Origin: Phytoseiulus persimilis | Lineage: Eukaryota; Arthropoda; Arachnida; Mesostigmata; Phytoseiidae | Length of the DNA: 64,000 bases | Reading direction: 5' to 3' | NCBI GenBank assembly: GCA_037576195.1 | Contig: CM075104.1 | Coordinates: forward strand, 8,438,775 to 8,502,774 | In this document: positions 1 to 64,000 of the stretch, piece by piece | How positions within the stretch are numbered: the stretch's first letter is position 1 | Layout of the letters: the number at the start of each line of letters is the position of its first letter | Program-made: the position numbers and the translations under genes | The notes under the pieces: generated by a model | What the model was told of the DNA's origin: nothing | The model's database searches: none | What the model saw: the letters and a program-made list of their open reading frames with translations, nothing else

Positions 1-127
1 GGTTGATTTCATCTGAAAGCTGACTAAATTCCGCACGTTTCGTATATTTTATTATCTTCCTGCGCCTCCTGGGAGTGGAGTTATGAGCGATTGAAATTAG
101 GGGCCCAGAACTTCTGCATCCACCCAA
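1..127. repeat. Right end of a long-TIR element, cut by the window edge
   Basis: This stretch resembles the right terminal arm of the element at 29212-31948: a 'catctgaGAGCTGACT'-type block, then a CCTGCGCCTCCTGGGAG-like block, ending in CACCCAA followed by TA. The match is approximate, so this is a diverged family member whose body lies outside the window. Confidence 0.55.
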
Positions 128-142
128 TATATTAGGTGTGGT

Positions 143-509
143 CAGGGGCGGCGCCAGGATTTTTTCTTTGGGAAGCTTATTTGGGCGGGAAGTTTGTCGT
201 GAATTCCTTCTGGGGATTTCCACATGCAATGTGAGAGGGAGTTATGGGATTCCAGATGTTTCGAAGATTGGCTAATGCTTGATCCCATTCTTATCGTGAT
301 TCACGGAGAAGTAACAGAACGGGTATCCCACACGGATCTGAGGACCGCTCAGACACACAGCTAACACAACAGCTTGCGGGTCTCCGAAAAATTGTCTCCA
401 AATCGTAAGAAGGTCGGACCCGGCAAAATAATTTTTTGGAAGCTCAGCTTCCCGACTCTGACATTCGGGATACTCAAGCTTGCTGAGCTTCCCGCTGGCG
501 CCGCCACTG
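143..509. mobile_element. Short inverted-repeat element (hAT-like MITE)
   Basis: The left end begins CAGGGGCGGCGCCAG and the right end finishes CTGGCGCCGCCACTG, so the termini are inverted repeats of the CAGTGGCG type common in hAT-like elements. The interior has further GGAAGCTT-type inverted blocks and no transposase. The 8-bp flanks (GGTGTGGT and AGTGCGAT) agree at five of eight positions and differ only by transitions, so a decayed duplication is possible but unproven. Confidence 0.4.
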
Positions 510-720
510 AGTGCGATTCTGACCAAACTTTGGATTCGTTGTCTTGGTCATCCAATGTCGCGGCCAGATATGATACGGCTGGTATGCTGCCGTTGTTAAT
601 ATGAGTAATTGATCGGAGGCAGAACCAATCGGGGGTGACGATTGGAGTGACGATCTTTCGCGGAGTTAGATTCAATATTGGAGGGAGAGAGAGAGAGAGA
701 GACTGGTCGATTCTCGATTA

Positions 721-1973
721 GACCTTTCTTCAGTCATAACGCATAACGGGAAATAGTATTTCCGTTATAACGGGAAATCAATTTCCGTTGGGAAAATCGA
801 TTCGGGAGAATACATGGATTACTTGCCATCTGTCCACACTTCGCAGAACTTCTCGAGAACCAGCCCCAGAAGTACCAGGAGACAAGAGACCCAGGTGGTC
901 GCACGCGGCTCTACTGTGTGTGTGAACTCCGATCTCTCTGATGCTGTCGCTCAAATATTTCCTCAAAGGTGCTGGTGGACATCTGGGGGATTCCTATGAT
1001 AAATCATACATTTCCATGAAACTTCGGGTGTTCCAACCGGGTCTCGAGTTGAGCTTGCATAACAGGTAACACCCATCAGCGACCTCCCCTTTGAGAAAAT
1101 ATTCGAGTAACTTGCCATTCGGCGAGGCCTTACGGTACGCGCTCATGATAATGCTCGTATTTGTGCTGCATTTGCTGACGCGATGGGACCAGAACTTCAG
1201 AAGCCCACAATAACCTCACAATCGAGAACGAGATAGTAAAATTTGCAGGAGTACGAGAATATGAAGGGTCTATGCGGGAACATATATGTATGTTGACATC
1301 ACAGAGATGTTCGAATAAACACATTCATGTAAGTTTCAATTGGATCCACCTCATATTGTCGAAGGGAGTGCACGGATCACGAATCGTCCACCATGAAGAG
1401 ATCGAGCGAATCCTCTTTGTCGAAGCGTCGTAGAGATCGAGCGAAAAGTCTTACTCGAAGCGTCACAGAGATTCTGAGACGAGTCAAGCTTGTAGCATCA
1501 GAAAAATTGGGCGAGGCTCCTTATGATGATGAAACTAGCAGCCTCAAAGGGCTTGGGTGAATCGGCTCGCGTCTTGCTTGGAGTGTCTAAGAAATTCAGC
1601 AACGCGTCGGGCTCGTAGCGGCAGAGAGGTCGAGCAAAGCGTCTCGCTCGGAGCGTGGAAAGGATCACACGAAGCTTATTGCTGGGAATTTCCGAGTATT
1701 CTCTGTTGTCCGGCGACCGGGAACGAGTATTCGCCCTCTGGATCCAAACACCCTACAGCCGCGCGAGATGACCATGGTTCCTTGTCTCTTGGTACTTGGT
1801 ACCCCCGGTGCTGGCTCTTGAGAAGCACTGCAGAGTATGGACAGATAGCAAGTTTCCCAATCATTTCCCGAATCGATTTTCCGTTATCACGGAATTTCAT
1901 TCCCCGTTATAACAAAATACTATTTTCCGTTATGCGTTATAACGGAAAACAGATCTATTCTCGAATAAAGGTC
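721..1973. mobile_element. Inverted-repeat element with TTATAACGG palindromes
   Basis: About 95 bp at 721-805 recur inverted at about 1860-1973. Both ends start GACCTTT(C/A)TTC and contain iterated GTTATAACGGAAA-type palindromes. The interior has no recognisable transposase, so it is read as non-autonomous. A (GA)n microsatellite lies just outside at about 680-702. No target duplication is obvious. Confidence 0.5.
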
Positions 1974-2701
1974 AAAACATGACCTTCCGAGAAAAACACC
2001 CGTTCGACGTCGTACGCCTACCCGTTCCTGAGATCCGACCATATGGACATCGGAAATGCGTCTTATAGTTCAATATGTGGTTGCTTATCCGCTCGTCCAC
2101 TTTGATCGCTCGAGACTGCTGTGGCGACCTCAACCGCCCACGCAGGCGTGTGCGCATTCATCCTTGAGAAAGTCTCTTGGGCAGGGCGTGCATCCCTCTG
2201 GTGCCGCCCGGTGCGGGGATCGATTTTGCCGCCCATCGATTTTTTAGTGATGCTATGGAACTACTCGAATCGGGTCTTACTTTTAAATTGGTGATTCTCA
2301 ACCTGGAGCCATGTGGCCCAAAAGGGGCCACGGCGGTGTCTTGGGGGACCTCGGGAGATTCTCTTGGGCGCCATCACAGTGCATAGATACTCACGAAGGA
2401 TGAATTAGGACTCCCACTCAAAATCGAGGAGAATCTTGTGTAAAAGATGGCCCTCAATAAAATTGATGGTACTCTGAAAGTCCTCATAAACTTCGGCATC
2501 ATTTTGCTCGTCCCCTCACTCAGAATTTGTGAGGGGTTCAGGGACCACAGCTCCCTCTTCCTAGCGTTGGGGCGGCGGTTCAGATCGAGAATGGAAGCTC
2601 AGTCCAGACGGAAATGTCACGAAGAGCGGTCAAATACGCAGGCCAAGCCTCCCCCCCCCCTCTCGGCACCCTAGCGCTTCTGGGTCACGAGAAATGCTCA
2701 C

Positions 2702-3619
2702 CGCTCGATCCACCACAGGTCCGGTTCGTGTCGTAGGGATTCAGAGTTCTTCCAAAAAGCGGGTTGGTGCTTTCCATCCACAAACACATCTCAGGTGTGT
2801 TGGTCACTGCCAGGGGAATCGCGCCTCTGGCTTTCATGCTAGCCATCGCATCACTGTCCTCAGAAGACTTGGTTCCTTTCTTGAGAAGCACTCCTGCTTC
2901 GTTTCCGAGACCTATAAACGAGGGACGATAATTACTGCCCACACCCTGAAACCAGCATGGCTGAGCTCTCTCCGCGTTTACGCAGATACCTACCTTTCAC
3001 GAACACGGCATTCTTCGTCGTTATTGGCACCCCTAAGAAAGGCTCCGAAAACCGTATTTCATCCATCGCAGCTTCATCGGATCTGCACAGCTGAAGCCTG
3101 TCGTCGACCGCTCTGGCCTCCTCGAGTGCGTCTCGATACCTTGAATGAAGCTGACCTTCAGAAAGGAATCCCCGCAACCTCACTGTCCCGAGGACAGATA
3201 GAAAGCGCTCCAACAGCCGTCGATTACTGACCTTTCATCGGTGACGGCATTCAGGATCGGGTTGACCTCGTTCAAGCGTTTTATGAACGCCCGAACTACT
3301 TGGTAACTGGACAGCTGCGATATTCGAAGGAGAAATAAACTCATGGAAATCGCTTGAAGAGGCTCTCCCAAAATGTCGAAGTGAATAGAAAATTCCGATA
3401 CATATATACCTCACCGGAACGAATCTTCTGTGCCAAATCAGTGGCGCTGATAAGCAAAATCTCATCATCGACTCGGGGCAACGACTTCGAACGGCTCCTC
3501 CTCAAGGCACTCAGAACTGGGTAAGCGACATGATCTGAGAACACTCGGACAACATGCAGCAGCATAATGAAGAATGAATACAACATTCGCACCACGATGG
3601 ATATGCGTTCCTGAGCCAT
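2702..3619 (-). CDS. Fatty-acid amide hydrolase 2-like amidase, 5' half only (4 exons)
   Basis: Exons on the minus strand: 3619-3410, 3314-3232, 3139-2994, 2911-2702, joined by GT-AG introns of 95, 92 and 82 nt that keep the frame (phases 0, 2, 1). The start is the ATG at 3619. The product has a hydrophobic N-terminal anchor (about residues 9-30), the amidase-signature block GVPITTKNA with the catalytic Lys, and at the end GGSSG with the bridging Ser. Amidase-signature enzymes hydrolyse fatty-acid amides using a Ser-cisSer-Lys triad. The exon 4 donor (GTGAGC) is intact, but no exon with the nucleophile-serine motif (SDIGGS-like) is visible further left. The gene is therefore truncated or disrupted, with about 215 of roughly 530 residues present, or has a very long intron leaving the window. 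Confidence 0.82.
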
Positions 3620-6600
3620 GGGTTCAGCTGTAAAGAAGTGCGATCATTCGGGTGTCGGCTTTTCACATCTGAGACGGAGTTTGTTATTTCTCCATCTCAA
3701 TCTGATTGAAAGACCGAATACCTCGGTTGGAACGGAACTTCAACAACAAAGCTCTCCCGCTGTTTCCATGGAGCACCAGGAATACCACCCGCCAGCCTTC
3801 TCGAAAAATACTCACAGAATGAAGAACATGTCCTTCGCCGATGTAACAGGGCGAATGACGCTCCGAGAATCTCGCAGTATCACGACGCCATTCAAAATCA
3901 TCGTTACGAGCTCCCAGATGCTCAGCGAAGGAGGCTGCGGTGCTCTCTCGCTGATGTTTCCGGTTTCGTGGTGCGAGAGGTGCGATTTCTAGATTTGTTG
4001 ATCCCATGTGTAGAAGCGTTGGGAGCGCGCAGGTGGGAGCGGTCGTAACGTACATGCTAAGGGTTGTCGATTCAAGCTGTTCCCAAAGCTATCCGGAGCT
4101 AGCGGTATGATGGAATCGGATGATACCAATCAAGATTCCCCCAAGCACTGCGAACCAACTTCGGGCTGTGTTCACACAAAGCTGGCTTTGGACAACGTCC
4201 GCTGATGAACCAACGAACAATTCTAGGACAAGCTCCTAGAGTGCACTGCAGACCAAAGGTACGGGAGTGGCGCCAATGAACCACAACACTGTGATGGCCG
4301 CAGCGAAAAGTGGTTGTAAAGCGACGTGCGACCCATTGCTCGTCGTGCGCTATGCACCCATGATCTATATTCTGGACCATCCCCTCACAGTGAGGCCTGG
4401 GCCCCTCTGGCGGTGCCTGAGAATCTGTCGGAGAGGGCAGGAGTCTCGAGACGAAGTCTTACCACGTATGTCGCTAGTCTGACCAGCCACAACGCCAGTC
4501 TCACTTTCCTCGGGAGCTCATGAAATGAGTGGAAGAAGTTCAAGCGAACTTCCAGTGGCAACTCAGACTTCGATTGGAGGAAACTAAGCAGGCTGCAGGA
4601 TATAGATACGACGGCAACTCATACCATATTTTGCTAACTCTGAGCTCACTGCCGTTGACGGAGCACTGCATCGAGTCACCTCAATCTTGGACGCCAACAG
4701 TTGCATGTGTCCTATCGATTTCCGCAAGTTCGGCCGAGATTGTCCGCGCTCCCCTACAAGCACCTTTTCGCTGGGTGCAAAGTCCTCCGAAACTTCAACA
4801 AATGGCCGTTGCCATTGGGAACCAAAGCCACCTACTGGACATTGCTTGGCGTGTTCTAGATCCCCGCGCATACATCGCACGTCGAGGTTCCTCAATACCT
4901 GGGTCGATCCCAGCACTGCTAGGGAACAGCATCAGCGAGCGAGATGAAGGTGGAGCCGAACCATTGCACGTTTGCGTCAACTGCAAGCAAAGTCGATCGA
5001 GCATATGAATTGATAGTCATAGGCGGCGAAAGAACGCACGCTTGCCAACCCGCTCGTTAATCGCCCATGAATTCCGGCGCTTGCTTCGGAACGCAGACGA
5101 GAACTATGTATATTCGATTTCATTGGAATGGGGAGAGCAGCCAGATTCGTGTGTGCATCAGTTTTCCCGCGAGAATCAAGTGTTCCACTCTCCGTGGTCT
5201 GGAAACGTGGCTGAAGTAGTTCGGAGGTTCCCCTCCAGGCTGTCTCTGCTCAGGAGACCTCCAATTCAGCAGAACGTTCAACTCTTGAACAAATCTGTTG
5301 GCAGACCTCGCTGAACGATTCACCGCATCAGCGGAACCCCCGACATGAAGTAACTAGGTGAGAACAACGCTCGTTCCGAGCGCGGCGGAGCAATCACGGC
5401 TTTCGGGAGCTAGTACTCGAACCGTGAAATGGAGCTTGCAGGTATGGAAATCTTGTAGCAATGTCAAATCAATGGGCAAACTATTTGCCAGATCCGAGTT
5501 CTCCTTCCCGATCACGACGCGCAAGTTCCAAACTCCGAGTGCGTTGTCGGGTTCAACCTCGCTAAGATTCGGCACCGTTAGTGTCGAGGGGTTTTAGGAA
5601 GCGGCCCTGCGTGGGGATTCCGGAGTTGTATGCCAAGAGGAAAACACTGCGGTGTATTTCCGAGCGTGAGAGGAAGCCCGAAGTCTCCCCTGAATCGGCT
5701 GATGTACGGAATGACACCAGCATCGAGCACGAAAGTATTCGAGAGATCTTGCTGCTCGCAGAATATTTTCTGTTTCACGGACTAGACGAGCTCGTGTCGA
5801 TACGTCAGACATTGCGATTACACATCCCTGAGAATAGGATGAGACGGATTCCTATAGCTCGATATAACTCGGTGTTGCTCTTGCAGATGCAAACGCTCTC
5901 AGCACTGATGCCGAGAGACCGTGATCTATTGCGCGGAGGACGAGAATCCGCGGGAGGTATCATTGATTCGAGAAGCTAGATCCGATTCATGTCTTCCTCT
6001 CTCGGAATGTTACGGATGTCGTTTGATTCTCGTCGTGTCGTTTGTCCGTTGATTGCTGCGAAGTTACCGCGTGATCGCCGAGAAATGGCCAATTATCCGA
6101 AGTTTCTATACGCCAGTGTTCATACCAACGAGCGGAGGAGAGGGACCCTGCGAGCTACATTCACGGGCTCAACGACGCCAAGTCGAGCTGCTTCCGATGC
6201 TATATTCACAACCGCGCGGGGAAGATACAGACAGCGGAAGGCGAGGTCATTCGTATCGAAACTTCAAGCGAACTGTTCGTGTTCTGTGTGCCGATGCTGT
6301 TTGGGCAGATAGTGCAACAGACGAATAACAGTGAGATACTTACGAGATCCCTCTCTCTGTGCCGGGGAGAGCATTGAGGAGACTCAATGGAGAGAATTCT
6401 AAAGGAGCTCACGAAGCAGAGCGAGTTTTTCGCTTTTTTCTGACACTCAATGCTCGGCGGTCAGAAAGTATTCACTACCGCTTCAGCAGCACTTCACTTC
6501 TGTGCACTGACTTAGACCGCGTCGATTTCTGGTCGATGCTTGCGGAAAGGGCGAGAATTTCGTCAAGGACACGAGACATCGCCGATGAACGCGTTCACAG

Positions 6601-7740
6601 CGCAGAGATCATCCACTCAAGCCAGTCCACTGCTGGACTCCCATCAGCTGAGCAAATACTATGCGGACCTGGCAGCCGAGTCCGCCAAGCTCCGGATAGC
6701 AACTAGTGATAATAATGATCGAAATGAGCACACGAACTGAAGAGTGGATCACCTGTTCTCGACCCCGAGTTTCCGGGGTAGCTCGCCACATTTCGGACAT
6801 CCGAGATCTCATCAAATCGGGATAGAATAATCTCGAAATTCAAAGTTCTTCCCCGTTGTCGTGTGGCGAGGGGGGTTTGTCGTCACGGTTTGTTTATGAA
6901 CCGGTCGCCAGTTCGACTTTCCTACCCAAGTAGCGACGTACACAGCTTCGCCGCTACGTTCGCTCTCCTCCTACGCGTGACCGACCCCCTCGCTGTGTTT
7001 CAGACTCTTCTATGGGTGCACTGTTCCTGGTCAACGGTATCAATCTGGCACTGCTACCTCATCGAGCTCAACGCTCCGAAACGCACGACTTCAGAACCAG
7101 TTCCAGCGATCCCTCAGGATGTCGGAGAAATCTCAAGTTCTCGTTCCGGCGGATGGCTAGATACAAGAGCTGTGGCAAGAACAATCGAGATATCCTGATA
7201 ATTTTTTAGAGTACTGTTGTTCATCACTGAAAAATTTCTCTCCAACGATTCCTTCTCCCTTATCCATTGGAGAAGGAGCAGTACTGGATAATCAACTTTC
7301 TATATCAGTGATTGTCGAAGGCGGTGCATCCCCGGGGTGCATGGGAGATTTGCGGGGATGCAAGTGAGATTTTCGAGGGTTCGCTGGGTATCTGGCGTCC
7401 TGTCTCAGTTGTTCTTCTTCAGATCTGTATGAAGACGTAGAATGTTCAGAAAACGAAACGCGAAAAACAGACTCTCGAAATCTGGAGGAACAGGGAGTCG
7501 GACTTCCTTCCACCTTACAAGTACGAAAGCATCAAGATCTCACAATAAGATTTCCAATCGGGATAGCGAACGCCGCGGGAAATCGTCATATCTCCTGGGA
7601 TCTATTAGTTGAAAGCTGGAAAGAATCTCCGGTAACAATCTCCTACTAAGCTCGATTTCTCGCGCTTCCTGAACGTGAATGCCTTTTTCTGCGAGTGGGG
7701 CCGTGCTCCTTTCCCCGAACTGCATACATGAATGGCATGG
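3620..7740. other. No recognisable gene
   Basis: Open frames here are mostly unremarkable. Two look slightly exon-like. A minus frame at 5354-5575 has a W-x-L-x-V-x-x-G pattern faintly like a MATH domain. A plus frame at about 5640-5970 has LLLAEYFLFHGLDELV, faintly like the C-terminal helix of a BTB domain. They are on opposite strands and neither has a convincing partner exon, so no gene is called. Confidence 0.3.
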
Positions 7741-7954
7741 AAAAGTTCCTATGTATACTTGCTCATGAGTGGAGCGCTCTGTTTTTCGGGAGGGCGGAGC
7801 TCTTCCAACGCGAGGCTCGACCTCTCTGTTGAGACGCCTGCGATCTGTCGGTCATTTCTCTTCGAAAGTGTCGACAGTATAGTAAAGAGCCTGGCTTAGA
7901 CTGATTCGACATACCAACTCGTTTATTCCTTCCATAGCGAATATATCCGCTGAA

Positions 7955-8692
7955 TCAGCGGATACCACTACTGCCCCCCGCAAAAGAATTGTCCCTCCTG
8001 GGACTATACTTGACAACTCTCTTCAACGGGCTTGTTTTTGAGGCACCGCGCTCATCCTTGAATGAAATTTGTTTGGGTATCCCATCGAAATTCTCCACAC
8101 TAACAACTCGATAAGGACCTCCATACTTCAAAGTATTTCCAATCTTCACGAGGACTTGATCGCCAATGGCGAAATTTGTATTATTTGATGAATGCCTGGC
8201 GTCGGAGTTCTTCTTTTGGTTTTTGCGGACTGCATCTTCTTCCTCGGACGACCGCCTCTTCTCCTTCAAACGCAATCAAGTCCTTACGCCCATTTTTTCG
8301 TCGGCGGGAAGATGAGCGACCTCGTTCCTCAAAGCGAAAACGGGCGAGCAGCAAATAGTGCTGCAGTGCGAATAGTTGTCATGTCTCACTGCCGACTCCA
8401 AACTCTTCGTCCAACCACCTGGAAGCGGCGGGTACATAGCCATGAACGTTTTCAAATCTCGTACCAAACGCTCCGCTAAACCATTAGACTGTGCATTGTA
8501 CGCGCTGCCAACACAAATCCGCATTCCCTGCCGTGCTGCCCATTCCTTGAGTTTCTTGCTTTCGAAAACTTTCGCATGATCTGAAATCAGTACCCGGGTT
8601 CCCTCGAAAAATTTTTGCTCGAGCAGTTCGGTGACCGCGTCCGCATTCTCACGACCGGCTCTGGCGACTGCGAACCTCGAATTCCGATCAAT
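7955..8692 (-). pseudogene. Integrase, interrupted by a LINE
   Basis: The 3' portion reads IDRNSRFAVA, LISDHAKVFES, GSAYNAQSNGLAERL (DDE integrase core, with the second Asp and the Glu), then after a frameshift near 8276 FAIGDQVLVKIG and YRVVSVEN, the C-terminal integrase domain. The first catalytic Asp region lies across the LINE insertion: the frame next to the duplication at 9777-9789 reads VAID on removal of the insert. The product cannot be made as it stands. Confidence 0.75.
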
Positions 8693-9776
8693 ATGCCGAA
8701 TACTCGGAAAACTCGCGCAACCCGGCGTGGGTGGGAGAATCATAAAACTGATTGCGAAGATTCTGGAAGAAGGATTCGTGTCAATAGAGGATGGAGTGTC
8801 TGTACTTCCTCCATTTGAGCAAACGAATAGAGTGGCCCGGGGCGACCTACCGAAAACTATCATCACCCAGCACGACCTGGTGTACACAGTTCTGTACGCA
8901 GATGACGCCGTTCTATCTCCAAAATCGCGTACATATCTGCAACGAGTCCTGCGAACTCTCGAAGGGTACTCCGAAAACAATGGGCTGACGATCAACGTAG
9001 CGGAGACGAAAGCAATGAAGTTCGGCAACGGCGGCCCACCATCATCTGGTGACGTGTCCCGACTAGGAAACCAGAGGCTGGAGGTCGTCCAGCAGTTCTG
9101 CTACCTTGGGATAGGACTGACCAAACGGGGAGTCAGCTACTCTGGTCACGTTGAAGGAAGAATCCGAAAGGCAAACATCGCCTTCGCTTCGATTCCCAGG
9201 CCATGGGAACTCTCGCTCCCAACCGCCCTCGCCCTCTTCGACATAAAGCTGGCACCTATCGCATCGTACTCTCGAGATCACAGCTCGAACAGATCGACAA
9301 ACTGGAAGCCAACTACCTGAAACGCGCGCTCGGAGTTCATCGACGAAAAACCGCCTCGAACACTGGTTGTTGGGCTCTCCACCGTTCACAGAGCAACTCC
9401 AGAAGACCTTCAACCTCACGAGGACCGAGGCCTCTGAGAATCACATCGAGCATTGTGTCACAAAAATCACCGACATCAACGAGGAATTTCTGCGCCCAGC
9501 GGCGATGACCACTGGATGGTGGAAGGCACCAAACTGTAAGCTGAGACACCGGATAACGCGGGGAGCCGTTCACGGCTTCCATCATTTGATCTGTTCCCGA
9601 AAATCTGTTCACCCCCAAGATGACGAACATTGTGTATGTGAGTTGTATGATAGTCAATGTGATCAATATTATATCTACAACTGCCCTCCAGCCGGCAGGG
9701 TGAAACATGATAGACTGTGTATATTTTTAATGGAAGAGACACCAATTACAATTGGTCATAAACGCTTTTCAATCTA
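8693..9776 (+). mobile_element. 5'-truncated LINE inserted in the integrase gene
   Basis: It is bounded by a perfect 13-bp direct repeat AATTCCGATCAAT (8680-8692 and 9777-9789), the target duplication expected of target-primed reverse transcription. The insert encodes the second half of a non-LTR RT: VLYADDAVL catalytic block near 8893, then GLTINVAETKAMKF and QQFCYLGIGLT. After a frameshift near 9255 it continues with KLEANYLKRALG, and after another near 9360 ends in a Cys/His-rich tail (CVCELYDSQC). There is no poly(A) tail. The copy is dead on arrival (5' truncated) with later frameshifts. Confidence 0.85.
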
Positions 9777-10013
9777 AATTCCGATCAATGGCAACTAAAA
9801 ATGGTCTCGTTCTCGTCCCAGGCCCACTCGTTTTTGATAACTCCGCGAAGTCCAGATGCACCGTGAGCATTGGCGAGTCATCGTTTGAACGCAAACACAT
9901 CGTGTCTACTTTTGGTCTGAGTTTTGCCTTATTCTTTTGACAAGCCAAACATTACCGTACGTAAGGATATACCTCTTGTTTCAACTTCGGCCACGAGAAC
10001 CGCTTTGAAATCC

Positions 10014-10744
10014 TCAGATAAGTCCGCCTCGCTCCATCGTGACCCTCCTTCCCATCATATGGGGCAATTTCCAACTTACCATCAAAAGGACTTTCTCGCT
10101 CTCTTGTGGCAAACGGGGCATCGCGTCAGCATGAAAGATACTTTTCCCCAGCCTGTGCCCAACGCCGAAATCCATTTCAGATAGTCTTTGTATCCACCGC
10201 GCTAGCCGACCTTTTGGCTCTTTTGTCTTGAGCAATTCTTCTTGTGCACTGTGATCGGTATACGAAGTGAACTTCTGTCCCTCTTAATACGATCGGAAAT
10301 AGTAGACTGCCTTCAGAACAGCCAACATCTCCTTCTCCAACGTTGGATAATTTTTCTCCGCTTTGTTGAAAGTGTAGAATTGATAGCCAACCACATGTTC
10401 CCTTCCAACTTCTGACTTCTGGGTCAGCACGGAACCCGTTCCTAAATCTGACGCATCTGTAGTCAGGATGGAAGACTTTGTGAAATCTGGAAGAACCAAA
10501 ACAGGGTTCTGCGTGATTCTAGCCTTCAGATAATCGAAAATATTTTGATGCTCGTCGGTCCACTCGAACTTCTCATCCTTCACTGTCCACCTTGAGAGTG
10601 GCCTGACGATTTTCGAGTGGTCCTCGATGAAACTCCTGAAATGGCCGCATAATCCCAAAAACCTCAGGAGTTGCTTCACATTGCCGGGTGCTGCAATCTG
10701 CCGCACCTCCTCCACCGATTCCCCTTTCGTTGACTTCGTTGGAG
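10014..10744 (-). pseudogene. RT connection and RNase H domain
   Basis: The frame has LLRFLGLCGHFRSFI (end of the RT thumb), VLVLPDF and LTTDASDLGTGSVL (first RNase H Asp), then NYPTLEKEMLAVL (catalytic Glu region). After a stop near 10284 the next frame gives GRLARWIQRL and HRLGKSIFHADAMPR, the end of the RNase H domain. This is the normal gypsy order after RT. Confidence 0.75.
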
Positions 10745-11017
10745 AGATTGGCCGTCGCTCCCGGAGCAAGTAGGTGAACTTACTCGGGCACAAGTCGCGA
10801 GCGGGGACGGGCGAAGGTCGACGGATTTCGAGGTGCTGGCACAGGGAAGGACTGGAAGCTGGGTCAAGCACAATCACTCCGGAGAGTAAAGCGTATGCTC
10901 CAACTCCAAAGCGAGGGCTGTTGGGAAGGAAGAAAGGGACGGGCGTTAGGGTCAACGATTCGACTCTACAGTGTTCGTCTCGTCGTCTCTTTCTCATTCA
11001 ATCTCTCCTCTCTCGCC

Positions 11018-11502
11018 TCACTCTCGCTCCCTACACTTCTTGCGCACAGAATCGCTTGCATGTGACGTACATGTGGTCTCCGCTGACTGCTCTCTGGCTA
11101 CTTGTCCAGATACGGTCGTCTTTGGAGTGCCTCGACTGAATGTGGCTTCCTTGAGCTTCATGACAATATCATCAAGGTACCAACGACAGTACGCGTGATG
11201 CGAGGCGAGCACTTCGTCCATCATCTTCTGGAAATATTTGGGAGAGTTCTTCCATCCAAACGGATTCACGTTATACTCGTGAGTCCCGTATGGAGTTATG
11301 AAAGCAGAGAATCCCCCGTCTCCTCCCTCAGAGGTTGCTGCCAAAACCCTTTTAGTAGGTCCATTGTCGAGAATACGGTGCAACCACCGGTCTCTGCGAT
11401 GATCTCATCTATGATCAGCAACGGCCACGATATCAATCCTGTGTTATCATTGATTGCTCTATAATCCGTGCACATTCTCCAATCACCATTGGGTTTTGGC
11501 AC
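11018..11502 (-). pseudogene. Reverse transcriptase (gypsy type), broken
   Basis: Two overlapping frames carry the RT blocks PKPNGDWRMCTDYRAIN and FSTMDLLKGFWQ (11502-11296), then FITPYGTHEYNVNPFGWKNSP and RWYLDDIVM with the catalytic Y-L-D-D (11383-11018). A frameshift lies near 11330-11380. After YLDD the expected thumb region is replaced by sequence I cannot place. Confidence 0.75.
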
Positions 11503-11755
11503 TAAAATACCGGATTTCCGTAAGGCGAATCAGAGCACGTATAATACCGTTCGCTTACAACCTTTCCAACTCCTCCTCCTGTTTGTCCCGAGAGAGAGCG
11601 TATGCCTTCCGGCGTTTAGGAACCTCCGATACCAATTTGAGAGGCACACTAAGAAATTTCACCGGCGGCGGATACTCAGATTGACACACCACGTTGCGAA
11701 ACAGTTCTTCTACATCTTGAATCGTGCGCAATCTCCTCGAAGAACCTTCACTCTT

Positions 11756-12166
11756 CTAGAAAACCATGTACCTTATATCTCCATGAGTGACTTGATCATC
11801 ATGATGGAGATTCATCCGTAATGTCTTCATCATAGGACGCGATATCAGCATATCGTACGACACGTTCGAGACTACCAAGCACGCCACTTGTTGTTTCACC
11901 TCGCCTATCTCCAGAACCACATTCGTCCACGTTTTCAGTCCATGCGTACACCCTCTCCAATCGACTAACTCGACTTTCTTTCCTTCAAAGCTTTTCCCTT
12001 TCTTCATGTATGCACTATTTACCAGCGGCACCGATGCTCCGCTGTCAATGATAACCAACGCACGCTTGCCGCTCACCTTCGCCTCGCACTGCGCAATCTC
12101 CGGCGAACAGAAATACACGATCTCATTGATGGACTTTGGTGTTGACGCCAAATAACCCCCTTTCAT
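11756..12166 (-). pseudogene. Retroviral-type aspartic protease
   Basis: The frame contains VIIDSGASVPLVNSAY, the D-S-G-A active-site motif of retropepsins, followed by a hydrophobic flap-like region and, about 65 residues on, SYDMLISRPMM, which fits the 'dvILGxdfl' segment of Ty3/gypsy proteases. It is a processing enzyme for Gag-Pol; the reading frame itself is open here. Confidence 0.65.
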
Positions 12167-12800
12167 TCGTTTAAATGGCTTGATGCATACTCAACCTCCA
12201 CTTGACTATCCTGCAGAAAGGAGGACTGCCTGTCTCTTCTCGAAGAAAATTTCCGAAACGGCTTTCTCGCGTCGCACTTGTCTTCCTTCCTCGACTTCTC
12301 ACTCCTCCATCGAGAACTCCGCGTCGATTTTTGTCTTTGAGACTCTAATGTGCGCCGACGAGTCCTGATCTCTTGCTTGAGGGAATCGAGCAAAATATCT
12401 ACTTTCGAAGTATCAATTCCCGTGGATGTATCACCATCCTCATCTGACGAATCGTACTCAGAAAAGTATCTTGCTGATACCGCGAAAGGTAGAGCTTGTC
12501 GTATACCCATTACAACCAACAACTCGTAGGTCGGAATAGGCGCATTCAAAGCGCGGAGCGCATCAACGTGATTCCAAGCTGCCTGCCTCAATTTTTCCAA
12601 CCCTACAACATCGGTCCCGTATCTCACAGAGAATTTCTTCGGTATATGTCTCAAAGCTCTCACGTGTTCACCTGCGAGTTTCTTCTCCGAAGCAAATCTT
12701 TAGATCAAATCTCTGTAAGCCAGCTCACAACCGCCTCGTACGCCGCGATGATTCGAAGCGACCTCGAAAGCGGGACTCCTGGCCTTAAAACTGGAAATTA
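12163..12800 (-). pseudogene. Gag remnant, DUF1759/Pao-like
   Basis: The frame at 12663-12163 contains LEKLRQAAWNHVDALRALN, then TYELLVV, then DILLDSLKQEIRTRR. This spacing is typical of the DUF1759 Gag region of BEL/Pao elements (helical segment, 'ALxVPxxxYxxLLVxxL', then 'LLxxLxxEIxxR'). The homologous frame seems to extend with stops to about 12800. No zinc knuckle is seen. It abuts the protease frame, overlapping it by 4 nt. Confidence 0.5.
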
Positions 12801-13091
12801 GGTAGTCAAAGGGTCTCGGCCCTTTTGGCCTTGGGTCGGGGATACGAATCACAAGAGAACACTTTCTGTCCAGTCGGCGGGCTCCTAGCTGCCTTGGTTT
12901 TTTTTTTCATAGCATGAAACATCTTCTGGACCGATGAGAACCGAGCGAGATTCGGAAACTTAAAATGCTCGTATTTCCGTTGTCTGAAAGAATTCAGAGC
13001 TCATAAGGTGGGTTTTGGAAAGCTTGTGGGTCCAGCTTTCCGATGCTTCCTTCAGAGTTTTTCCACGATCAATTCAAATACCTTCAAGATG
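12801..13091. other. Unassigned spacer
   Basis: No coding signal is seen. It contains a short T-run and GC-rich inverted motifs (GGCCCTTTTGGCC). It lies between the decayed gypsy element and the fold-back element and may be host sequence. Confidence 0.3.
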
Positions 13092-13132
13092 ACCATCTTC
13101 AAAGTGAATGTTTCTAACCCACTTCCTGGAGG

Positions 13133-13422
13133 TGTAACAGCCAGTTGGATTCTTGAGGAGAGCTAGCTGGAATGTTCTCCGGAGATGCATGTCGGAGGCG
13201 GCAATGCCGGCAGTTCGACATAGGAAAGGGAAGCGGCGTTGACGGGAGAGGTCGCCAGTGGCTAGGAGGAGAGGAAGAGAGTGCCGTGAACGGTGTGAAG
13301 GACCGTGGCTGCCTATCGAGGAGCCGGTCGAGAAGAAGTAAAATAAAGAGAAGTTGAACTATAAGTGCACTGTCCCTCTTCCCTGAGTGAATCCAGGTAT
13401 AGGTCCCTATCGGCCTGTTACA
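13133..13422 (+). repeat. 5' LTR (290 bp)
   Basis: TGTAACAG...CTGTTACA, with AAATAAAG near 13340 as a possible polyadenylation signal. The sequence immediately following (AAGCAGCGG then TGGGATTCC) would be the primer-binding region, offset by about 9 nt from the LTR end. Confidence 0.92.
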
Positions 13423-13523
13423 AAGCAGCGGTGGGATTCCTCAGAGTGAAGTGGTGGACGAGTGAGTGACGCAAGGTGCACAGTCATCGAAGACGAGGTC
13501 AAGGTTACGGACCGTAACGGAAG

Positions 13524-14657
13524 ATGGACGCAATGAAGGATCTCAGGGAGGAGATCGAACAGCTCAAGAAGCTCTTGGAGAAGAATAATGCAGGAGCGAC
13601 AGACTCCGGAAGGATGGGAGGGGAATGGAAGGAGACCGCGAAAGCTGTTGAGCAGTTCCCGGGAGGAACGATCACTGAGGCGAGCGAGTGGCTTGAGGAC
13701 CTCATTGGAGCAAAGGACGCCGGTAAGTGGTCTTGGGAGTTCACCCGTTCAGTGCTGCTTGGGAGGATGATTGATTCCGCGAAGTACTGGCACCGCGAAT
13801 ACGGAACGAAGGCAGTAGATTTTGAGGAATGGGTAGGAGCATTCAAGGAGGCGTACATACCTCAAGAAAATAAGATGGAATTATTGGAGGAGATTCAAAG
13901 AATCAGGCAGGAAAAAGGGGAGACGGTAGAAAGATACGTCCGAAGGAAAGAATCACTCGCGAAGAGGTTAGGCTTAGCTTCGGAGGAAAGTAGGGACCAG
14001 ATTCTCAGAGGGTTACGTCCAGAGTATAGATTCTTGATTCACGAAATGTGCGGAAGGGTGCATAAAACGACGGCGGACTTAATTAGAGATATTATTCGGA
14101 GTATGGACATCGAGCGAGAAGTCAGGGGAGAACGGTTGCCGCCAGCGGACCGACGGGAAACGAGGCCCGGAGCAGGAGTGACTTGCTACATTTGTCGGAG
14201 GGAAGGAAACAAGCAGATGAACTGCCCGGACAGAAGGGAGCGTCGTGCGGTGGAAGGATACCCGAGTCGACCACCAAGGTCGGATTCGTTCGGAGGATCA
14301 CCAAGAGGGAATTCCGGGGATTGGCGAAGACAACCGACGGACGATTCGAGACAGCGCGGCAGATACGACACGAGAGGCCAACCAGGTCCATCAGGAGGCG
14401 GACATCGCGAACTGACGTGGAGAGAGACAGCAACACCGGGACCCGGACCAATCGTTTGTGGTCGATGCAAACTAACCGGTCACCACGCGAGGGAATGCAG
14501 ACGAGCTCGCCGAATAATAGCGACAGGGGATCACGAAGGGCGGACACTGCCAGAAGTCGAAGAACCTGCACCAGAAGTTTGCCAGATCCTAGATGGACTC
14601 GCGGGAGTCGAAACTGAAGAGGAAGACAGGGGAAGCAAAACTGTCCGAGTTAATTGA
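13524..14657 (+). CDS. Gag polyprotein with two zinc knuckles
   Basis: A 377-residue frame opens with ATG at 13524 and ends in TGA at 14655-14657. It has an N-terminal coiled-coil-like stretch (residues 5-22), a capsid-like Ty3/gypsy region (FTRSVLLGRMIDSAKYWHREY and following helices), an Arg-rich linker and two CCHC boxes. The first, near residues 217-230, reads CYICRREGNKQMNC, with Asn where the zinc-binding His should be. The second, CGRCKLTGHHAREC, is complete. The protease follows in the same frame; comparison with the sister element suggests the TGA replaces a Gly codon, separating a former Gag-protease fusion. Confidence 0.88.
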   Translation: MDAMKDLREEIEQLKKLLEKNNAGATDSGRMGGEWKETAKAVEQFPGGTITEASEWLEDLIGAKDAGKWSWEFTRSVLLGRMIDSAKYWHREYGTKAVDFEEWVGAFKEAYIPQENKMELLEEIQRIRQEKGETVERYVRRKESLAKRLGLASEESRDQILRGLRPEYRFLIHEMCGRVHKTTADLIRDIIRSMDIEREVRGERLPPADRRETRPGAGVTCYICRREGNKQMNCPDRRERRAVEGYPSRPPRSDSFGGSPRGNSGDWRRQPTDDSRQRGRYDTRGQPGPSGGGHRELTWRETATPGPGPIVCGRCKLTGHHARECRRARRIIATGDHEGRTLPEVEEPAPEVCQILDGLAGVETEEEDRGSKTVRVN

Positions 14658-14846
14658 ATCGAATGGCAAGCGAGAGTGGACACCGAAGCGCAGCTGAGCG
14701 TCATTCCTCAGAGTGCGGCGGAGGCTCTCAACTTGAAGATCAGCCCAGGAACAGTTCGACGAGTTCGAGGAGTAGGCGGAGGTTGCAACACGCTAGGTCA
14801 AGCGATAGCAAGTCTAGCGGTGGACGGCATCGAGGCGAAGAAGGTC
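14658..14846 (+). pseudogene. Truncated retropepsin fused to the SIAH insertion
   Basis: In the Gag frame just after its stop, the sequence reads RVDTEAQLSVIP, matching RVDTEAEISLIS of the element at 57579. The homology continues for about 55 residues (NLKISPGTVRRV, GQAIASLAVDGIEAKKV) and stops where SIAH homology begins, in a different frame, near 14843. The flap and the ILG-type C-terminal region are missing, so no working protease is expected. The active-site motif is D-T-E-A rather than D-T/S-G-A. Confidence 0.75.
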
Positions 14847-15529
14847 ACGGAGTCTGCTCGCAGTGTCGTGCTCGATTGGACAGGTGCGCACAGTGTCGGA
14901 CGCCGTTGGAAGGAGGAGTCCAGAGAAATCGCGCAATCGAGGCGCTGGCCACAGGGATGACCTTTCCCTGCCGACATGAGGAGTTTGGGTGCGTGGAGCG
15001 GCCCGAGTGGCAACAGAAGGCGTCGCACGAGCGGGAGTGCCGGATGAGAGGGACGGAGTGCCCGCTTCGCGAAGATGAGTGTCGTTGGCGAGGACCTAGC
15101 ACGGAGGTCGGAGCACACGCCCAACAACGACACAGGTGCACCATGATTCAGGCGGACGCGCAGACGGAGTTCCCAATGCGTAGGATGAGCCGACCAAACT
15201 ACGAGGCCAGATGGATCTGGACCCAACATGAGGAGTGGGTGGTGCTTGGAATCCTGGTGGAGGCTACGTTCGACCTGGAGCCGCAGTTGGTTCTGAGCCT
15301 GATGGTGCTAGGAACAGAGGAGCGAGCGTCAGCGTTCCGAGGGCGCATTTCAGTCATGACGGCCCAAACGCAACTGATTTGGGAAGGGACGCCGCTGAGC
15401 TCCGATGTCGAGGTTCGGGAGGCGATCCAAGCCGGGAGCGGCTTCTACATCGACGGGCGAGCGATGATTCGACTCGACCGAGAGGGAACAATCCGCATCG
15501 CGGCGTCAATCGAACGGAGTCATCAATAA
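14663..15529 (+). CDS. SIAH/seven-in-absentia-like E3 ubiquitin ligase in an LTR element
   Basis: The uninterrupted frame from the ATG at 14663 to TAA at 15529 gives 288 residues. Residues 1-60 are the protease region read in another frame. From residue 61 it matches SIAH: GHGVCSQC...CAQC (H62, C65, C68, C75, C78) is the second half of the RING. C103-x6-C110-x11-H122-x3-C126 and C133-x6-C140-x11-H152-x4-H157 are the two SIAH-type zinc fingers. About 175-285 is the C-terminal substrate-binding (TRAF-like) domain, ending in the expected IRIAASI-type strand. SIAH proteins are RING E3 ligases that recruit E2 enzymes and target proteins for proteasomal degradation. The first RING cysteines are missing, so E2 binding is doubtful while substrate binding and dimerisation may persist, which could make it a dominant-negative form. 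The intronless, LTR-enclosed copy implies acquisition of a processed host mRNA. Confidence 0.85.
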   Translation: MASESGHRSAAERHSSECGGGSQLEDQPRNSSTSSRSRRRLQHARSSDSKSSGGRHRGEEGHGVCSQCRARLDRCAQCRTPLEGGVQRNRAIEALATGMTFPCRHEEFGCVERPEWQQKASHERECRMRGTECPLREDECRWRGPSTEVGAHAQQRHRCTMIQADAQTEFPMRRMSRPNYEARWIWTQHEEWVVLGILVEATFDLEPQLVLSLMVLGTEERASAFRGRISVMTAQTQLIWEGTPLSSDVEVREAIQAGSGFYIDGRAMIRLDREGTIRIAASIERSHQ

Positions 15530-15671
15530 AACCCTTGTGATAGGTTAGCATACGCTCGCGCACAGCTAGAGTCATTATTCAGTAGGTAATTTCTTCTAGG
15601 GTTAGCTAGGCTCAGAGAATTCCAGGTTAGCATATGCCAGGAGGCATAACGACTAGGGTAGCATGGTCGAA
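15530..15671 (+). other. 3' untranslated region and plus-strand priming site
   Basis: AATAAAA directly follows the SIAH stop (the stop is within it), a possible host-derived polyadenylation signal. Just before the 3' LTR is TAGGGTAGCATGGTCGAA. The sister element has GGGTAGTAGCGTGGTCGAA at the same place, so this is probably the conserved plus-strand primer site, though it is not a standard polypurine tract. Confidence 0.45.
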
Positions 15672-15961
15672 TGTAACAGCCAGTTGGATTCTTGAGGAGA
15701 GCTAGCTGGAATGTTCTCCGGAGATGCATGTCGGAGGCGGCAATGCCGGCAGTTCGACATAGGAAAGGGAAGCTGCGTTTACGGGAGAGGCCGCCAGTAG
15801 CTAGGAGGAGAGGAAGAGAGTGCCGTGAATGGTGTGAAGGACCGTGGCTGCCTATCGAGGAGCCGGTCGAGAAGAAGTAAAATAAAGAGAAGTTGAACTA
15901 TAAGTGCACTGTCCCTCTTCCCTGAGTGAATCCAGGTATAGGTCCCTATCGGCCTGTTACA
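15672..15961 (+). repeat. 3' LTR (290 bp)
   Basis: Same length and ends as the 5' copy; differences seen by eye cluster at about 15774-15830 (for example GCTGCGTTT against GCGGCGTTG). Confidence 0.92.
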
Positions 15962-16194
15962 GAGGTTGACCACTTTCTAGTTCGTGTCATATTATGCCCC
16001 CCTTCAGTGCGCGCACAATGTGATAAACAGATCGAAAAAATATGTGGGGGACCAAGGTTAAAAAACTGTCCTTGGTCACCCTGAATTCATCGAATTTCAT
16101 GCTTAAACTCCAGAATATTTGATGGTGGAAGGCCCTGAGCCAGGAAAGATCATATTCTGAGCCGTGGAATACACAGAATCAGCCGCCCAGACAC

Positions 16195-16450
16195 CCAAGA
16201 GTTTGGTCAGATCGATCCCGGAATGACCCGCCCAGACCCCCAAAAGTATCATCAGATCGGTCCCGGAATAACCCCTCCAGCTTTTAAAAACTATGGTCAG
16301 ATATGTCCCGGAATCACCCCTCCAGGTTCTGAAAAGTATGGTCAGATGGATCCTGGAATCACCCCTCCAGGTCACGAAAAGCATGGTCAGATTGGTCCCG
16401 GAATACCCCGCCAGGTTTCAAAAAGTATGGTCAGATTGGTCCTGGACGGT
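16195..16450 (+). repeat. 45-bp tandem array, left arm
   Basis: Units recur exactly every 45 bp (GGTCAGAT at 16205, 16295, 16340, 16385, 16430, with a variant at 16250). Each unit reads GGTCAGAT-NGGTCCCGGAAT-ACCCCTCCAG followed by an A-rich join. Because 45 is a multiple of three, open frames run through the array; these are not taken as genes. Confidence 0.9.
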
Positions 16451-16479
16451 GATGCCCGGATTTTATGATGCTTTATTTT

Positions 16480-16783
16480 CATGCGCTAATGTGGCGTGGA
16501 CTGCAGCATTCGAAGATACTGGTGTGACTGTCCTAATGGGGCACGGACTGTGGGCTGCTGTTCGCATGTGGCCGCGTGCATCTTCTACCTGTCTTTCGTC
16601 AGGCATGAGCCACGAATTCGGCTTCCGGCACCACAGCTAACTGACCTCTTCATGACATCTGGAGACGATACAGAGTCAGAAGACGATGGAACCAACACTC
16701 GAGGAGCGAGAATAAACGAAACCGCTCCGGTGTTCTCTTTCTTTGCTCGAGGTCGATTTCTCCGAGAGTGTCTCGGCTCATAA
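16480..16783 (+). pseudogene. Transposase-like C-terminal fragment with SWIM-like Cys cluster
   Basis: The frame contains YWCDCPNGARTVGCCSHVAA followed by a hydrophobic Y-L segment, RHE and LPAPQL. The W-C-x-C-x3-G-x-R-T-V-G-C-C-x-H pattern is what I know from C-terminal zinc-binding segments of repeat-encoded, transposase-related proteins in invertebrates. An acidic tail follows. The frame has no start of its own and lies at the centre of the fold-back element, so it is a remnant of that element's coding region. Confidence 0.5.
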
Positions 16784-16829
16784 CATGATTCTTTCTTGCT
16801 TTGGGCCTGACACGTTTAGAGTATTTTGG

Positions 16830-17115
16830 AGTTTGTACGGGATCGACCAATCTGACCATACTTTCTGGAAGTCTGGAGGGGTGATTCCGGGACATATCAG
16901 ACCATAGTTTTTGGAAGCTGGAGGGGTTATTCCGGGACCGATCTGAGCATTACTTTCCAAGTCTAGAGGGGTGGTTCCGGGACCAATCTGACCATACTTT
17001 TCAAAAGCTGGAGGGGTGATTCCAGGGCCAATCTAACCATACTTTTGGGAGTCTGGGCGGATAATTCCGGGATCGATCTGACCAAACTTTTGGATGTCTG
17101 GGCGGCTGATTCCGT
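16830..17115 (-). repeat. 45-bp tandem array, right arm
   Basis: This is the inverted counterpart of 16195-16450, with about six units of the same 45-bp sequence read on the minus strand. The unit sequences differ by several substitutions, so the arms have diverged. Confidence 0.88.
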
Positions 17116-17689
17116 GTATTCCACGGCTCAGAATATGATTTGCCCTGGCTCGGGGCCTTCCACCATCGAAAATTGTGGAGTTTGAGCATGAAATTCGATT
17201 AATTCAGGGTGACCAACGACAGTTTTTTAGTTTTTCAACCTTGGTCCCCAAGAATACTTTTCTGATCTGTTCATCACATTGTGCTCGCACTGAAGGGGGG
17301 CATAGTATGACACAAACTAGAAAGTGGTCAACCTCCAGGAAGTGGGTTAGAAACATTCACTTCGAAGATGGTCAACCTCCAGGAAGTGGGTTAGAAACAT
17401 TCACTTTGAAGATGGTAAGGTCCACTGGAAAGGTGGATTGTATTCTACTTTGATGGATGAAAGTATAGCGCAAGGATCCAGTCTCACCAGAAACATCTCC
17501 ACGAGTTCGAAAACTACGTTAATTGCATAACGAAAAGCTCGCTACATTCGGCTTGCCGGAAATTCCGCCACTTACTCAGCCTTCAGACTATCGAGCATTC
17601 AGCGTGCTCGAAAAGCTCCCCGTATCTCTCGTTACCATCGTTTCAAGGGCCTTGAGTTTTGGGATGAGCCGCGGCGTACATGACTTCTG

Positions 17690-17775
17690 GCGGCTTCGCA
17701 ACGGTTATTTAACCGCGGTTAATGACCGCCATAATCGCAAAAAAATTTGCGGTGACCGAAACTTTCCGGCGTATT
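17690..17775. repeat. AACCGC iteron cluster
   Basis: GCAACGGTTATTTAACCGCGGTTAA and GACCGCC, then TTTGCGGT, form a cluster of GCGGTTA/TAACCGC motifs like those at 49895-49985, 51380-51450, 51650-51775 and 53268-53385. It lies 5' of the hAT transposase remnant and is probably its subterminal transposase-binding region or a separate small hAT element. Confidence 0.5.
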
Positions 17776-17884
17776 CGACGTTTTTCTCCTCCAGAAATGC
17801 GGACTCAAATCGATGATGTGTCTTATCTGATACGCATATGATTTTTAGGGAAACGTATTATCTGATGAGCATACTGGGGAGGAC

Positions 17885-19159
17885 TGAGGTATCGATATCG
17901 CGAAGATGAGAGGACAAGGGTACCACGGTTGCAGTACCATGAGTGTAGAGTTCAAGGGAGTTCAGACTCAGATAGAATCTAGAATTCCTCAGGCTCTTCA
18001 CTTCCATTGCGCGAGCCATTGCTTGAACCTTGCCATGGTACACTCATCACAACATGGAACAATAAGGAATACTGTGGGCACGGTCGCCAGCGTTTACTCC
18101 TTCATTTCGAAAGCTTCCCCTCGCATCGCCAGTCTCGAGAATCAAGTCAAGCTGCATTTCAACGATGAGGTGGCGCGTAGCCGTTGTGTGCGACCAGATG
18201 GATGGGAAGTCACAAGGCCTTCATTACCTTCAGGGAGATGTTCGTGCCGATCGTTGGCGAGCTCGAAGACATCAGCACAAACAGGAGAGACGCAAGTCAT
18301 CGCGCTCATGAGCTCCTGACCTCGATTTGCTCGTGCGGATTCGTGGCAGCCCTTCTCGTCACAGAGAGCTTTTCGTCACTAATACTCCCCCTGTCAGTGA
18401 ATCTTCAGTCCGTCGAACTCGATATGTTTAGTGCACTCGATACCGTCGACAGTATGACGTCTGTTTTGCAGCAGAGGAAGAGAGAACGCTGGAGCAGTAT
18501 TTGCCGGAATTTTCAGCCAGGTCGAATCGATTTGTTCTCAACTGGACATCGACGTCAAATTCCCTAGATTGTGCCACATTCAGAGAAACAGAGAGAACCA
18601 TCCCTCGCAAACAGTTGAAGAGTTCTTCACAGTCTCACTGTACATACCATACTTGCATGAACTCATCAAAGAGATGGCTAGCCTCTTCGAGGACTGTAGA
18701 AAAGAAGCTCTGAATATTCAATATATTGTGCCGAGATTTATCGGGGATAGCGAATTCGGTGATCTCAAATATGTGACGGAATTCTATCAGAACGACCTGG
18801 GCTGTAGCTTGAGTACAATTGAGGGCGAATACGAACGTTGGAAACTGGAGTGGACGAAGATCCCGAAGGAGGAGCGACCGCGAAGCGCACTGGAGACGAT
18901 GAACCGCAGCTCTGAGGAGGACTATCCCAAAATCTCGACCCTGCTCCAAATTTTCGCAACACTGCCGGTGACAACGTCGACTCCCGAACGTACTTTCAGT
19001 GTGCTGAAGATGCTGAAAACACAACTGCGAACCTCCATGAAAGAAGAGAGACTCAACGGTCTCACAGTGATGAAGATTCACCGGGAAATTCCTATCGCCG
19101 TTAAGGAAGTCGTTGAACTACTCGCTGCTAGCTCACGAAAGCTGGATCTTATCCTATAA
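17885..19159 (+). pseudogene. hAT transposase (ZMYM1/DUF4371-like), frameshifted
   Basis: The first frame has GQGYHGCSTMS-x4-KGVQ and HCASHCLNLA (the GxGYDGAxxMSG and HCxxHxLNL motifs of this hAT group). After a one-base shift near 18170 comes CATRWMGSHKAF. After another shift near 18480-18540 comes QTVEEFFTVSLYIPYLHELI and the C-terminal dimerisation block TSTPERTFSVLKMLKTQLRTSM. These are cut-and-paste transposase parts in the right order. At least two frameshifts and no clear N-terminus make it non-functional. Confidence 0.8.
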
Positions 19160-19404
19160 ACTCTTTTACATGCGGACTTCCCAATACGCGTTGTGTGCGT
19201 GATAAATTAAATGGTTCCCTCTCAATTGTGGAGAGATATCACGGAATCGCAGTCGTGCCTCTAACCCTATCGTTCCAATAGTTTTTATTGCAATGAACGT
19301 AGCACAAGGCACATACGCACAAGGAAGGACACAAAGTCATACGCTGGTCCTCAGCATCTACGGCATAATGATGATCATCATCGTCATCATCATCACATCC
19401 CTTG

Positions 19405-19437
<33 letters not shown>

Positions 19438-19453
19438 GCTGGGTACGCCCCTG
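19405..19453. repeat. C24 homopolymer and hAT-like terminus
   Basis: A run of 24 C (19405-19428) and an A-run are followed by GCTGGGTACGCCCCTG, whose complement starts CAGGGGCGTACCCAGC, a common hAT-type terminal sequence. It is probably the right end of the hAT element whose transposase lies to the left. Confidence 0.5.
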
Positions 19454-19499
19454 TGTGCATTGCGGATCTCGAGCGACAACTTCTCTCAAAAGAGTTAGG

Positions 19500-19735
19500 C
19501 TTTAGATTCGAAAAAAAGGCACTCCCTGGGACGTGAAAGAGAAAAAATACTTCACGACCCCTGGCCTGGTGTTTGCCGACGACATCGTTCTGATGGCAAA
19601 CGAATGGAAGGATATGGGAATGCTTTTGGAGGTAAAAACAGAATTTGGAAACGCCCGGTCCATCAAATCCAATCCTCAAAAGGGAGGCACATTGGTTTCC
19701 TCTCGACCAACAAAGACACACATCCGAAATTGAAA
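19500..19735 (+). pseudogene. LINE reverse-transcriptase fragment
   Basis: PGLVFADDIVLMANEW is the A/F-x-D-D catalytic block of a non-LTR RT, and is close to IPGLLFADDIVLMAKS in the LINE on the minus strand near 26650. No other domain is attached. Confidence 0.65.
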
Positions 19736-19744
19736 CCCGAGTAC

Positions 19745-19960
19745 GCCAATGACGGTGCATCGCCTTGAGCTCCTGGGAGGCCTGATTGGCGCAAGAATGC
19801 TGAACCTTCTGAAAAGAACTCTGAACTTCAAGGGAGACTCCTCCCACATCTATTGCGACAACGCGAGCGTGCTCGGCAGGGTTGATTCAAGAATTCAGTA
19901 ATGATGAACAGTGTCGGCCTTGGCCAGGGCCTGATCCGGTCTCTAATGGGCCTAGCCTCC
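19745..19960 (+). pseudogene. BEL/Pao pol fragment
   Basis: The plus frame reads HRLELLGGLIGARMLNLL and then HIYCDNASVLGRV. This corresponds to the 'iPRLELlaallgarL...wtDSttvL' segment between RT and RNase H in BEL/Pao elements. It is a short remnant adjoining the LINE scrap. Confidence 0.55.
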
Positions 19961-20639
19961 TCCATCGGATATGGGACCAAGGGGATCCTGTCCATAACTG
20001 GAATTTCACCGCACGGTGTTGGTGGCAGATCTACAGAAATCGTCAGTCCAGAAGAATGATCAGACCACGGCCCAAGAGGAGACCGAGTTACTGAATGTCC
20101 TCGGGCCTATGTTTTTAAAACACCCGCCTGGACTCTTTCATCCTCTCCGAAAACTCCAAAATAGAAGATCAGTAATCTAAACGAATCTTGAAGTAATCCG
20201 AACATGTGAGTTCATGCTCTTTCAGTGATGTCACTCGAACCCTGCAGGAGACTAATTCAGTCTGTGAGATTGGAGAGTGTTGAACCTTGTATTACGGTCT
20301 CGAAACGTCGAGTCACCGATCCAGAGGACTGGAGAAAATATGATCTGTTTATAAATAACCCAATAACGAAATATGCCAGACCTCGACTACGCGAAGAAGG
20401 GCTGTCGAGAATCGAACGATGGTTCCCGTAGTCTTGGTCCATCGGTGGGTAGTGCCCTTATTCGGGCAGTACGCTTGACGTACGGCAGTATCGTCGCTTG
20501 TCAGAAAGCAGCCAGAGCTTTCCCTTCCCCTTTTCGGAAGTCTTCCATTGAAGAACGCTACCTGCATCAATGAACGCTTGGTGGATTCTAACGATTCCGA
20601 GTGTCATCTTTTGTCCAAGTACAGTGGTATGGGTGTTGG
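19961..20639. other. No recognisable gene
   Basis: I see only short frames without motifs. Part may be further BEL/Pao sequence. Confidence 0.3.
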
Positions 20640-21082
20640 TTTATTGATCTTGACTCGGTTCGAGATATGTATAAGTTTGCATTCCCTCCGGGAGACCTAG
20701 TGCTTTGAGGAAATCATCGTCAGTGTGATGTGCGTCATTACTTTCGAAGATTATGTGTTGTACAGTTTCTTCGTATGTGCCGCATTTTGGGCAGGTGTTG
20801 ATGCCCTGTTGTTCGGAGAGTCCTCTAGTTGGCAGCATTCCTGCTCTTGCTAGGGCTAGTAGAGCATCCCCTCTTCTATTGCCGTAGAGGTAAGACCTTG
20901 TACCGGGGAAGGTTTTTCCCTTACGGTGCAGGCTTAGGCTGTTTTTCAGAAGCATGTCTCGCCTCCGGCTGTGCTCTTGCGTTTCTCTAACTCTCTTTTT
21001 TATCAGTGAGCTATATGCGTTAAGGGCTGGTGTTCTTTGACTCGATGTTGGTGGCTCGATCCGGTCACGGCCGTATTTGTGA
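20640..21082 (-). pseudogene. LINE C-terminal part (distal piece of a split LINE)
   Basis: On the minus strand the frame reads LYGNRRGDALLALARAG, then TRGLSEQQ and CPKCGTYEETVQHIIF, the post-RT region with a Cys/His motif seen at the end of many arthropod LINE ORF2 proteins. The final Cys of the motif is replaced by Ser. The piece continues the LINE at 25988-27700; the two are separated by the MULE at 21091-25979. Confidence 0.8.
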
Positions 21083-21832
21083 CTTGGTGTGGGAACTTGC
21101 CTCGAGCCCGATTGCCGCGAACCCGATTCCGCAAGCCCGAATACCCCGAGCCCGAGTAAAGCTCCGCCCAGCGGACAGCGCGCCGGTTCAGTGAAGCTTC
21201 TGTGCGGGGCTAAGTCGCTTCCGCCAGGAGTTCTCTGGTCACATCATCTTGGCCTGATTCAAAGCATGAGTCGCTATCCTTCCCTCTGAACGGAGAAGCG
21301 TTCGGAGAGCATCTCTGTGACATCGCCCTCCTGAGTGCATGTGGATGGACTCGAGCAATCACACCCAGGGAGCGCATCGGAGGAGGGACGAATTGTACTG
21401 ATTGTTCGGATAGCCAATAATTTCGCATGAAGAATCAGTCATTGCCTCCATGAAAACTGACGGAATGGGAATCAGAGTTGCTGAAGTGGGGAACGATTTC
21501 CACACCGAACTCATGATCCACACGGTTCGGGGAAACCGAGCAGACGTCTCATTTTTCGCTGTCAGAACTCAGTCACTGATCTAGTCACCTGGGAGGACAG
21601 TTTGTCAGACAATCCCGAGCCTCTACCATCCCCTAAACTCACCCGGTGAGTAATCTGTCCGCCAGTTGTACTATAAGAAGCGATTCTTGACCTTGTCGAG
21701 ACCAAGCCTATCTGTGCGATGCAAAGATTATATTGTTACCTCAACCGCCTTCGGATTCCGAGAAAATACGCGGAGTCCTCTGATTTTCGAAAACTTTTAT
21801 TACGAAAACAACGATGGGCGCTGTGAATTCCC

Positions 21833-23103
21833 TCATTCGCCGTATTTGAGATTGAAACCAACGCAATGAATGTACTGGACAAGCGTTAGTTCATTCGTTT
21901 CATATTGATCCACGGATCGTACTAAGCGCTGATTCAACTTCTCGAATTGTTTCCTTGAGCGAGGCGGCTTATGCCCCATCCTCAACATAAGCATCTCATT
22001 CTTAAACTTCTCTTCCAAACGCTGGTGATGACTTATCATCTCATAGATATTCGCGTGAGATTTCCCGACGCTCCGGTCAAGGCTTGGTGCCAGCCCTCAA
22101 GGTGATTCGTAGTTCTCGCGCCGAAGTTCTGGTAGTGGTTCCACGATTCCCTAGGATATGTGCCCTCATTCTCTAGCCACGTATCAATGAAGTACTCCTT
22201 GAAATTTTCCAATCCTGCATAGGCGGCATGGGTTTCGGAAGGAGATTCCGCTTGGATCTCGAGCCAGGCGTCATCTATCCTATTGAGAGGAACTAACGCA
22301 ATGGCGACACAGGAGCGCAGAAACTTGCGAATGATTGGATGATCGTAATGCGGAACGAGACCGTACTCTTGAACTTCCCGCCATAGACTCTGCGAGAAGT
22401 GGAAGGAGCAGCCTTTCCTTCCGGCCGACGGGAATTCTTCTTGAATAGCTTTGAGGGTTGACACCTCAAAATCCAGCTGGAAAGTGGCCGGATTGAAAAT
22501 TTTCCCGACGCTAACGGCAAAGCTTCTAAGCAACGAGAACATCCGACGGTAAGTTTCCTTGGCCTTGTCGGAGAGGAGAAAATATGCTGCGGGGATCATC
22601 TGACCCCTGAAGAACACATGTAGCGTATAAAGTTGTGTGAACAAGTGCGGAGTGACCCGAAAGGTGCCGTCCATGAATACGGTTGAGGCGTTGCATAGAA
22701 TAGATACTAGCTCTTCTGTCGAGAAACCGATAATTCTGTCATTCGAGCCGTCGTTGAAAAGAAGAAACGGGCGTCCATCTCTTGTCTGTGTCCAGGAGCC
22801 CTCTAGATCGATGACGGCGCGAGAAACTGGGAGCGGAGGTCGTACTCTGGCTCGAGCTCGGTACAGCGCAGTTGACACGGAACTGTATCCCGGCAGCACG
22901 GCTCCGAGACGCTCGACAGCGTGGACTCCTCGGAATTCGTTGAGCGTGCGTGCTACTACTTCCTCGTGAACCTGTTTACCGCTTCTCTGCGAGTCCTCGA
23001 CGATCCGTTGTTTCATGCGTCTTCCGGATATGAAGATAGGACAGCTGCCGGAGAAGATATGAAGGGTGTCACTGCTAAGGTCACGACGATTCAACGGACG
23101 CAA
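21833..23103 (-). pseudogene. MULE transposase, one frameshift
   Basis: The main frame (23103-22036) has VFMDGTFRVTPHLFTQLYTLH with the first catalytic Asp, AYFLLSDKAKETYRRMF, GCSFHFSQSLWREVQ and RTTNHLEGWH, in the order and spacing of MULE transposases. Near 22060 a one-base shift moves the remaining homology (KSHANIYEMI, then 22039-21833 with GHKPPRSRKQ and LNQRL) into another frame. An N-terminal FLYWCH-like zinc finger usual for the family is not apparent. Apart from the frameshift the protein looks well preserved, so loss of function may be recent or a sequencing error. Confidence 0.82.
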
Positions 23104-23848
23104 TGGGATAGAATCGGGGCTCTAGATCAGAGATGACGGGTGTTTACCTTTTCGATGATAGCCCTTGCGGGGCAGCCCTGAGGCTTTTTTTTTTTGCATC
23201 GACAATAAACAACACCATCGTTGCCTTTCTTCTCTACCTCGAAGAGGTGATTTCCAACTTCATAGAGGGGATTGTCCTTGACACTTGTTACAATTTTCAC
23301 ATTCATGATAACACGAAGAGGATATCGCTACTGAGTTCTCTGAGAGGCGTCAACGTGGGGAAAGTGCATCGATCTCCCCCGAGCGCAACGGGTATAAGAA
23401 ATCTGTACCCAATCGAGTCGGATGGATGCATTTTTAAAGGGACCTCCGACCGCTGAGCTGGCGGCGCGTTCGCTGCTCCGTGTTTACAGCCGCGAGATTG
23501 TACTCACAGTACTCACATCTGTGGCGGAGAATTCAGCACACGGTCGTTCCGAGAGCAGACAATGCGTAGCGTCTAGATGACATGAGCAACTAAGCCACTG
23601 TTCCAGACCGAAAAAGTCGGAATGTGGCCTAATTGAAGAACAGCTCGCCACCCTAACGCAACAAGTCGTGACATTTCATCCAGCGATTGTCTTGATTTGC
23701 TCAGTGGTTCTTCTCTGATAACCAGCGCTCTTCATGTGCTTTCCCACACCGCGTTTTCGTCCTCACCCGTGACAAACTCACGAGCTCTAGAATATAGCTT
23801 CGTTCTCCTCTTTTTTCCGTCTTCGTTTTCTCCGTCATGGTGCTGGAT

Positions 23849-23960
23849 CAGTGGCGTAGCGAGCCTTCATGGTGCCCGGGGCGGATTTGCAAGTGCATTC
23901 GTGTATGCTCATCTGATACCCCAAAATCCAATACATAGCGAACCCATCAAATAACGAACC
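23849..23960 (+). repeat. hAT-like terminus and short GCGAACC tandem repeats
   Basis: CAGTGGCGTAGCGAGCC at 23849 resembles a hAT-type terminus. It is followed (23930-23995) by about four copies of an (AG)ATAGCGAACC(C/T) motif. This probably marks another nested insertion within the MULE. Confidence 0.35.
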
Positions 23961-23978
23961 TGGCAGATAGCGAACCCT

Positions 23979-24607
23979 TCAGATAGCGAACCTGTATGAC
24001 CAGTTGTATCGATTAACACTGTCATCTCCCTTCGGGTGCACGGTTCTCCCAAATACAATGTCGAAGGGTACTGGAACCTGATCCATGCTCCCGAAGTTGT
24101 CGTCGCCGATGACTTTGCATGCGTCGGCGACGCGGCACCTGAAGTGCGCTATTTGCCGGGCGGCGTTTGAAGGTAGCGGCTGTCCCACGCTGGTAACGCG
24201 CCGCATACTCAAATTAATACGCTTCAAGAACCCTCGAGCCCACTGACTGGAGGCTTTGAACTTGGTTTCTTCTGAATTTTCACCAGCGGTACGGCTCTCT
24301 TTTTTGATCGCTGTTCGAGTACCCAGTCTTTCAGTTTCGCCTCCAGGGCAGGATACCTCGGCATACCTTTCCTCAGGCTCCGTCTCCGCCTATGAGTTTT
24401 CTTGAAAATGTTCTCTTTCTTTCGCCAATCGCTAAGCATACTTTTTGAGCATTCGAATTTGACGGTGGTCGCAGTCATACCGTAGCGTTTGCAATACTGA
24501 ATTGCTTCGAGCTTCTTCTCAATTGTTCGTGAGATCCTCATGCCGGCGAGAAACGAGTGAGGCTTTAAAACCGTCAAATTCACGATTGAGCTCGATGAGA
24601 GAGGCAC
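23979..24607 (-). pseudogene. pogo/Tigger-like transposase N-terminal part
   Basis: The frame 24607-24224 has KKLEAIQYCKRYGMTATTVKF and SMLSDWRKK (psq/CENP-B-type helix-turn-helix) and PALEAKLKDWVLEQR (second HTH). After a one-base shift near 24240, WARGFLKRINLSMRRVTS, VGQPLPS and SMDQVPVPFDI follow, leading into the DDE domain with its first Asp. The rest of the DDE domain is absent. It is nested inside the MULE on the same strand. Confidence 0.7.
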
Positions 24608-25987
24608 ATAGAAAGGTTTACTGAATCGGGAGCTCCTTGGAATGATACGAGAGGTGACTCTTCGTGAGAGCGGGATTCCAGACTTCCACCAGCTTTCTAA
24701 CTCAACAACGGTTGCTTCTCGATAAGAACGCGAGACTGGGTTTCTGGAGGTTCGTGGAGCGGGAAGCCGGGTGAAAGTAATATTTTGGTACTCACCGCTT
24801 ACGATGTTCGCAACGGTGGTAACAGGGGAAAAACTTCAGCGGGCTTCAAGGATTTCTAGAACTGTGCTGCTCGAACCAGTACAGTGCTGGAATGAGCTCT
24901 GTATCGAGGATATATGATCGAAATAGTCGACCGATGTCGAATCGGTGCACATTGACACATTTGTTGTCTTTCGTTGTTGCGGATAGGATCAGATTCCCGC
25001 ATCTGAGACGAGTTCGTGAGAGCGAGGATGGATCGAATGTTACCCACCGACATCTTGTCAGACTCAGGAATGAGAGACTCTCTGAGATCCGTTTCTAAAT
25101 TAAACCAGAAGTAAGCGTCCGATTCTGAGAAGTGATCATCTACTATCCATGTCTCTTTCCCTCCGTCAGCCGGAATCCGGGCTGGATCGAATCACGGGGC
25201 GTAGAGACTCGTAGTGCTGAGTCTATTCTTTACCTAGAGATCGATGTTTCCCTCCAGATTAGTCAGGAGCAGGTTTCACGCCCCTTGAGGGACTCAATTT
25301 CTGAATAAGGACTATGCATGTATTCCAGGAGATTATTCCTATGCTACATTCCGAAAGCTCCAAAGAAGCGCAGTGTGATTCGCGACATCTTCCTTCTTCG
25401 ATCGCCTCATCCGGCCTGATTCGGAGCGGATAGGGTGAGCAATGAGCAGTGCTCATGTCTGTGAGCAACCTTCGAGATGGCGGAACTCTCGGAGATCACG
25501 CAAGGAAGAGAGAGCTCGACTTGAAGAACTATGATTTAGTTGTTTTGATTGAGATATTTTCATTCAACGTGATTCAAGCAGTTGGGCTATCGTCGAAAGA
25601 AAGACTCCCCAGCTCACTCGGCAACTGCGATGAGAAAAGTCGTTTGCCCCTCTTGCCCCTCCGCCCTCAAGGGGCAGTTTCCTCATCCGTTCACCCTGAC
25701 TTGGAGAAGGAGTGTCTGATCATATTTCCGAAGCGTGGGGCAGTGAACGGCAGCAGGACAAGAGACGGCAGGGCCAACATTGTTCCGATGCCATATGTTC
25801 AATTCGTTCTCTACAACAACAAGGTCCTGCTCTGTCCTGAGAGGAGCGCGTTCATAGAAGCTTCACTGAGCCGGCGCGCTCTCCGCTGGGCGGAGCTCTA
25901 TTCGGGCTCGAGGAATCGGGCTTGCGGAATCGGGCTCGCGGCAATCGGGCTCGCGGAATCGGGCTTGAGGGAGGTAACCCTTGGTGT

Positions 25988-27700
25988 CTGCGTTTGGGTG
26001 CAGAGTTCGGTCTGTGTTCCGATTATCTCCATCATGTTCAGGAGAGATTTCGGCCATCTCCCGTTTGGCATGTGTTGGATACGTTTCATGCATCTGAGTT
26101 AGCTTTGAGCTTCCCTGGCTTCGAATAGGGACCATCCAAGCTCTCCCAGTATGAATTCATTGTCTACGTTGTAGCCTGATATGCCTGGGGCCCAACGGCC
26201 TGCATCACGTTGAGTCTTTTCCAGCAGGTCCTGTAGTTTCTTCGACGTGATTGTCACCGAGTTACTGCATGTAAGCTTGGCGACAGCGGTCGTTTCCATT
26301 GGGCTTTTGAGATTTCGAATCTGTTAAAGCTCCATATGGATGTGGCGTGCATTCTGTGTTGGGCAGTTGTGGCTTCTTGCTGCGAGATACCTTCCTGTTT
26401 GTCGAGATATCTTCTACTGTCAGACGAGTCAGAGAGTGTGATTCCAAGGTACTTGTATTGGCGTACGAGTGGAAGGGGTTATTCCTGTATTTCTAGGCTG
26501 GCGTGCCCGCCAGTGCTTAGTTCTGAAAACACGACTGTTGCGCTTTTTGCGGGGTTGAAGGTGAGCTTTCTCTCGGTACCGGATTCGCCCGTTATCGATA
26601 GTAGCTTCTTCAGTTCATTCGCGGATTTTGCCATCAGGACTATGTCATCGGCAAAGAGGAGACCCGGGATGTTGAAGGAGCTTTTTTCTCTCAAATCCCA
26701 TCTCCCTTTCTTAGATCGGACTCCGAAGCCTGCTCCACTTTGCGTGAGCCTGATCTCGAGATTTTGTCCGGTTCGGATCGAGATGCGCGGGCTGTTCTCC
26801 ATTGTTTGTTTTTGATGTTTCGTATCTTTACAAGTTCGGAGATGCGTTCAGAGTATACCATTGGTCGGTCTCTGACTTTTATTGTGCGACTGGTACGTTG
26901 CATGCTGTCGCGAATAGATTCAAGCTGTTGATCGTACGTGGTTTCTGCCTGCTAGCGTTTTTGTTGGAGTTCTTCGCAGATTTGTCTGCTTGCTCTTTTG
27001 GGGTCAGTCAGCGTCACTTCGCGGGGCTGAGCTGAGAGAGCTGTTCGGTTGATATCGATCTGTACTCTGAGTAAGTTACGGTCACTTATTGTTGTGATTT
27101 CTCTAGGTTCATCGATATGCATCCAGGTAACTTTCTCAAGCGCTTCGGCGTTGACTATGATTATGTCGATTGCAGACTTGCCCCTTGTTAGACGGCCCTC
27201 ACTTTTTTGCGTTGTGTTGAGGATGGTGTTCCCAACTTCGGTGGTGAAGTCCTCTAAGAGTTTGCCTCTATGGTGGTTGACGCTGCCAAGTTGCTGGAGG
27301 TGCGCGTTTGCATCTCCGCCGAGAAGCACACAGTCGGTGTCCGTGCATCTCTGCTTAATAAAGTCTTTTATTGAGTTGAAGAATTTTTCCCCTTGATTTT
27401 CGCTTTGCTGGGCTATGTAAAATGAGATGATTATCCATCTATTAGATCCCATTTGTGTTGCTTGTGCCACCCAGTCATCTCCTTTTTCGACCCATAGTTG
27501 ACACAGGTTGTTGGATGTCAGGATCCCGACCTCCCCGTGTGGGTAGCTACGGTGGCTGCCTTTGCGGTTGCTGAAGCTGTACTGGTATCCCTGCATGGGT
27601 GGGCACGACCCGTGGTTGTTAAGAGTTGAAGTCGAACAAGAGGGGATATAATGAGGGAAACAGTCGGGAAGATGTGGGAGTGGGGCGTGCAAGGTCAGGA
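25988..27700 (-). pseudogene. LINE endonuclease and RT (proximal piece of a split LINE)
   Basis: The frame 27785-26952 encodes an apurinic-type endonuclease/exonuclease domain: WIIISFYIA, VLLGGDANAH, KSAIDIIIVN and SDRNLLRVQI. Further on are RT remnants with GLLFADDIVLMAK (26802-26479) and the post-RT segment (ILGELGWSLFEAREA near 26110-26160). Between endonuclease and RT the fingers and palm N-terminal blocks are missing, so the copy had an internal deletion in addition to frameshifts. The frame at 25990-26090 (RIQHMPNGRWPKSLL) continues across the MULE into 21082-20640. Confidence 0.8.
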
Positions 27701-27808
27701 ATAATTCACTCGAGTGACGAGGTTCTTCGAAGCCGTCATGAGAGAAAAGGTGAGACTGGAAGAGAGGCGAAAAGCAGTGCTTCATGGTGGGACTTCCCGG
27801 CTAGGAAG

Positions 27809-27975
27809 CAGTGGCGTACCCAGGGGCGGGGGCAAGGAAAACTCTTCGATAATATTGGGAAGGGTGGATTGAATTCTACTTCGATGGACGGAATTCGTCC
27901 GCAGAGATTCTGTGTTATCCGGGAAATCTTCACAGGTTGGAACACCATGTTGATTGCGTCATGAAAAACTCGTGA
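27809..27975 (+). repeat. hAT-like element left end
   Basis: CAGTGGCGTACCCAGGGGCGG starts here and is followed by sequence resembling 17435-17540 (GGTGGATTG-ATTCTACTT-GATGG and a downstream TTGATTGCGTCATGAAAA-like block). Both probably come from one hAT family; no transposase follows in this copy. Confidence 0.45.
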
Positions 27976-29200
27976 CGATGATGATCATTGCATCGTCATC
28001 ACAAAAAATTACAATTCCTTCCGTACTTCTATTCAGCGACGCTTCGGGGCAGAGTCGTGAGTGTTCCCCAATGAACATATAAAGCCGATTCAAAGCAGAA
28101 TCAGGGCACGACTTCAGGAATTTCATCACCTCAGACTTGATGAAGTTGCATTTCTATGAAATGTTGGGATCACTTGTTCCTCAGAAGCCGGCGGAAATGG
28201 CGAGAATCTCCATACGCATTTCTTTACTACGGATTCTTCATGGAGAGCTAGTGAGTACTCGGACGCCAGAGAAGGGAAGCTGGTTTCCGCCGGGCTGCTG
28301 GTAGCGTGACCGTCGCCTGGTTCGAAGCGAACAACTCTGCAGTCAGAGGTGCCATAAGCGAACACGACTCTCTCACGCTCGTGGCGCAGACAGTGAGGGA
28401 GTTTTACATGCTTGGAGAAGTTGTCGATGATTTGACTAGTCTACCTGATATGCAATTCGGATGTCATATTCGCCTAAACAGTTTCCATTCGACAGCAGGC
28501 ATGCTATCTCCGTTGACGCTCTCTCTATACAGGCTGTGCTAGCTGAGGGACAATTTTCTGGGAAAGTATTCGGACTTATCTCGGGAGTCCCTGACGGTAC
28601 TTCCAGTTCGATGCAAGATGGTGAGCTCTCAGAGCCTCACTGGAACAGCGTGGCTGGTGAAGAGCAGCCAGCAGGAGGATCCACACGTTTCTATTTAATA
28701 TCGTGATCCACAAGTCCTGCTAGTTTCTGAAGGCGAGCGTGGTGACTCCCTGGCCATGAAATATTCTGATCGGTTGAATATCCTTTCACCTTGAATTCAT
28801 AACCTCCATATTCTCGTAGAACTGAAAATCGCCCGGTCTCAGTATGCTCTCCACAATTTGTTACCTGAATCCTCGTGAACAGCTAAGGGTGTCCAGTGTT
28901 ATCAACACAAACACAAAACGTGAGCGTGACTGGTCAGCTAGTTTCACTGTGGGTAACGACTGCACTTTCCATGCTTCTGAAAGTTGCGCAACTTCTGAGT
29001 TACATTGACCCCGATTGCGGCGGCGCAGCCGAACGTTCTTAACGCACCACTCAAACACTCTTCTCGTTCGTTCGCAATCATTCCAATCTGTATTGCAGTG
29101 CGCGTCTGAACTGACGAGTACAGTCCCTCCCGAACTGGTACTCTTACCCCACGATCCTCACAGTTTCAAGAGTTCAGCCCGATGTAGCCTGTTCTTAGTT
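27976..29200. other. No recognisable gene
   Basis: The frames are short and lack motifs on both strands. This may be host intergenic DNA. Confidence 0.3.
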
Positions 29201-30057
29201 TCAATCACCTATTGGGTGCGTGCAAAAGTTCTGAGCGCTAAACTTTGACAGCTCACACCTCCGCTCTCAGAAGTCGCAGATAGATTATGAAATGCTCAAC
29301 ATACGCGGAATTCTGTCAGGTTTCAGATGTTGCTGTCTGATTCAGCGAACCGCCTGCCAACATTGACGGTTTTACTGAAAGGGTCGTTAATTTGAAAATC
29401 GCTACTTTTCGATTCAGGCGAAGCGAAGAATATGACCCCCTGTTCTCTTTTCGGAATCATAAAGTTCGTCAAAAAGCAAGCTGTTCCGAAAAAAAAGTGA
29501 TTCGGCCGCTGCCAAGCGGAGATGTTGCCTCCGTAAGAGTCGAGTAACAAGGAAGCTGAAACCTAGGTTGAGGTATGTCGAGGTCGTAGATTCCGAATTT
29601 CCAAACCGTTTCCTTGGATTCGCTCTAGTTTTCCTGTTATTCCAATTCTTCGGATTTCCCTATTTTTTTTCCGTTGGATCTTTTATCTCTGCCCGGGAGT
29701 GAGCCAGACTCATTGAAATTTGGGAGCATGTAGACATATAACAGAACTATCCCTGGTAGAAAATTTCGTGCGATTCGGAGCGACGGTCTCTGAGCTAGGA
29801 GAGATCGAACGTCAATTTTCGTCGGAGAACACCGAAAAGTTTCCTCTTCTTCAGCCGACGAGTAAAAAAGTATCGTTCCCACAACCAACTTCCGTGGGGC
29901 TTTTTGATAGCAATTCCATTCACGATCAATTTTAGTCAAGGTTGAGCGTGATCGGATGCTCCATTCAGTTTTTATCCGCAAAAAACTGGACTCAAGGAAA
30001 GCACTCCTTCACCTGAGACTCAGAGCTGCACCGCTCCGAGTTTTAAGTGGGCTGTGA

Positions 30058-30786
30058 GCCGACACCACGATTCTTTTGGGCCATCTAGCCGGTTACACCG
30101 AATTCCCGTGCTTCGTGTGTCTTTGGGACAACCGAGCGGATGACGAGTGGATTTCTGAGACCCGGGCAGTCCAGCGTGCTCAGAGACGCTTTGGTTCCGA
30201 CGGAAAAAAAATCATTCTCCCACCGTTGCATATAAAATTGGGTCTGATGAAACAGTTCGTCAAAGCATTGGGCAAACACGGCTCATGTTTCAACTACAGC
30301 GTGCGCAAGCTACCCGCTGTGAGCATTCAGAAGCTTCAGGCGGGGGTTTTGGATGGACCTCAAATCCGAAAGCTCATCGACGACCCTGTTTTCATCGAAT
30401 CAATGAACCATCGAGAAGCCAATGCTTGGTGGTCATTTGTTGTGGTCGCTCGAAATTTCCTTGGGAACACGAGAGCTGAAAACTACGTACAACTCGTCAA
30501 GAACATGCTTGTTAGCTTTCGAGTCCTAGGGTGTCGGACGAGCATCAAGATGCACTATCTACACAGCCATCCCGGACGCTTCCCTAAAAATTTGAGTGCT
30601 GTTAGTGATGAACAAGGAGAAAGGTCTCATCAAGACATAGCGACGATGGAAGAGAGATCCCAGGGAAGATGGCACGTGCACATGATGGCCGATTACTGTT
30701 GGACCCTTATACGGGATGACCCGCAAATGCCCCACTCGAGGCAGTCCCTCACGAGACGTTTTGTTGGTTCCGACGAGTTTCATTAA
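30058..30786 (+). CDS. Conserved orphan protein of a repeat element, N-terminally truncated
   Basis: The frame is open from 30058 (a stop lies just upstream) to TAA at 30784-30786; there is no ATG at its beginning. It contains YTEFPCFVCLWDNRADDEW, ILPPLHIKLGLMKQFVKAL, GPQIRKL, LHSHPGRFPKNL and DEQGERSHQDI-x-ME, then MADYCWTL. This set of motifs belongs to a family of uncharacterised proteins found in many copies in arthropod and cnidarian genomes. Its members usually have another several hundred residues upstream, ending in an 'xxLLG' just before the first motif. Here the homology starts exactly at ILLG, so the front is deleted. The C-x2-C and conserved H/D/E residues suggest metal binding; the function is unknown. 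Confidence 0.7.
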   Translation, partial: ADTTILLGHLAGYTEFPCFVCLWDNRADDEWISETRAVQRAQRRFGSDGKKIILPPLHIKLGLMKQFVKALGKHGSCFNYSVRKLPAVSIQKLQAGVLDGPQIRKLIDDPVFIESMNHREANAWWSFVVVARNFLGNTRAENYVQLVKNMLVSFRVLGCRTSIKMHYLHSHPGRFPKNLSAVSDEQGERSHQDIATMEERSQGRWHVHMMADYCWTLIRDDPQMPHSRQSLTRRFVGSDEFH

Positions 30787-31255
30787 CTTTCGTTTTTTAA
30801 GCATAAAAACTGAATGGCTCGTCGTATCACGCTCAAGTTTGTCTCAAAATGTTCGCGATTGAATTTTTCTATCAAGCTTGCCGGAATTTGGCTGTGGGGA
30901 CGATAGTTTTTTCGTTTTTCGGCGGGAGAAGGGGCCATTTTTCGGTGCTCACCGACGGAATTTGAATTTTGATCTCTTCTAGCTCACTGAACGTGCCTCC
31001 GATTGGGACGAAATTTTCACCAGAGATAGTTCTGTTACTGGTCTACATGTTCCCGAATTTTCATGAGTCTGGCTTGCTTAGGAGCAGAGATAAAAATCCA
31101 ACATGGAAAAAATCACGAAAATCCGAAAAATCGGAATGAAAAAAAAACTAGAGCGAATCCGAGGAAACGGTTAACAGATTCGGAATCTAAGACCTCGGTT
31201 CACCCCATCCTAGGTGTCAGCTTCCTTGTTACGTTTTTTCTGTCGGGCAGTGTTT

Positions 31256-31618
31256 TCAGCCCTCTCGATCTATGCTGAGTAATAGGAAAAAGTGGGCCGC
31301 TTCTAAAAATGCTGCATCTCCCTCGAAAGACTAGCCGATTCGAGATACTGCAAAGCACATGCTATATCCGGGCTCAAAGTTTCAAAAATATGTCAAATGA
31401 TCCAATTTCAGGCTTTCGAAGAGTTTCCAGGGAAAATCGTTCCGGTGGCAGTGAACCAAAAATTGGATCAGATGACATGTTTTCGAAGCTTTGAGCCAAG
31501 CTATGAGATGTGCTGTGCGGCATCTCGAATTGGCTCGTCTTTGGGTGAAAAGGAAGCATTTTTTGAGAAGGCCCATATTTTTCCAATCCACTCAACATAG
31601 ATCGAGAGGGCTAAAAAT
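31256..31618. mobile_element. Hairpin MITE nested in the right arm
   Basis: AGCCCTCTCGATCTATG at 31257 recurs inverted at about 31601-31617, and 31285-31410 is an inverted copy of about 31460-31600, giving two arms of about 150 bp around a short centre. The left arm of the host element lacks it, so it inserted after the long TIRs formed. No coding sequence is present. Confidence 0.65.
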
Positions 31619-32039
31619 CGAAACTTCCGAGGCCGATATCTCCGCTCGGCAGAGACCGAATCGCTCAATTTCTCTTGAAACAGCTCGATTTTTGACGAAC
31701 TCTAAGATTCCGAAGAGAAAAACTGGGCTCATAATCTCAGTATCGTCGGAATAGAAAAATCGCGATATTTTCGATCCTTTAAGCAAGACCGTCGGTGTTG
31801 GCAGGCCGTTTGTTGAATCAGATCGGCAGCATCTGAGAGCTGACTGAATCCCGCGTATTTTGAGTATTTTATCATCTCGCTGCGACTCCTAGGAGCGACT
31901 CCGCTGAGCTGTCAAATTTTAACGCTCAGAACTTTTGCGCGCACCCAATATGTTCCCAATGACTGGGCCGATTCGAGGACGGAAATAGTTTCCCGGAGAA
32001 GGACTTTATCCATCAGATAGCGAACGTTGGATTTGGAAT

Positions 32040-32330
32040 TATTGCGAAGGCTGGCTCGGAAGAAGTACAAGTCTGTGCACAGTCACTTCAATAAAGAATC
32101 CTCGGAGTACTGTTGACACCCAGTAAGTTTATTCCGATAGGAACCTTCTTATATACTGCTCGTACAGGTTTAGTGGAAAGGGGGCCAAGCATTGACTTCA
32201 GCAATAGGTGGCCCCCATTGGCTTTCAGTATTACAGCCAAGGAAGTAAGACACCAGCTAGGGAAGAACACAGTCTACATTTCTCTACAGCCCCCGTTCCC
32301 GAGATGGAGTCTTCTGGCCGCAATTTGATT
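32040..32330. repeat. Possible solo LTR or other repeat
   Basis: TTCAATAAAGAATCC, TGTTGACACCCAGTAAGTTTATTCC and a downstream GTCTACATTTCTCTACAG have the look of an LTR on the minus strand (poly(A)-signal and TATA-like elements), but no second copy is in the window. Confidence 0.2.
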
Positions 32331-32617
32331 TAGAATCTCTCTAGTGTGGTGGCTCTCCACAGAGCTTCCGGACATTGTTTCAGTAAGCCAATATTTTCTC
32401 AACTGAAAATCGACTCCAGCGACCGATTCGCACGTATTGGATCGCACTCACATCCGTTCTGGATCATCGAATCCGCTGTCCGGAGTTCATCCACACAAAA
32501 GTTCTCTCTGAGTGGTGGTTTAAGTATAGATGAGTAAGGGTGAATAAGTGTTTGAGTCTCATAGACTTTCGAGCGTTCAAAGAAGCTTGATCAATCGCTC
32601 TCTAAGGACCGGACATC

Positions 32618-33019
32618 ATGTCCGCAGTTCCCGAACAACTTTCATCCATTGCTCTCGGAGGATCCCAGGCGTTTGGGACTCTGCCTGCTCCTAACCCACT
32701 TGTACTTATGATGACCTCCGATTCCGCGCAGAAACTGTGTAGTCCTTTCGTCAACATCACCGGGACCGTGGTTGATCGTCGGTTTCGGTCTTCGAACTTT
32801 CTCTGTCGTCTTCATTCTTTCGCCTTCGTCCGCATCTCCGTCCAGGATGAGGTTTGCCTGTTGAAGCCAGTTCGGAGTACAGTGTTGGACATGCTTCACT
32901 CTGGAGCTGGCTCCACTATTTTAAAAGTCATTCAGCTATCCAGAAGTGACTTGGATACCTCCATTCAATTACACGGAGCAGTATACTCCGGTTATGATTG
33001 GTATCTCTCCTCATCATGA
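32618..33019 (+). CDS. Hypothetical protein, 133 aa
   Basis: A clean ATG-to-TGA frame is followed by AATAAA at 33063, 44 nt after the stop, a plausible polyadenylation signal. The product is not recognised. It starts with a Ser/Ala/Pro-rich segment, then VNITGTVVDRRFRSSNFLCRL and a mixed beta-like C-terminal half ending GYDWYLSSS. No signal peptide or membrane segment is evident. It sits in a stretch of non-TE orphan frames between two transposons and may be a host gene or a viral relic. Confidence 0.4.
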   Translation: MSAVPEQLSSIALGGSQAFGTLPAPNPLVLMMTSDSAQKLCSPFVNITGTVVDRRFRSSNFLCRLHSFAFVRISVQDEVCLLKPVRSTVLDMLHSGAGSTILKVIQLSRSDLDTSIQLHGAVYSGYDWYLSSS

Positions 33020-34513
33020 CTTTTAGTTTTAGTTTTTTAGGTTCTTCATCTTCTATTCTTTCAATAAAATTCTTGTACAGTCCATCCATTCCATTCCTTC
33101 TTCATTTCATCAACTTAGATCTGTTCACATGTTTTCAAAGTATGTCATTAGGTTTCTCAATAGGTAGGGCTTCGTTTCTACACCATGGATTTCTAACGGT
33201 CTAATCTAGTTTCTGTCGCTCTCAACAGTGGCATTTTGCTCAATTTTTCATTTCATTTCATGGGCTTTTGAGTTCTACGCACTTCTACTCTTTCTCAACT
33301 TAACTTCTTCTGTATAAAATATTTTCGGTTGAGTCCAGTGCGACTTGTTCCTCCCTTCATGCAGCCAGCTTTTGAAGTATGCTCTGTGTTCCGGGTTGCT
33401 GTGTACCTAATCCAATCCGGCTGGAAGATTGTCTTTGTATCGAAAACGAGTTACTCCTAAATCAACGCCGGTCGCCCCATCACGGCCCGTTCAGGGCGTT
33501 CACCAGAACAATGTTTGCTCTTGCCATATTTCTGGGTTTCTTCTCATGATCAAGCTGTATACGCTCATTGGTGACATGTTCCTTCTCGAAAACGTTGCCC
33601 AGTTTGTCTATTGGACAAATCGTTTTCGTAGAGGTATTCAAGAAACTGGAACCACTCACAGAAGAGGACAAACATCTTCCGAACACCGGGACGACAACAC
33701 CCGGTTCAACTCGCCGCGCCTATCTCAATTCCACCATAACCATCCGACGACAAAATGCGGGACACTTATGAGTCAAATCGCCTCCAGCGAACTCGAATGC
33801 TGAAATCCGATTCATTCCCGTGCCGCACGATTTCAAAAATGGTACTATGTTTTTCTGTCGACCTCGCATGGTGTATCATTAGGCCCTATCAGGCTGATGT
33901 TTCAAGTACAGATCGCATTCGAGTGCGTCCTTTGTCGACCAGACAAGCCCACGCACTGGTCAATCCTTCCGACGCGGAGATTTTTTGTAAAGAATATATG
34001 TGGTACATTATTATCGATTGATCTCTACTCAACCCCATCAATAAAAAAAAGGAAGGACCCAAGAGTAGGTCTTTCGTCAGTCAGATCTGATCATTCTTTG
34101 TATATCGTCTGCCTCTGGATTCTTTGTCCTCTCAGACATTGACCCTTTTGAACGTTATTGTGTTTCCTCGGTGTCATCTTCAACTGATCTCCAGTTTCTC
34201 CAGTCCACTTAGGACACCTACACCGCTATACTTCTCCTGTCGAGGCAGTCACGAATGCCCAGACTGCTCTGGTACCAAGCACGGGCATGCTGTTTCGTAA
34301 GTGGGCTTTCAAGTCTTCAGTTGATTAGTGGGAGCCCCCGTACCGCACCTTTGACTCTCTCCACAAATCCGGTGTTATTTGAGGCTTACCCCATGACTGG
34401 AACTCTATGAAAGAAGGTATTTTCTGATTTTCCCTCTACTCTCTGTGCTCTGAGCCTTCCACCAACCTCCAGCACTCTCGCTCAACCATCTCCACCCCAT
34501 CAACTCTGTCGCG
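33020..34513. other. Unassigned; one weak exon-like frame
   Basis: A plus frame at 33568-33771 (QIVFVEVFKKLEPLTEEDK) is slightly exon-like, and TATAAAA occurs at about 33314. Nothing is recognised. Confidence 0.25.
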
Positions 34514-35044
34514 ATGTCGGTCACGAGGACCAAACCGGCCTGTTACTGCGAGATGCCCTCCGGCAAGCCATTTAAGAATACTCTGCACATCGAGGAGATC
34601 GGTCATCATTGGTTTGGCTTCACCATCAAGGATCGTCCGTCCTACACTGATAATCCCAAGTTCTGGGACGTCATAAAGATCGGACGCCGACTCGCTGAAA
34701 AGCGGATGATCTACTCTGCGGAAGTCACCGGTCAGTCAGAATACATCCGTGATTTGTGCAATGTACGACGTATGTTTTGTATGTTTTAACGACAACAGTT
34801 TCATCCAAGAGTTTGGAGAGAAGCTCTGGTACCGTCAAACCGACGAGTACCAGGATCAGTATGAAAAATATGCGGACTGCAAGCGTCGCGACTAGGGGTC
34901 GCAGGCTCCGACTCGGACTCGTCGGACTCGCGAGTCCGAGTCCACGAGTCCAGGTTAGGGCGCAAAATCTCGGTCACGGGTTCGAGTCCCAAAATCTCTG
35001 ATCATGAGCGAGTACGATCGGAAACGGAGGCTGACTTTCGTTTG

Positions 35045-35310
35045 AGAATCACTGACTGGAGGGATGATTCCGGGACCAATCTGACCATGCTTCGCCAAAC
35101 CCAAAGGGATGATTCCGGGTCCAATCTGACCATACTTTTACAAGGCTGGAGGGATGATTCCGAGATCAATCTGACCATAACTTTCCAACTCTGGAGGGGT
35201 GATTCCGGGACCAATCTGACTATTACTTTCCAACTCTGGAGGGATGATTCCGAGACCAATCTGACCATGATTTTCCGAAACTGGGGGGATGATTCCTCTC
35301 AAAAATCCAG
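35045..35310 (-). repeat. 45-bp tandem array, left arm
   Basis: About six units of (GGAGGGATGATTCCGGGACC)-AATCTGACCAT-(C/A)TTT joins, the minus-strand form of the units at 36120-36760 and clearly related to those at 16195-17115. Confidence 0.9.
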
Positions 35311-35400
35311 CCCAGGGACTTGAGGAAAGCACGAAATGTTGGCATACGGTCCGCAGCCGCCTCAGAACGCTGGAGCTGATTTTGTATCACACTCGCCCTC

Positions 35401-35976
35401 TTGCAATGCCTGCACGACCTTAACTCGGGTCTGTCAATACTTCTCCGCAATCCGGTGGCCCTGGAAGTACTGGAACGAAGGACAGGCTACTCGAGCGTCC
35501 TACAATATCACCTGGACCCAAGGTATGACTGGTCGTTCGAAGACTCGCTCGGCATCGAGCGGGTCAACCAATCGGAGATTCGGAACCTGCTCCACGGCAT
35601 CGCGCATGTTGTCAATGTTTCTGGCGGCATCGGAGAGGAAGCGCTCTTGCCTAACGCAACGCCTTCGTTCGCCATTAATTTCCAGAATGTATTCAGTACG
35701 CCGTTGCGTTCGCCAGGGACTCCGTACGAGGCGGAGCCGATCTCCGGAAGAATACTCCGGGAAATGAAACGTTTCGAAGCTGGCGAGCAACATTGCATGA
35801 TCCTCAAATCGTGCTGCAACCGACTGCTGACTGTTCAGTCAACGTCAGTAAAGGCTGAGCGTGAGATTAGCATCATGAATCACGTTTGCTCAAAAGTTCG
35901 GAATTCCCTCAGCCCCAGAACACTCGACAACCTGGTGGTTCTTCGGGCTCTCCATCGCGACACTGCTATGCTATAA
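35401..35976 (+). pseudogene. hAT transposase C-terminal fragment
   Basis: The open frame of 191 residues ends with LTVQSTSVKAEREISIMNHV and CSKVRNSLSPRTLDNLVVLR, the hAT C-terminal dimerisation region (S-T-S-x3-E-R, then K-x-R-x-x-L-x-P-x-x-x-x-x-L-v-x-L). Upstream there is LLRNPVALEVLERRTGYSS without clear catalytic motifs. RNase H-like core residues and the BED finger are absent, so the element is non-autonomous. Confidence 0.7.
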
Positions 35977-36119
35977 CTTCGAAGAAAGAGACAAGACTTG
36001 GGAGAAATTTCAGAAGTAATTGAAATCCGTAGAGTTTGATGGATTCTCCGATAACCACTTGTTGAGAAATTGTTCAAGAAGGATACTGGGGAAGCATGCT
36101 CTCGATATCATGCCCCTCC

Positions 36120-36760
36120 AGGTTTGGAGAAGTATGGTCAGATTGATCTCGGAATCATCCCTCCAGTCTTGTAAAAGAATGGTTAGATTGATCTCGGAAT
36201 CACCCCTCCAGTCTCGTAAGAGTATGGTCGGATTGATCTCGGAATCATCCCCCCAGTCTTGTAAAAGTATGGTCAGATTGGTCCCGGAATCATCCCTCCA
36301 GAGTTGAAAAGTAATGGTCAGATTGGTATCGGAATCACCCCTCCAGAGTTGGAAAGTAATGGTCAGATTGATCTCGGAATCATCCCTCCAGTCTTGTAAA
36401 AGTATGGTCAGATTGATCTCGGAATCATCCCTCCAGTCTTGTAAAATTATGGTCGGATTGATCTCGGAATCATCCCTCCAGTCTTGTAAAAGTATGGTCA
36501 GATTGGTCCCGGAATCACCCCTCCAGAGTTGAAAAGTAATGGTCAGATTGGTGTCGGAATCACCCCTCCAGGGTTGGAAAGTAATGGTCAGATCGATCTC
36601 GGAATCATTCCTCCACTCTTGTAAAAGTATGGTCAGATTCGTCTGGGAATCACCCCTCCAGCTTTCGAGAAGTATGGTCAGATTGGACCCGGAATCATCC
36701 CTCCAGGTTTGGCGAAATATGGTCAGACTGGTCCCGGAATCATCCCTCTAGTCAGTGATT
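36120..36760 (+). repeat. 45-bp tandem array, right arm (about 14 units)
   Basis: GGTCAGATTG-type starts recur every 45 bp from about 36135 to 36720. Unit variants alternate between GATCTCGGAATCATC with CAGTCTTGTAAAAG and GGTCCCGGAATCACC with CAGAGTTGGAAAG. The frame MVRLISESSLQSCKS is an artefact of a 45-bp period and is not called as a gene. Confidence 0.92.
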
Positions 36761-37185
36761 CTCGAACGAAAGTCAGCCTCCGTTTCCGATCGTACTAGCT
36801 CAGAATCAGAGATTTTGGGACTCGAACCCGTAACAGGGATTTTGCGCCCTCACCTGGACTCGTGGACTCCGAGAGATAAGGACTCGCCAGTCCGAGTCCG
36901 GACTCGTGGATTTTCGCGACCCCTAGTCGCGACGCTTTTCTTCGCATGACGATGGACGTCCTTCAAGAACTTATTGGTGAGGGTGATCCAATGCTGGAGG
37001 GAAAGAGTTTCACGTTCTGGTTTGACCAGGCTCTCGAGGAAATTCCTTATGAAACATGGAAGGGCAATTGAGAAGAATGAACTCCAGTCTAACGATACTA
37101 TGATTTGATTATTTTCTGTGTGAAAGGTACAATTGTTCGTCGTTAGATGGCGCTTCGAGTCAATGTTTACGTTTTACTAGTTCTA

Positions 37186-37737
37186 TTCGGTTTGGCGCCC
37201 GGCGAGTTGAGCTGGCGAGCAACAACGCGCCACCAGCCTCAGCCTGCCGACACGCGCAGCGGAGCTGAGCCATCGTACATGCTCACCGCTGCCAGAAGCG
37301 ATGAGGAGCGAGGCCGGGAGAAGAGCTTCAGGCGACATTCACGAGTTGGCAGCGTACTCTTGCGAGCTGGCCTGGGTTCATTGCCTGGCCATGCAGTTGC
37401 AATCAGAACGGACGAAGGATTGCTCGCGGTTCATGCAGCACCGCGGCTGTCGTTGACCATTCCCCGGAGTCTTGCGAATCCGCTTCTCGTGGCTCAATAC
37501 CCTGCTGGCTCCTCGCCGTTTCCCAAACCCGGTCTCCCCCATTCCATTCTGATTCCCATCCTATCCGACTCAGCTTCCGCATTCAGCGTTGCTGGTGACC
37601 GAGCCCGCCGTCCCTTTGTTTCGATTCTGGCCATACCCTCTCTTCAAACCCTCTCCACTTCTCGGCTATGATGGCGTGTAGAAACTTCGAATAACTGGCC
37701 ATTTTCGGCTGCTTAACTCGCCGGGCGCCAAACCGAA
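37186..37737. mobile_element. Inverted-repeat element (MITE-like)
   Basis: CGGTTTGGCGCCCGGCGAGTT at 37188-37208 recurs exactly inverted at 37715-37735. The 175-residue plus frame inside (from 37147) has a signal-like start but runs through the terminal repeat and is not called. No clear target duplication is seen. Confidence 0.5.
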
Positions 37738-38669
37738 AAGTACCGTTTTACTCTCGGCTTCTGAGCCGGATTCACTCTTAGTGATTTTCGGGTTCTTTTA
37801 TCTTAGGCGGGTGGCGAGTCAGGGCAGGCCAGAGCGGACCGAAATGCGCCGCTGTCGAGTCGGGCATTGCGGGATGGAAAGGCGCGCGATTCGAACGGGC
37901 TAGCGAGCGAAGCGATGCGAGCTGACTGACAGCAAGCGGCCCTACAGCAGTGCGGGGGGATTGGGTGAGGTTAGGTTGCTGGCGGAATGATTTCTTTCAA
38001 TGAAGATGAAAATCCGCAGAGTTTTCGATGTTTTCACTCAATATTTCTAGTTTGGTTGCTGAGAGTCGTTGATCCAAGTTGCGAGCATGAGGGAAAAGGC
38101 GGTTGATTTCGCCCTAGGCGGATAGGATAAAAGGAGTGCGGAATTAGTGCGAATACAGTTCGTTTTGAGCTTGTTTGAGAAAGTGATTCCAGTTCCGTGC
38201 TTTGTAATGCTTTCACGTTCCCGTCTGAGAACTCCAGAGAGGACAGCTTCAGGACATCAGGATCCCCCAGCCAGACCGAGACGTCTGCCAGGACGCCGCC
38301 TTGGACCAAGTAGCAGCGGCAGCATGAGAACTCACCCTAGCCCAGCATCGTTGAAGGGAGCCGAGGACACGAGCCCTGCGCCGTCATCTGAATTAACCGC
38401 AGGCCGCGACAGTCTTCCGGCGATGGGAGACCTGCCGAGTTCGCTCGTCGCTGGCGACGTCGAGCTGGAGGACAGGACAGCGCCGCAGCAGCCGTCGGAG
38501 GAGGAGGAGTTGAGGCGGATCGCCGTCGCGCGTGCGGCCCGTCTGTCCAGTGAGAGGATCCCCTTCGTTGATCCCGACCAGCGGTCTGGGCGTGCGTCAA
38601 CGCCGTCGGGGGAGAGCCTCGGCTGGAGCAGCGTCGATCGCTGTTTCGACATGTCGTTCGCGTTGTCGA
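37738..38669. other. GC-rich upstream region of the secreted-peptide gene
   Basis: This includes a long open frame from the ATG at 38206 (Pro/Arg/Ser-rich, then EEEELRRIAVARAARL) reading through 38712 in a different frame from the signal peptide start. It could be 5' UTR or an alternative N-terminus. It is compositionally biased and not recognised. Confidence 0.3.
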
Positions 38670-39201
38670 ATGGTCATTTTAATCGCGGTGTTCTTGACTG
38701 GCCTCGTGGCAGGTAAGTTACTTATCTTTTTGTGTAAGGTTTAGGCTAGTTTGCCGATGAATCCTCGCAAGAGCATCTCGCTCATGAATGTTATGGTGGA
38801 GGTCCAAGCGTTATCTTCCTGCAGGTCTTATATTTCGGAGCGGAGCGGCCGAAGCGGAGACGTCGCACTCCGGGAGTGTGGAGAAGTCACGTCGGGTGCT
38901 GGTCACGGAGGAGAACAACACGATCAGTGCCACCCGGTGGAGAACGGGGTTGAGCTACCGGGGGCCAGCGGATCGCCCAGAGAGCCCAGGGCCACACGCA
39001 GCGGAGACGATCCGAGTCTCGCTGGACTCGTTTGCCTGCCGTCCCATGAAGCGGGCGATTGTGTGCTATAGCCCTATGCTTCGGCAGTGCTTGACGTTGG
39101 GCCCAAGTCGGGTCGAGAGGCCGTCGATTGTCGTTGTGCGGAGGGTCGCGGTAGCGGCCCTGCTTTTGTGTCGTGACTTTGAATGTTTTGAAGAGTGTTA
39201 G
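38670..39201 (+). CDS. Putative secreted Cys-rich peptide (2 exons)
   Basis: Exon 1 is 38670-38712 and exon 2 is 38825-39201, joined by a 112-nt intron with perfect sites (CAG|GTAAGT ... TGCAG|G). The phase 1 join gives 139 residues. Residues 1-15 (MVILIAVFLTGLVAG) look like a signal peptide. The mature part is basic and holds six Cys, three in SFACRPMKRAIVCYSPMLRQC and three in LLLCRDFECFEEC, with VVVRRVAV between. Six cysteines in a short secreted protein suggest a disulfide-bonded factor, perhaps cystine-knot-like, but I cannot name a family. The same splice with a different upstream frame gives another product ending at 39071, so the frame choice is an inference from the signal peptide. 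Confidence 0.5.
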
Positions 39202-39359
39202 AAAAAAGAAATAGTGATGGTTTTCCGAGCCGGAATTATTGTTTGTTTTATTCAACTCAAGATAAAACGTTCGTGCATATATGTGTGAATAACTTAGGAG
39301 TTTGATCATGGGAGTTCATGATCGAGGGCAACTAGCATGCATTACATCGTTGAAGAGGT

Positions 39360-40174
39360 TCAGATAGAACCGCTGTGACTGCTAGAACTGGACTCCGGCC
39401 AGTCGAGTAGCTGTGTTTTCAGCTCGTAAGTTTCGTTAAGGAGATCGAGTAATCGTTGTCGATCTTTGGAGTTACTTTCGGATTGCTTCCTGTTGAGGGT
39501 TTCGAGTTGCTTAATGTGATCACTTAAGTATTTGGAGGCTGTTGATTCCTCTAGTTCGTGTTCGAGGCGAGCAATTTTCTTTTGATAGAATGCGCGTCCG
39601 TCATGCCAGTTTCCTCTGCCTCTAATTCAGCGCGTAGATCGTGGATCTTTTGCTTGAGCATGCGGATCTCTGTCTCAGCTAGCTCAAGTTGACGAGCTTC
39701 TTCTGATACGACAGGGACATCCGCACTAGTCGGGATTGACGGGCTGTAGACCTCTTCGTCTAGATAGTCTGGAGTTTCATTCAGGTGGCCCTCCGACGCA
39801 GGCCGAGTGTTCTCAGGCGCAGGTTCTGTGGCAATTTCTTCTGAGGAGCTTTGCAATTTTCGTCGCAGGCATTCGACAGTGCATTCTAGATCCGAGATCT
39901 TCTTTTGATTCGTGGCGCACTCCACGATTAGTGTTTCGGCATATTCTGCCGATCCGAGTGCAGGGGCCGTTAGTCTAGCGCGGCGTGCCGCGGTGTGGAG
40001 CACTTTCGCTTTTTCGTTGAAGTCAGGCGCGACTGCCTGTCTGTAGTAGAATCGGAATTGTTCATCCATTTGGGGCCAAAGGCGGTCTGACGCCTTCAGA
40101 GCAACATCGCGTGGAACACGATGCAAATCTCGAAGTTCCAGTACGTGAATCCAGAACGGTGACTGTTTGGGCAT
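39360..40174 (-). CDS. HMG-box-like (maelstrom-like?) coiled-coil protein, one frameshift
   Basis: The ATG at 40174 starts MPKQSPFWIHVLELRD and DRLWPQMDEQFRFYYRQA. The pattern PF-x(2)-hydrophobic, W-x-x-M, Y is like the HMG domain of maelstrom proteins. The rest is Glu-rich with heptads: CTVECLRRKL, LELAETEIRMLKQKIHDLRAELEAEE. A one-base shift near 39600 then moves the coiled coil into another frame (KIARLEHELEE, HIKQLETLNRKQ, RLLDLLNETYELKTQLL) ending at TGA 39362-39360, about 270 residues in all. The original frame stops at 39551. Either the shift is an error or polymorphism, or the protein ends early. Maelstrom acts in piRNA silencing; the assignment is tentative. Confidence 0.5.
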
Positions 40175-40463
40175 AGTGCAGGGTAGTAGGGATTGGAGGG
40201 AAACCAAACTATGGGATGCTGGCGGTCGGGGCGAACTGCGTCCAAGGAACCAAGGAGAATCACGAGGGACCTGGAGGTGTACAGCAGGTTAATACGTGAT
40301 ATGATGCCATGCCGAAGGGGAATCATGCGGGAGATGTGGAAGAAGTGAATGGAGGCCGAAGAAGTGCTCTGAGAAACTGAGAGAGAAAAGATGCGTATGA
40401 ACCAGTACAGCACAGCTAGGTGCCTCATTCGGATACGTCGCAGATTCACGGCAGTTTGGAGGG

Positions 40464-40898
40464 TCACAGGCCGGGAGCTCGAGAACCCGGGAGCTCGAAA
40501 ACCCAGGAGCTCGGAAAAAAATCCCGGAAGCTCGAAAGCCCGGGAGCTCGAAAACCCTCTCCCTCAAATTAGGTTCCGTTCGATTCCAACGAACCTTCTA
40601 TGCAGAGCCTTCGAGTTCTCGAATAGGACGGCGAACATACTAGAAGGGACATCTAAGCGGATTTGGATACCGATTGCATCTTGATATCCCTGGGTCGCAC
40701 TGGGAGATATGTGTGGTACCAATCGCGGAAACCTCGTGATACTCTTTTCTCGTATCAGCTTCTCCACTCTCTACCCAGAAGGTTCGTTGTTTTCAAATCG
40801 AACCCGATTTGGGGGAAATAGTTTTCGAGATGCCGGGTTTTCGAGCTCCCTGGATTTTTTTCGAGCTGCCGGGTTTTCGAGCTCCCGGTTGCACACCA
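40464..40898. mobile_element. MITE with CCGGGAGCTCGAAAAC iterated TIRs
   Basis: TTTGGAGGG at 40455-40463 and 40899-40907 is a 9-bp duplication. Termini TCACAGGCCGGGAGCTCG and, inverted, TGGTGTGCAACCGGGAGC lead into 3-5 copies of (CCC)GGGAGCTCGAAAA on each side. No coding capacity. TSD length and terminal style match the MULE at 21091 and the MITEs at 48031 and 52469. Confidence 0.85.
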
Positions 40899-41012
40899 TT
40901 TGGAGGGCCATGGAAGAATTGACTTGAGCGTTCGGAGTTGTTTGTGCTACCTAAGTTGCATGGTAGGACCGAATGGGTAAAATAGGAATGAAGTGCATCG
41001 GATAAATTAGAT

Positions 41013-41510
41013 CTAGGGTTGAGAAACGAGCTCCGTGGTTGGCATGTAGGCCCCATCAACTGCTGGGTTTGGCGATGGGTTCGCAAATGAATGATAGTCT
41101 CTAAGCTTATCGTAAATCATGCAGAGGACCATGATTCCCAGAAAGACGGCCAATGCGAGTATACCGCCCGCGCTTGCGAAATCATAGTGCAGAAACCTGT
41201 TGTCAATGATGACAGGGGGAAGAGCGGGATAGTGTTGATCCCGGAATTCTCTCCAAATTTGTTCGCCACCCACAGCAGGAAGAAGAGGCCTCAGACAGGC
41301 CACGGACTCGGATGCTTCATTGTAGCATGCCGATGCTGAACGTGTACAGGCGCATTGGAAACCGGTTGGCTTCTTGCTTATTGTACAGCGGATGTTTAAT
41401 GAAACACAGGCGTCATCGCAGTCTTCGAAGCGAAAATAGTTCGGAGACGCGGATTGGACAGAGAGAACGTAGAGCATGAACACTATGAACAAGATTGTGG
41501 TAGCGGCCAT
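41013..41510 (-). CDS. Single-pass membrane protein with Cys-rich ectodomain, 165 aa
   Basis: The ATG at 41510 has a good context (GCGACCATGG). Residues 1-20 (AATTILFIVFMLYVLSVQSA) are a signal peptide. The ectodomain has seven Cys in residues 30-71 (EDCDDACVSLNIRC; FQCACTRSASACYNEASESVAC). A membrane span lies at about 115-134 (AGGILALAVFLGIMVLCMIY), followed by a short cytoplasmic tail of about 30 residues. It is single-exon, intact and has typical coding composition. A host type I membrane or GPI-like surface protein is likely; the function is not recognised. Confidence 0.7.
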   Translation of the reverse strand: MAATTILFIVFMLYVLSVQSASPNYFRFEDCDDACVSLNIRCTISKKPTGFQCACTRSASACYNEASESVACLRPLLPAVGGEQIWREFRDQHYPALPPVIIDNRFLHYDFASAGGILALAVFLGIMVLCMIYDKLRDYHSFANPSPNPAVDGAYMPTTELVSQP

Positions 41511-41930
41511 GGTCGCAAACCGATCAGTGTACGGAGACGCTCAAAGATTGGTTTGTGAAGTGGTTTCGTCAGACCGTCATTGAGATTCTCTGTTGTCGGA
41601 ATATATCGATATTTGACTTGTTAACGTTCGTGTAGTTGACGACTGGAGAAGAATCTCGTGGAAATGTGTTTTGTACGCTTGTGGAATACAGGATTCTCTA
41701 TGAGCTTTATCGCTCCAATCTTGTCCACCTAGATCACTGGAAGAATATTGATTCGTAATTCTTGGAAGAGTGTTCGAAGCCAGAGAGCAGACTTTGAGCA
41801 GTCAGTGACCGCTATGAGCTCGCTCTCGGTGGAGGATAGTGAGACTGATCGTTGCTGTTGGGAAGACCACAGGACTGGACCGCCGGCAAGTGTGACAAGT
41901 GAGCCACTTGTCTACTTCTTCTACATCTGA
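41511..41930. other. Upstream of the membrane-protein gene; nothing recognised
   Basis: This probably holds the promoter of the minus-strand gene at 41013-41510. No repeat structure is seen. Confidence 0.3.
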
Positions 41931-41935
41931 GCGAC

Positions 41936-44132
41936 TTAGCTGCACCTCTGTTTCGTAGCGCTTTGGCTTATCGCAATCGGAGGAATCATGCGCGTCCATA
42001 AAATCAGTGGCTCCATCGGCGGTTCCCAAACCGGAGACATGCGCTGCACTCCTTGGTGCCTTCCCAAGAACCTGACGTCTTTGGTTTCCCTAATTGAGGG
42101 AGGAGAACCTGGGAGATACACACGAAAGCCGTCAACACATGGCGTCAAAGACAATGGCAAAGACATGGCGTCTTTCATATTCATACAGCAGCGTTCTCCT
42201 TTGAGACTAGGAGTTGACATAGGACCACACAGATCAGTGGGAATGTATCCCAGGGACCGTGGTGCAGCTGAATCGGGTTTTGAGCGATACGTCGCCCGAT
42301 TCAGTTTTCCTTCAATACAGGCAGTGCAGGTGATCTGGTCCCTCTTGAAGGGAATCCCCTCTCGAGCTAAAAATTGCTGAACTTGGCGTTTATTAACGTT
42401 TCCAAGTGTTTCATGAGCACTCTGTAGAGTGACTGATTGTGACGAAGAAAGCAAGCATTCGGCAGATATGGGAACCGTCATAGCTGTAGCTCGGAGGGCA
42501 AGAAGGCCGTCGTCCATTCGAACCCTGAGAGTAGCCAAGTCTCGGTTCAAGCGAAGGGTGGTCTTAGTGGCAGTATTTGACCAATTGTCATTCATCAGAC
42601 AGGCCATCGACACGAGGTTTCGCCTCATTTCGGGCACATAGAGAACCTCATGGAGATGTGAAAGAGTTTCCCCATTGGAGCCGTCCACAACAAGCAAGAC
42701 CTCGCCTTCACCAAACGCTTGAAGTTGTTGGTGACCACCGACTTTCACAGTACGGGGGCAAGAGTACGCGAGATAATTCCGGAAAAGATCCAAATCATTG
42801 CAAATATTGTGGGTTGCCCCATAGTCGATTAACCATACCGAATAATCAGGATTCTTATGCGCAGCAGAGGCAATGTGAACCTCGACATCAGATCCGAAGG
42901 GATCGATTGTCTCAGCATTATAGGCTGTTGGGCGAGAAGTGCGCCTCTGATTCAGAGGTGGCTGGCGTGAGCTTGGGGGTTGGGTCGAAACACGAGGTCG
43001 AGAAGGTTGGCTTGATCGCCAAGCATTAGCGGGTGGAGCTCAAGTTGGATTGGAGGCGACTCTTCGGTTTTGATTTGAGTTCTGGTAGCGAGCATTGGAG
43101 TTGGAGTTGTACGAGTTAGAATTGAAGCGGGAAGTGCGTTGAAAATTATTCGAAGGACGTGATTGAGGTCAGTAAGACGAGTTCTGATTACGACGATTGT
43201 CGTATTGAGGACGATTGTTGAAGTTGGGCCGTCTATTTGAGCGAATAGAGAGACGAGAGAACAAGGCGGTCGGATCCGCCTGGGAGGAGTTTTCACGTCG
43301 CATTGCTTCTTCACGGAGAAGAACGTAAAGGTTGGGAAGAGTCTGATCTGTTCCGGTTTTAACACTCCAGAACAAACGAAGACCTCCCCAGGACCAGGGC
43401 AAGCTCTGCAAGAGACGCTGGCATGACTGTTTCTCGTCCACCTTCGTACCAGCAAGCGCGATGCGCTGCATAATTTGTTGGAAATTATCGACATTCTTCG
43501 TCGTAGATTTCGAAGAATTGTAGCGGAAGTTAAAGAACGAGCTAAGAGCTATGGGTTGAGCAATACCGCTTGTTTGAGCAAAACGCTTCTTCAGTGCCTC
43601 ATAGAGATCTTTCGCATTGAGATCTTGGGTAGAAATGCTGAAGTACGTGGCTATCAGAACGGGGGAGATTGAGTTAAGGATGATTGTTTTGGCCATAGCG
43701 TTCGGAGCTTGATAGCCGGTCGCTGTTATAACAAGATTGCCAGAAACACCTTTTTGGGCTTCACCGCTGTTCTGCAGGACCACGGTGACCAGTGAAGACC
43801 ACGCGAGCCAGTTTCTGCCATAATCAGCCAATGTGATGCTGCATGCATGATTGGATTTCGAACCAGATCCGCTTGCGGAAGAGGAGTCAGCCATCACTCT
43901 CTCTTCAGGAGACTCTAGGAGCTCGTAATCGTCAAGATTAAACGAAGCTACGGTCCCTGGAGCACTTTGCATGGGCCGAAGAAATATACCTGACTGCAAC
44001 TGTATTAGCTGAGCTGTAGCTAAGTGAGTAGGTTGAGGTCAGCTTACCCGACAGTAATCGATCGCGAGGTCACGCTGTGTCGTCACGTAGCGAACACAAG
44101 GCTGGTAACGTGATAGGAGTGGAAGTTATAGG
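41936..44132 (-). mobile_element. Ty1/copia retrotransposon fragment
   Basis: Minus-strand order: Gag (43972-43169), a gap with Asn/Arg-rich sequence, protease and integrase N-terminus (about 42870-41936). Gag is of the UBN2 type (YGRNWLAWSSLVTVVL; KDLYEALKKRFAQ; SLPWSW). The protease block reads WLIDYGATHNICND. GAG-pre-integrase features (SAHETLGNVNKRQVQQFL; CTACIEGKLNR) follow, then RSLGYIPTDLCGPM. After that the frame jumps to GFRVYLPGSPPSIRETKDVRF, the segment normally after the integrase core, so the core, RT and RNase H are deleted. The leader at 44000-44132 is cut by the gypsy insertion; leader or LTR-like sequence appears to resume after 49504. Confidence 0.78.
43169..43972 (-). pseudogene. 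copia Gag
   Basis: ATG at 43972 (MQSAPGTVASFNLDDYE). About 268 residues, rich in Ser/Asn at the end; no CCHC knuckle is seen before the frame is lost. It is the nucleocapsid precursor of the copia element. Confidence 0.65.
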
Positions 44133-44379
44133 TGTTAGTCTAGGATGGAGGGCGATGAGTTGATCATCGGCAAAGGAATACAAGGAGGTCGTGAGTCGTA
44201 GGAGCACGAGACGAGACTAGGTGTTTATTGTAACTGTCGTTTGAGGGCGTGCGCTTGGCGCGCATTTACAAAAGTGCATTATCAACATCTCCCCCTCCCA
44301 TGATGTTATTACGATATGATGTCGGAAGGAGGAGTATAGCTACACAAATTATTTCATAGGCGAAATATCACAATGTTTT

Positions 44380-45220
44380 TCAGTTGGGCGAGAACACTAC
44401 TTTGGGTTTCTTTGGCCTTGTGCTTCTTCGAGGTGAGGCGCTTATGGTGCAGTATAAGTTTTTCGTCTTACAAATGCTCTTCCTGGTCTCCGCACTTGTG
44501 TTTCGATCGGACCTCGAATCCTCCGCTTGTAGATCTTCATCTCCCTCCGTGGATTCTCTCAGATGCCTGCGGTTGCGACGTATCACCGTGCCATCGTCTA
44601 GCATGACTGTGTATGAACGCGGCGCGACTCTGCGAACACTCCGCCTCTGGACCACCTCCCCGCTCTTAGACGTGGCTGAACTCTGACTAATGAGCCCGGC
44701 CCCAATCTCTTGAGTGATTTGGTGTTCCTGTCGAAGTCCTTCTTCTGTGCTCGTTTTTTATTGTGGTTCTTCTCCAACTGATCTTTGTTGAACACGAAGT
44801 CTCCGTCGAGTTCTGACGGAGGGTTCGGGAGAAAAACTTTTGCGCTCTACTTTATCCATCCTTCTGTATCGTATTGCGGAGTGCCAGAAGTGCGTATGCG
44901 AAATCCTCGCCGTTCAGCTCGCATTTCTTCATCAGACGTTTTGCAATCTTAACCGCTGCCTCAGCCTTCCCGTTTGCCTGGGGAAAATACGGCGAGGAGG
45001 TGACTGGGGTACAGCCCCATTCCGATAGGAACTCAATGAAAGCCTCCGATGTAAACTGAGGACCATTGTCGCTGTGTAGTTCAACTGGAACTCCATAGCG
45101 GGCGAAATGTTTCTCGGTGGCCCGAATGAGTTTTTCCGCTGGAGAGTCTTTCCCGAGGTTGTCCACTTCGAAGAAGTCGGAGTAAACATCCACGGTAACC
45201 AGATACTGCCTGTTGTTCAA
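44380..45220 (-). pseudogene. Integrase core and C-terminal domain
   Basis: YLVTVDVYSDFFEV (first Asp), LHSDNGPQFTSEAF (second Asp) and FPQANGKAEAAVK (Glu), so the DDE triad is present. After frame changes (44795-44598 and 44655-44380) there is PGSLVRVQPR and RSYTVMLDDGTVIRRNRRHLR, the C-terminal SH3-like region. Stops and shifts preclude a functional product. Confidence 0.82.
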
Positions 45221-45232
45221 CGTGAAGAAGTC

Positions 45233-46140
45233 CTAGAACACGATCTGGAACGGGTAGTACGCTGACGTTGTTATCATTAGAGGTTCTTTCGACTGACGCG
45301 GCTGGTATGCCAGACAAGATTGGCATGAGTCGCACCAATCCTGGAGTTCGGATTTCGAAGATGGCCAGGAAATGCATTCTCTAGCTTTTTTCCAGGACGC
45401 TGTCGCATTGTAGTGGCTGGCATGTGCTCGTTTCAACATGTCCCGTCTCAGCGTTCTCGGAATGTATGTCGCTGATCCCTTGAATATTGAGTTACCCTCA
45501 GTTGTGAGTTCTGAACGGTATTTCCAGAAGGGTCGAAGTTTCCCGGGACATTTTTCTTTCGATTTCGGCCACCCCGTCGAAATCGCGTTTCTCAACAACG
45601 TCGACTCGAAACCGTTTTCGCCTGCCCCCTCGATCTGCTGCAGGCTAGAGTTCTCGATTCTGTAGACGAGACCTTCGTCCACGACAAATGGATGAGGGAT
45701 GGAAAATGTGTCACGGCTCAGCCAATCGGCGAAACAGTTTGCCTTGCCCTTCACGTACTGCACGTCGATGTTGTACTTCTGGAGGTATGGGAGCATTCTT
45801 TGGAGTCGCTTTGGGTTGCTATGCAATGTTTTTTTGAAGCAGGCAATCAAGGGCTGATGGTCGGTTTGCACTACAACCTGTGGATGGCCGAAAATGTAGT
45901 GATCGAATCTCTTACATGCGATTAGGATGGCCGATAGCTCCTTCTCTACAACGGCATAGTTAAGTTCGGTAGGTCTGAGTGCCGAGCTACACAGATCCAC
46001 TGGCCGTGCATCTTGCAGCAATGCCGCGCCAACACCATTCTGACTCGCATCCGTTTGAATGAGGATAGGTTTGTTTACGTCGAAGTACGCTAATGTCGGT
46101 GCCTTCGTAAGTGCCTCTTCTCGAATGCAACGACCTAACT
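45233..46140 (-). pseudogene. RNase H and integrase zinc finger
   Basis: PILIQTDASQNGVGAALL (RNase H Asp), ELNYAVVEKELSAIL (Glu), QTDHQPLIACF and KGKANCFADWLSRD, then an H-H-C-C integrase finger (HASHYNATASWKKAR, CDSCQSCLAYQ). Confidence 0.85.
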
Positions 46141-46779
46141 TTCCATCCATCGGAAATCCACTCCGTCCTTCAACAGAACACGCAGAGGTGTCGTTAGCTC
46201 GGAATAGCCCGGAATGAACTTGCTCAGGTAGTTGGTGGCTCCGAGAAACCGAAGGAGCGACTTCCTGTCTTTGGGCGCCTGACAATCGTGAAGAATTCTG
46301 ATCTTCTCGGAATCGGGTTTTACTCCTTCGCGAGAAACCGCGTGCCCCATGTACTTAACTTGCGGGACGCACAATCTCAGCTTGCTCTTGTTGAGACGAA
46401 GATTCTTCTCTCTGCACCTTTGGAAGAATGCTCTGAGATTCAAACGATGATCCTCGGACGTTTCTCCGTGAATGAGAATGTCATCGGTAATGATCTCTAT
46501 GCCACGCAGGCCCTCCAGAGCCTGTGTCTGTTTGGCCTGGTATACTTCGGGTGATATGCTTAACCCTTGTGGCATGCGCAGATATTTGTATCTCCCCAAC
46601 GGTGTCCAGAATGTCGTAAGGTCGGTGGAGTCAGGATCCAATTCACATTGGAAGAAACCATCGGATGCGTCGGCGACTGAAAGATATTCGGCTTTGGTCA
46701 GGCGAGGCAATATGTCGGACAGCACGGGGAGTTGATAGTGTGATCCGTTTCGTGGCCTTGTTGAGATGGAATAGATCAA
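46135..46779 (-). pseudogene. Reverse transcriptase, central part
   Basis: LPVLSDILPRL, LSVADASDGFFQCEL (catalytic Asp), RMPQGLSISPEVYQ and EIITDDILIHG, where the Y-x-D-D box reads I-T-D-D, then KYMGHAVSREGVKPD and LLRFLGATNYLSKFIPG. A further frameshift near 46140 leads to RNase H. Confidence 0.85.
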
Positions 46780-47635
46780 GAGTCACCCGGAGCTTCTTGT
46801 CTTTGCGTGCGACGACAAGCAACTGACTAATCCAGTCTGTTGGACTGTTCACTGGGACGATGATTCCTTGGCGTTCCAATTCCTTGATTCGATGAGTGAT
46901 CTGCGTTTTCAAAGCGGCTGGCACCCGCCTGGGAGGACATTGGATGGGAGTTACGTCCTTCTTCAGATGTATTTTTACCAGACCTAGGAGTTTTCCTAGC
47001 CCTCTGAAAACATCATCGAACTCGCGAACCAATCGTTCCAGTTCTTCCTCTTGGTGACACTCGGTTACTCTGTTCACAAACTCTGCATTCTCTTCGAGTT
47101 TGATGTAACCGAGGGCGATCGACGTTGACGCCCCGAGCCACGTTTGCTCGGAAAGGTCTACGATCTGGAAGGTGACTTGGGCTTCTTTTCCGTTGTTGCT
47201 GACCGTCGTGGTCACCTGACCAACGGGAGCGGTAGAGTCACCGCTGTACATTCTGAGTTGCCGCTTGGACTCAGACATTATAGGCAGAATCCAGGCTTTG
47301 CGTAGTTTCCGATAGATCTGAAGAGGCATGACATCGACTGATGCCCCGGAGTCAATTTGAGTTGTGATGGAAAGAGTTCTTCCGCGGTGGCCAAATATCG
47401 CTTCACCGATAACACGCTTCTTTCTACTGCCCAGTTTCCCGACCTCCATGGTGAAAACGTCCTCTTCATCTGATTCGTTGTCAGTCTCCGAGTTTTCCGT
47501 GTCCTCAACACCGAAGAGTTTGCGGACTTTTCCACAGCACACGGCGTAATGGCCGATCTCATCACACTCGGAACATTTCTTGTCTCTTGCAGGACATTTG
47601 CTCTTCACCAGGGGATGTTGAAGATCGCAGAACAA
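46643..47635 (-). pseudogene. Zinc knuckle, protease and RT N-terminal part
   Basis: CSECDEIGHYAVCC (CCHC box), then QIDSGASVDVMP (retropepsin D-S-G-A), EFDDVFRGLGKL, HLKKDVTPIQCPPRRVP and RQGIIVPVNSPTDWISQLL, the beginning of RT. A frameshift near 46750 moves RT into the next frame. Confidence 0.85.
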
Positions 47636-49344
47636 ACACCTCCGCTTATGTTTGAAGTCCCTGCGCCTGGAATCCCTCTTCGGAGATTTTTGTCGGAACG
47701 TATCCTATTGACGCTCTCAGAGGATGAGCTGCATGAATTGCGTGTGGCGAGCGTTCGCCTCGACGTTTTAGACGCTCGGCGCATGGTGGCCATGACCGAA
47801 TGTAGGTCCACTTTTTCGCTCTGAAGCAGCCTGTCCCTCAATGTCGGACTCGAGAGACCGAAAACCAGTCTATCGCGGACGAGCTGATCCTTGGCCTCAG
47901 AAGGAAAATCACACTCATCCGCAAGCTCACACACCTTTTCGATGAAACGCTCGATATCCATGCTGTCTTGGTTGCATGAGTGGAATCCCTCGCGATTCAC
48001 TAGAATGTTCTCGACACCGCAGTAGGCCTTGGTGTGCACCCGGAATCCCGAAAACCCAAAATAACGAAAACCCGAAATACCGAAAACCCGAAATAACGAA
48101 CGCTCGAAATCTCGAAAACCCGAAATACCGAAAATCATTTTGGTCTCGTGTTACATCAACCGAGGCTTCTATGCCGAGTGCGGATTCCAGCTATGAAAGT
48201 GGATCCGACGGCGCTCACTAACATCCATGGATTCCAGAACGGTTCAAATCCGAATCTGTGAGCAAGTCTCCTCATAAATCGTATCCAACATACAGCAGCC
48301 GCTCACATATACGAGAACAGTCGGGGACCCGCTTCGCTGGTGGGTCCCGGAGGTCGAAGAGGTCCCGTTTCACCACCAACCCAAAACCTATTTGAAACCG
48401 CGCATAGCTCCCAGATCTGCAATGCTGTTCTCAATTCAGCGCTGACGTTGATCGTCAAACGAGCGCCGGCACGGGTTCCGTATACAACCAGATACGATTG
48501 AAGGGAACAGATGAGGATTTCAGATTCAGATGGCCTCGTGTATGGGCTTTTCGTGGTCAATCAGCCACTCTTGTACGGAACAAGGCGAGCTCTTCCGAAA
48601 ATTCGACTTCAAGTTTCGCCAAGTTAACCGGGCAGAGCAGGCTTATCAGGACTGGCATTCATCAAAGAATCTCGAACTTTCGAGGACTGTCATAAGATTC
48701 CCAAGATTCCTGACAACCTTGCTTGGCTCAACCCAGCATACAACGGCTCCCGAATGATCCGGGTAGGCTCCGGCGAATGATTCCGGCAGTCCTCCGTGAA
48801 TGTCAATGCTTTCGAGTAAGCCTCCACGGCCGGGCTCGGCGCTCGACATAGAAGTCTCAGCTGCTCTCCGACGGGAGGGGAACACCTTCGGCATTCAGGG
48901 CGTTTGGTATTTCGGGTTTTCGGTATTTCGGGTTTTCGGTATTTCGGGTTTTCGGTATTCCGGGTTTTCGGCATTCCGGACCCAAACCGTAGGCCTTTTC
49001 CCAAGCGACAATCGTCGGTTCGAACCTGCCGGATGGCTTGTTCGTTTCACGTTTCACTTTAATTTCCTATTTCGTGTCATTGGCTGGGGGCACGACGAGG
49101 GCTCTGAACTTGCTCTCGCACTGAGAGCCAAGGGCTGTTCTGAGGTGAGAGGTTTGTACCTCAGGATCGAGTGTGAACACAGAATTCGATAGCGCGTAAT
49201 CGTAGAAGTCCTCCTTGAAGTCACTCCAACGCTTGCGCCGATTTGGAGGGAATAGCGGGAGCGGCGCCGGAGGGGGTAGGCTGCTGAGATTAACGAGAGT
49301 GGATGAACCGGGCATCTTGAGCCCTGATTCTCAACTTCTGACAC
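47605..49344 (-). pseudogene. Gag of the gypsy element, split by a MITE
   Basis: The N-terminal part (49315-48998) reads RKRWSDFKEDFYDYAL, EVQTSHLRTALG, and the C-terminal part (48022-47605) NREGFHSCNQDSMDIERFIEKV, CDFPSEAKDQLVRDRLVFGL. Both are typical of Mag-like Gag (the 'F...R.Q...E+++.++..L...A..C.F......++RDR+V.G' region). Removal of the MITE and one 9-bp duplication copy rejoins the frames. The zinc knuckle lies in the next frame. Confidence 0.75.
48031..48988. mobile_element. MITE with ACCCGAAATACCGAAA iterated TIRs
   Basis: GTAGGCCTT at 48022-48030 and 48989-48997 is a perfect 9-bp duplication. Termini are GGTGTGCACCCGGAATCCC and, inverted, GGTTTGGGTCCGGAATGCC, leading on both sides into 4-6 copies of a 16-17 bp CCCGAAATACCGAAAA unit. 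No transposase is seen inside. It splits the gypsy Gag. Confidence 0.9.
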
Positions 49345-49504
49345 CAGTTAGTCTAGGATGGAGGGCGATGAGGTGATCATCGGCAAAGGAATACAAGGAG
49401 GTCGTGAGTCGTAGGAGCACGAGACGAGACTGGGTGTTTATTGTAACTGTCGTTTGAGGGCGTGCTTGCGCTTGGCGCGCATTTACAAGAGTGCATTATC
49501 AACA

Positions 49505-49865
49505 GCAGGGTTTGAAGGCAGAGGATCGAAGGTGTGGAACACTAGCTCAGTTGACAACAAGAGTGACAACGCAAGCGACGTGTAGAGTAGAAGGCTCTGT
49601 ATCACAGTGAAGTTTATTCGAGAAAGAGGGTCCTCATATACCTAAAAGGGGAGCGTAGCTCTCCCATGATTGGTCTAGAGTCCAGACACTAGATGAGTCA
49701 CATCTTGACATTAGCTAGCAGATGGCTAGCTAGACATTGGCTAGGTCGGAGGGGTTGTAAACCCGACTCCGTACTCTTGGTTTTATGTGGACTGTCTGTA
49801 TCAGTCCCTTACATCTGCTGTCGGGGTTGGAACCCCGATTTCGTTGCATTTCGCAGATGTCGTGA
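49505..49865. other. Probable copia leader/LTR sequence and flank
   Basis: The complement of 49510-49630 has a CGAATAAACTTCACTG block followed by a leader-like stretch, which would be the displaced copia 5' end. Further right are GTCGGAGGGGTTGTAAACCC and GTCGGGGTTGGAACCCC, short imperfect palindromes of unknown meaning. Confidence 0.35.
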
Positions 49866-49875
49866 CCTGGGAGTA

Positions 49876-51450
49876 TGTAGACCTCGAAGAAAACCGCACT
49901 CCACGAAAACCGCGGTTCGCAGTTAATCGCAAATCCAAATCCAAATCCTAAATCCGCGGTTAAAAACCGACATTAACCGCATTTAATCAGTTTCGGATTC
50001 TCAAGCTCAAATGGATGATTTCTGTTGTAATATTCCACGGAATCTTCGACAATTAAAACCCGAACAACACGAAGCTTTATTGGATGTCTTGCGAGGTAAC
50101 TAAGTTTAAAACCCGTGAAACATTCACGGAATCGATCCACGTATTTGTTATGGAGCTGTAACACGGCTCCTAGCGCACAAGTGCTAGTTGACCGCCCAAG
50201 AAAGTTCACTTCGATCATAGACTTCGTTGACGACAGCTCGTCAGTAAGTCGTTTCATTCCCGGTATCACAAAGACCGGTTTGCGGTGGAGAGGCGATTCG
50301 ATGACATCTACCAATTTTCCTGCTTTGATTCAGAGAGATATGAGCTTCGCAAGATAAAAATGTCGTCAAGCGTGCTTGCCTTCAGACATGCTCTCTTCTC
50401 ACCCAGCAGAAATCGAAGCACGCTAAAGTCGCGCTCCGCTTGAATCGATGTCGGCGGAATCGATCGTAGAATTTTTCGACACCGTGCGAGGAGAGGTCCC
50501 GGACCGGGACTCCCGGTCCTCCTCCTGTTATGAATAGAGCGAACTCTTGCTTGAGATTCCTCGAACTGAATGCTTGCCCCCGGTTACGCGCATTTGCTGG
50601 ATCAAGCTGTAGACGGACTCCCAGGTGACGCCGTGCTGTGAGGAAGGAAATGGAATAGGCGAGTGCTTTGAAAACGATATATATCGTACACAACGAAACA
50701 GGTCGAATATACATCGAGGAACGTAGCGGCGACTCCCCATTTTCATCAGACTCGTCTGAGATAGGGGTATCATCGACATCAATCAACTCTCCGAGTATAT
50801 TCAGGATCTCGTCTTCGGAAAGCATCCGTTGACCCAAGAGTCTCTCTAACTTGAAACCGTAACAATGGTCCTCCAAAGCCGCAAGGACGGTCGAGTAAAT
50901 CGTTCTCCTCTTTACGATTTCTCCCTTGATATTTTCCAACAAATTTTCTGCCAACGTGGTTCCGTGATTCTCGAGGTCATTGATGAGCAAGGAAAATACT
51001 CTGTCAGCATGAATAAGCGTTGCCTCCTCTTTACACAGAGGAAGGATTTCTCTCTTGAAGGGAGCAAGCAGGGCCGCGATCCTTTCCAGGGCATGCGCTT
51101 CGTTGACACTGATCGTGTTCCCATGACGTGAGAGGAAGTTATTTAGGGCGGGCAGGATTTTAATAACCCGTTCCACCATCGCCAGGGTAGAATACCAACG
51201 GGTCTTGGAATCAAGTTTCACCTTGAGCGCTCTGTTGTTGTACTCCGTTTTCGCTGTGATCGCCCTTATCTCATCCATTAGAATGGGCCTCTTCCGGAAG
51301 TCGCGAGCGATAATGAGGAGAAGGGACGAAGCGGACTCCACCCCAAAATGTGCAGGGAAAATCCGAGATCTGAGTACCTGAAAACCGCGGTTAATAGACC
51401 GCGATTTCGCGCGGTTTCCGAACCGCGGTTGAAAACCGCTGCAAGGTCTA
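49876..51450. mobile_element. hAT element with AACCGC subterminal iterons
   Basis: CCTGGGAGTA occurs at 49866-49875 and 51451-51460. The ends are (TG)TAGACCTCGAAG and, inverted, TAGACCTTGCAG. Clusters of AACCGCGGTT/GCGGTTAA occur inside both ends (49895-49985 and 51378-51445). The transposase lies on the minus strand between them. The direct repeat is longer than the usual 8 bp, so one or two matching bases may be chance. Confidence 0.75.
50382..51341 (-). pseudogene. hAT transposase, central part
   Basis: KLDSKTRWYSTLAMVERVIKI (the D-x-x-TRWxST motif), then LERIAALLAPFKREILPLCKE and a Glu/Asp-rich linker. This is the helical insertion region of hAT transposases. The frame then leaves homology: the C-terminal dimerisation region is only partly visible (LSSHGVEKFYDRFRRHR). 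The BED finger and first catalytic Asp are not seen. Confidence 0.7.
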
Positions 51451-51460
51451 CCTGGGAGTA

Positions 51461-52468
51461 CTGTGAGTCATCTTAATGTGTCATGCTCTCAGACGCGTGC
51501 GAGATCTGAGCCCGACAGGCTTCAGATTCTGATCTCCAACAGTTAGCCTTGCTTTTATAGATATTACACGGTAGAGCTCTTTGCATGCATTCGTATCCGC
51601 AATCATCGTATGAGAAGTATTGTGCAGTAGGTAGGCTTTGCAAATAACCGCATTTCTAAATAACCGCGGTGACGGTTAACCGATAACCGCAAATCCATAA
51701 CCGCAATAGCGGTTAACCGCAGACTTAGGACCGAAAACCGCGGTTATAACCGCAAATAACCGCGGTTATATGGGAGAATACTGCCTGAAGGATTACCAGA
51801 AAGCTTCTCCCCTTTTATCAGGAAGAAGGTTACATAACTAGCGGATACAACGCGATCTCAAAACTTATCTCATAAAGACTCGTTTGTTACAGCTCGACCT
51901 TGATCAGATGGGGCCGGGGACATTGGTTGAACGTTTCAAGTCACGAAATCTTTAACAAATCATCCTGATGCAAAAGAGATCTTGTTTTGTGGAGCCCCCC
52001 GTCCGATGAATGTAGTCGGCAATGTCGGGTTCAACTCCTCACGATCCGCTGAGGAAGTGATGCAAACTCCGAGATGTGGAAGTGGCTTCGATTTCTGCAC
52101 GGTTTCACGAGCAAAGAGTGCCCAAAGGCATGCTACCTTGTTAGGTTGAGGTGACTCGCGTAATTCCACGTCCTGATTCTCGAGTTTCTTTTTATTGGGA
52201 ATCCTCGAGGTCGTCTTCTGAGGTGCTTCCAATTTTTGTCTGAATCCAAATTACTGCTCCTGGCTTCGATATCACCGTTGTCGGCTTCGAAACGGGTGTA
52301 TGTTCTCCGTTCCGACCAGTGCATGAGTGATAGCCGTTTTCTGGAAGGACTTAATCACAGTCCTCTTATCGATGCCCCCCAATGGGGGGTGCAGCCCACA
52401 CAATAGCTACTCCCACTGTGCTCTGTTCCCTAAACTTACCAGATGCGCAAAGCTCTGGAAGTTTGAGC
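51461..52468. other. No gene; includes an AACCGC cluster
   Basis: 51650-51775 holds at least ten TAACCGC/GCGGTTA motifs (for example AATAACCGCGGTGACGGTTAACCG), probably a small hAT derivative. The remainder is unassigned. Confidence 0.4.
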
Positions 52469-53099
52469 GGTGTATACCCTGGATGCCGAAAAATCGAGCC
52501 AGAAATGCATGACGCCGAAAAATCGAGCCCGAAAAGCATGAAGACGAAAGGTATGAAGTTGAAGAGCGTGAAGCCGAAAACCTCCTCTCCCAACAGCGGA
52601 GCGGTCGAGACTGGCTTAGCGGGGAGGAATTGCACCTTCGTTATGCTCAGCCCACCTACTTCTTCTGCCTCGCTTACGTCTTCGCTGTTCCACATCTACG
52701 GTCCCTAGTTCGAACTGAGCAAAGGTGTAGCTGCTACAGGAAGCAATCTGCTGAGCGCGAATATTGAAGTTTCCGAGGTCAACTCGCTAGAACTGAAGAG
52801 GAATCTTCACCTCCGGCTCCAGTACTATTCGCAGAATACGCTGTTAAAACACCTTGTTCTTTCCCACCGAAGAGGGAAAACCGGCATCGAAACACTGATT
52901 CTTCGCAGCAGGTGCGTGTCATCCAAATGAGTCTCACAAAGGTACAGATCGACGAAACGATACAGAAATCCCATCCCGCCAAACCAGTCCCGAACACTCC
53001 GCCGTTGGGAGAGAAGGTTTTCGGCTTCATGCTTTTCGGGTTCGATTTTTCGGCTTCATGCGTTTCGGGTTCGAATTTTCGGCTTGTCGGACCCTAACC
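52469..53099. mobile_element. MITE with GCCGAAAATCGAACCCGAAA iterated TIRs
   Basis: GTTTGAGC at 52461-52468 and 53100-53107 is an 8-bp duplication. Termini are GGTGTATACCCTGGATGCC and, inverted, GGTTAGGGTCCGACAAGCC. TIRs are about 170 bp, with two to three copies of a (GCATGAAGCCGAAAA-TCGAGCCCGAAAA) unit and a shared CTCTCCCAAC block. No transposase. Confidence 0.88.
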
Positions 53100-53267
53100 G
53101 TTTGAGCCTTCCGCCTCCGATGCTGACTCATCGATTCGTTGAACGGCTTGCTCATGGGTACATGAGGAGGCTGTTCCTGATGTGTCTCCAGGTATCATTG
53201 CTAGCCAGGTCCGGCTTTCGGGAGCGTGTACGAACTTGGTTCAAAGGGAGGCATCACCAGGCTTTGC

Positions 53268-53385
53268 AGCGGTTATTTAACCGCGGTTAATAACCGCAAT
53301 AACCGCAATTCTTTCGCGGTTATCAACCGCCATAACCGCGAGAAAATTGCGGTTATAACCGCATTTAACCGCAAGGCGGTGATCA
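53268..53385. repeat. AACCGC iteron cluster
   Basis: GCAGCGGTTATTTAACCGCGGTTAA, then more than eight AACCGC/GCGGTTA units up to TAACCGCAAGGCGG. It resembles 17690-17775 closely at its start, suggesting the same small hAT family; the whole 118 bp may be a near-palindromic MITE. Confidence 0.5.
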
Positions 53386-55085
53386 CTCAGGCGGACTGAG
53401 ATATAGAGTTTGGCCTTGAGAATGGAACAGAAACGAGCTCAGAGACATGAAAGTTGCTTCCAGCATTCGGATAGGCAGAGCGAATGTGTAGAGGCGCTGC
53501 TCAGTGGAAATGTGGTCGGATGATATTTGAGCTGGATCGTTGGTTACCATGATACGATCGACTCGGGTTGGCACACTTGGTTTGCTCGTGAAACCAGTGA
53601 CATCTTGTGAGATGGTTCCCGTCGAACGCACATCGTACTCGCTTCCGGAATGAGGAACCGACCAGTGATTTCACCTTGAGGTCTCACACACCAGCTGCAG
53701 CCTCTTGATGTATCCATAGGCAAGCCGTTCAAGTATCCCATGGAAGAGCTTTGGAGGCGGTGGATTCAATCTTCCAAGGCGGAGCTCTGCGCTTCCGGTA
53801 AGATCAAGAAACCAAGCACAGCAGAAATCGTTGTGTGGGTTGCAGAAAGAATCGTGACGAAGGATCTCCTATGCACTGGAAATAACCGAGGGCGACACCT
53901 TGTTGGAAGCTGGCGACGAGGATCTCGGATCCGAAAGCAGCGACTCGGATTCAGAAGATCTATGTAGAAACAGCTCAAGTGAGGACCTATGGTAGAGGAG
54001 AGCATTGACAACCTGCGACTGATACCAACGAAGAGCTCAAGAACCATCACGATGAACTACAGGGGAAGTCCATTGAGGACACTGTGAGCATTGTAATGAT
54101 ATCAGGCTCGAGCAAAAGTGAATCCGCTCAGGTCGGTTCCGATGTTATTTCTATCGCAATCATTCACCATCACTTTCCATCGACTTGGAGCCACTAGTGA
54201 TTGGTGGAAGAGTCCGTCTAGACTGCAACTACTTCTTTCAAGACGCTCTACCCCTTCGTATCGCAGTACAACGATACATCACAACCGGAGTTTCCTTCTC
54301 AAGCTTGGCTCGCGCTTCGAGCCGATTGGCAGAGCTGGGCTGCGGCCTGTGGCATCTGTCGATTGATTTAGGCGCCGCCGTCCCCTCTCGGCCTTCCATC
54401 CCAGCATGGCGACAGCGGTGTAGATCTGCGCCACTTCCTTGCTTTTCTTTTACCTGCGTAAACATTGTGTTCTGCTAATGCGGAGCCGCCACGATCGGAT
54501 GTGCGTCAAATGTTCCGGACCATCTCACGGATGTATGCATCCGGGCTGTCGACGACTCCTGGGTCGATGTGAACAGGAGTAGGGTGCTGCACGGCTACCG
54601 TGCTTCCGGGGGCTATGAGTTGGTAGCCGTGGGAATGCCGTATGGAATGGCTTCCTATGCGAGCGAAGATGACGATATGCGGTGTTCAGCTTTGGTTTTG
54701 TTCTCTGAAACCGTTGAGTGAGTGGAGTTACGACTCGGCCACGACTCAGGGCGACCCTGAGAGTTGTATCTCTTCTTTCAGAATGTGATATAACGTGGCG
54801 GGTCGGGCCAGCGTAAGGAGACTGCTTCGCCTCATCACAAAAGGAGAGTATCGTCTTTCGGTTTCGTCGTTGAGGACGAATGAAGGATTGATGGCGACTG
54901 GAACATGAGGTCCACAACGGAACGTTGAATAAACCGAGTTGAGCAGTGAAGCATCCAGTTCCATGCGTTCCTGTCAGGCCTCCGTCCTGCTGTTTTGTTC
55001 CCCTTGGCGACTACCAGACTCTGACTCCTGACTCAAAGCCTCTCGCTTCTGACTCCATTCTTCGTAGATTCGTACTTTTATAGGC
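53386..55085. other. No recognisable gene
   Basis: Open frames of up to 130 codons occur on both strands (for example 54525-54917 minus) without motifs or splice-supported partners. Confidence 0.3.
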
Positions 55086-55640
55086 GCCGATTGGCTTGAC
55101 GATACCATCATGAATATTCATTTGCATCCGATCGCCGTACGCAGTCTGAACCACCTCGACTTACCAAAGGTTTACGTCTTCAGCACATTCCTCCTGAAGG
55201 TGCTCGACCCATCGATTATGCTGATGTCAAGCGGTGAACGCGAGGAGAAGATATTTTCTCATGCGATATTATATTTTTCCCGTACACCAGAATAACCACT
55301 GGTCGATGACGATGGTGGACCGGCGGATTCGAGGAATTGGGGACATGGACTCGACTGCTAATCGTAACCATGAATGCCGGCGAAAAGTGTTAACTTTATT
55401 GTCCCTCGAACACGAAGACAAAAAAAACGTTCTGTCGAGCTCAAATCATGGACTTCGACGAACCCAGATATCCCACGGCAGCGGAACGCGGATGACTGTG
55501 GAGTTTTCGCTCTAAAACACGGCGCTCAAGACGTGAAGCTTCCAGTCAGGAAGACATGCCGTACTTTCGATATCGAATCATGTACGAAATCCTCCCATCA
55601 GAGATACTTCCGAATGGCTTCGGCGAAGGCCGAGCCGCGT
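55086..55640 (+). pseudogene. Ulp1/SENP-like cysteine protease domain, frameshifted
   Basis: In three frames in order: WLDDTIMN and LPKVYVFSTFLLKVL (55092-55200), then after a shift near 55250 FPVHQNNHWSMTMVD and GDMDSTANRN, then after a shift at the A-run near 55425 DIPRQRNADDCGVFALKH. These are the substrate-binding WLxD, the catalytic His (NHW), Asp (MDS) and Q/C (RQ..DDCG) of peptidase family C48, which removes SUMO or related modifiers. Catalytic residues survive but two frameshifts break the frame. It could be a host SENP pseudogene or cargo of a transposon. Confidence 0.75.
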
Positions 55641-56669
55641 TGATAGATTCAGAAATTCCAATTTCAGAGTGAATTATTCCAGATGAATTTAGATTCGGGA
55701 TCATGTGGGGGGATCATGGATAGCAGAGCAAAAATCCTCCGTCGATCATGTTGATAAATAATCTACACTTCCCGACACAGCGACATGACTTCCTGCAAAC
55801 GTTCGGCGAGAGTTTCCATTGCCTTCCTGAACGCCCAATGCGGCCTTCGCAACATAGTCTTTCGAAAAAAGCAATCCTAGCGCCGCAGGATAGATTCGTG
55901 ATCGGAATGAGGCGACACACACGATTTCCAAAAGAGTATCCTCGAGATGCATCGTAAGCGGCGAATCAAGGGCGGCGGAACATTGTTAGTCTCTCGAAAT
56001 GGTGGAACCATCCACCATCCATCATTTTGCGGTGTTTTACTCATCAGAGAATCCACTGATAGACATTCTTTGTCAGTGTCTTTCAGGAACAGTCAAAAAT
56101 GGATATGCGATGCTTCCAACTCGTCCTACGGGTCTCCATAACGTCAGCAGCTGGCTTTGTGATGGCAAACTTCACACCCACGAGGAGGCGGATTCCACTT
56201 CGTCGGGCTACATCCTTCACCGAGATCAAATAGCGACTGTGATCCGGTAGACGACAAGGCGGTCTTTAAAGAAAACAACGCAGGAGGGCAGACGTCGGTT
56301 GTGCCACCCTCACTGCTTGTTTTCCGCTCGACGAGTATAGGCAATTCTGCGGGTGCGACAAAATTCAGCAACCAAAACCATTTCCCGGGTGAGTTGCTGC
56401 CCCATTCCTTCCAGCCTCCCACCCACCCTACTTTCGAGCAACTCTAGAACCCACCAATGCAAGAACGAAAGTCAAAGGAAACACATTTTACCGATTCGAC
56501 TTCCGATTTTTGTTTTATTGTCCGATTCGCGCTCAGACGCGGAACCTCGTCCCGGCATACCCATTGTCAGCACAACTTGTGCTTTGTACTCCTCGTCGGC
56601 GGACGACTTCTTCGTCTTCGGCCGCCAACGGTTCCTGATTCTCACGCTCCTCGCACCCTCGTGCCGACC
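55641..56669. other. No recognisable gene; probable DIRS 5' region
   Basis: The last part precedes the DIRS Gag-like ORF and is likely its leader. A plus frame at 55999-56250 is unremarkable. Confidence 0.3.
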
Positions 56670-57578
56670 ATGGACAGTGACGAATATCAATTCCCAATCG
56701 AGGTCTCCGAAGAAGAAATCATCGACGACGCTTCGGAATCAGGCCCGGACCCACCGACAGACGCACTCTCTTCAATCTTTGAGGGACTCCTGGAACCGAC
56801 CGCAACCAACACCGTTAATCCAGGTGTGACCGCCGCCCTCGTACGCTTGTTCAACATCAAACCAGCCGAGACAACCAAGATATTGTCGGACCTGCACCAA
56901 AACTATCCAGAGCCTGCCGGGCTACAATTCCTAACGCCCGAACCACTCAATGACGCCGAAGCGCATTTGAGAGCCAGCAAATCGTTCTTCGCTCTCAAAA
57001 CGGACGCCTTGCTGGTGAAACTAGCAGAGTCACTAGCGCTCGCAGCCCGTCCACTCGCCGACGCCATGTCGTACGTGGCCGAAACACAGTCGATCCTCGA
57101 CCCAAAGATCCTGGCCGAACGTCTCGCGGACCTCGCGAAGATTCCCATTCTAAGCGCCAAAATGACGGAATCTACCCGTGTAGAGCTCGCATGCCACGCG
57201 TTCAAAGTTCCCCCATCCGCGGCTAAGACTGAACGAGGAGTCTCTCTCCTAGGCCCAAACTTCGCCAAGAACGTCGAGCGACTCCGGAAAGACAAAAAGA
57301 CTCTGGTTGGAGACGAAGCCTCGACCTCCGGATACAGACGCACTCCTTTCAGACCATACAACCGCCAACAGGACAACCCCGCCCCACGCCGCGCCGCGTG
57401 GCGACAATCACACTCGAACTCCAACTGGAACGCTCAAGGGCAATCACGCCCCTCACCCCAATATCCGACGTCTTCGTCGACGTCATCACGACCCAATCCC
57501 AACAGCAACCAGGGACCCTCATCAGGTACAGTTTTTCCTTATTTGTCGCTTTACACCTCACACTGGCGAAGTATCACA
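56670..57578 (+). CDS. DIRS-type retroelement ORF1 (Gag-like), interrupted
   Basis: The ATG at 56670 (context CCGACCATGG) starts MDSDEYQFPIEVSEEEIIDD. An acidic N-terminus is followed by an Ala-rich helical region (LVKLAESLALAARPLADAMS; LAERLADLAKIPILSAKM) and VSLLGPNFAKNVERLRKDKK, then a basic Ser/Pro/Asn-rich tail. This layout fits Gag-like proteins of DIRS elements. At 57578 it is cut by the gypsy element. On the far side (63859-64000) the frame continues into SDAWILSTVEGYRIPFLN, typical of the start of a DIRS RT, so ORF1 and pol appear to be one frame in this copy. Confidence 0.65.
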
Positions 57579-57808
57579 TGTCAGAGACGGAATTCGATGG
57601 GTGCGAATGGAGTCTAAAAGTAGAGGGCGCAGGCACGTGTTGGCCGCGAAGGGGAGAGATGGATCGGGAAAGGGGGACACACAGCAAGTGAACGTCGCAA
57701 GAGGAAGAGAAGCAGTGTGACTAGTAAGAACAATCAAGAATAAATACTGTGCGAGTGTAAAATATACAGTGTGCGTACCAGATACTCCAGGCCCTATACA
57801 CGCTCACA
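57579..57808 (+). repeat. 5' LTR (230 bp)
   Basis: TGTCAGAG...CGCTCACA with AATAAAT near 57741. TTAGCAGCGGTGGTG follows, sharing AGCAGCGGTGG with the element at 13133. Confidence 0.93.
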
Positions 57809-57898
57809 TTAGCAGCGGTGGTGAAAAAGAACAACGGTGTCAAAAAGACAGAGAGGAAGAAAAAGAGAAGACCAAGGAACTTGAAGCACGGAAACGAG

Positions 57899-60139
57899 AT
57901 GGAAAAGGAGACAGCAGAAACACTGAGGATGGTCATGGAGGGGATGAAGATGCTGAATCAACAAATGGTCGAGCAACAAAGAAAGAGGGAGGAAGGAACA
58001 GACGATACGAAGAAAGTCGAGAGGACGGAGCGTCTCGTTGACACCTCTACATCGTTGCGAGCATTCTCAGGTGGGACCGTAGCGGTGGCAGAGGAGTGGT
58101 TACAGGATGTGATTCAGGCCACAAAGACGGGTAGATGGAGTGAGGAATATACGAAAAGTGTGCTGCAAGTGAAGTTGGTTGGACCGGCGAAGTGGTGGTA
58201 TAGGGACTATTGCGGGGAGGTAGAAACTTTCGATGAATGGCAGAAACTATTCGAGGAGACCTATACACCAAGACAGAAACGGAGGGAATTAATGAATGAA
58301 TTTTTGAAAGGAATACAGAGAAGGGGAGAAGGTTTAGAGATGTACATCAGGAGGACGGAGCATGCGGCGAGAAAGTTAGGGGTCGAAAATGAGGAGATAA
58401 AGGAACAGATTATAGAGGGACTACTACCGGAATACGAGTTCCTGCAACACTTAATGATGGGGAGAAGTCATAAGAACATGACGGAGTTGTATAAGGATAT
58501 TCAAGAAACAATGGAAAAAGAAAGGTTACGGAAAAGCAGACCGGGTGCATCGGGATTCAGAGGGGAGAGTCGAACAGAGTTACGAATGACGTGCTACATC
58601 TGCAATAGGGAGGGACATAAGCAAGCATGGTGCCCAGAAAGGACTAGGATCGGACACGGACGAGGAAGTCCGGATCGTCGTGAAATTGGAGGATATGGGA
58701 ACTCATGGCAAGGAGAGGCAGGAAGAGGTAGGGCTCAGGGATACGCGCCAGGGGATCAACTTCGAGGAAGTCCAATGAGGGAAGGACCAAGGTACCAAGG
58801 AGAAACCTGGGGACGGGCAGAGCCAACTAGAGGACCACAGTCAGGACTAAGAACACCAACAAGGGAGATTACATGGAGGGAAACAACGAGCGGATCACGC
58901 GGAGGACCACCAGCAAGGGGAGGAGCGACAACGTCGGGTACATCGCCAGGTGTGACGTGCTTCAGATGCCAGGGAGTGGGACACACGGTGAGGGAATGTC
59001 GAAACATTAGGCACGTAGAAGAAGATTGGAGATTCGAAGAAATCAAACCGGTGGCGTCAAGTCGAGAACGGGGGTTGAAAAAGGTTATGGTAAATGGCAA
59101 GGAATGGACAGCAAGGGTAGACACAGAAGCGGAGATAAGCCTCATTTCAGAAAAATCAGCGGAGGAATTGAACTTGAAACTGACCCCGAGCGCGGTAAAA
59201 GCGATACGTAGCATCGGAGGAGGTTCTTGCAAACCGGTAGGACAAGCACAGGTACGACTGGAAGCGGACGGACTAGAGATAGAAAATGTGACGTTGACAG
59301 CGCTGCCAGAGGGAGCAATGGAAGAGAGGGAAATATTCCTGGGGAAGGATCTCATTGATAAAGAAATGGTGATAGTCTATCGCGGGGGAAAATCATGGAT
59401 ACTGAGGGACGAAACTTTTGAAGAAATCACGAAGATGTTGCCGAAGGAAGAAGAGCGAGTCAGTTTGCAGACGAAAGAAGAAGTGACGCTGGGACCGCGA
59501 ACAGTAGCAATGGTACGAGTGATACCACAGGAGAAGACAGAGGGGATCATAATGATAGAGGTCCAACAAGACTGGGGAGCAATTTGTCAGATACAGGAAG
59601 AATTAGTGATACCGGTAGCGAATTTGGGGAGACAAGAAGTTATCTTGGGCGAAGGAACGATTGTTGCACGAGGGAAAAGGATAGAAGAAGGCGAGCTTTT
59701 CAGACTCAAACGGACGGGAGCGAGTATAAACCGTGTGGCGGTAGAGGAGAACACGGCCGAGCGGAATATTGGGGAAGAAGACATTCACGTAGACCCGGGT
59801 ACACCGAAAGAATACAGAACCGAACTCGTGAGGATCTTGAATACACATCGGGAAGTAATAGCCACATCAATGAGGGAATTAGGACGAACGACACTGACTG
59901 ATTTCGACATTGAAGAAATTAAGGACAGCCGGCCAGTGAGGTGCAAACCGTTTCGATTATCCGTGGTAGAAAACCAAGCACTGAGGGACATAGTCCAACA
60001 ATTAGCCGATGCAGGCATGATTGAACGCTCGAGCTCCGAATACGCAAGCCCGGTGATGTTGGTGAAGAAAGCCGATGGTGGATGGAGAATGGTCATAGAT
60101 TATAGAAAACTAAATGCGCAGACCGTCAAATTGAACTAA
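57899..60139 (+). CDS. Gag-protease-RT polyprotein (ends at a premature stop)
   Basis: ATG at 57899. Gag: LPEGxx-free capsid-like region with VLQVKLVGPAKWWYRDYCGE and LLPEYEFLQHLM, then knuckles CYICNREGHKQAWC and CFRCQGVGHTVREC. Protease: RVDTEAEISLISEKSAEEL with D-T-E-A in place of D-T/S-G-A, then REIFLGKDLI in place of the ILGxDxL motif. RT start: FDIEEIKDSRPVRCKPFRLS, GMIERSSSEYASPVMLVKK, GWRMVIDYRKLN. It ends at TAA 60137-60139 where related elements continue into the LPLIDEIL block, which follows in frame after the stop, so this is a point nonsense change. Confidence 0.88.
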   Translation: MEKETAETLRMVMEGMKMLNQQMVEQQRKREEGTDDTKKVERTERLVDTSTSLRAFSGGTVAVAEEWLQDVIQATKTGRWSEEYTKSVLQVKLVGPAKWWYRDYCGEVETFDEWQKLFEETYTPRQKRRELMNEFLKGIQRRGEGLEMYIRRTEHAARKLGVENEEIKEQIIEGLLPEYEFLQHLMMGRSHKNMTELYKDIQETMEKERLRKSRPGASGFRGESRTELRMTCYICNREGHKQAWCPERTRIGHGRGSPDRREIGGYGNSWQGEAGRGRAQGYAPGDQLRGSPMREGPRYQGETWGRAEPTRGPQSGLRTPTREITWRETTSGSRGGPPARGGATTSGTSPGVTCFRCQGVGHTVRECRNIRHVEEDWRFEEIKPVASSRERGLKKVMVNGKEWTARVDTEAEISLISEKSAEELNLKLTPSAVKAIRSIGGGSCKPVGQAQVRLEADGLEIENVTLTALPEGAMEEREIFLGKDLIDKEMVIVYRGGKSWILRDETFEEITKMLPKEEERVSLQTKEEVTLGPRTVAMVRVIPQEKTEGIIMIEVQQDWGAICQIQEELVIPVANLGRQEVILGEGTIVARGKRIEEGELFRLKRTGASINRVAVEENTAERNIGEEDIHVDPGTPKEYRTELVRILNTHREVIATSMRELGRTTLTDFDIEEIKDSRPVRCKPFRLSVVENQALRDIVQQLADAGMIERSSSEYASPVMLVKKADGGWRMVIDYRKLNAQTVKLN

Positions 60140-61647
60140 CCTTTACCACTGATTGACGAGATTCTGGATGGCGTCGGGGGAAAAACATATACTCAACGTT
60201 CGATCTAGCTTGGAGGTACTTGCAAATACCAATGACAAAGAGGGCGGCGGAAAAGGCGGCATTTGTCACGAGCGAAGGACATTACGAACCGAGGGTTTTA
60301 ATGATGGGACTATGTAACGCACCCGCAAAATTCCAAGAACTAATGGTACGAGTGAAGGAGATGGTAGGCAAACAACAGGCATTTCCGTTCCTCGACGATT
60401 TAATAACAGCATCGGACCGATTCGACGAACATCTACAGCAGATTGAGAAAATCTTAGAAGCATTGAGGGCCGCTGGACTTACTATACGACTTGCCAAATG
60501 CAAATTTTTCATGGAGACGGTAGAATTTTTGGGATTCAAGATATCGAAAGAAGGGGTCCGACCTGGAACAAGGAAGCTGGCAGCGGTGTCGGAGTTCGCA
60601 ATACCGAAAGACGTGCATGAGGTTAGAAGATTTCTGGGATTAACATCATTCTTCAGACGATTCGTCAGGAATTACGCGACAATATCGAATCCTCTAACGG
60701 AGCTGCTGAGGAAAGGGGCAGAATTCAAGTGGACTGAGAAGTGTAAGGAAGCGTTCGAAAGATTGAAACAAGAGTTACTAAGAGACGCGGTGCTGGAGCG
60801 ATATGAACCCGGGAGGAGGACAGAATTACACACGGACGCAAGCTGCGTAGGACTGGGGGCGATACTGATTCAAGAAGTAGAAGGAAAGATGAAAATGGTC
60901 TATGCGATCAGTCGGAAACTTTCGGAGACAGAGAAGAATTATCACTCAACAAAATTGGAGCAGCTAGCCGTAGTATGGAGTATGGAACGGTTGAGGCATT
61001 ATTTGTACGGGCAAGAGTTCACAGTAGTTTCGGATTGTAGTGCGGTAGCAGCACTGAAAAAAGAGGGAGGCTCAACACAGATGAGTCGGTGGCTCGATAG
61101 GATCGCGGAGTTCAACTTTTCGGTGAGACATAGAGCGGGAACAGCGATGGGGCACGTTGACGCGCTGAGCAGAGAACCACTCGAAGACGGGAGAGACTCA
61201 GAGGAGAGGAAATCACCGGCAGAAACCGAGGCGAAAACGATATTCACAGCATTGGCGACCTACGACGAGTTTCAAATGATCCAGGCAGCCGATCAAGACA
61301 TCAAAGAGAGACTGGAAGCGTTCAAGAAAACCAAAGAGGAAAGAACAAAGAGGGAAAATAATATCACGCAGGGGTTTTGCGTAAGACATGGAATACTATA
61401 CAAGGAACTTGAGGGGAAACGATTGTTCGTTGTACCGAAGGCCATGAGGAAATACATATTGGTGGTGGCGCACGACAAAGGGGGACATTTCGGAATCGAC
61501 AAAACTTTGGAAATTATGAAGGCAACATATTGGTTCCCAAACATGAGGGAATATACAAAGTGGCATCTGAAGGCGTGCCCAGAGTGCATCTTCAGTAAGG
61601 ATCTTTCGGGGAAGAAAGAGGGCATTGTGTCAAACAGCGGATCATAG
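60140..61647 (+). pseudogene. RT, RNase H and integrase zinc finger
   Basis: After the stop, PLPLIDEILDGVGGK is in the old frame. A one-base shift near 60195 then puts FDLAWRYLQIPM and everything downstream in the frame of 60220-61647. RT: MMGLCNAPAKFQELM, FPFLDDLI (F-L-D-D box), FLGFKISKEGVRPG. RNase H: ELHTDASCVGLGAIL, KNYHSTKLEQLAVVW, SDCSAVAAL and GHVDALSRE. Integrase finger: HDKGGHFGIDKTLE with CPECIFSKDL. Homology ends at GKKEG (61620), where the integrase core should start. Confidence 0.88.
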
Positions 61648-62263
61648 GGATTGGGTCAAGTACAACGGTACAATGGTACAAATGATGCTGAACAGGGTGG
61701 TCTCAAGAAGCACGGGGAAGTCGCCATTCGAGGTTCTACATGGGTACCTACCTAGGATCAATAATCATGCGCAGTTAGTCGAGCAGGAGCAGGATCAGGA
61801 TAAGGTGTGGAGACCCGCGGCGGAAATTCAAGCAGAAGTGAGGGAACAGTTGGTACACAGTCAAAATAAGTATGCATATTACTATTAATATGATGCCAAG
61901 CGGAGACCGCATTACATCCGGTATTCAACGGGGGATGTAGTCGTAGTGAAGCGGTTGCCGGTACACACGGGCCAACCAACCAAACTGCAGCCTAAGTTTA
62001 GGGGACCGATGGTTATTTCGGAAATACTGCCCAACGATACGTACCGTCTTGTTCAAATCGGCCGAAAGAATTACACATGTACAGCTCACTGTTCACAAAT
62101 CAAATGGTACCGACTGCATGACGAGAATGAGGAAGAAATTGAACCTTATGAAGGAGATTCAATGGAGCCAATTCAAGTCAGGAAGGAAAGCCCGAGATGC
62201 AACGAACGCAAGGAAACTCAGCGTCAAGGAGGGCGGCAGTGGAAGAAATCATCGAGGAAATAG
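61625..62263 (+). pseudogene. Integrase C-terminal part after a core deletion
   Basis: The frame resumes in NRVVSRSTGKSPFEVLHGYLP, the segment that follows the DDE core, so the whole catalytic core is missing between about 61620 and 61645. A TAA at 61886-61888 interrupts; then DAKRRPHYIRYSTGDVVVV, PKFRGPMVISEIL and DTYRLVQIG are the C-terminal SH3-like domain. An acidic tail continues in another frame (62197-62562: IEEIERPDDVIES). Confidence 0.82.
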
Positions 62264-62728
62264 AAAGACCAGATGATGTTATCGAATCAACGAGGGTCAA
62301 GGAGGACGACCATGGGGAACAGCCGATTGAAGGGGACCAAGCGGGAACGGAAGACGACCCCATAGAAGTAGATTCATCAGCGTCGTCGGAAGATATAGTG
62401 ATAACGATTGACCCAAGAAGGCATAGGCTGTTAAGCGATAGACCGACTAGGGACTTAAACACGGCACGATTAGAGAATCCAGGTAGAGTAGGGGAGTATC
62501 AGAGCACAAGTAGGGTACAACCAAATAGAAGATCTAGGTATCAAGGGAGGTATTCCAAATAGAAGTTGGGGACAACTTCGGTGGTAGCGTGGACGAGAGC
62601 GTAACGAGGGGAAAGTAAACAGCAAAGAATGAGGCGAGGGAAGTGCAGAGGAAGTGCGCGGAGATACAGAAAGGATTCTTTTTGGTTCGAACCATCGTTG
62701 CAATCGCAATCAACCAAACACGTGAAAC

Positions 62729-63283
62729 ATGGAGCACCAAAGGAACACAACTCAAGGTGGAGAAGGAGCGTATGGGGGAGAGCCGACCTTCAGGTTCATC
62801 AACTTCAAGAAAGAGGGAGAAGCCCCGGAGATCTTGGGTGAGCCGGAACGGAGGGCACTCAAGATGGACGTCGAGCGAGCCATAGGCCTCGAGGTTGACG
62901 TCTTTCGCCAACTCAGCTTAGAAGAGGCGAGGCAGGAGCAAAAGCCGAAAAGGAAGGCGTGCGCTCGGTGTGATGACAACACCCATGACGACGACAGTGA
63001 GTTCTGCAGGGCCAGAACGGTGGAGTGTCGCCTATGCAAAGGCATTGGCCATTACAGCCGGAGCTCGTTGTGTCCACGGAACCAGGAACGAGTTTGCTAC
63101 AATTGCAACTCGCGAGGCCACAAAGCGAGGGATTGTCAGGAACGTAAATTCCAGAAGGACAAGGAGGGAGTCTGCACGGTGGAACGTGGCGGCGCGTCAT
63201 TAGCGACGTACACGAAACCATTCGGTTTGACCCAAAGGCGTACGGGTACCACGTGGGACGTCGACTACAGCAGCGAGACCTGA
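62729..63283 (+). CDS. Extra 3' ORF with three CCHC-type zinc knuckles, 184 aa
   Basis: ATG at 62729, TGA at 63281-63283, intact. Residues 1-70 are an unrecognised N-terminal part (EPTFRFINFKKEGEAPEIL; RRALKMDVERAIGLEVDVF). Then come Cys/His motifs: CARCDDNTHDDDSEFC (78-93), CRLCKGIGHYSRSSLC (100-115) and CYNCNSRGHKARDC (123-136). It lies where env sits in errantiviruses but has no signal peptide or membrane span. The knuckles imply single-stranded nucleic-acid binding, for example an RNA chaperone or a Gag-derived accessory protein. It is the only long undamaged frame after pol, which suggests it matters for the element. Confidence 0.65.
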   Translation: MEHQRNTTQGGEGAYGGEPTFRFINFKKEGEAPEILGEPERRALKMDVERAIGLEVDVFRQLSLEEARQEQKPKRKACARCDDNTHDDDSEFCRARTVECRLCKGIGHYSRSSLCPRNQERVCYNCNSRGHKARDCQERKFQKDKEGVCTVERGGASLATYTKPFGLTQRRTGTTWDVDYSSET

Positions 63284-63628
63284 ATAAGGGAGGAAGACCG
63301 GAGACGCTAAGGAATCCACAACTGAGGGACGCATCTACAATGAGGGTCACACGAACCGATGAAGTCGCGAACCATTCTCAACCGGAACGAGCCTATCATG
63401 CAGTACCCCCGCCGAAGCGTTACTAATTAATGAGGGAACCACATATCGAATTCGAAAGCTCCACAATTATGAATTTTTTCAATTATCCATAATAAATGGA
63501 ACACTACAGGTATTAATGAGGGAAACGGTAGACAGAGGTGCTCTATTTAACAACGTGCCGTAAGAAAGACTAGGTATGAACTGAGTCGAAGACGATGCCG
63601 GGAGCCATCGGGTAGTAGCGTGGTCGAA
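63284..63628 (+). other. 3' untranslated region of the gypsy element
   Basis: No gene is seen. Just before the 3' LTR is GGGTAGTAGCGTGGTCGAA, close to TAGGGTAGCATGGTCGAA of the element at 13133, presumably the plus-strand priming region. Confidence 0.5.
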
Positions 63629-63858
63629 TGTCAGAGACGGAATTCGATGGGTGCGAATGGAGTCTAAAAGTAGAGGGCGCAGGCACGTGTTGGCCGCGAA
63701 GGGGAGAGATGGATCGGGAAAGGGGGACACACAGCAAGTGAACGTCGCAAGAGGGAGAGAAGCAGTGTGACTAGTAAGAACAATCAAGAATAAATACTGT
63801 GCGAGTGTAAAATATACAGTGTGCGTACTAGATACTCCAGGCCCTATACACGCTCACA
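63629..63858 (+). repeat. 3' LTR (230 bp)
   Basis: Nearly identical to the 5' copy; the differences seen are AAGAGGG/AAGAGGA and GTACTAG/GTACCAG. Confidence 0.93.
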
Positions 63859-64000
63859 CACATCAGACGCTTGGATCCTTAGCACGGTGGAGGGCTACCG
63901 CATTCCTTTCCTCAACACCCTTAAACAGACCTCACTTCCCCGACCCATCCGGTTCTCGGACGAACACAGCACGGTCATGGACGGGCTGGTCGCTGACCTC
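63859..64000 (+). CDS. DIRS reverse transcriptase N-terminal part (continues beyond window)
   Basis: The frame reads SDAWILSTVEGYRIPFLNTL and then PIRFSDEHSTVMDGLVADL up to the window end. 'W-x-x-I-T-S-D-x-W-I-L-x-x-V-x-G-Y-x-I-x-F' is a hallmark of DIRS-like RTs. The rest of RT, RNase H, tyrosine recombinase and methylase would lie to the right. Confidence 0.75.

Follow-up and report, generated by a model that had tools for sequence, protein, structure and literature searches.

A Ty3/gypsy-type retrotransposon family with a SIAH-type ubiquitin ligase gene after pol, and a deleted copy of it

The LTR element at positions 13133-15961 of the window (the whole 64,000-nucleotide stretch of DNA analysed) is best explained, with a probability of roughly 0.7, as a deleted copy of a family in which a knuckle-containing third ORF (ORF3) is fused to a SIAH-type E3 ligase and plays an accessory role. 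This Ty3/gypsy-type family reads LTR - gag-pol - ORF3 - LTR, and its SIAH-type ligase gene sits after pol, not in its place as the first-pass annotation had proposed. The window element, internally deleted, is probably an inert copy of this recently active family and probably a dead-end derivative.

The window element and its deletion junction

The outline previously assigned to the element was confirmed by measurement (Table 1). Its two LTRs begin with TG, end with CA and differ at 5 positions (98.3% identity), the predicted GAGG duplication is present on both flanks, and 40 matches to the LTR were found genome-wide. The ORF holding the Gag frame matched Retrotrans_gag above the Pfam cut-off (6.7e-9); the frame ends at a stop at 14655-14657, where copies L036 and L038 continue into pol.

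Table 1 Features of the window element and of a related comparison element
Feature	Positions	Strand	Description
Target-site duplication, left	13129..13132	.	GAGG
5' LTR	13133..13422	+	290 bp, TGTAACAG...CTGTTACA
Gag ORF	13524..14657	+	Capsid domain ~13767-14021; zinc knuckle ~14454-14501, weak
Aspartic protease, N-terminal part	14658..14849	+	Truncated by deletion; Pfam Asp_protease_2 1.1e-5; complete in L036
288-codon frame	14663..15529	+	From the ATG, stop included; out-of-frame protease leader, then 3' part of ORF3 (SIAH)
Deletion junction	14843..14849	+	7 bp matching both L036 3198-3204 (pol) and L036 7446-7452 (RING)
SIAH RING, second half	14843..14896	+	Histidine and last four cysteines
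SIAH double zinc finger	14945..15151	+	Pfam Sina_ZnF 4.6e-16
SIAH TRAF-like (substrate-binding) domain, putative	15272..15460	+	Sina_TRAF 24.5 bits vs cut-off 24.8; phmmer; Foldseek
3' untranslated stretch to 3' LTR	15530..15671	+	Also present in whole-anatomy copies
3' LTR	15672..15961	+	290 bp
Target-site duplication, right	15962..15965	.	GAGG
Comparison element, related Ty3/gypsy	57579..63858	+	230-bp LTRs 57579-57808 and 63629-63858
Comparison element ORF3	62726..63280	+	185 aa, CCHC-type knuckles

The SIAH zinc-finger spacing reported for the 288-codon frame (C103/C110/H122/C126 and C133/C140/H152/H157) is exact at all eight ligand positions, and Sina_ZnF matches above its cut-off. Only the second half of a RING is present, again as described: Sina_RING is covered at positions 16-35 of 35, under the cut-off, and the first three of eight zinc ligands are lost at the deletion. 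The claim of a full-length SINA C-terminal domain needs qualifying. A phmmer search against the PDB found SIAH1 (3.5e-13) across residues 98-265 of the 291-aa frame, and Foldseek with a predicted structure, of moderate confidence in the TRAF-like region (pLDDT 35-68 by blocks), returned SIAH1 or SIAH2 for 17/17 matches at E<=0.001, with a TM to target of ~0.5. The Pfam match to Sina_TRAF (3.9e-5) covers profile positions 19-81 of 97 and falls just under the cut-off. A first structure model, of the L036 ORF3, was of poor quality in the C-terminal domain. From base composition alone, the chance of 225 codons staying open is ~3e-4.

Compared with L036, a stretch of 4,248 bp, from mid-protease to mid-RING, is missing from the window copy, with a 7-bp overlap at the junction; the copy's own RT, RNase H and integrase are absent, having been deleted with this segment. 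The half RING is a result of the deletion and not of capture, and the SIAH product, if translated at all, could from its sequence only be a RING-dead competitor. A search allowing up to 3 mismatches found the junction once in the genome, and the chimera itself has therefore not been seen to move. The absence of other copies, named beforehand as a point against the initial reading, is thus true of the junction and untrue of the SIAH-bearing family.

That reading held that the element took up a processed host SIAH mRNA by transduction at reverse transcription, that everything after mid-protease was replaced, and that the chimera then moved as a new element, leaving pol-less copies that share one junction. 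An uninterrupted SIAH part joined in mid-protease, together with intact LTRs and target-site duplication, fits this account, but the single occurrence of the junction does not, and in other copies the two sides of the junction are separated by the lost segment (4,248 bp in L036), with pol followed by the SIAH ORF. We regard it as extremely improbable, and as refuted unless the whole-anatomy copies were misassembled.

Whole-anatomy copies, selection and RING-less forms

Three copies (L035, L036 and L037) carry gag, pol and then ORF3 ahead of the 3' LTR. The Pfam order in L036 is Retrotrans_gag, gag-asp_proteas, RVT_1, RT_RNaseH, Integrase_H2C2 and rve, with pol split over two overlapping frames. 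Its ORF3 consists of knuckles, acidic repeats, a complete SIAH RING, the zinc fingers and the C-terminal domain, and gave Pfam matches to the full RING and ZnF plus a TRAF-like match. No fully open copy was found among those read, and copies other than L036 carry stops or indels. The SIAH gene is thus part of the element, as first described, and forms one uninterrupted frame in it, whereas the cellular locus L046 has several exons.

Among the LTR-bounded copies examined (n=5), all have TG...CA ends, each has a different 4-bp target duplication, and LTR divergence ranges from 0.3 to 2.8%, the L036 pair differing at 1/293; the family was therefore recently mobile. The recent movement deduced from the near-identical LTRs applies to the family, the window pair not being the youngest. 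A cellular SIAH family lying merely beside elements was rejected, because the SIAH region follows pol (or gag) and precedes the 3' LTR in LTR-bounded copies that occupy different sites.

The SIAH part looks constrained and shows signs of having been kept by selection. Its pooled pN/pS is 0.26 (14 aligned rows), as against 0.28 for gag, 0.30 for RT and 0.46 for RH-IN, and not the neutral pattern that the first-pass annotation had listed as contrary evidence. A synonymous excess was seen in 7/7 pairs tested against L036 (p<=0.0011), these being mutually non-independent and drawn from 13 available. The protease piece, which is short, has a pN/pS of 0.91. If the SIAH gene had been captured once and carried as a functionless passenger, it would resemble the bdelloid rotifer ORF3s, which are reported not to depart significantly from neutrality (Rodriguez et al. 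2017, PMC5408684); the synonymous excess in every comparison tested argues against this, as does the fact that family B and a BEL/Pao-like family (C) have also retained RING or zinc-finger parts of ORF3, and we find the passenger account very unlikely.

RING-less forms also occur in this family (A). Four A-family loci, perhaps five (the A2 group), lack the RING and zinc fingers and adjoin LTR matches; in the four, ORF3 aa 1-83 are joined to ~325-396. In another form, L041, Gag and SIAH are joined in frame over 342 aa; L041 has a target-site duplication of its own and is represented by one copy in the regions examined. RING-less forms therefore get copied, or at least inserted, and the A2 loci suggest that the RING may be dispensable. 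ORF3 could then be a non-catalytic adaptor or packaging protein that depends on its knuckles and SIAH C-terminal domain but not on the RING, the window copy, L041 and A2 being functional variants; the knuckle-only ORF3s of relatives described below would agree with this. We nevertheless consider it unlikely, since all eight RING zinc ligands are retained in the ORF3 of L036 and L035, and in three A-family copies the Sina_RING match spans all 35 positions and scores >50 bits. Judged from sequence, ORF3 would most likely serve the element as an accessory factor, either an E3 ligase or an adaptor.

Related elements, the cellular gene and the origin of the module

The comparison element inside the window is flanked by CACA on each side (ends and CACA read by eye), and its integrase is 57-58% identical to that of the SIAH-carrying family. 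No SIAH match was found in its ORF3, and just ~350 bp separate the ORF3 stop from the 3' LTR, leaving no room for SIAH. Knuckle-only ORF3s occur in related elements of the genome as well. Given the comparison element, the SIAH part probably joined a pre-existing ORF3. The integrase-ORF3 pairing covers the first 41 of 140 integrase rows (derived from 138 scored of 616 candidates) and 48 of 104 ORF3 rows, and rows marked 'none' in it do not mean absence, the ORF3 of the comparison element itself being missing from the ORF3 listing. Knuckle matches directly adjoining the integrase match occur at C2:6449621 and C2:6396788, outside the distance rule of the pairing.

In the BEL/Pao-like family C, a knuckle-RING-SIAH frame is located after the integrase. 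DUF5641 was found above cut-off in L051 of this family. The integrase of L048 has close relatives in ~1,850-aa frames with Peptidase_A17, its own integrase frames being without Pfam match; no LTR repeat pair was found by an LTR search at L048 and L049. From these sequences, it looks as if a similar SIAH gene sits in a second retrotransposon class of the same genome.

As far as the examined loci and matches show, 16 of the 17 Sina_ZnF matches in the genome lie in elements or remnants (11 in A, 3 in B and 2 in C). The sole cellular-looking locus is L046, with exons on several frames. Between the element SIAH and L046, the zinc fingers are 28% identical and the RING is 47% identical. The RING identities (A-B 46-50%, A-C 42%, A-host 47%) do not set the elements apart from the host gene, and a zinc-finger tree of ten rows is unresolved with a long host branch; a single capture is therefore one possibility among others. 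Queried with ORF3, a protein database yielded a single SIAH homologue (P0003), and viral contigs yielded none; P0003 in turn retrieved 13 SINA proteins, itself among them and two named as termite, without genomic context.

Proposed role and comparison with known systems

We propose that a host-type SIAH mRNA was the source of the module, which would have been fused to a pre-existing knuckle ORF3 ahead of the split between families A and B. The ORF3 product would act in trans as an accessory factor: the knuckles may hold it on the RNA or particles of the element, the C-terminal domain would pick a target, and the RING would ubiquitinate this target, the candidates being a transposition-blocking host protein and the Gag of the element itself. 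A wider and more tentative idea, possible although we would not favour it, is that the knuckle-fused SIAH ligase is a mobile accessory module of Ty3/gypsy and BEL/Pao elements in one animal genome, exchanged by template switching and promoting transposition by ubiquitinating a restriction factor or Gag.

Retroviruses usually recruit cellular ubiquitin ligases through small adaptors. An LTR retrotransposon with its own selected SIAH-type ligase and knuckles would meet the same need by another route, and such an element-borne ligase would give a handle on the host proteins that oppose transposition in this animal. The elements suggest a staged history, with a knuckle-only ORF3 first and knuckles plus SIAH later. 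Counts of 'SIAH-like' paralogues in such genomes may also consist in part of transposon genes, as with most Sina_ZnF matches here.

Non-autonomous gag-only or deletion derivatives are a recognised kind of LTR element. The window copy and L041 resemble them in keeping LTRs, gag sequence and the 3' end without pol, but show no sign of amplification, each being single within the searches described above. Cellular SIAH/SINA proteins (SIAH1, PDB 4c9z; host L046) have a RING, double zinc finger and TRAF-like domain in the order seen for the RING, zinc fingers and putative TRAF-like domain of ORF3, which differs in being intronless, in its N-terminal knuckles and acidic repeats, and in lying inside an LTR element.

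Among the literature matches listed, judged by title and start of abstract and coming mostly from open-access journals, without bioRxiv, no SIAH gene in an LTR element was found (PMC5408684, PMC6338049 and PMC7264820 were among them). PMC8905726 was rejected as a SIAH source, 'Siah' being an author's name there. The aORFs of plant LTR retrotransposons likewise lie between pol and the 3' LTR in many copies; the sense ones differ in including env-like ORFs, and 'ubiquitin' and 'RING finger' are absent from the text of that source (PMC7264820).

The closest precedent among the papers listed is the ORF3s common to several retroelement classes in bdelloid rotifers (PMC5408684). In these LTR retrotransposons, an extra ORF follows gag and pol, as in the family described here, and one ORF type is found across unrelated retroelement classes; the text of that paper contains neither RING nor ubiquitin nor SIAH as a whole word. 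Some bdelloid ORF3s are enzymatic, encoding a GDSL esterase or a DEDDy exonuclease, whereas ORF3 in the present family encodes an E3 ligase of the SIAH type that shows signs of being constrained.

A SIAH-type third gene in a Ty3/gypsy-type family

The LTR element at 13133-15961 is real, with 290-bp LTRs and GAGG flanking both ends. Domain searches confirmed the Gag frame proposed in the first-pass annotation, the SIAH zinc fingers, and the half RING: only the second half of Sina_RING was matched. All eight zinc-finger ligands lie at the positions given in the annotation. The C-terminal domain, described there as full length, is detected by Sina_TRAF (3.9e-5), but at 24.5 bits it falls under the cut-off of 24.8. 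The best PDB match by sequence was SIAH1 (3.5e-13, residues 98-265).

The annotation also held that SIAH had been captured in place of pol, which the relatives contradict. A search of the 181-Mb genome with window 14780-15680 gave 35 matches, from 34 candidates, and the window locus alone had both sides of the junction in one match. Elsewhere the pol and SIAH sides were separate matches; in L036 and L037 their starts are separated by 4.3-4.4 kb. When the window parts were mapped onto 20 regions, 14 of them from the family of the window copy (family A), three copies (L035, L036 and L037; 6,640, 7,083 and 7,106 bp) proved to have both LTRs and, between them, first gag, then protease, then SIAH parts. 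Their protease and SIAH parts lie 3.8-4.3 kb apart, a stretch absent from the 2,829-bp window copy. The pol frames of L036, the main reference copy, carry protease, RT, RNase H and integrase domains and are followed after ~260 bp by a third gene, ORF3. This ORF3 matches Sina_RING (8.2e-12, 35/35 positions), Sina_ZnF (1.2e-13) and, under the cut-off, Sina_TRAF (7.3e-5, 23.6 bits); two knuckle-like motifs (zf-CCHC 14.2 bits, under the cut-off) and acidic repeats precede the RING. The ORF3 of L035 is without the knuckle part (its match begins at aa 102), and that of L037 is broken by a frame change and a stop. This mobile element has a SIAH-type gene in third place, and the gene looks constrained.

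Coordinates and properties of the features (window positions unless a locus or contig is named)
5' LTR	13133-13422		pairs with 3' LTR 15672-15961
Gag ORF	13524-14657		Retrotrans_gag 6.7e-9
SIAH-type frame	14663-15529		288 codons; Sina_ZnF 4.6e-16
ORF3 of L036	L036 6942-8129		396 residues, counting one ahead of the ATG
Comparison Ty3/gypsy element	57579-63858		230-bp LTRs, 2 differences; CACA both sides; integrase 57-58% identical to family A
ORF3 of comparison element	62726-63280		zf-CCHC 1.6e-7; CCHC-type knuckles only; not among the ORF3 matches listed
MULE transposase domain frame	22039-23121	-	window
Pol_BBD domain frame	41939-43039	-	window
RNase H/integrase domains frame	45236-46354	-	window
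L048	C3:24821000-24829000	-	knuckles, RING-like part and Sina_ZnF frame downstream of integrase-type frame
L051	C1:53079000-53087000	-	Sina_ZnF frame downstream of integrase-type frame
LTR pair, window copy			GAGG; 5/290 differ
LTR pair, L035			TATC; 6/293 differ
LTR pair, L036			CATG; 1/293 differ
LTR pair, L037			CGTC; 8/290 differ, plus 2 gap positions
LTR pair, L041			AAGG; 4/293 differ

The window copy is an internally deleted derivative that lacks 4,248 bp on L036 coordinates; the seven bases at 14843-14849 occur on both sides of its junction (L036 3198-3204 and 7446-7452). Further copies with this junction, which the annotation had proposed to look for, did not appear: a 30-mer across the junction was found at a single place in the genome when as many as 3 mismatches were allowed. 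L041 is an independent derivative, with a 10-bp overlap, 5,231 bp absent and a 342-aa frame that runs uninterrupted from Gag into the zinc fingers. Overlaps of this sort are expected from template switching in reverse transcription as well as from a later deletion. The gag frame of the window copy is closed by a stop at 14655-14657, where L036 and L038 continue into pol. A RING-dead SIAH-like protein would be possible from it only with use of an internal ATG, and we consider it very unlikely that this copy is functional.

The five copies with both LTRs bear five different 4-bp duplications; as their LTR pairs also show few differences and an LTR probe found 40 matches in the genome (71-100% identity), family A moved recently. 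The recent movement claimed for the chimera thus stands for the family, whereas the window junction was found only once. Two neighbouring copies, L045 (C3:32232500-32242000) and L054 (C3:32241500-32250500), share an identical damage pattern and look like one old A-family insertion that was copied by segmental duplication.

The window also holds 45-bp tandem repeats in inverted copies (15962-16441, 16845-17335; also 34935-36872), one arm starting exactly at the end of the 3' LTR. With its MULE, Pol_BBD (presumably Copia-type) and RNase H/integrase frames, the window is transposon-rich.

History and constraint of ORF3

ORF3 was sought up to 3.5 kb downstream of integrase, using the first 41 of 140 listed integrase matches and 48 of 104 ORF3 matches. 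Among the 11 loci with 86-100% integrase identity, ORF3 was matched at 10, eight with RING or zinc-finger parts and two of the RING-less and zinc-finger-less A2 type. Part of the RING was found at three of five loci at 69-75%, with knuckles also in two. At 61-64%, ORF3 was matched at 10/14 loci, nine with the knuckle stretch only (aa 4-43) and one with knuckle and RING; L059, the single one of these that was read, matched zf-CCHC in its knuckles (2.9e-6) but nothing of SIAH type. None of the 11 loci at 45-58% had ORF3 among the matches listed, which does not mean absence, since the comparison element has an unlisted one. There, ~350 bp separate the ORF3 stop from the 3' LTR, leaving no room for a SIAH module, and we read this element as carrying the pre-SIAH anatomy. 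Knuckle identity is 56% between family A and family B (a second SIAH-bearing family), 51% between A and L059 and 47% between A and the BEL/Pao-like family C. From these sequence comparisons, the simplest history would be a knuckle ORF3 first, with SIAH added later; the alternative is that SIAH was lost in the knuckle-only relatives.

In A2 ORF3s (C1:8773761-8774237, C1:2986131-2986607, C4:23283223-23283642 and C1:50795285-50795764), aa 1-83 are joined to about 325-396 (the last ~70 residues), with RING and zinc fingers gone and a similar junction in the four loci. C3:16725059-16725265 is perhaps a fifth, with the last part only among the matches listed.

Over ORF3 from the RING to the end (14 aligned rows; 15 sequences offered, L053 without match), pooled pN/pS was 0.26; the values for gag, RT, RH-IN and a short protease piece were 0.28, 0.30, 0.46 and 0.91. 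Between the window copy and L036, 228 codons show 14 synonymous changes against 3 nonsynonymous ones. With a neutral share of 0.763, taken from the site counts of the pN/pS analysis (half counts rounded), all seven pairs tested, of 13 available, gave one-sided p values of 0.0011 to 7.5e-16; the pairs share L036 and are not independent. The comparison of dN/dS among copies called for by the annotation thus shows a synonymous excess, and the SIAH part looks constrained in the family. As the constraint mainly predates insertion, it argues for the family's ORF3 rather than for the copy in the window.

For L039, L042, L043, L045 and L052, each against L036, ORF3 dS is 0.30-0.42 versus 0.09-0.13 in RT and RH-IN, making ORF3 roughly threefold more divergent than pol at synonymous sites. 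Identity in windows is 93-99% within pol and drops to 83-88% directly past it in all but L039, where the drop is smaller, to 90-94% only. This pattern suggests that the 3' end was exchanged between lineages; an odd local rate might instead account for it.

SIAH modules in BEL/Pao-like elements

Two family C loci, L048 and L051, also bear SIAH-type frames. That of L048 scores 40.3 bits for Sina_ZnF, over the cut-off, and 20.2 for Sina_RING, under it; L051 reaches 27.4 for Sina_ZnF, under the cut-off. The integrase-type frame of L051 has DUF5641 over the cut-off, which we take to be a BEL/Pao mark. No Pfam match was found in the L048 integrase frames; their relatives (66-72%) lie in ~1,850-aa frames also with Pao peptidase A17 (e.g. 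C3:23457861 with C3:23459382). Such an integrase with an L048-ORF match closely downstream occurs at six loci (L048, C2:1345034, C2:6088442, C1:52522873, C1:44170628 and L051); the match ends at the knuckles in three and extends to aa 156 in C1:44170628.

Zinc-finger identity is 34% between A and L048, 39% over 28 columns between A and L051, and 33-38% between A and B; to the host SIAH gene it is 26-29% for A, B and L048 and 33% for L051. RING identities (A-B 46-50%, A-C 42%, A-host 47%) do not separate elements from host, and a zinc-finger tree gave no resolution among the sequences. SIAH may therefore have been transferred between superfamilies or captured twice.

Possible role and precedents

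An AlphaFold2 model of the window frame (18 aligned proteins) had a mean pLDDT of 59, with blocks of ten at 72-91 in the zinc fingers and 35-68 in the C-terminal domain. All 17 Foldseek matches at E<=0.001 were SIAH1 or SIAH2 (best 8.8e-11, TM to target ~0.5), in scores that take in sequence as well as structure; the model supports kinship with SIAH, not its own accuracy. Thirteen SINA proteins (P0003-P0015) were found in the protein collection; two carry termite names (Zootermopsis and Cryptotermes), and short metagenome contigs are the source of several.

The ORF3 product might serve the element as an E3 or adaptor: the knuckles may tether it to the element's RNA or particles, and target choice would fall to the C-terminal domain. 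Judged by titles and abstract starts, no paper among those listed deals with a SIAH-bearing LTR element, and the words 'ubiquitin' and 'SIAH' are absent from an article that treats accessory domains of retrotransposon polyproteins (PMC6338049). The kind is already known: plant elements with an extra ORF after pol offer a looser likeness (PMC7264820), and bdelloid elements, in which an additional ORF past pol is common to different retroelement classes, are of the same kind as those described here (PMC5408684).
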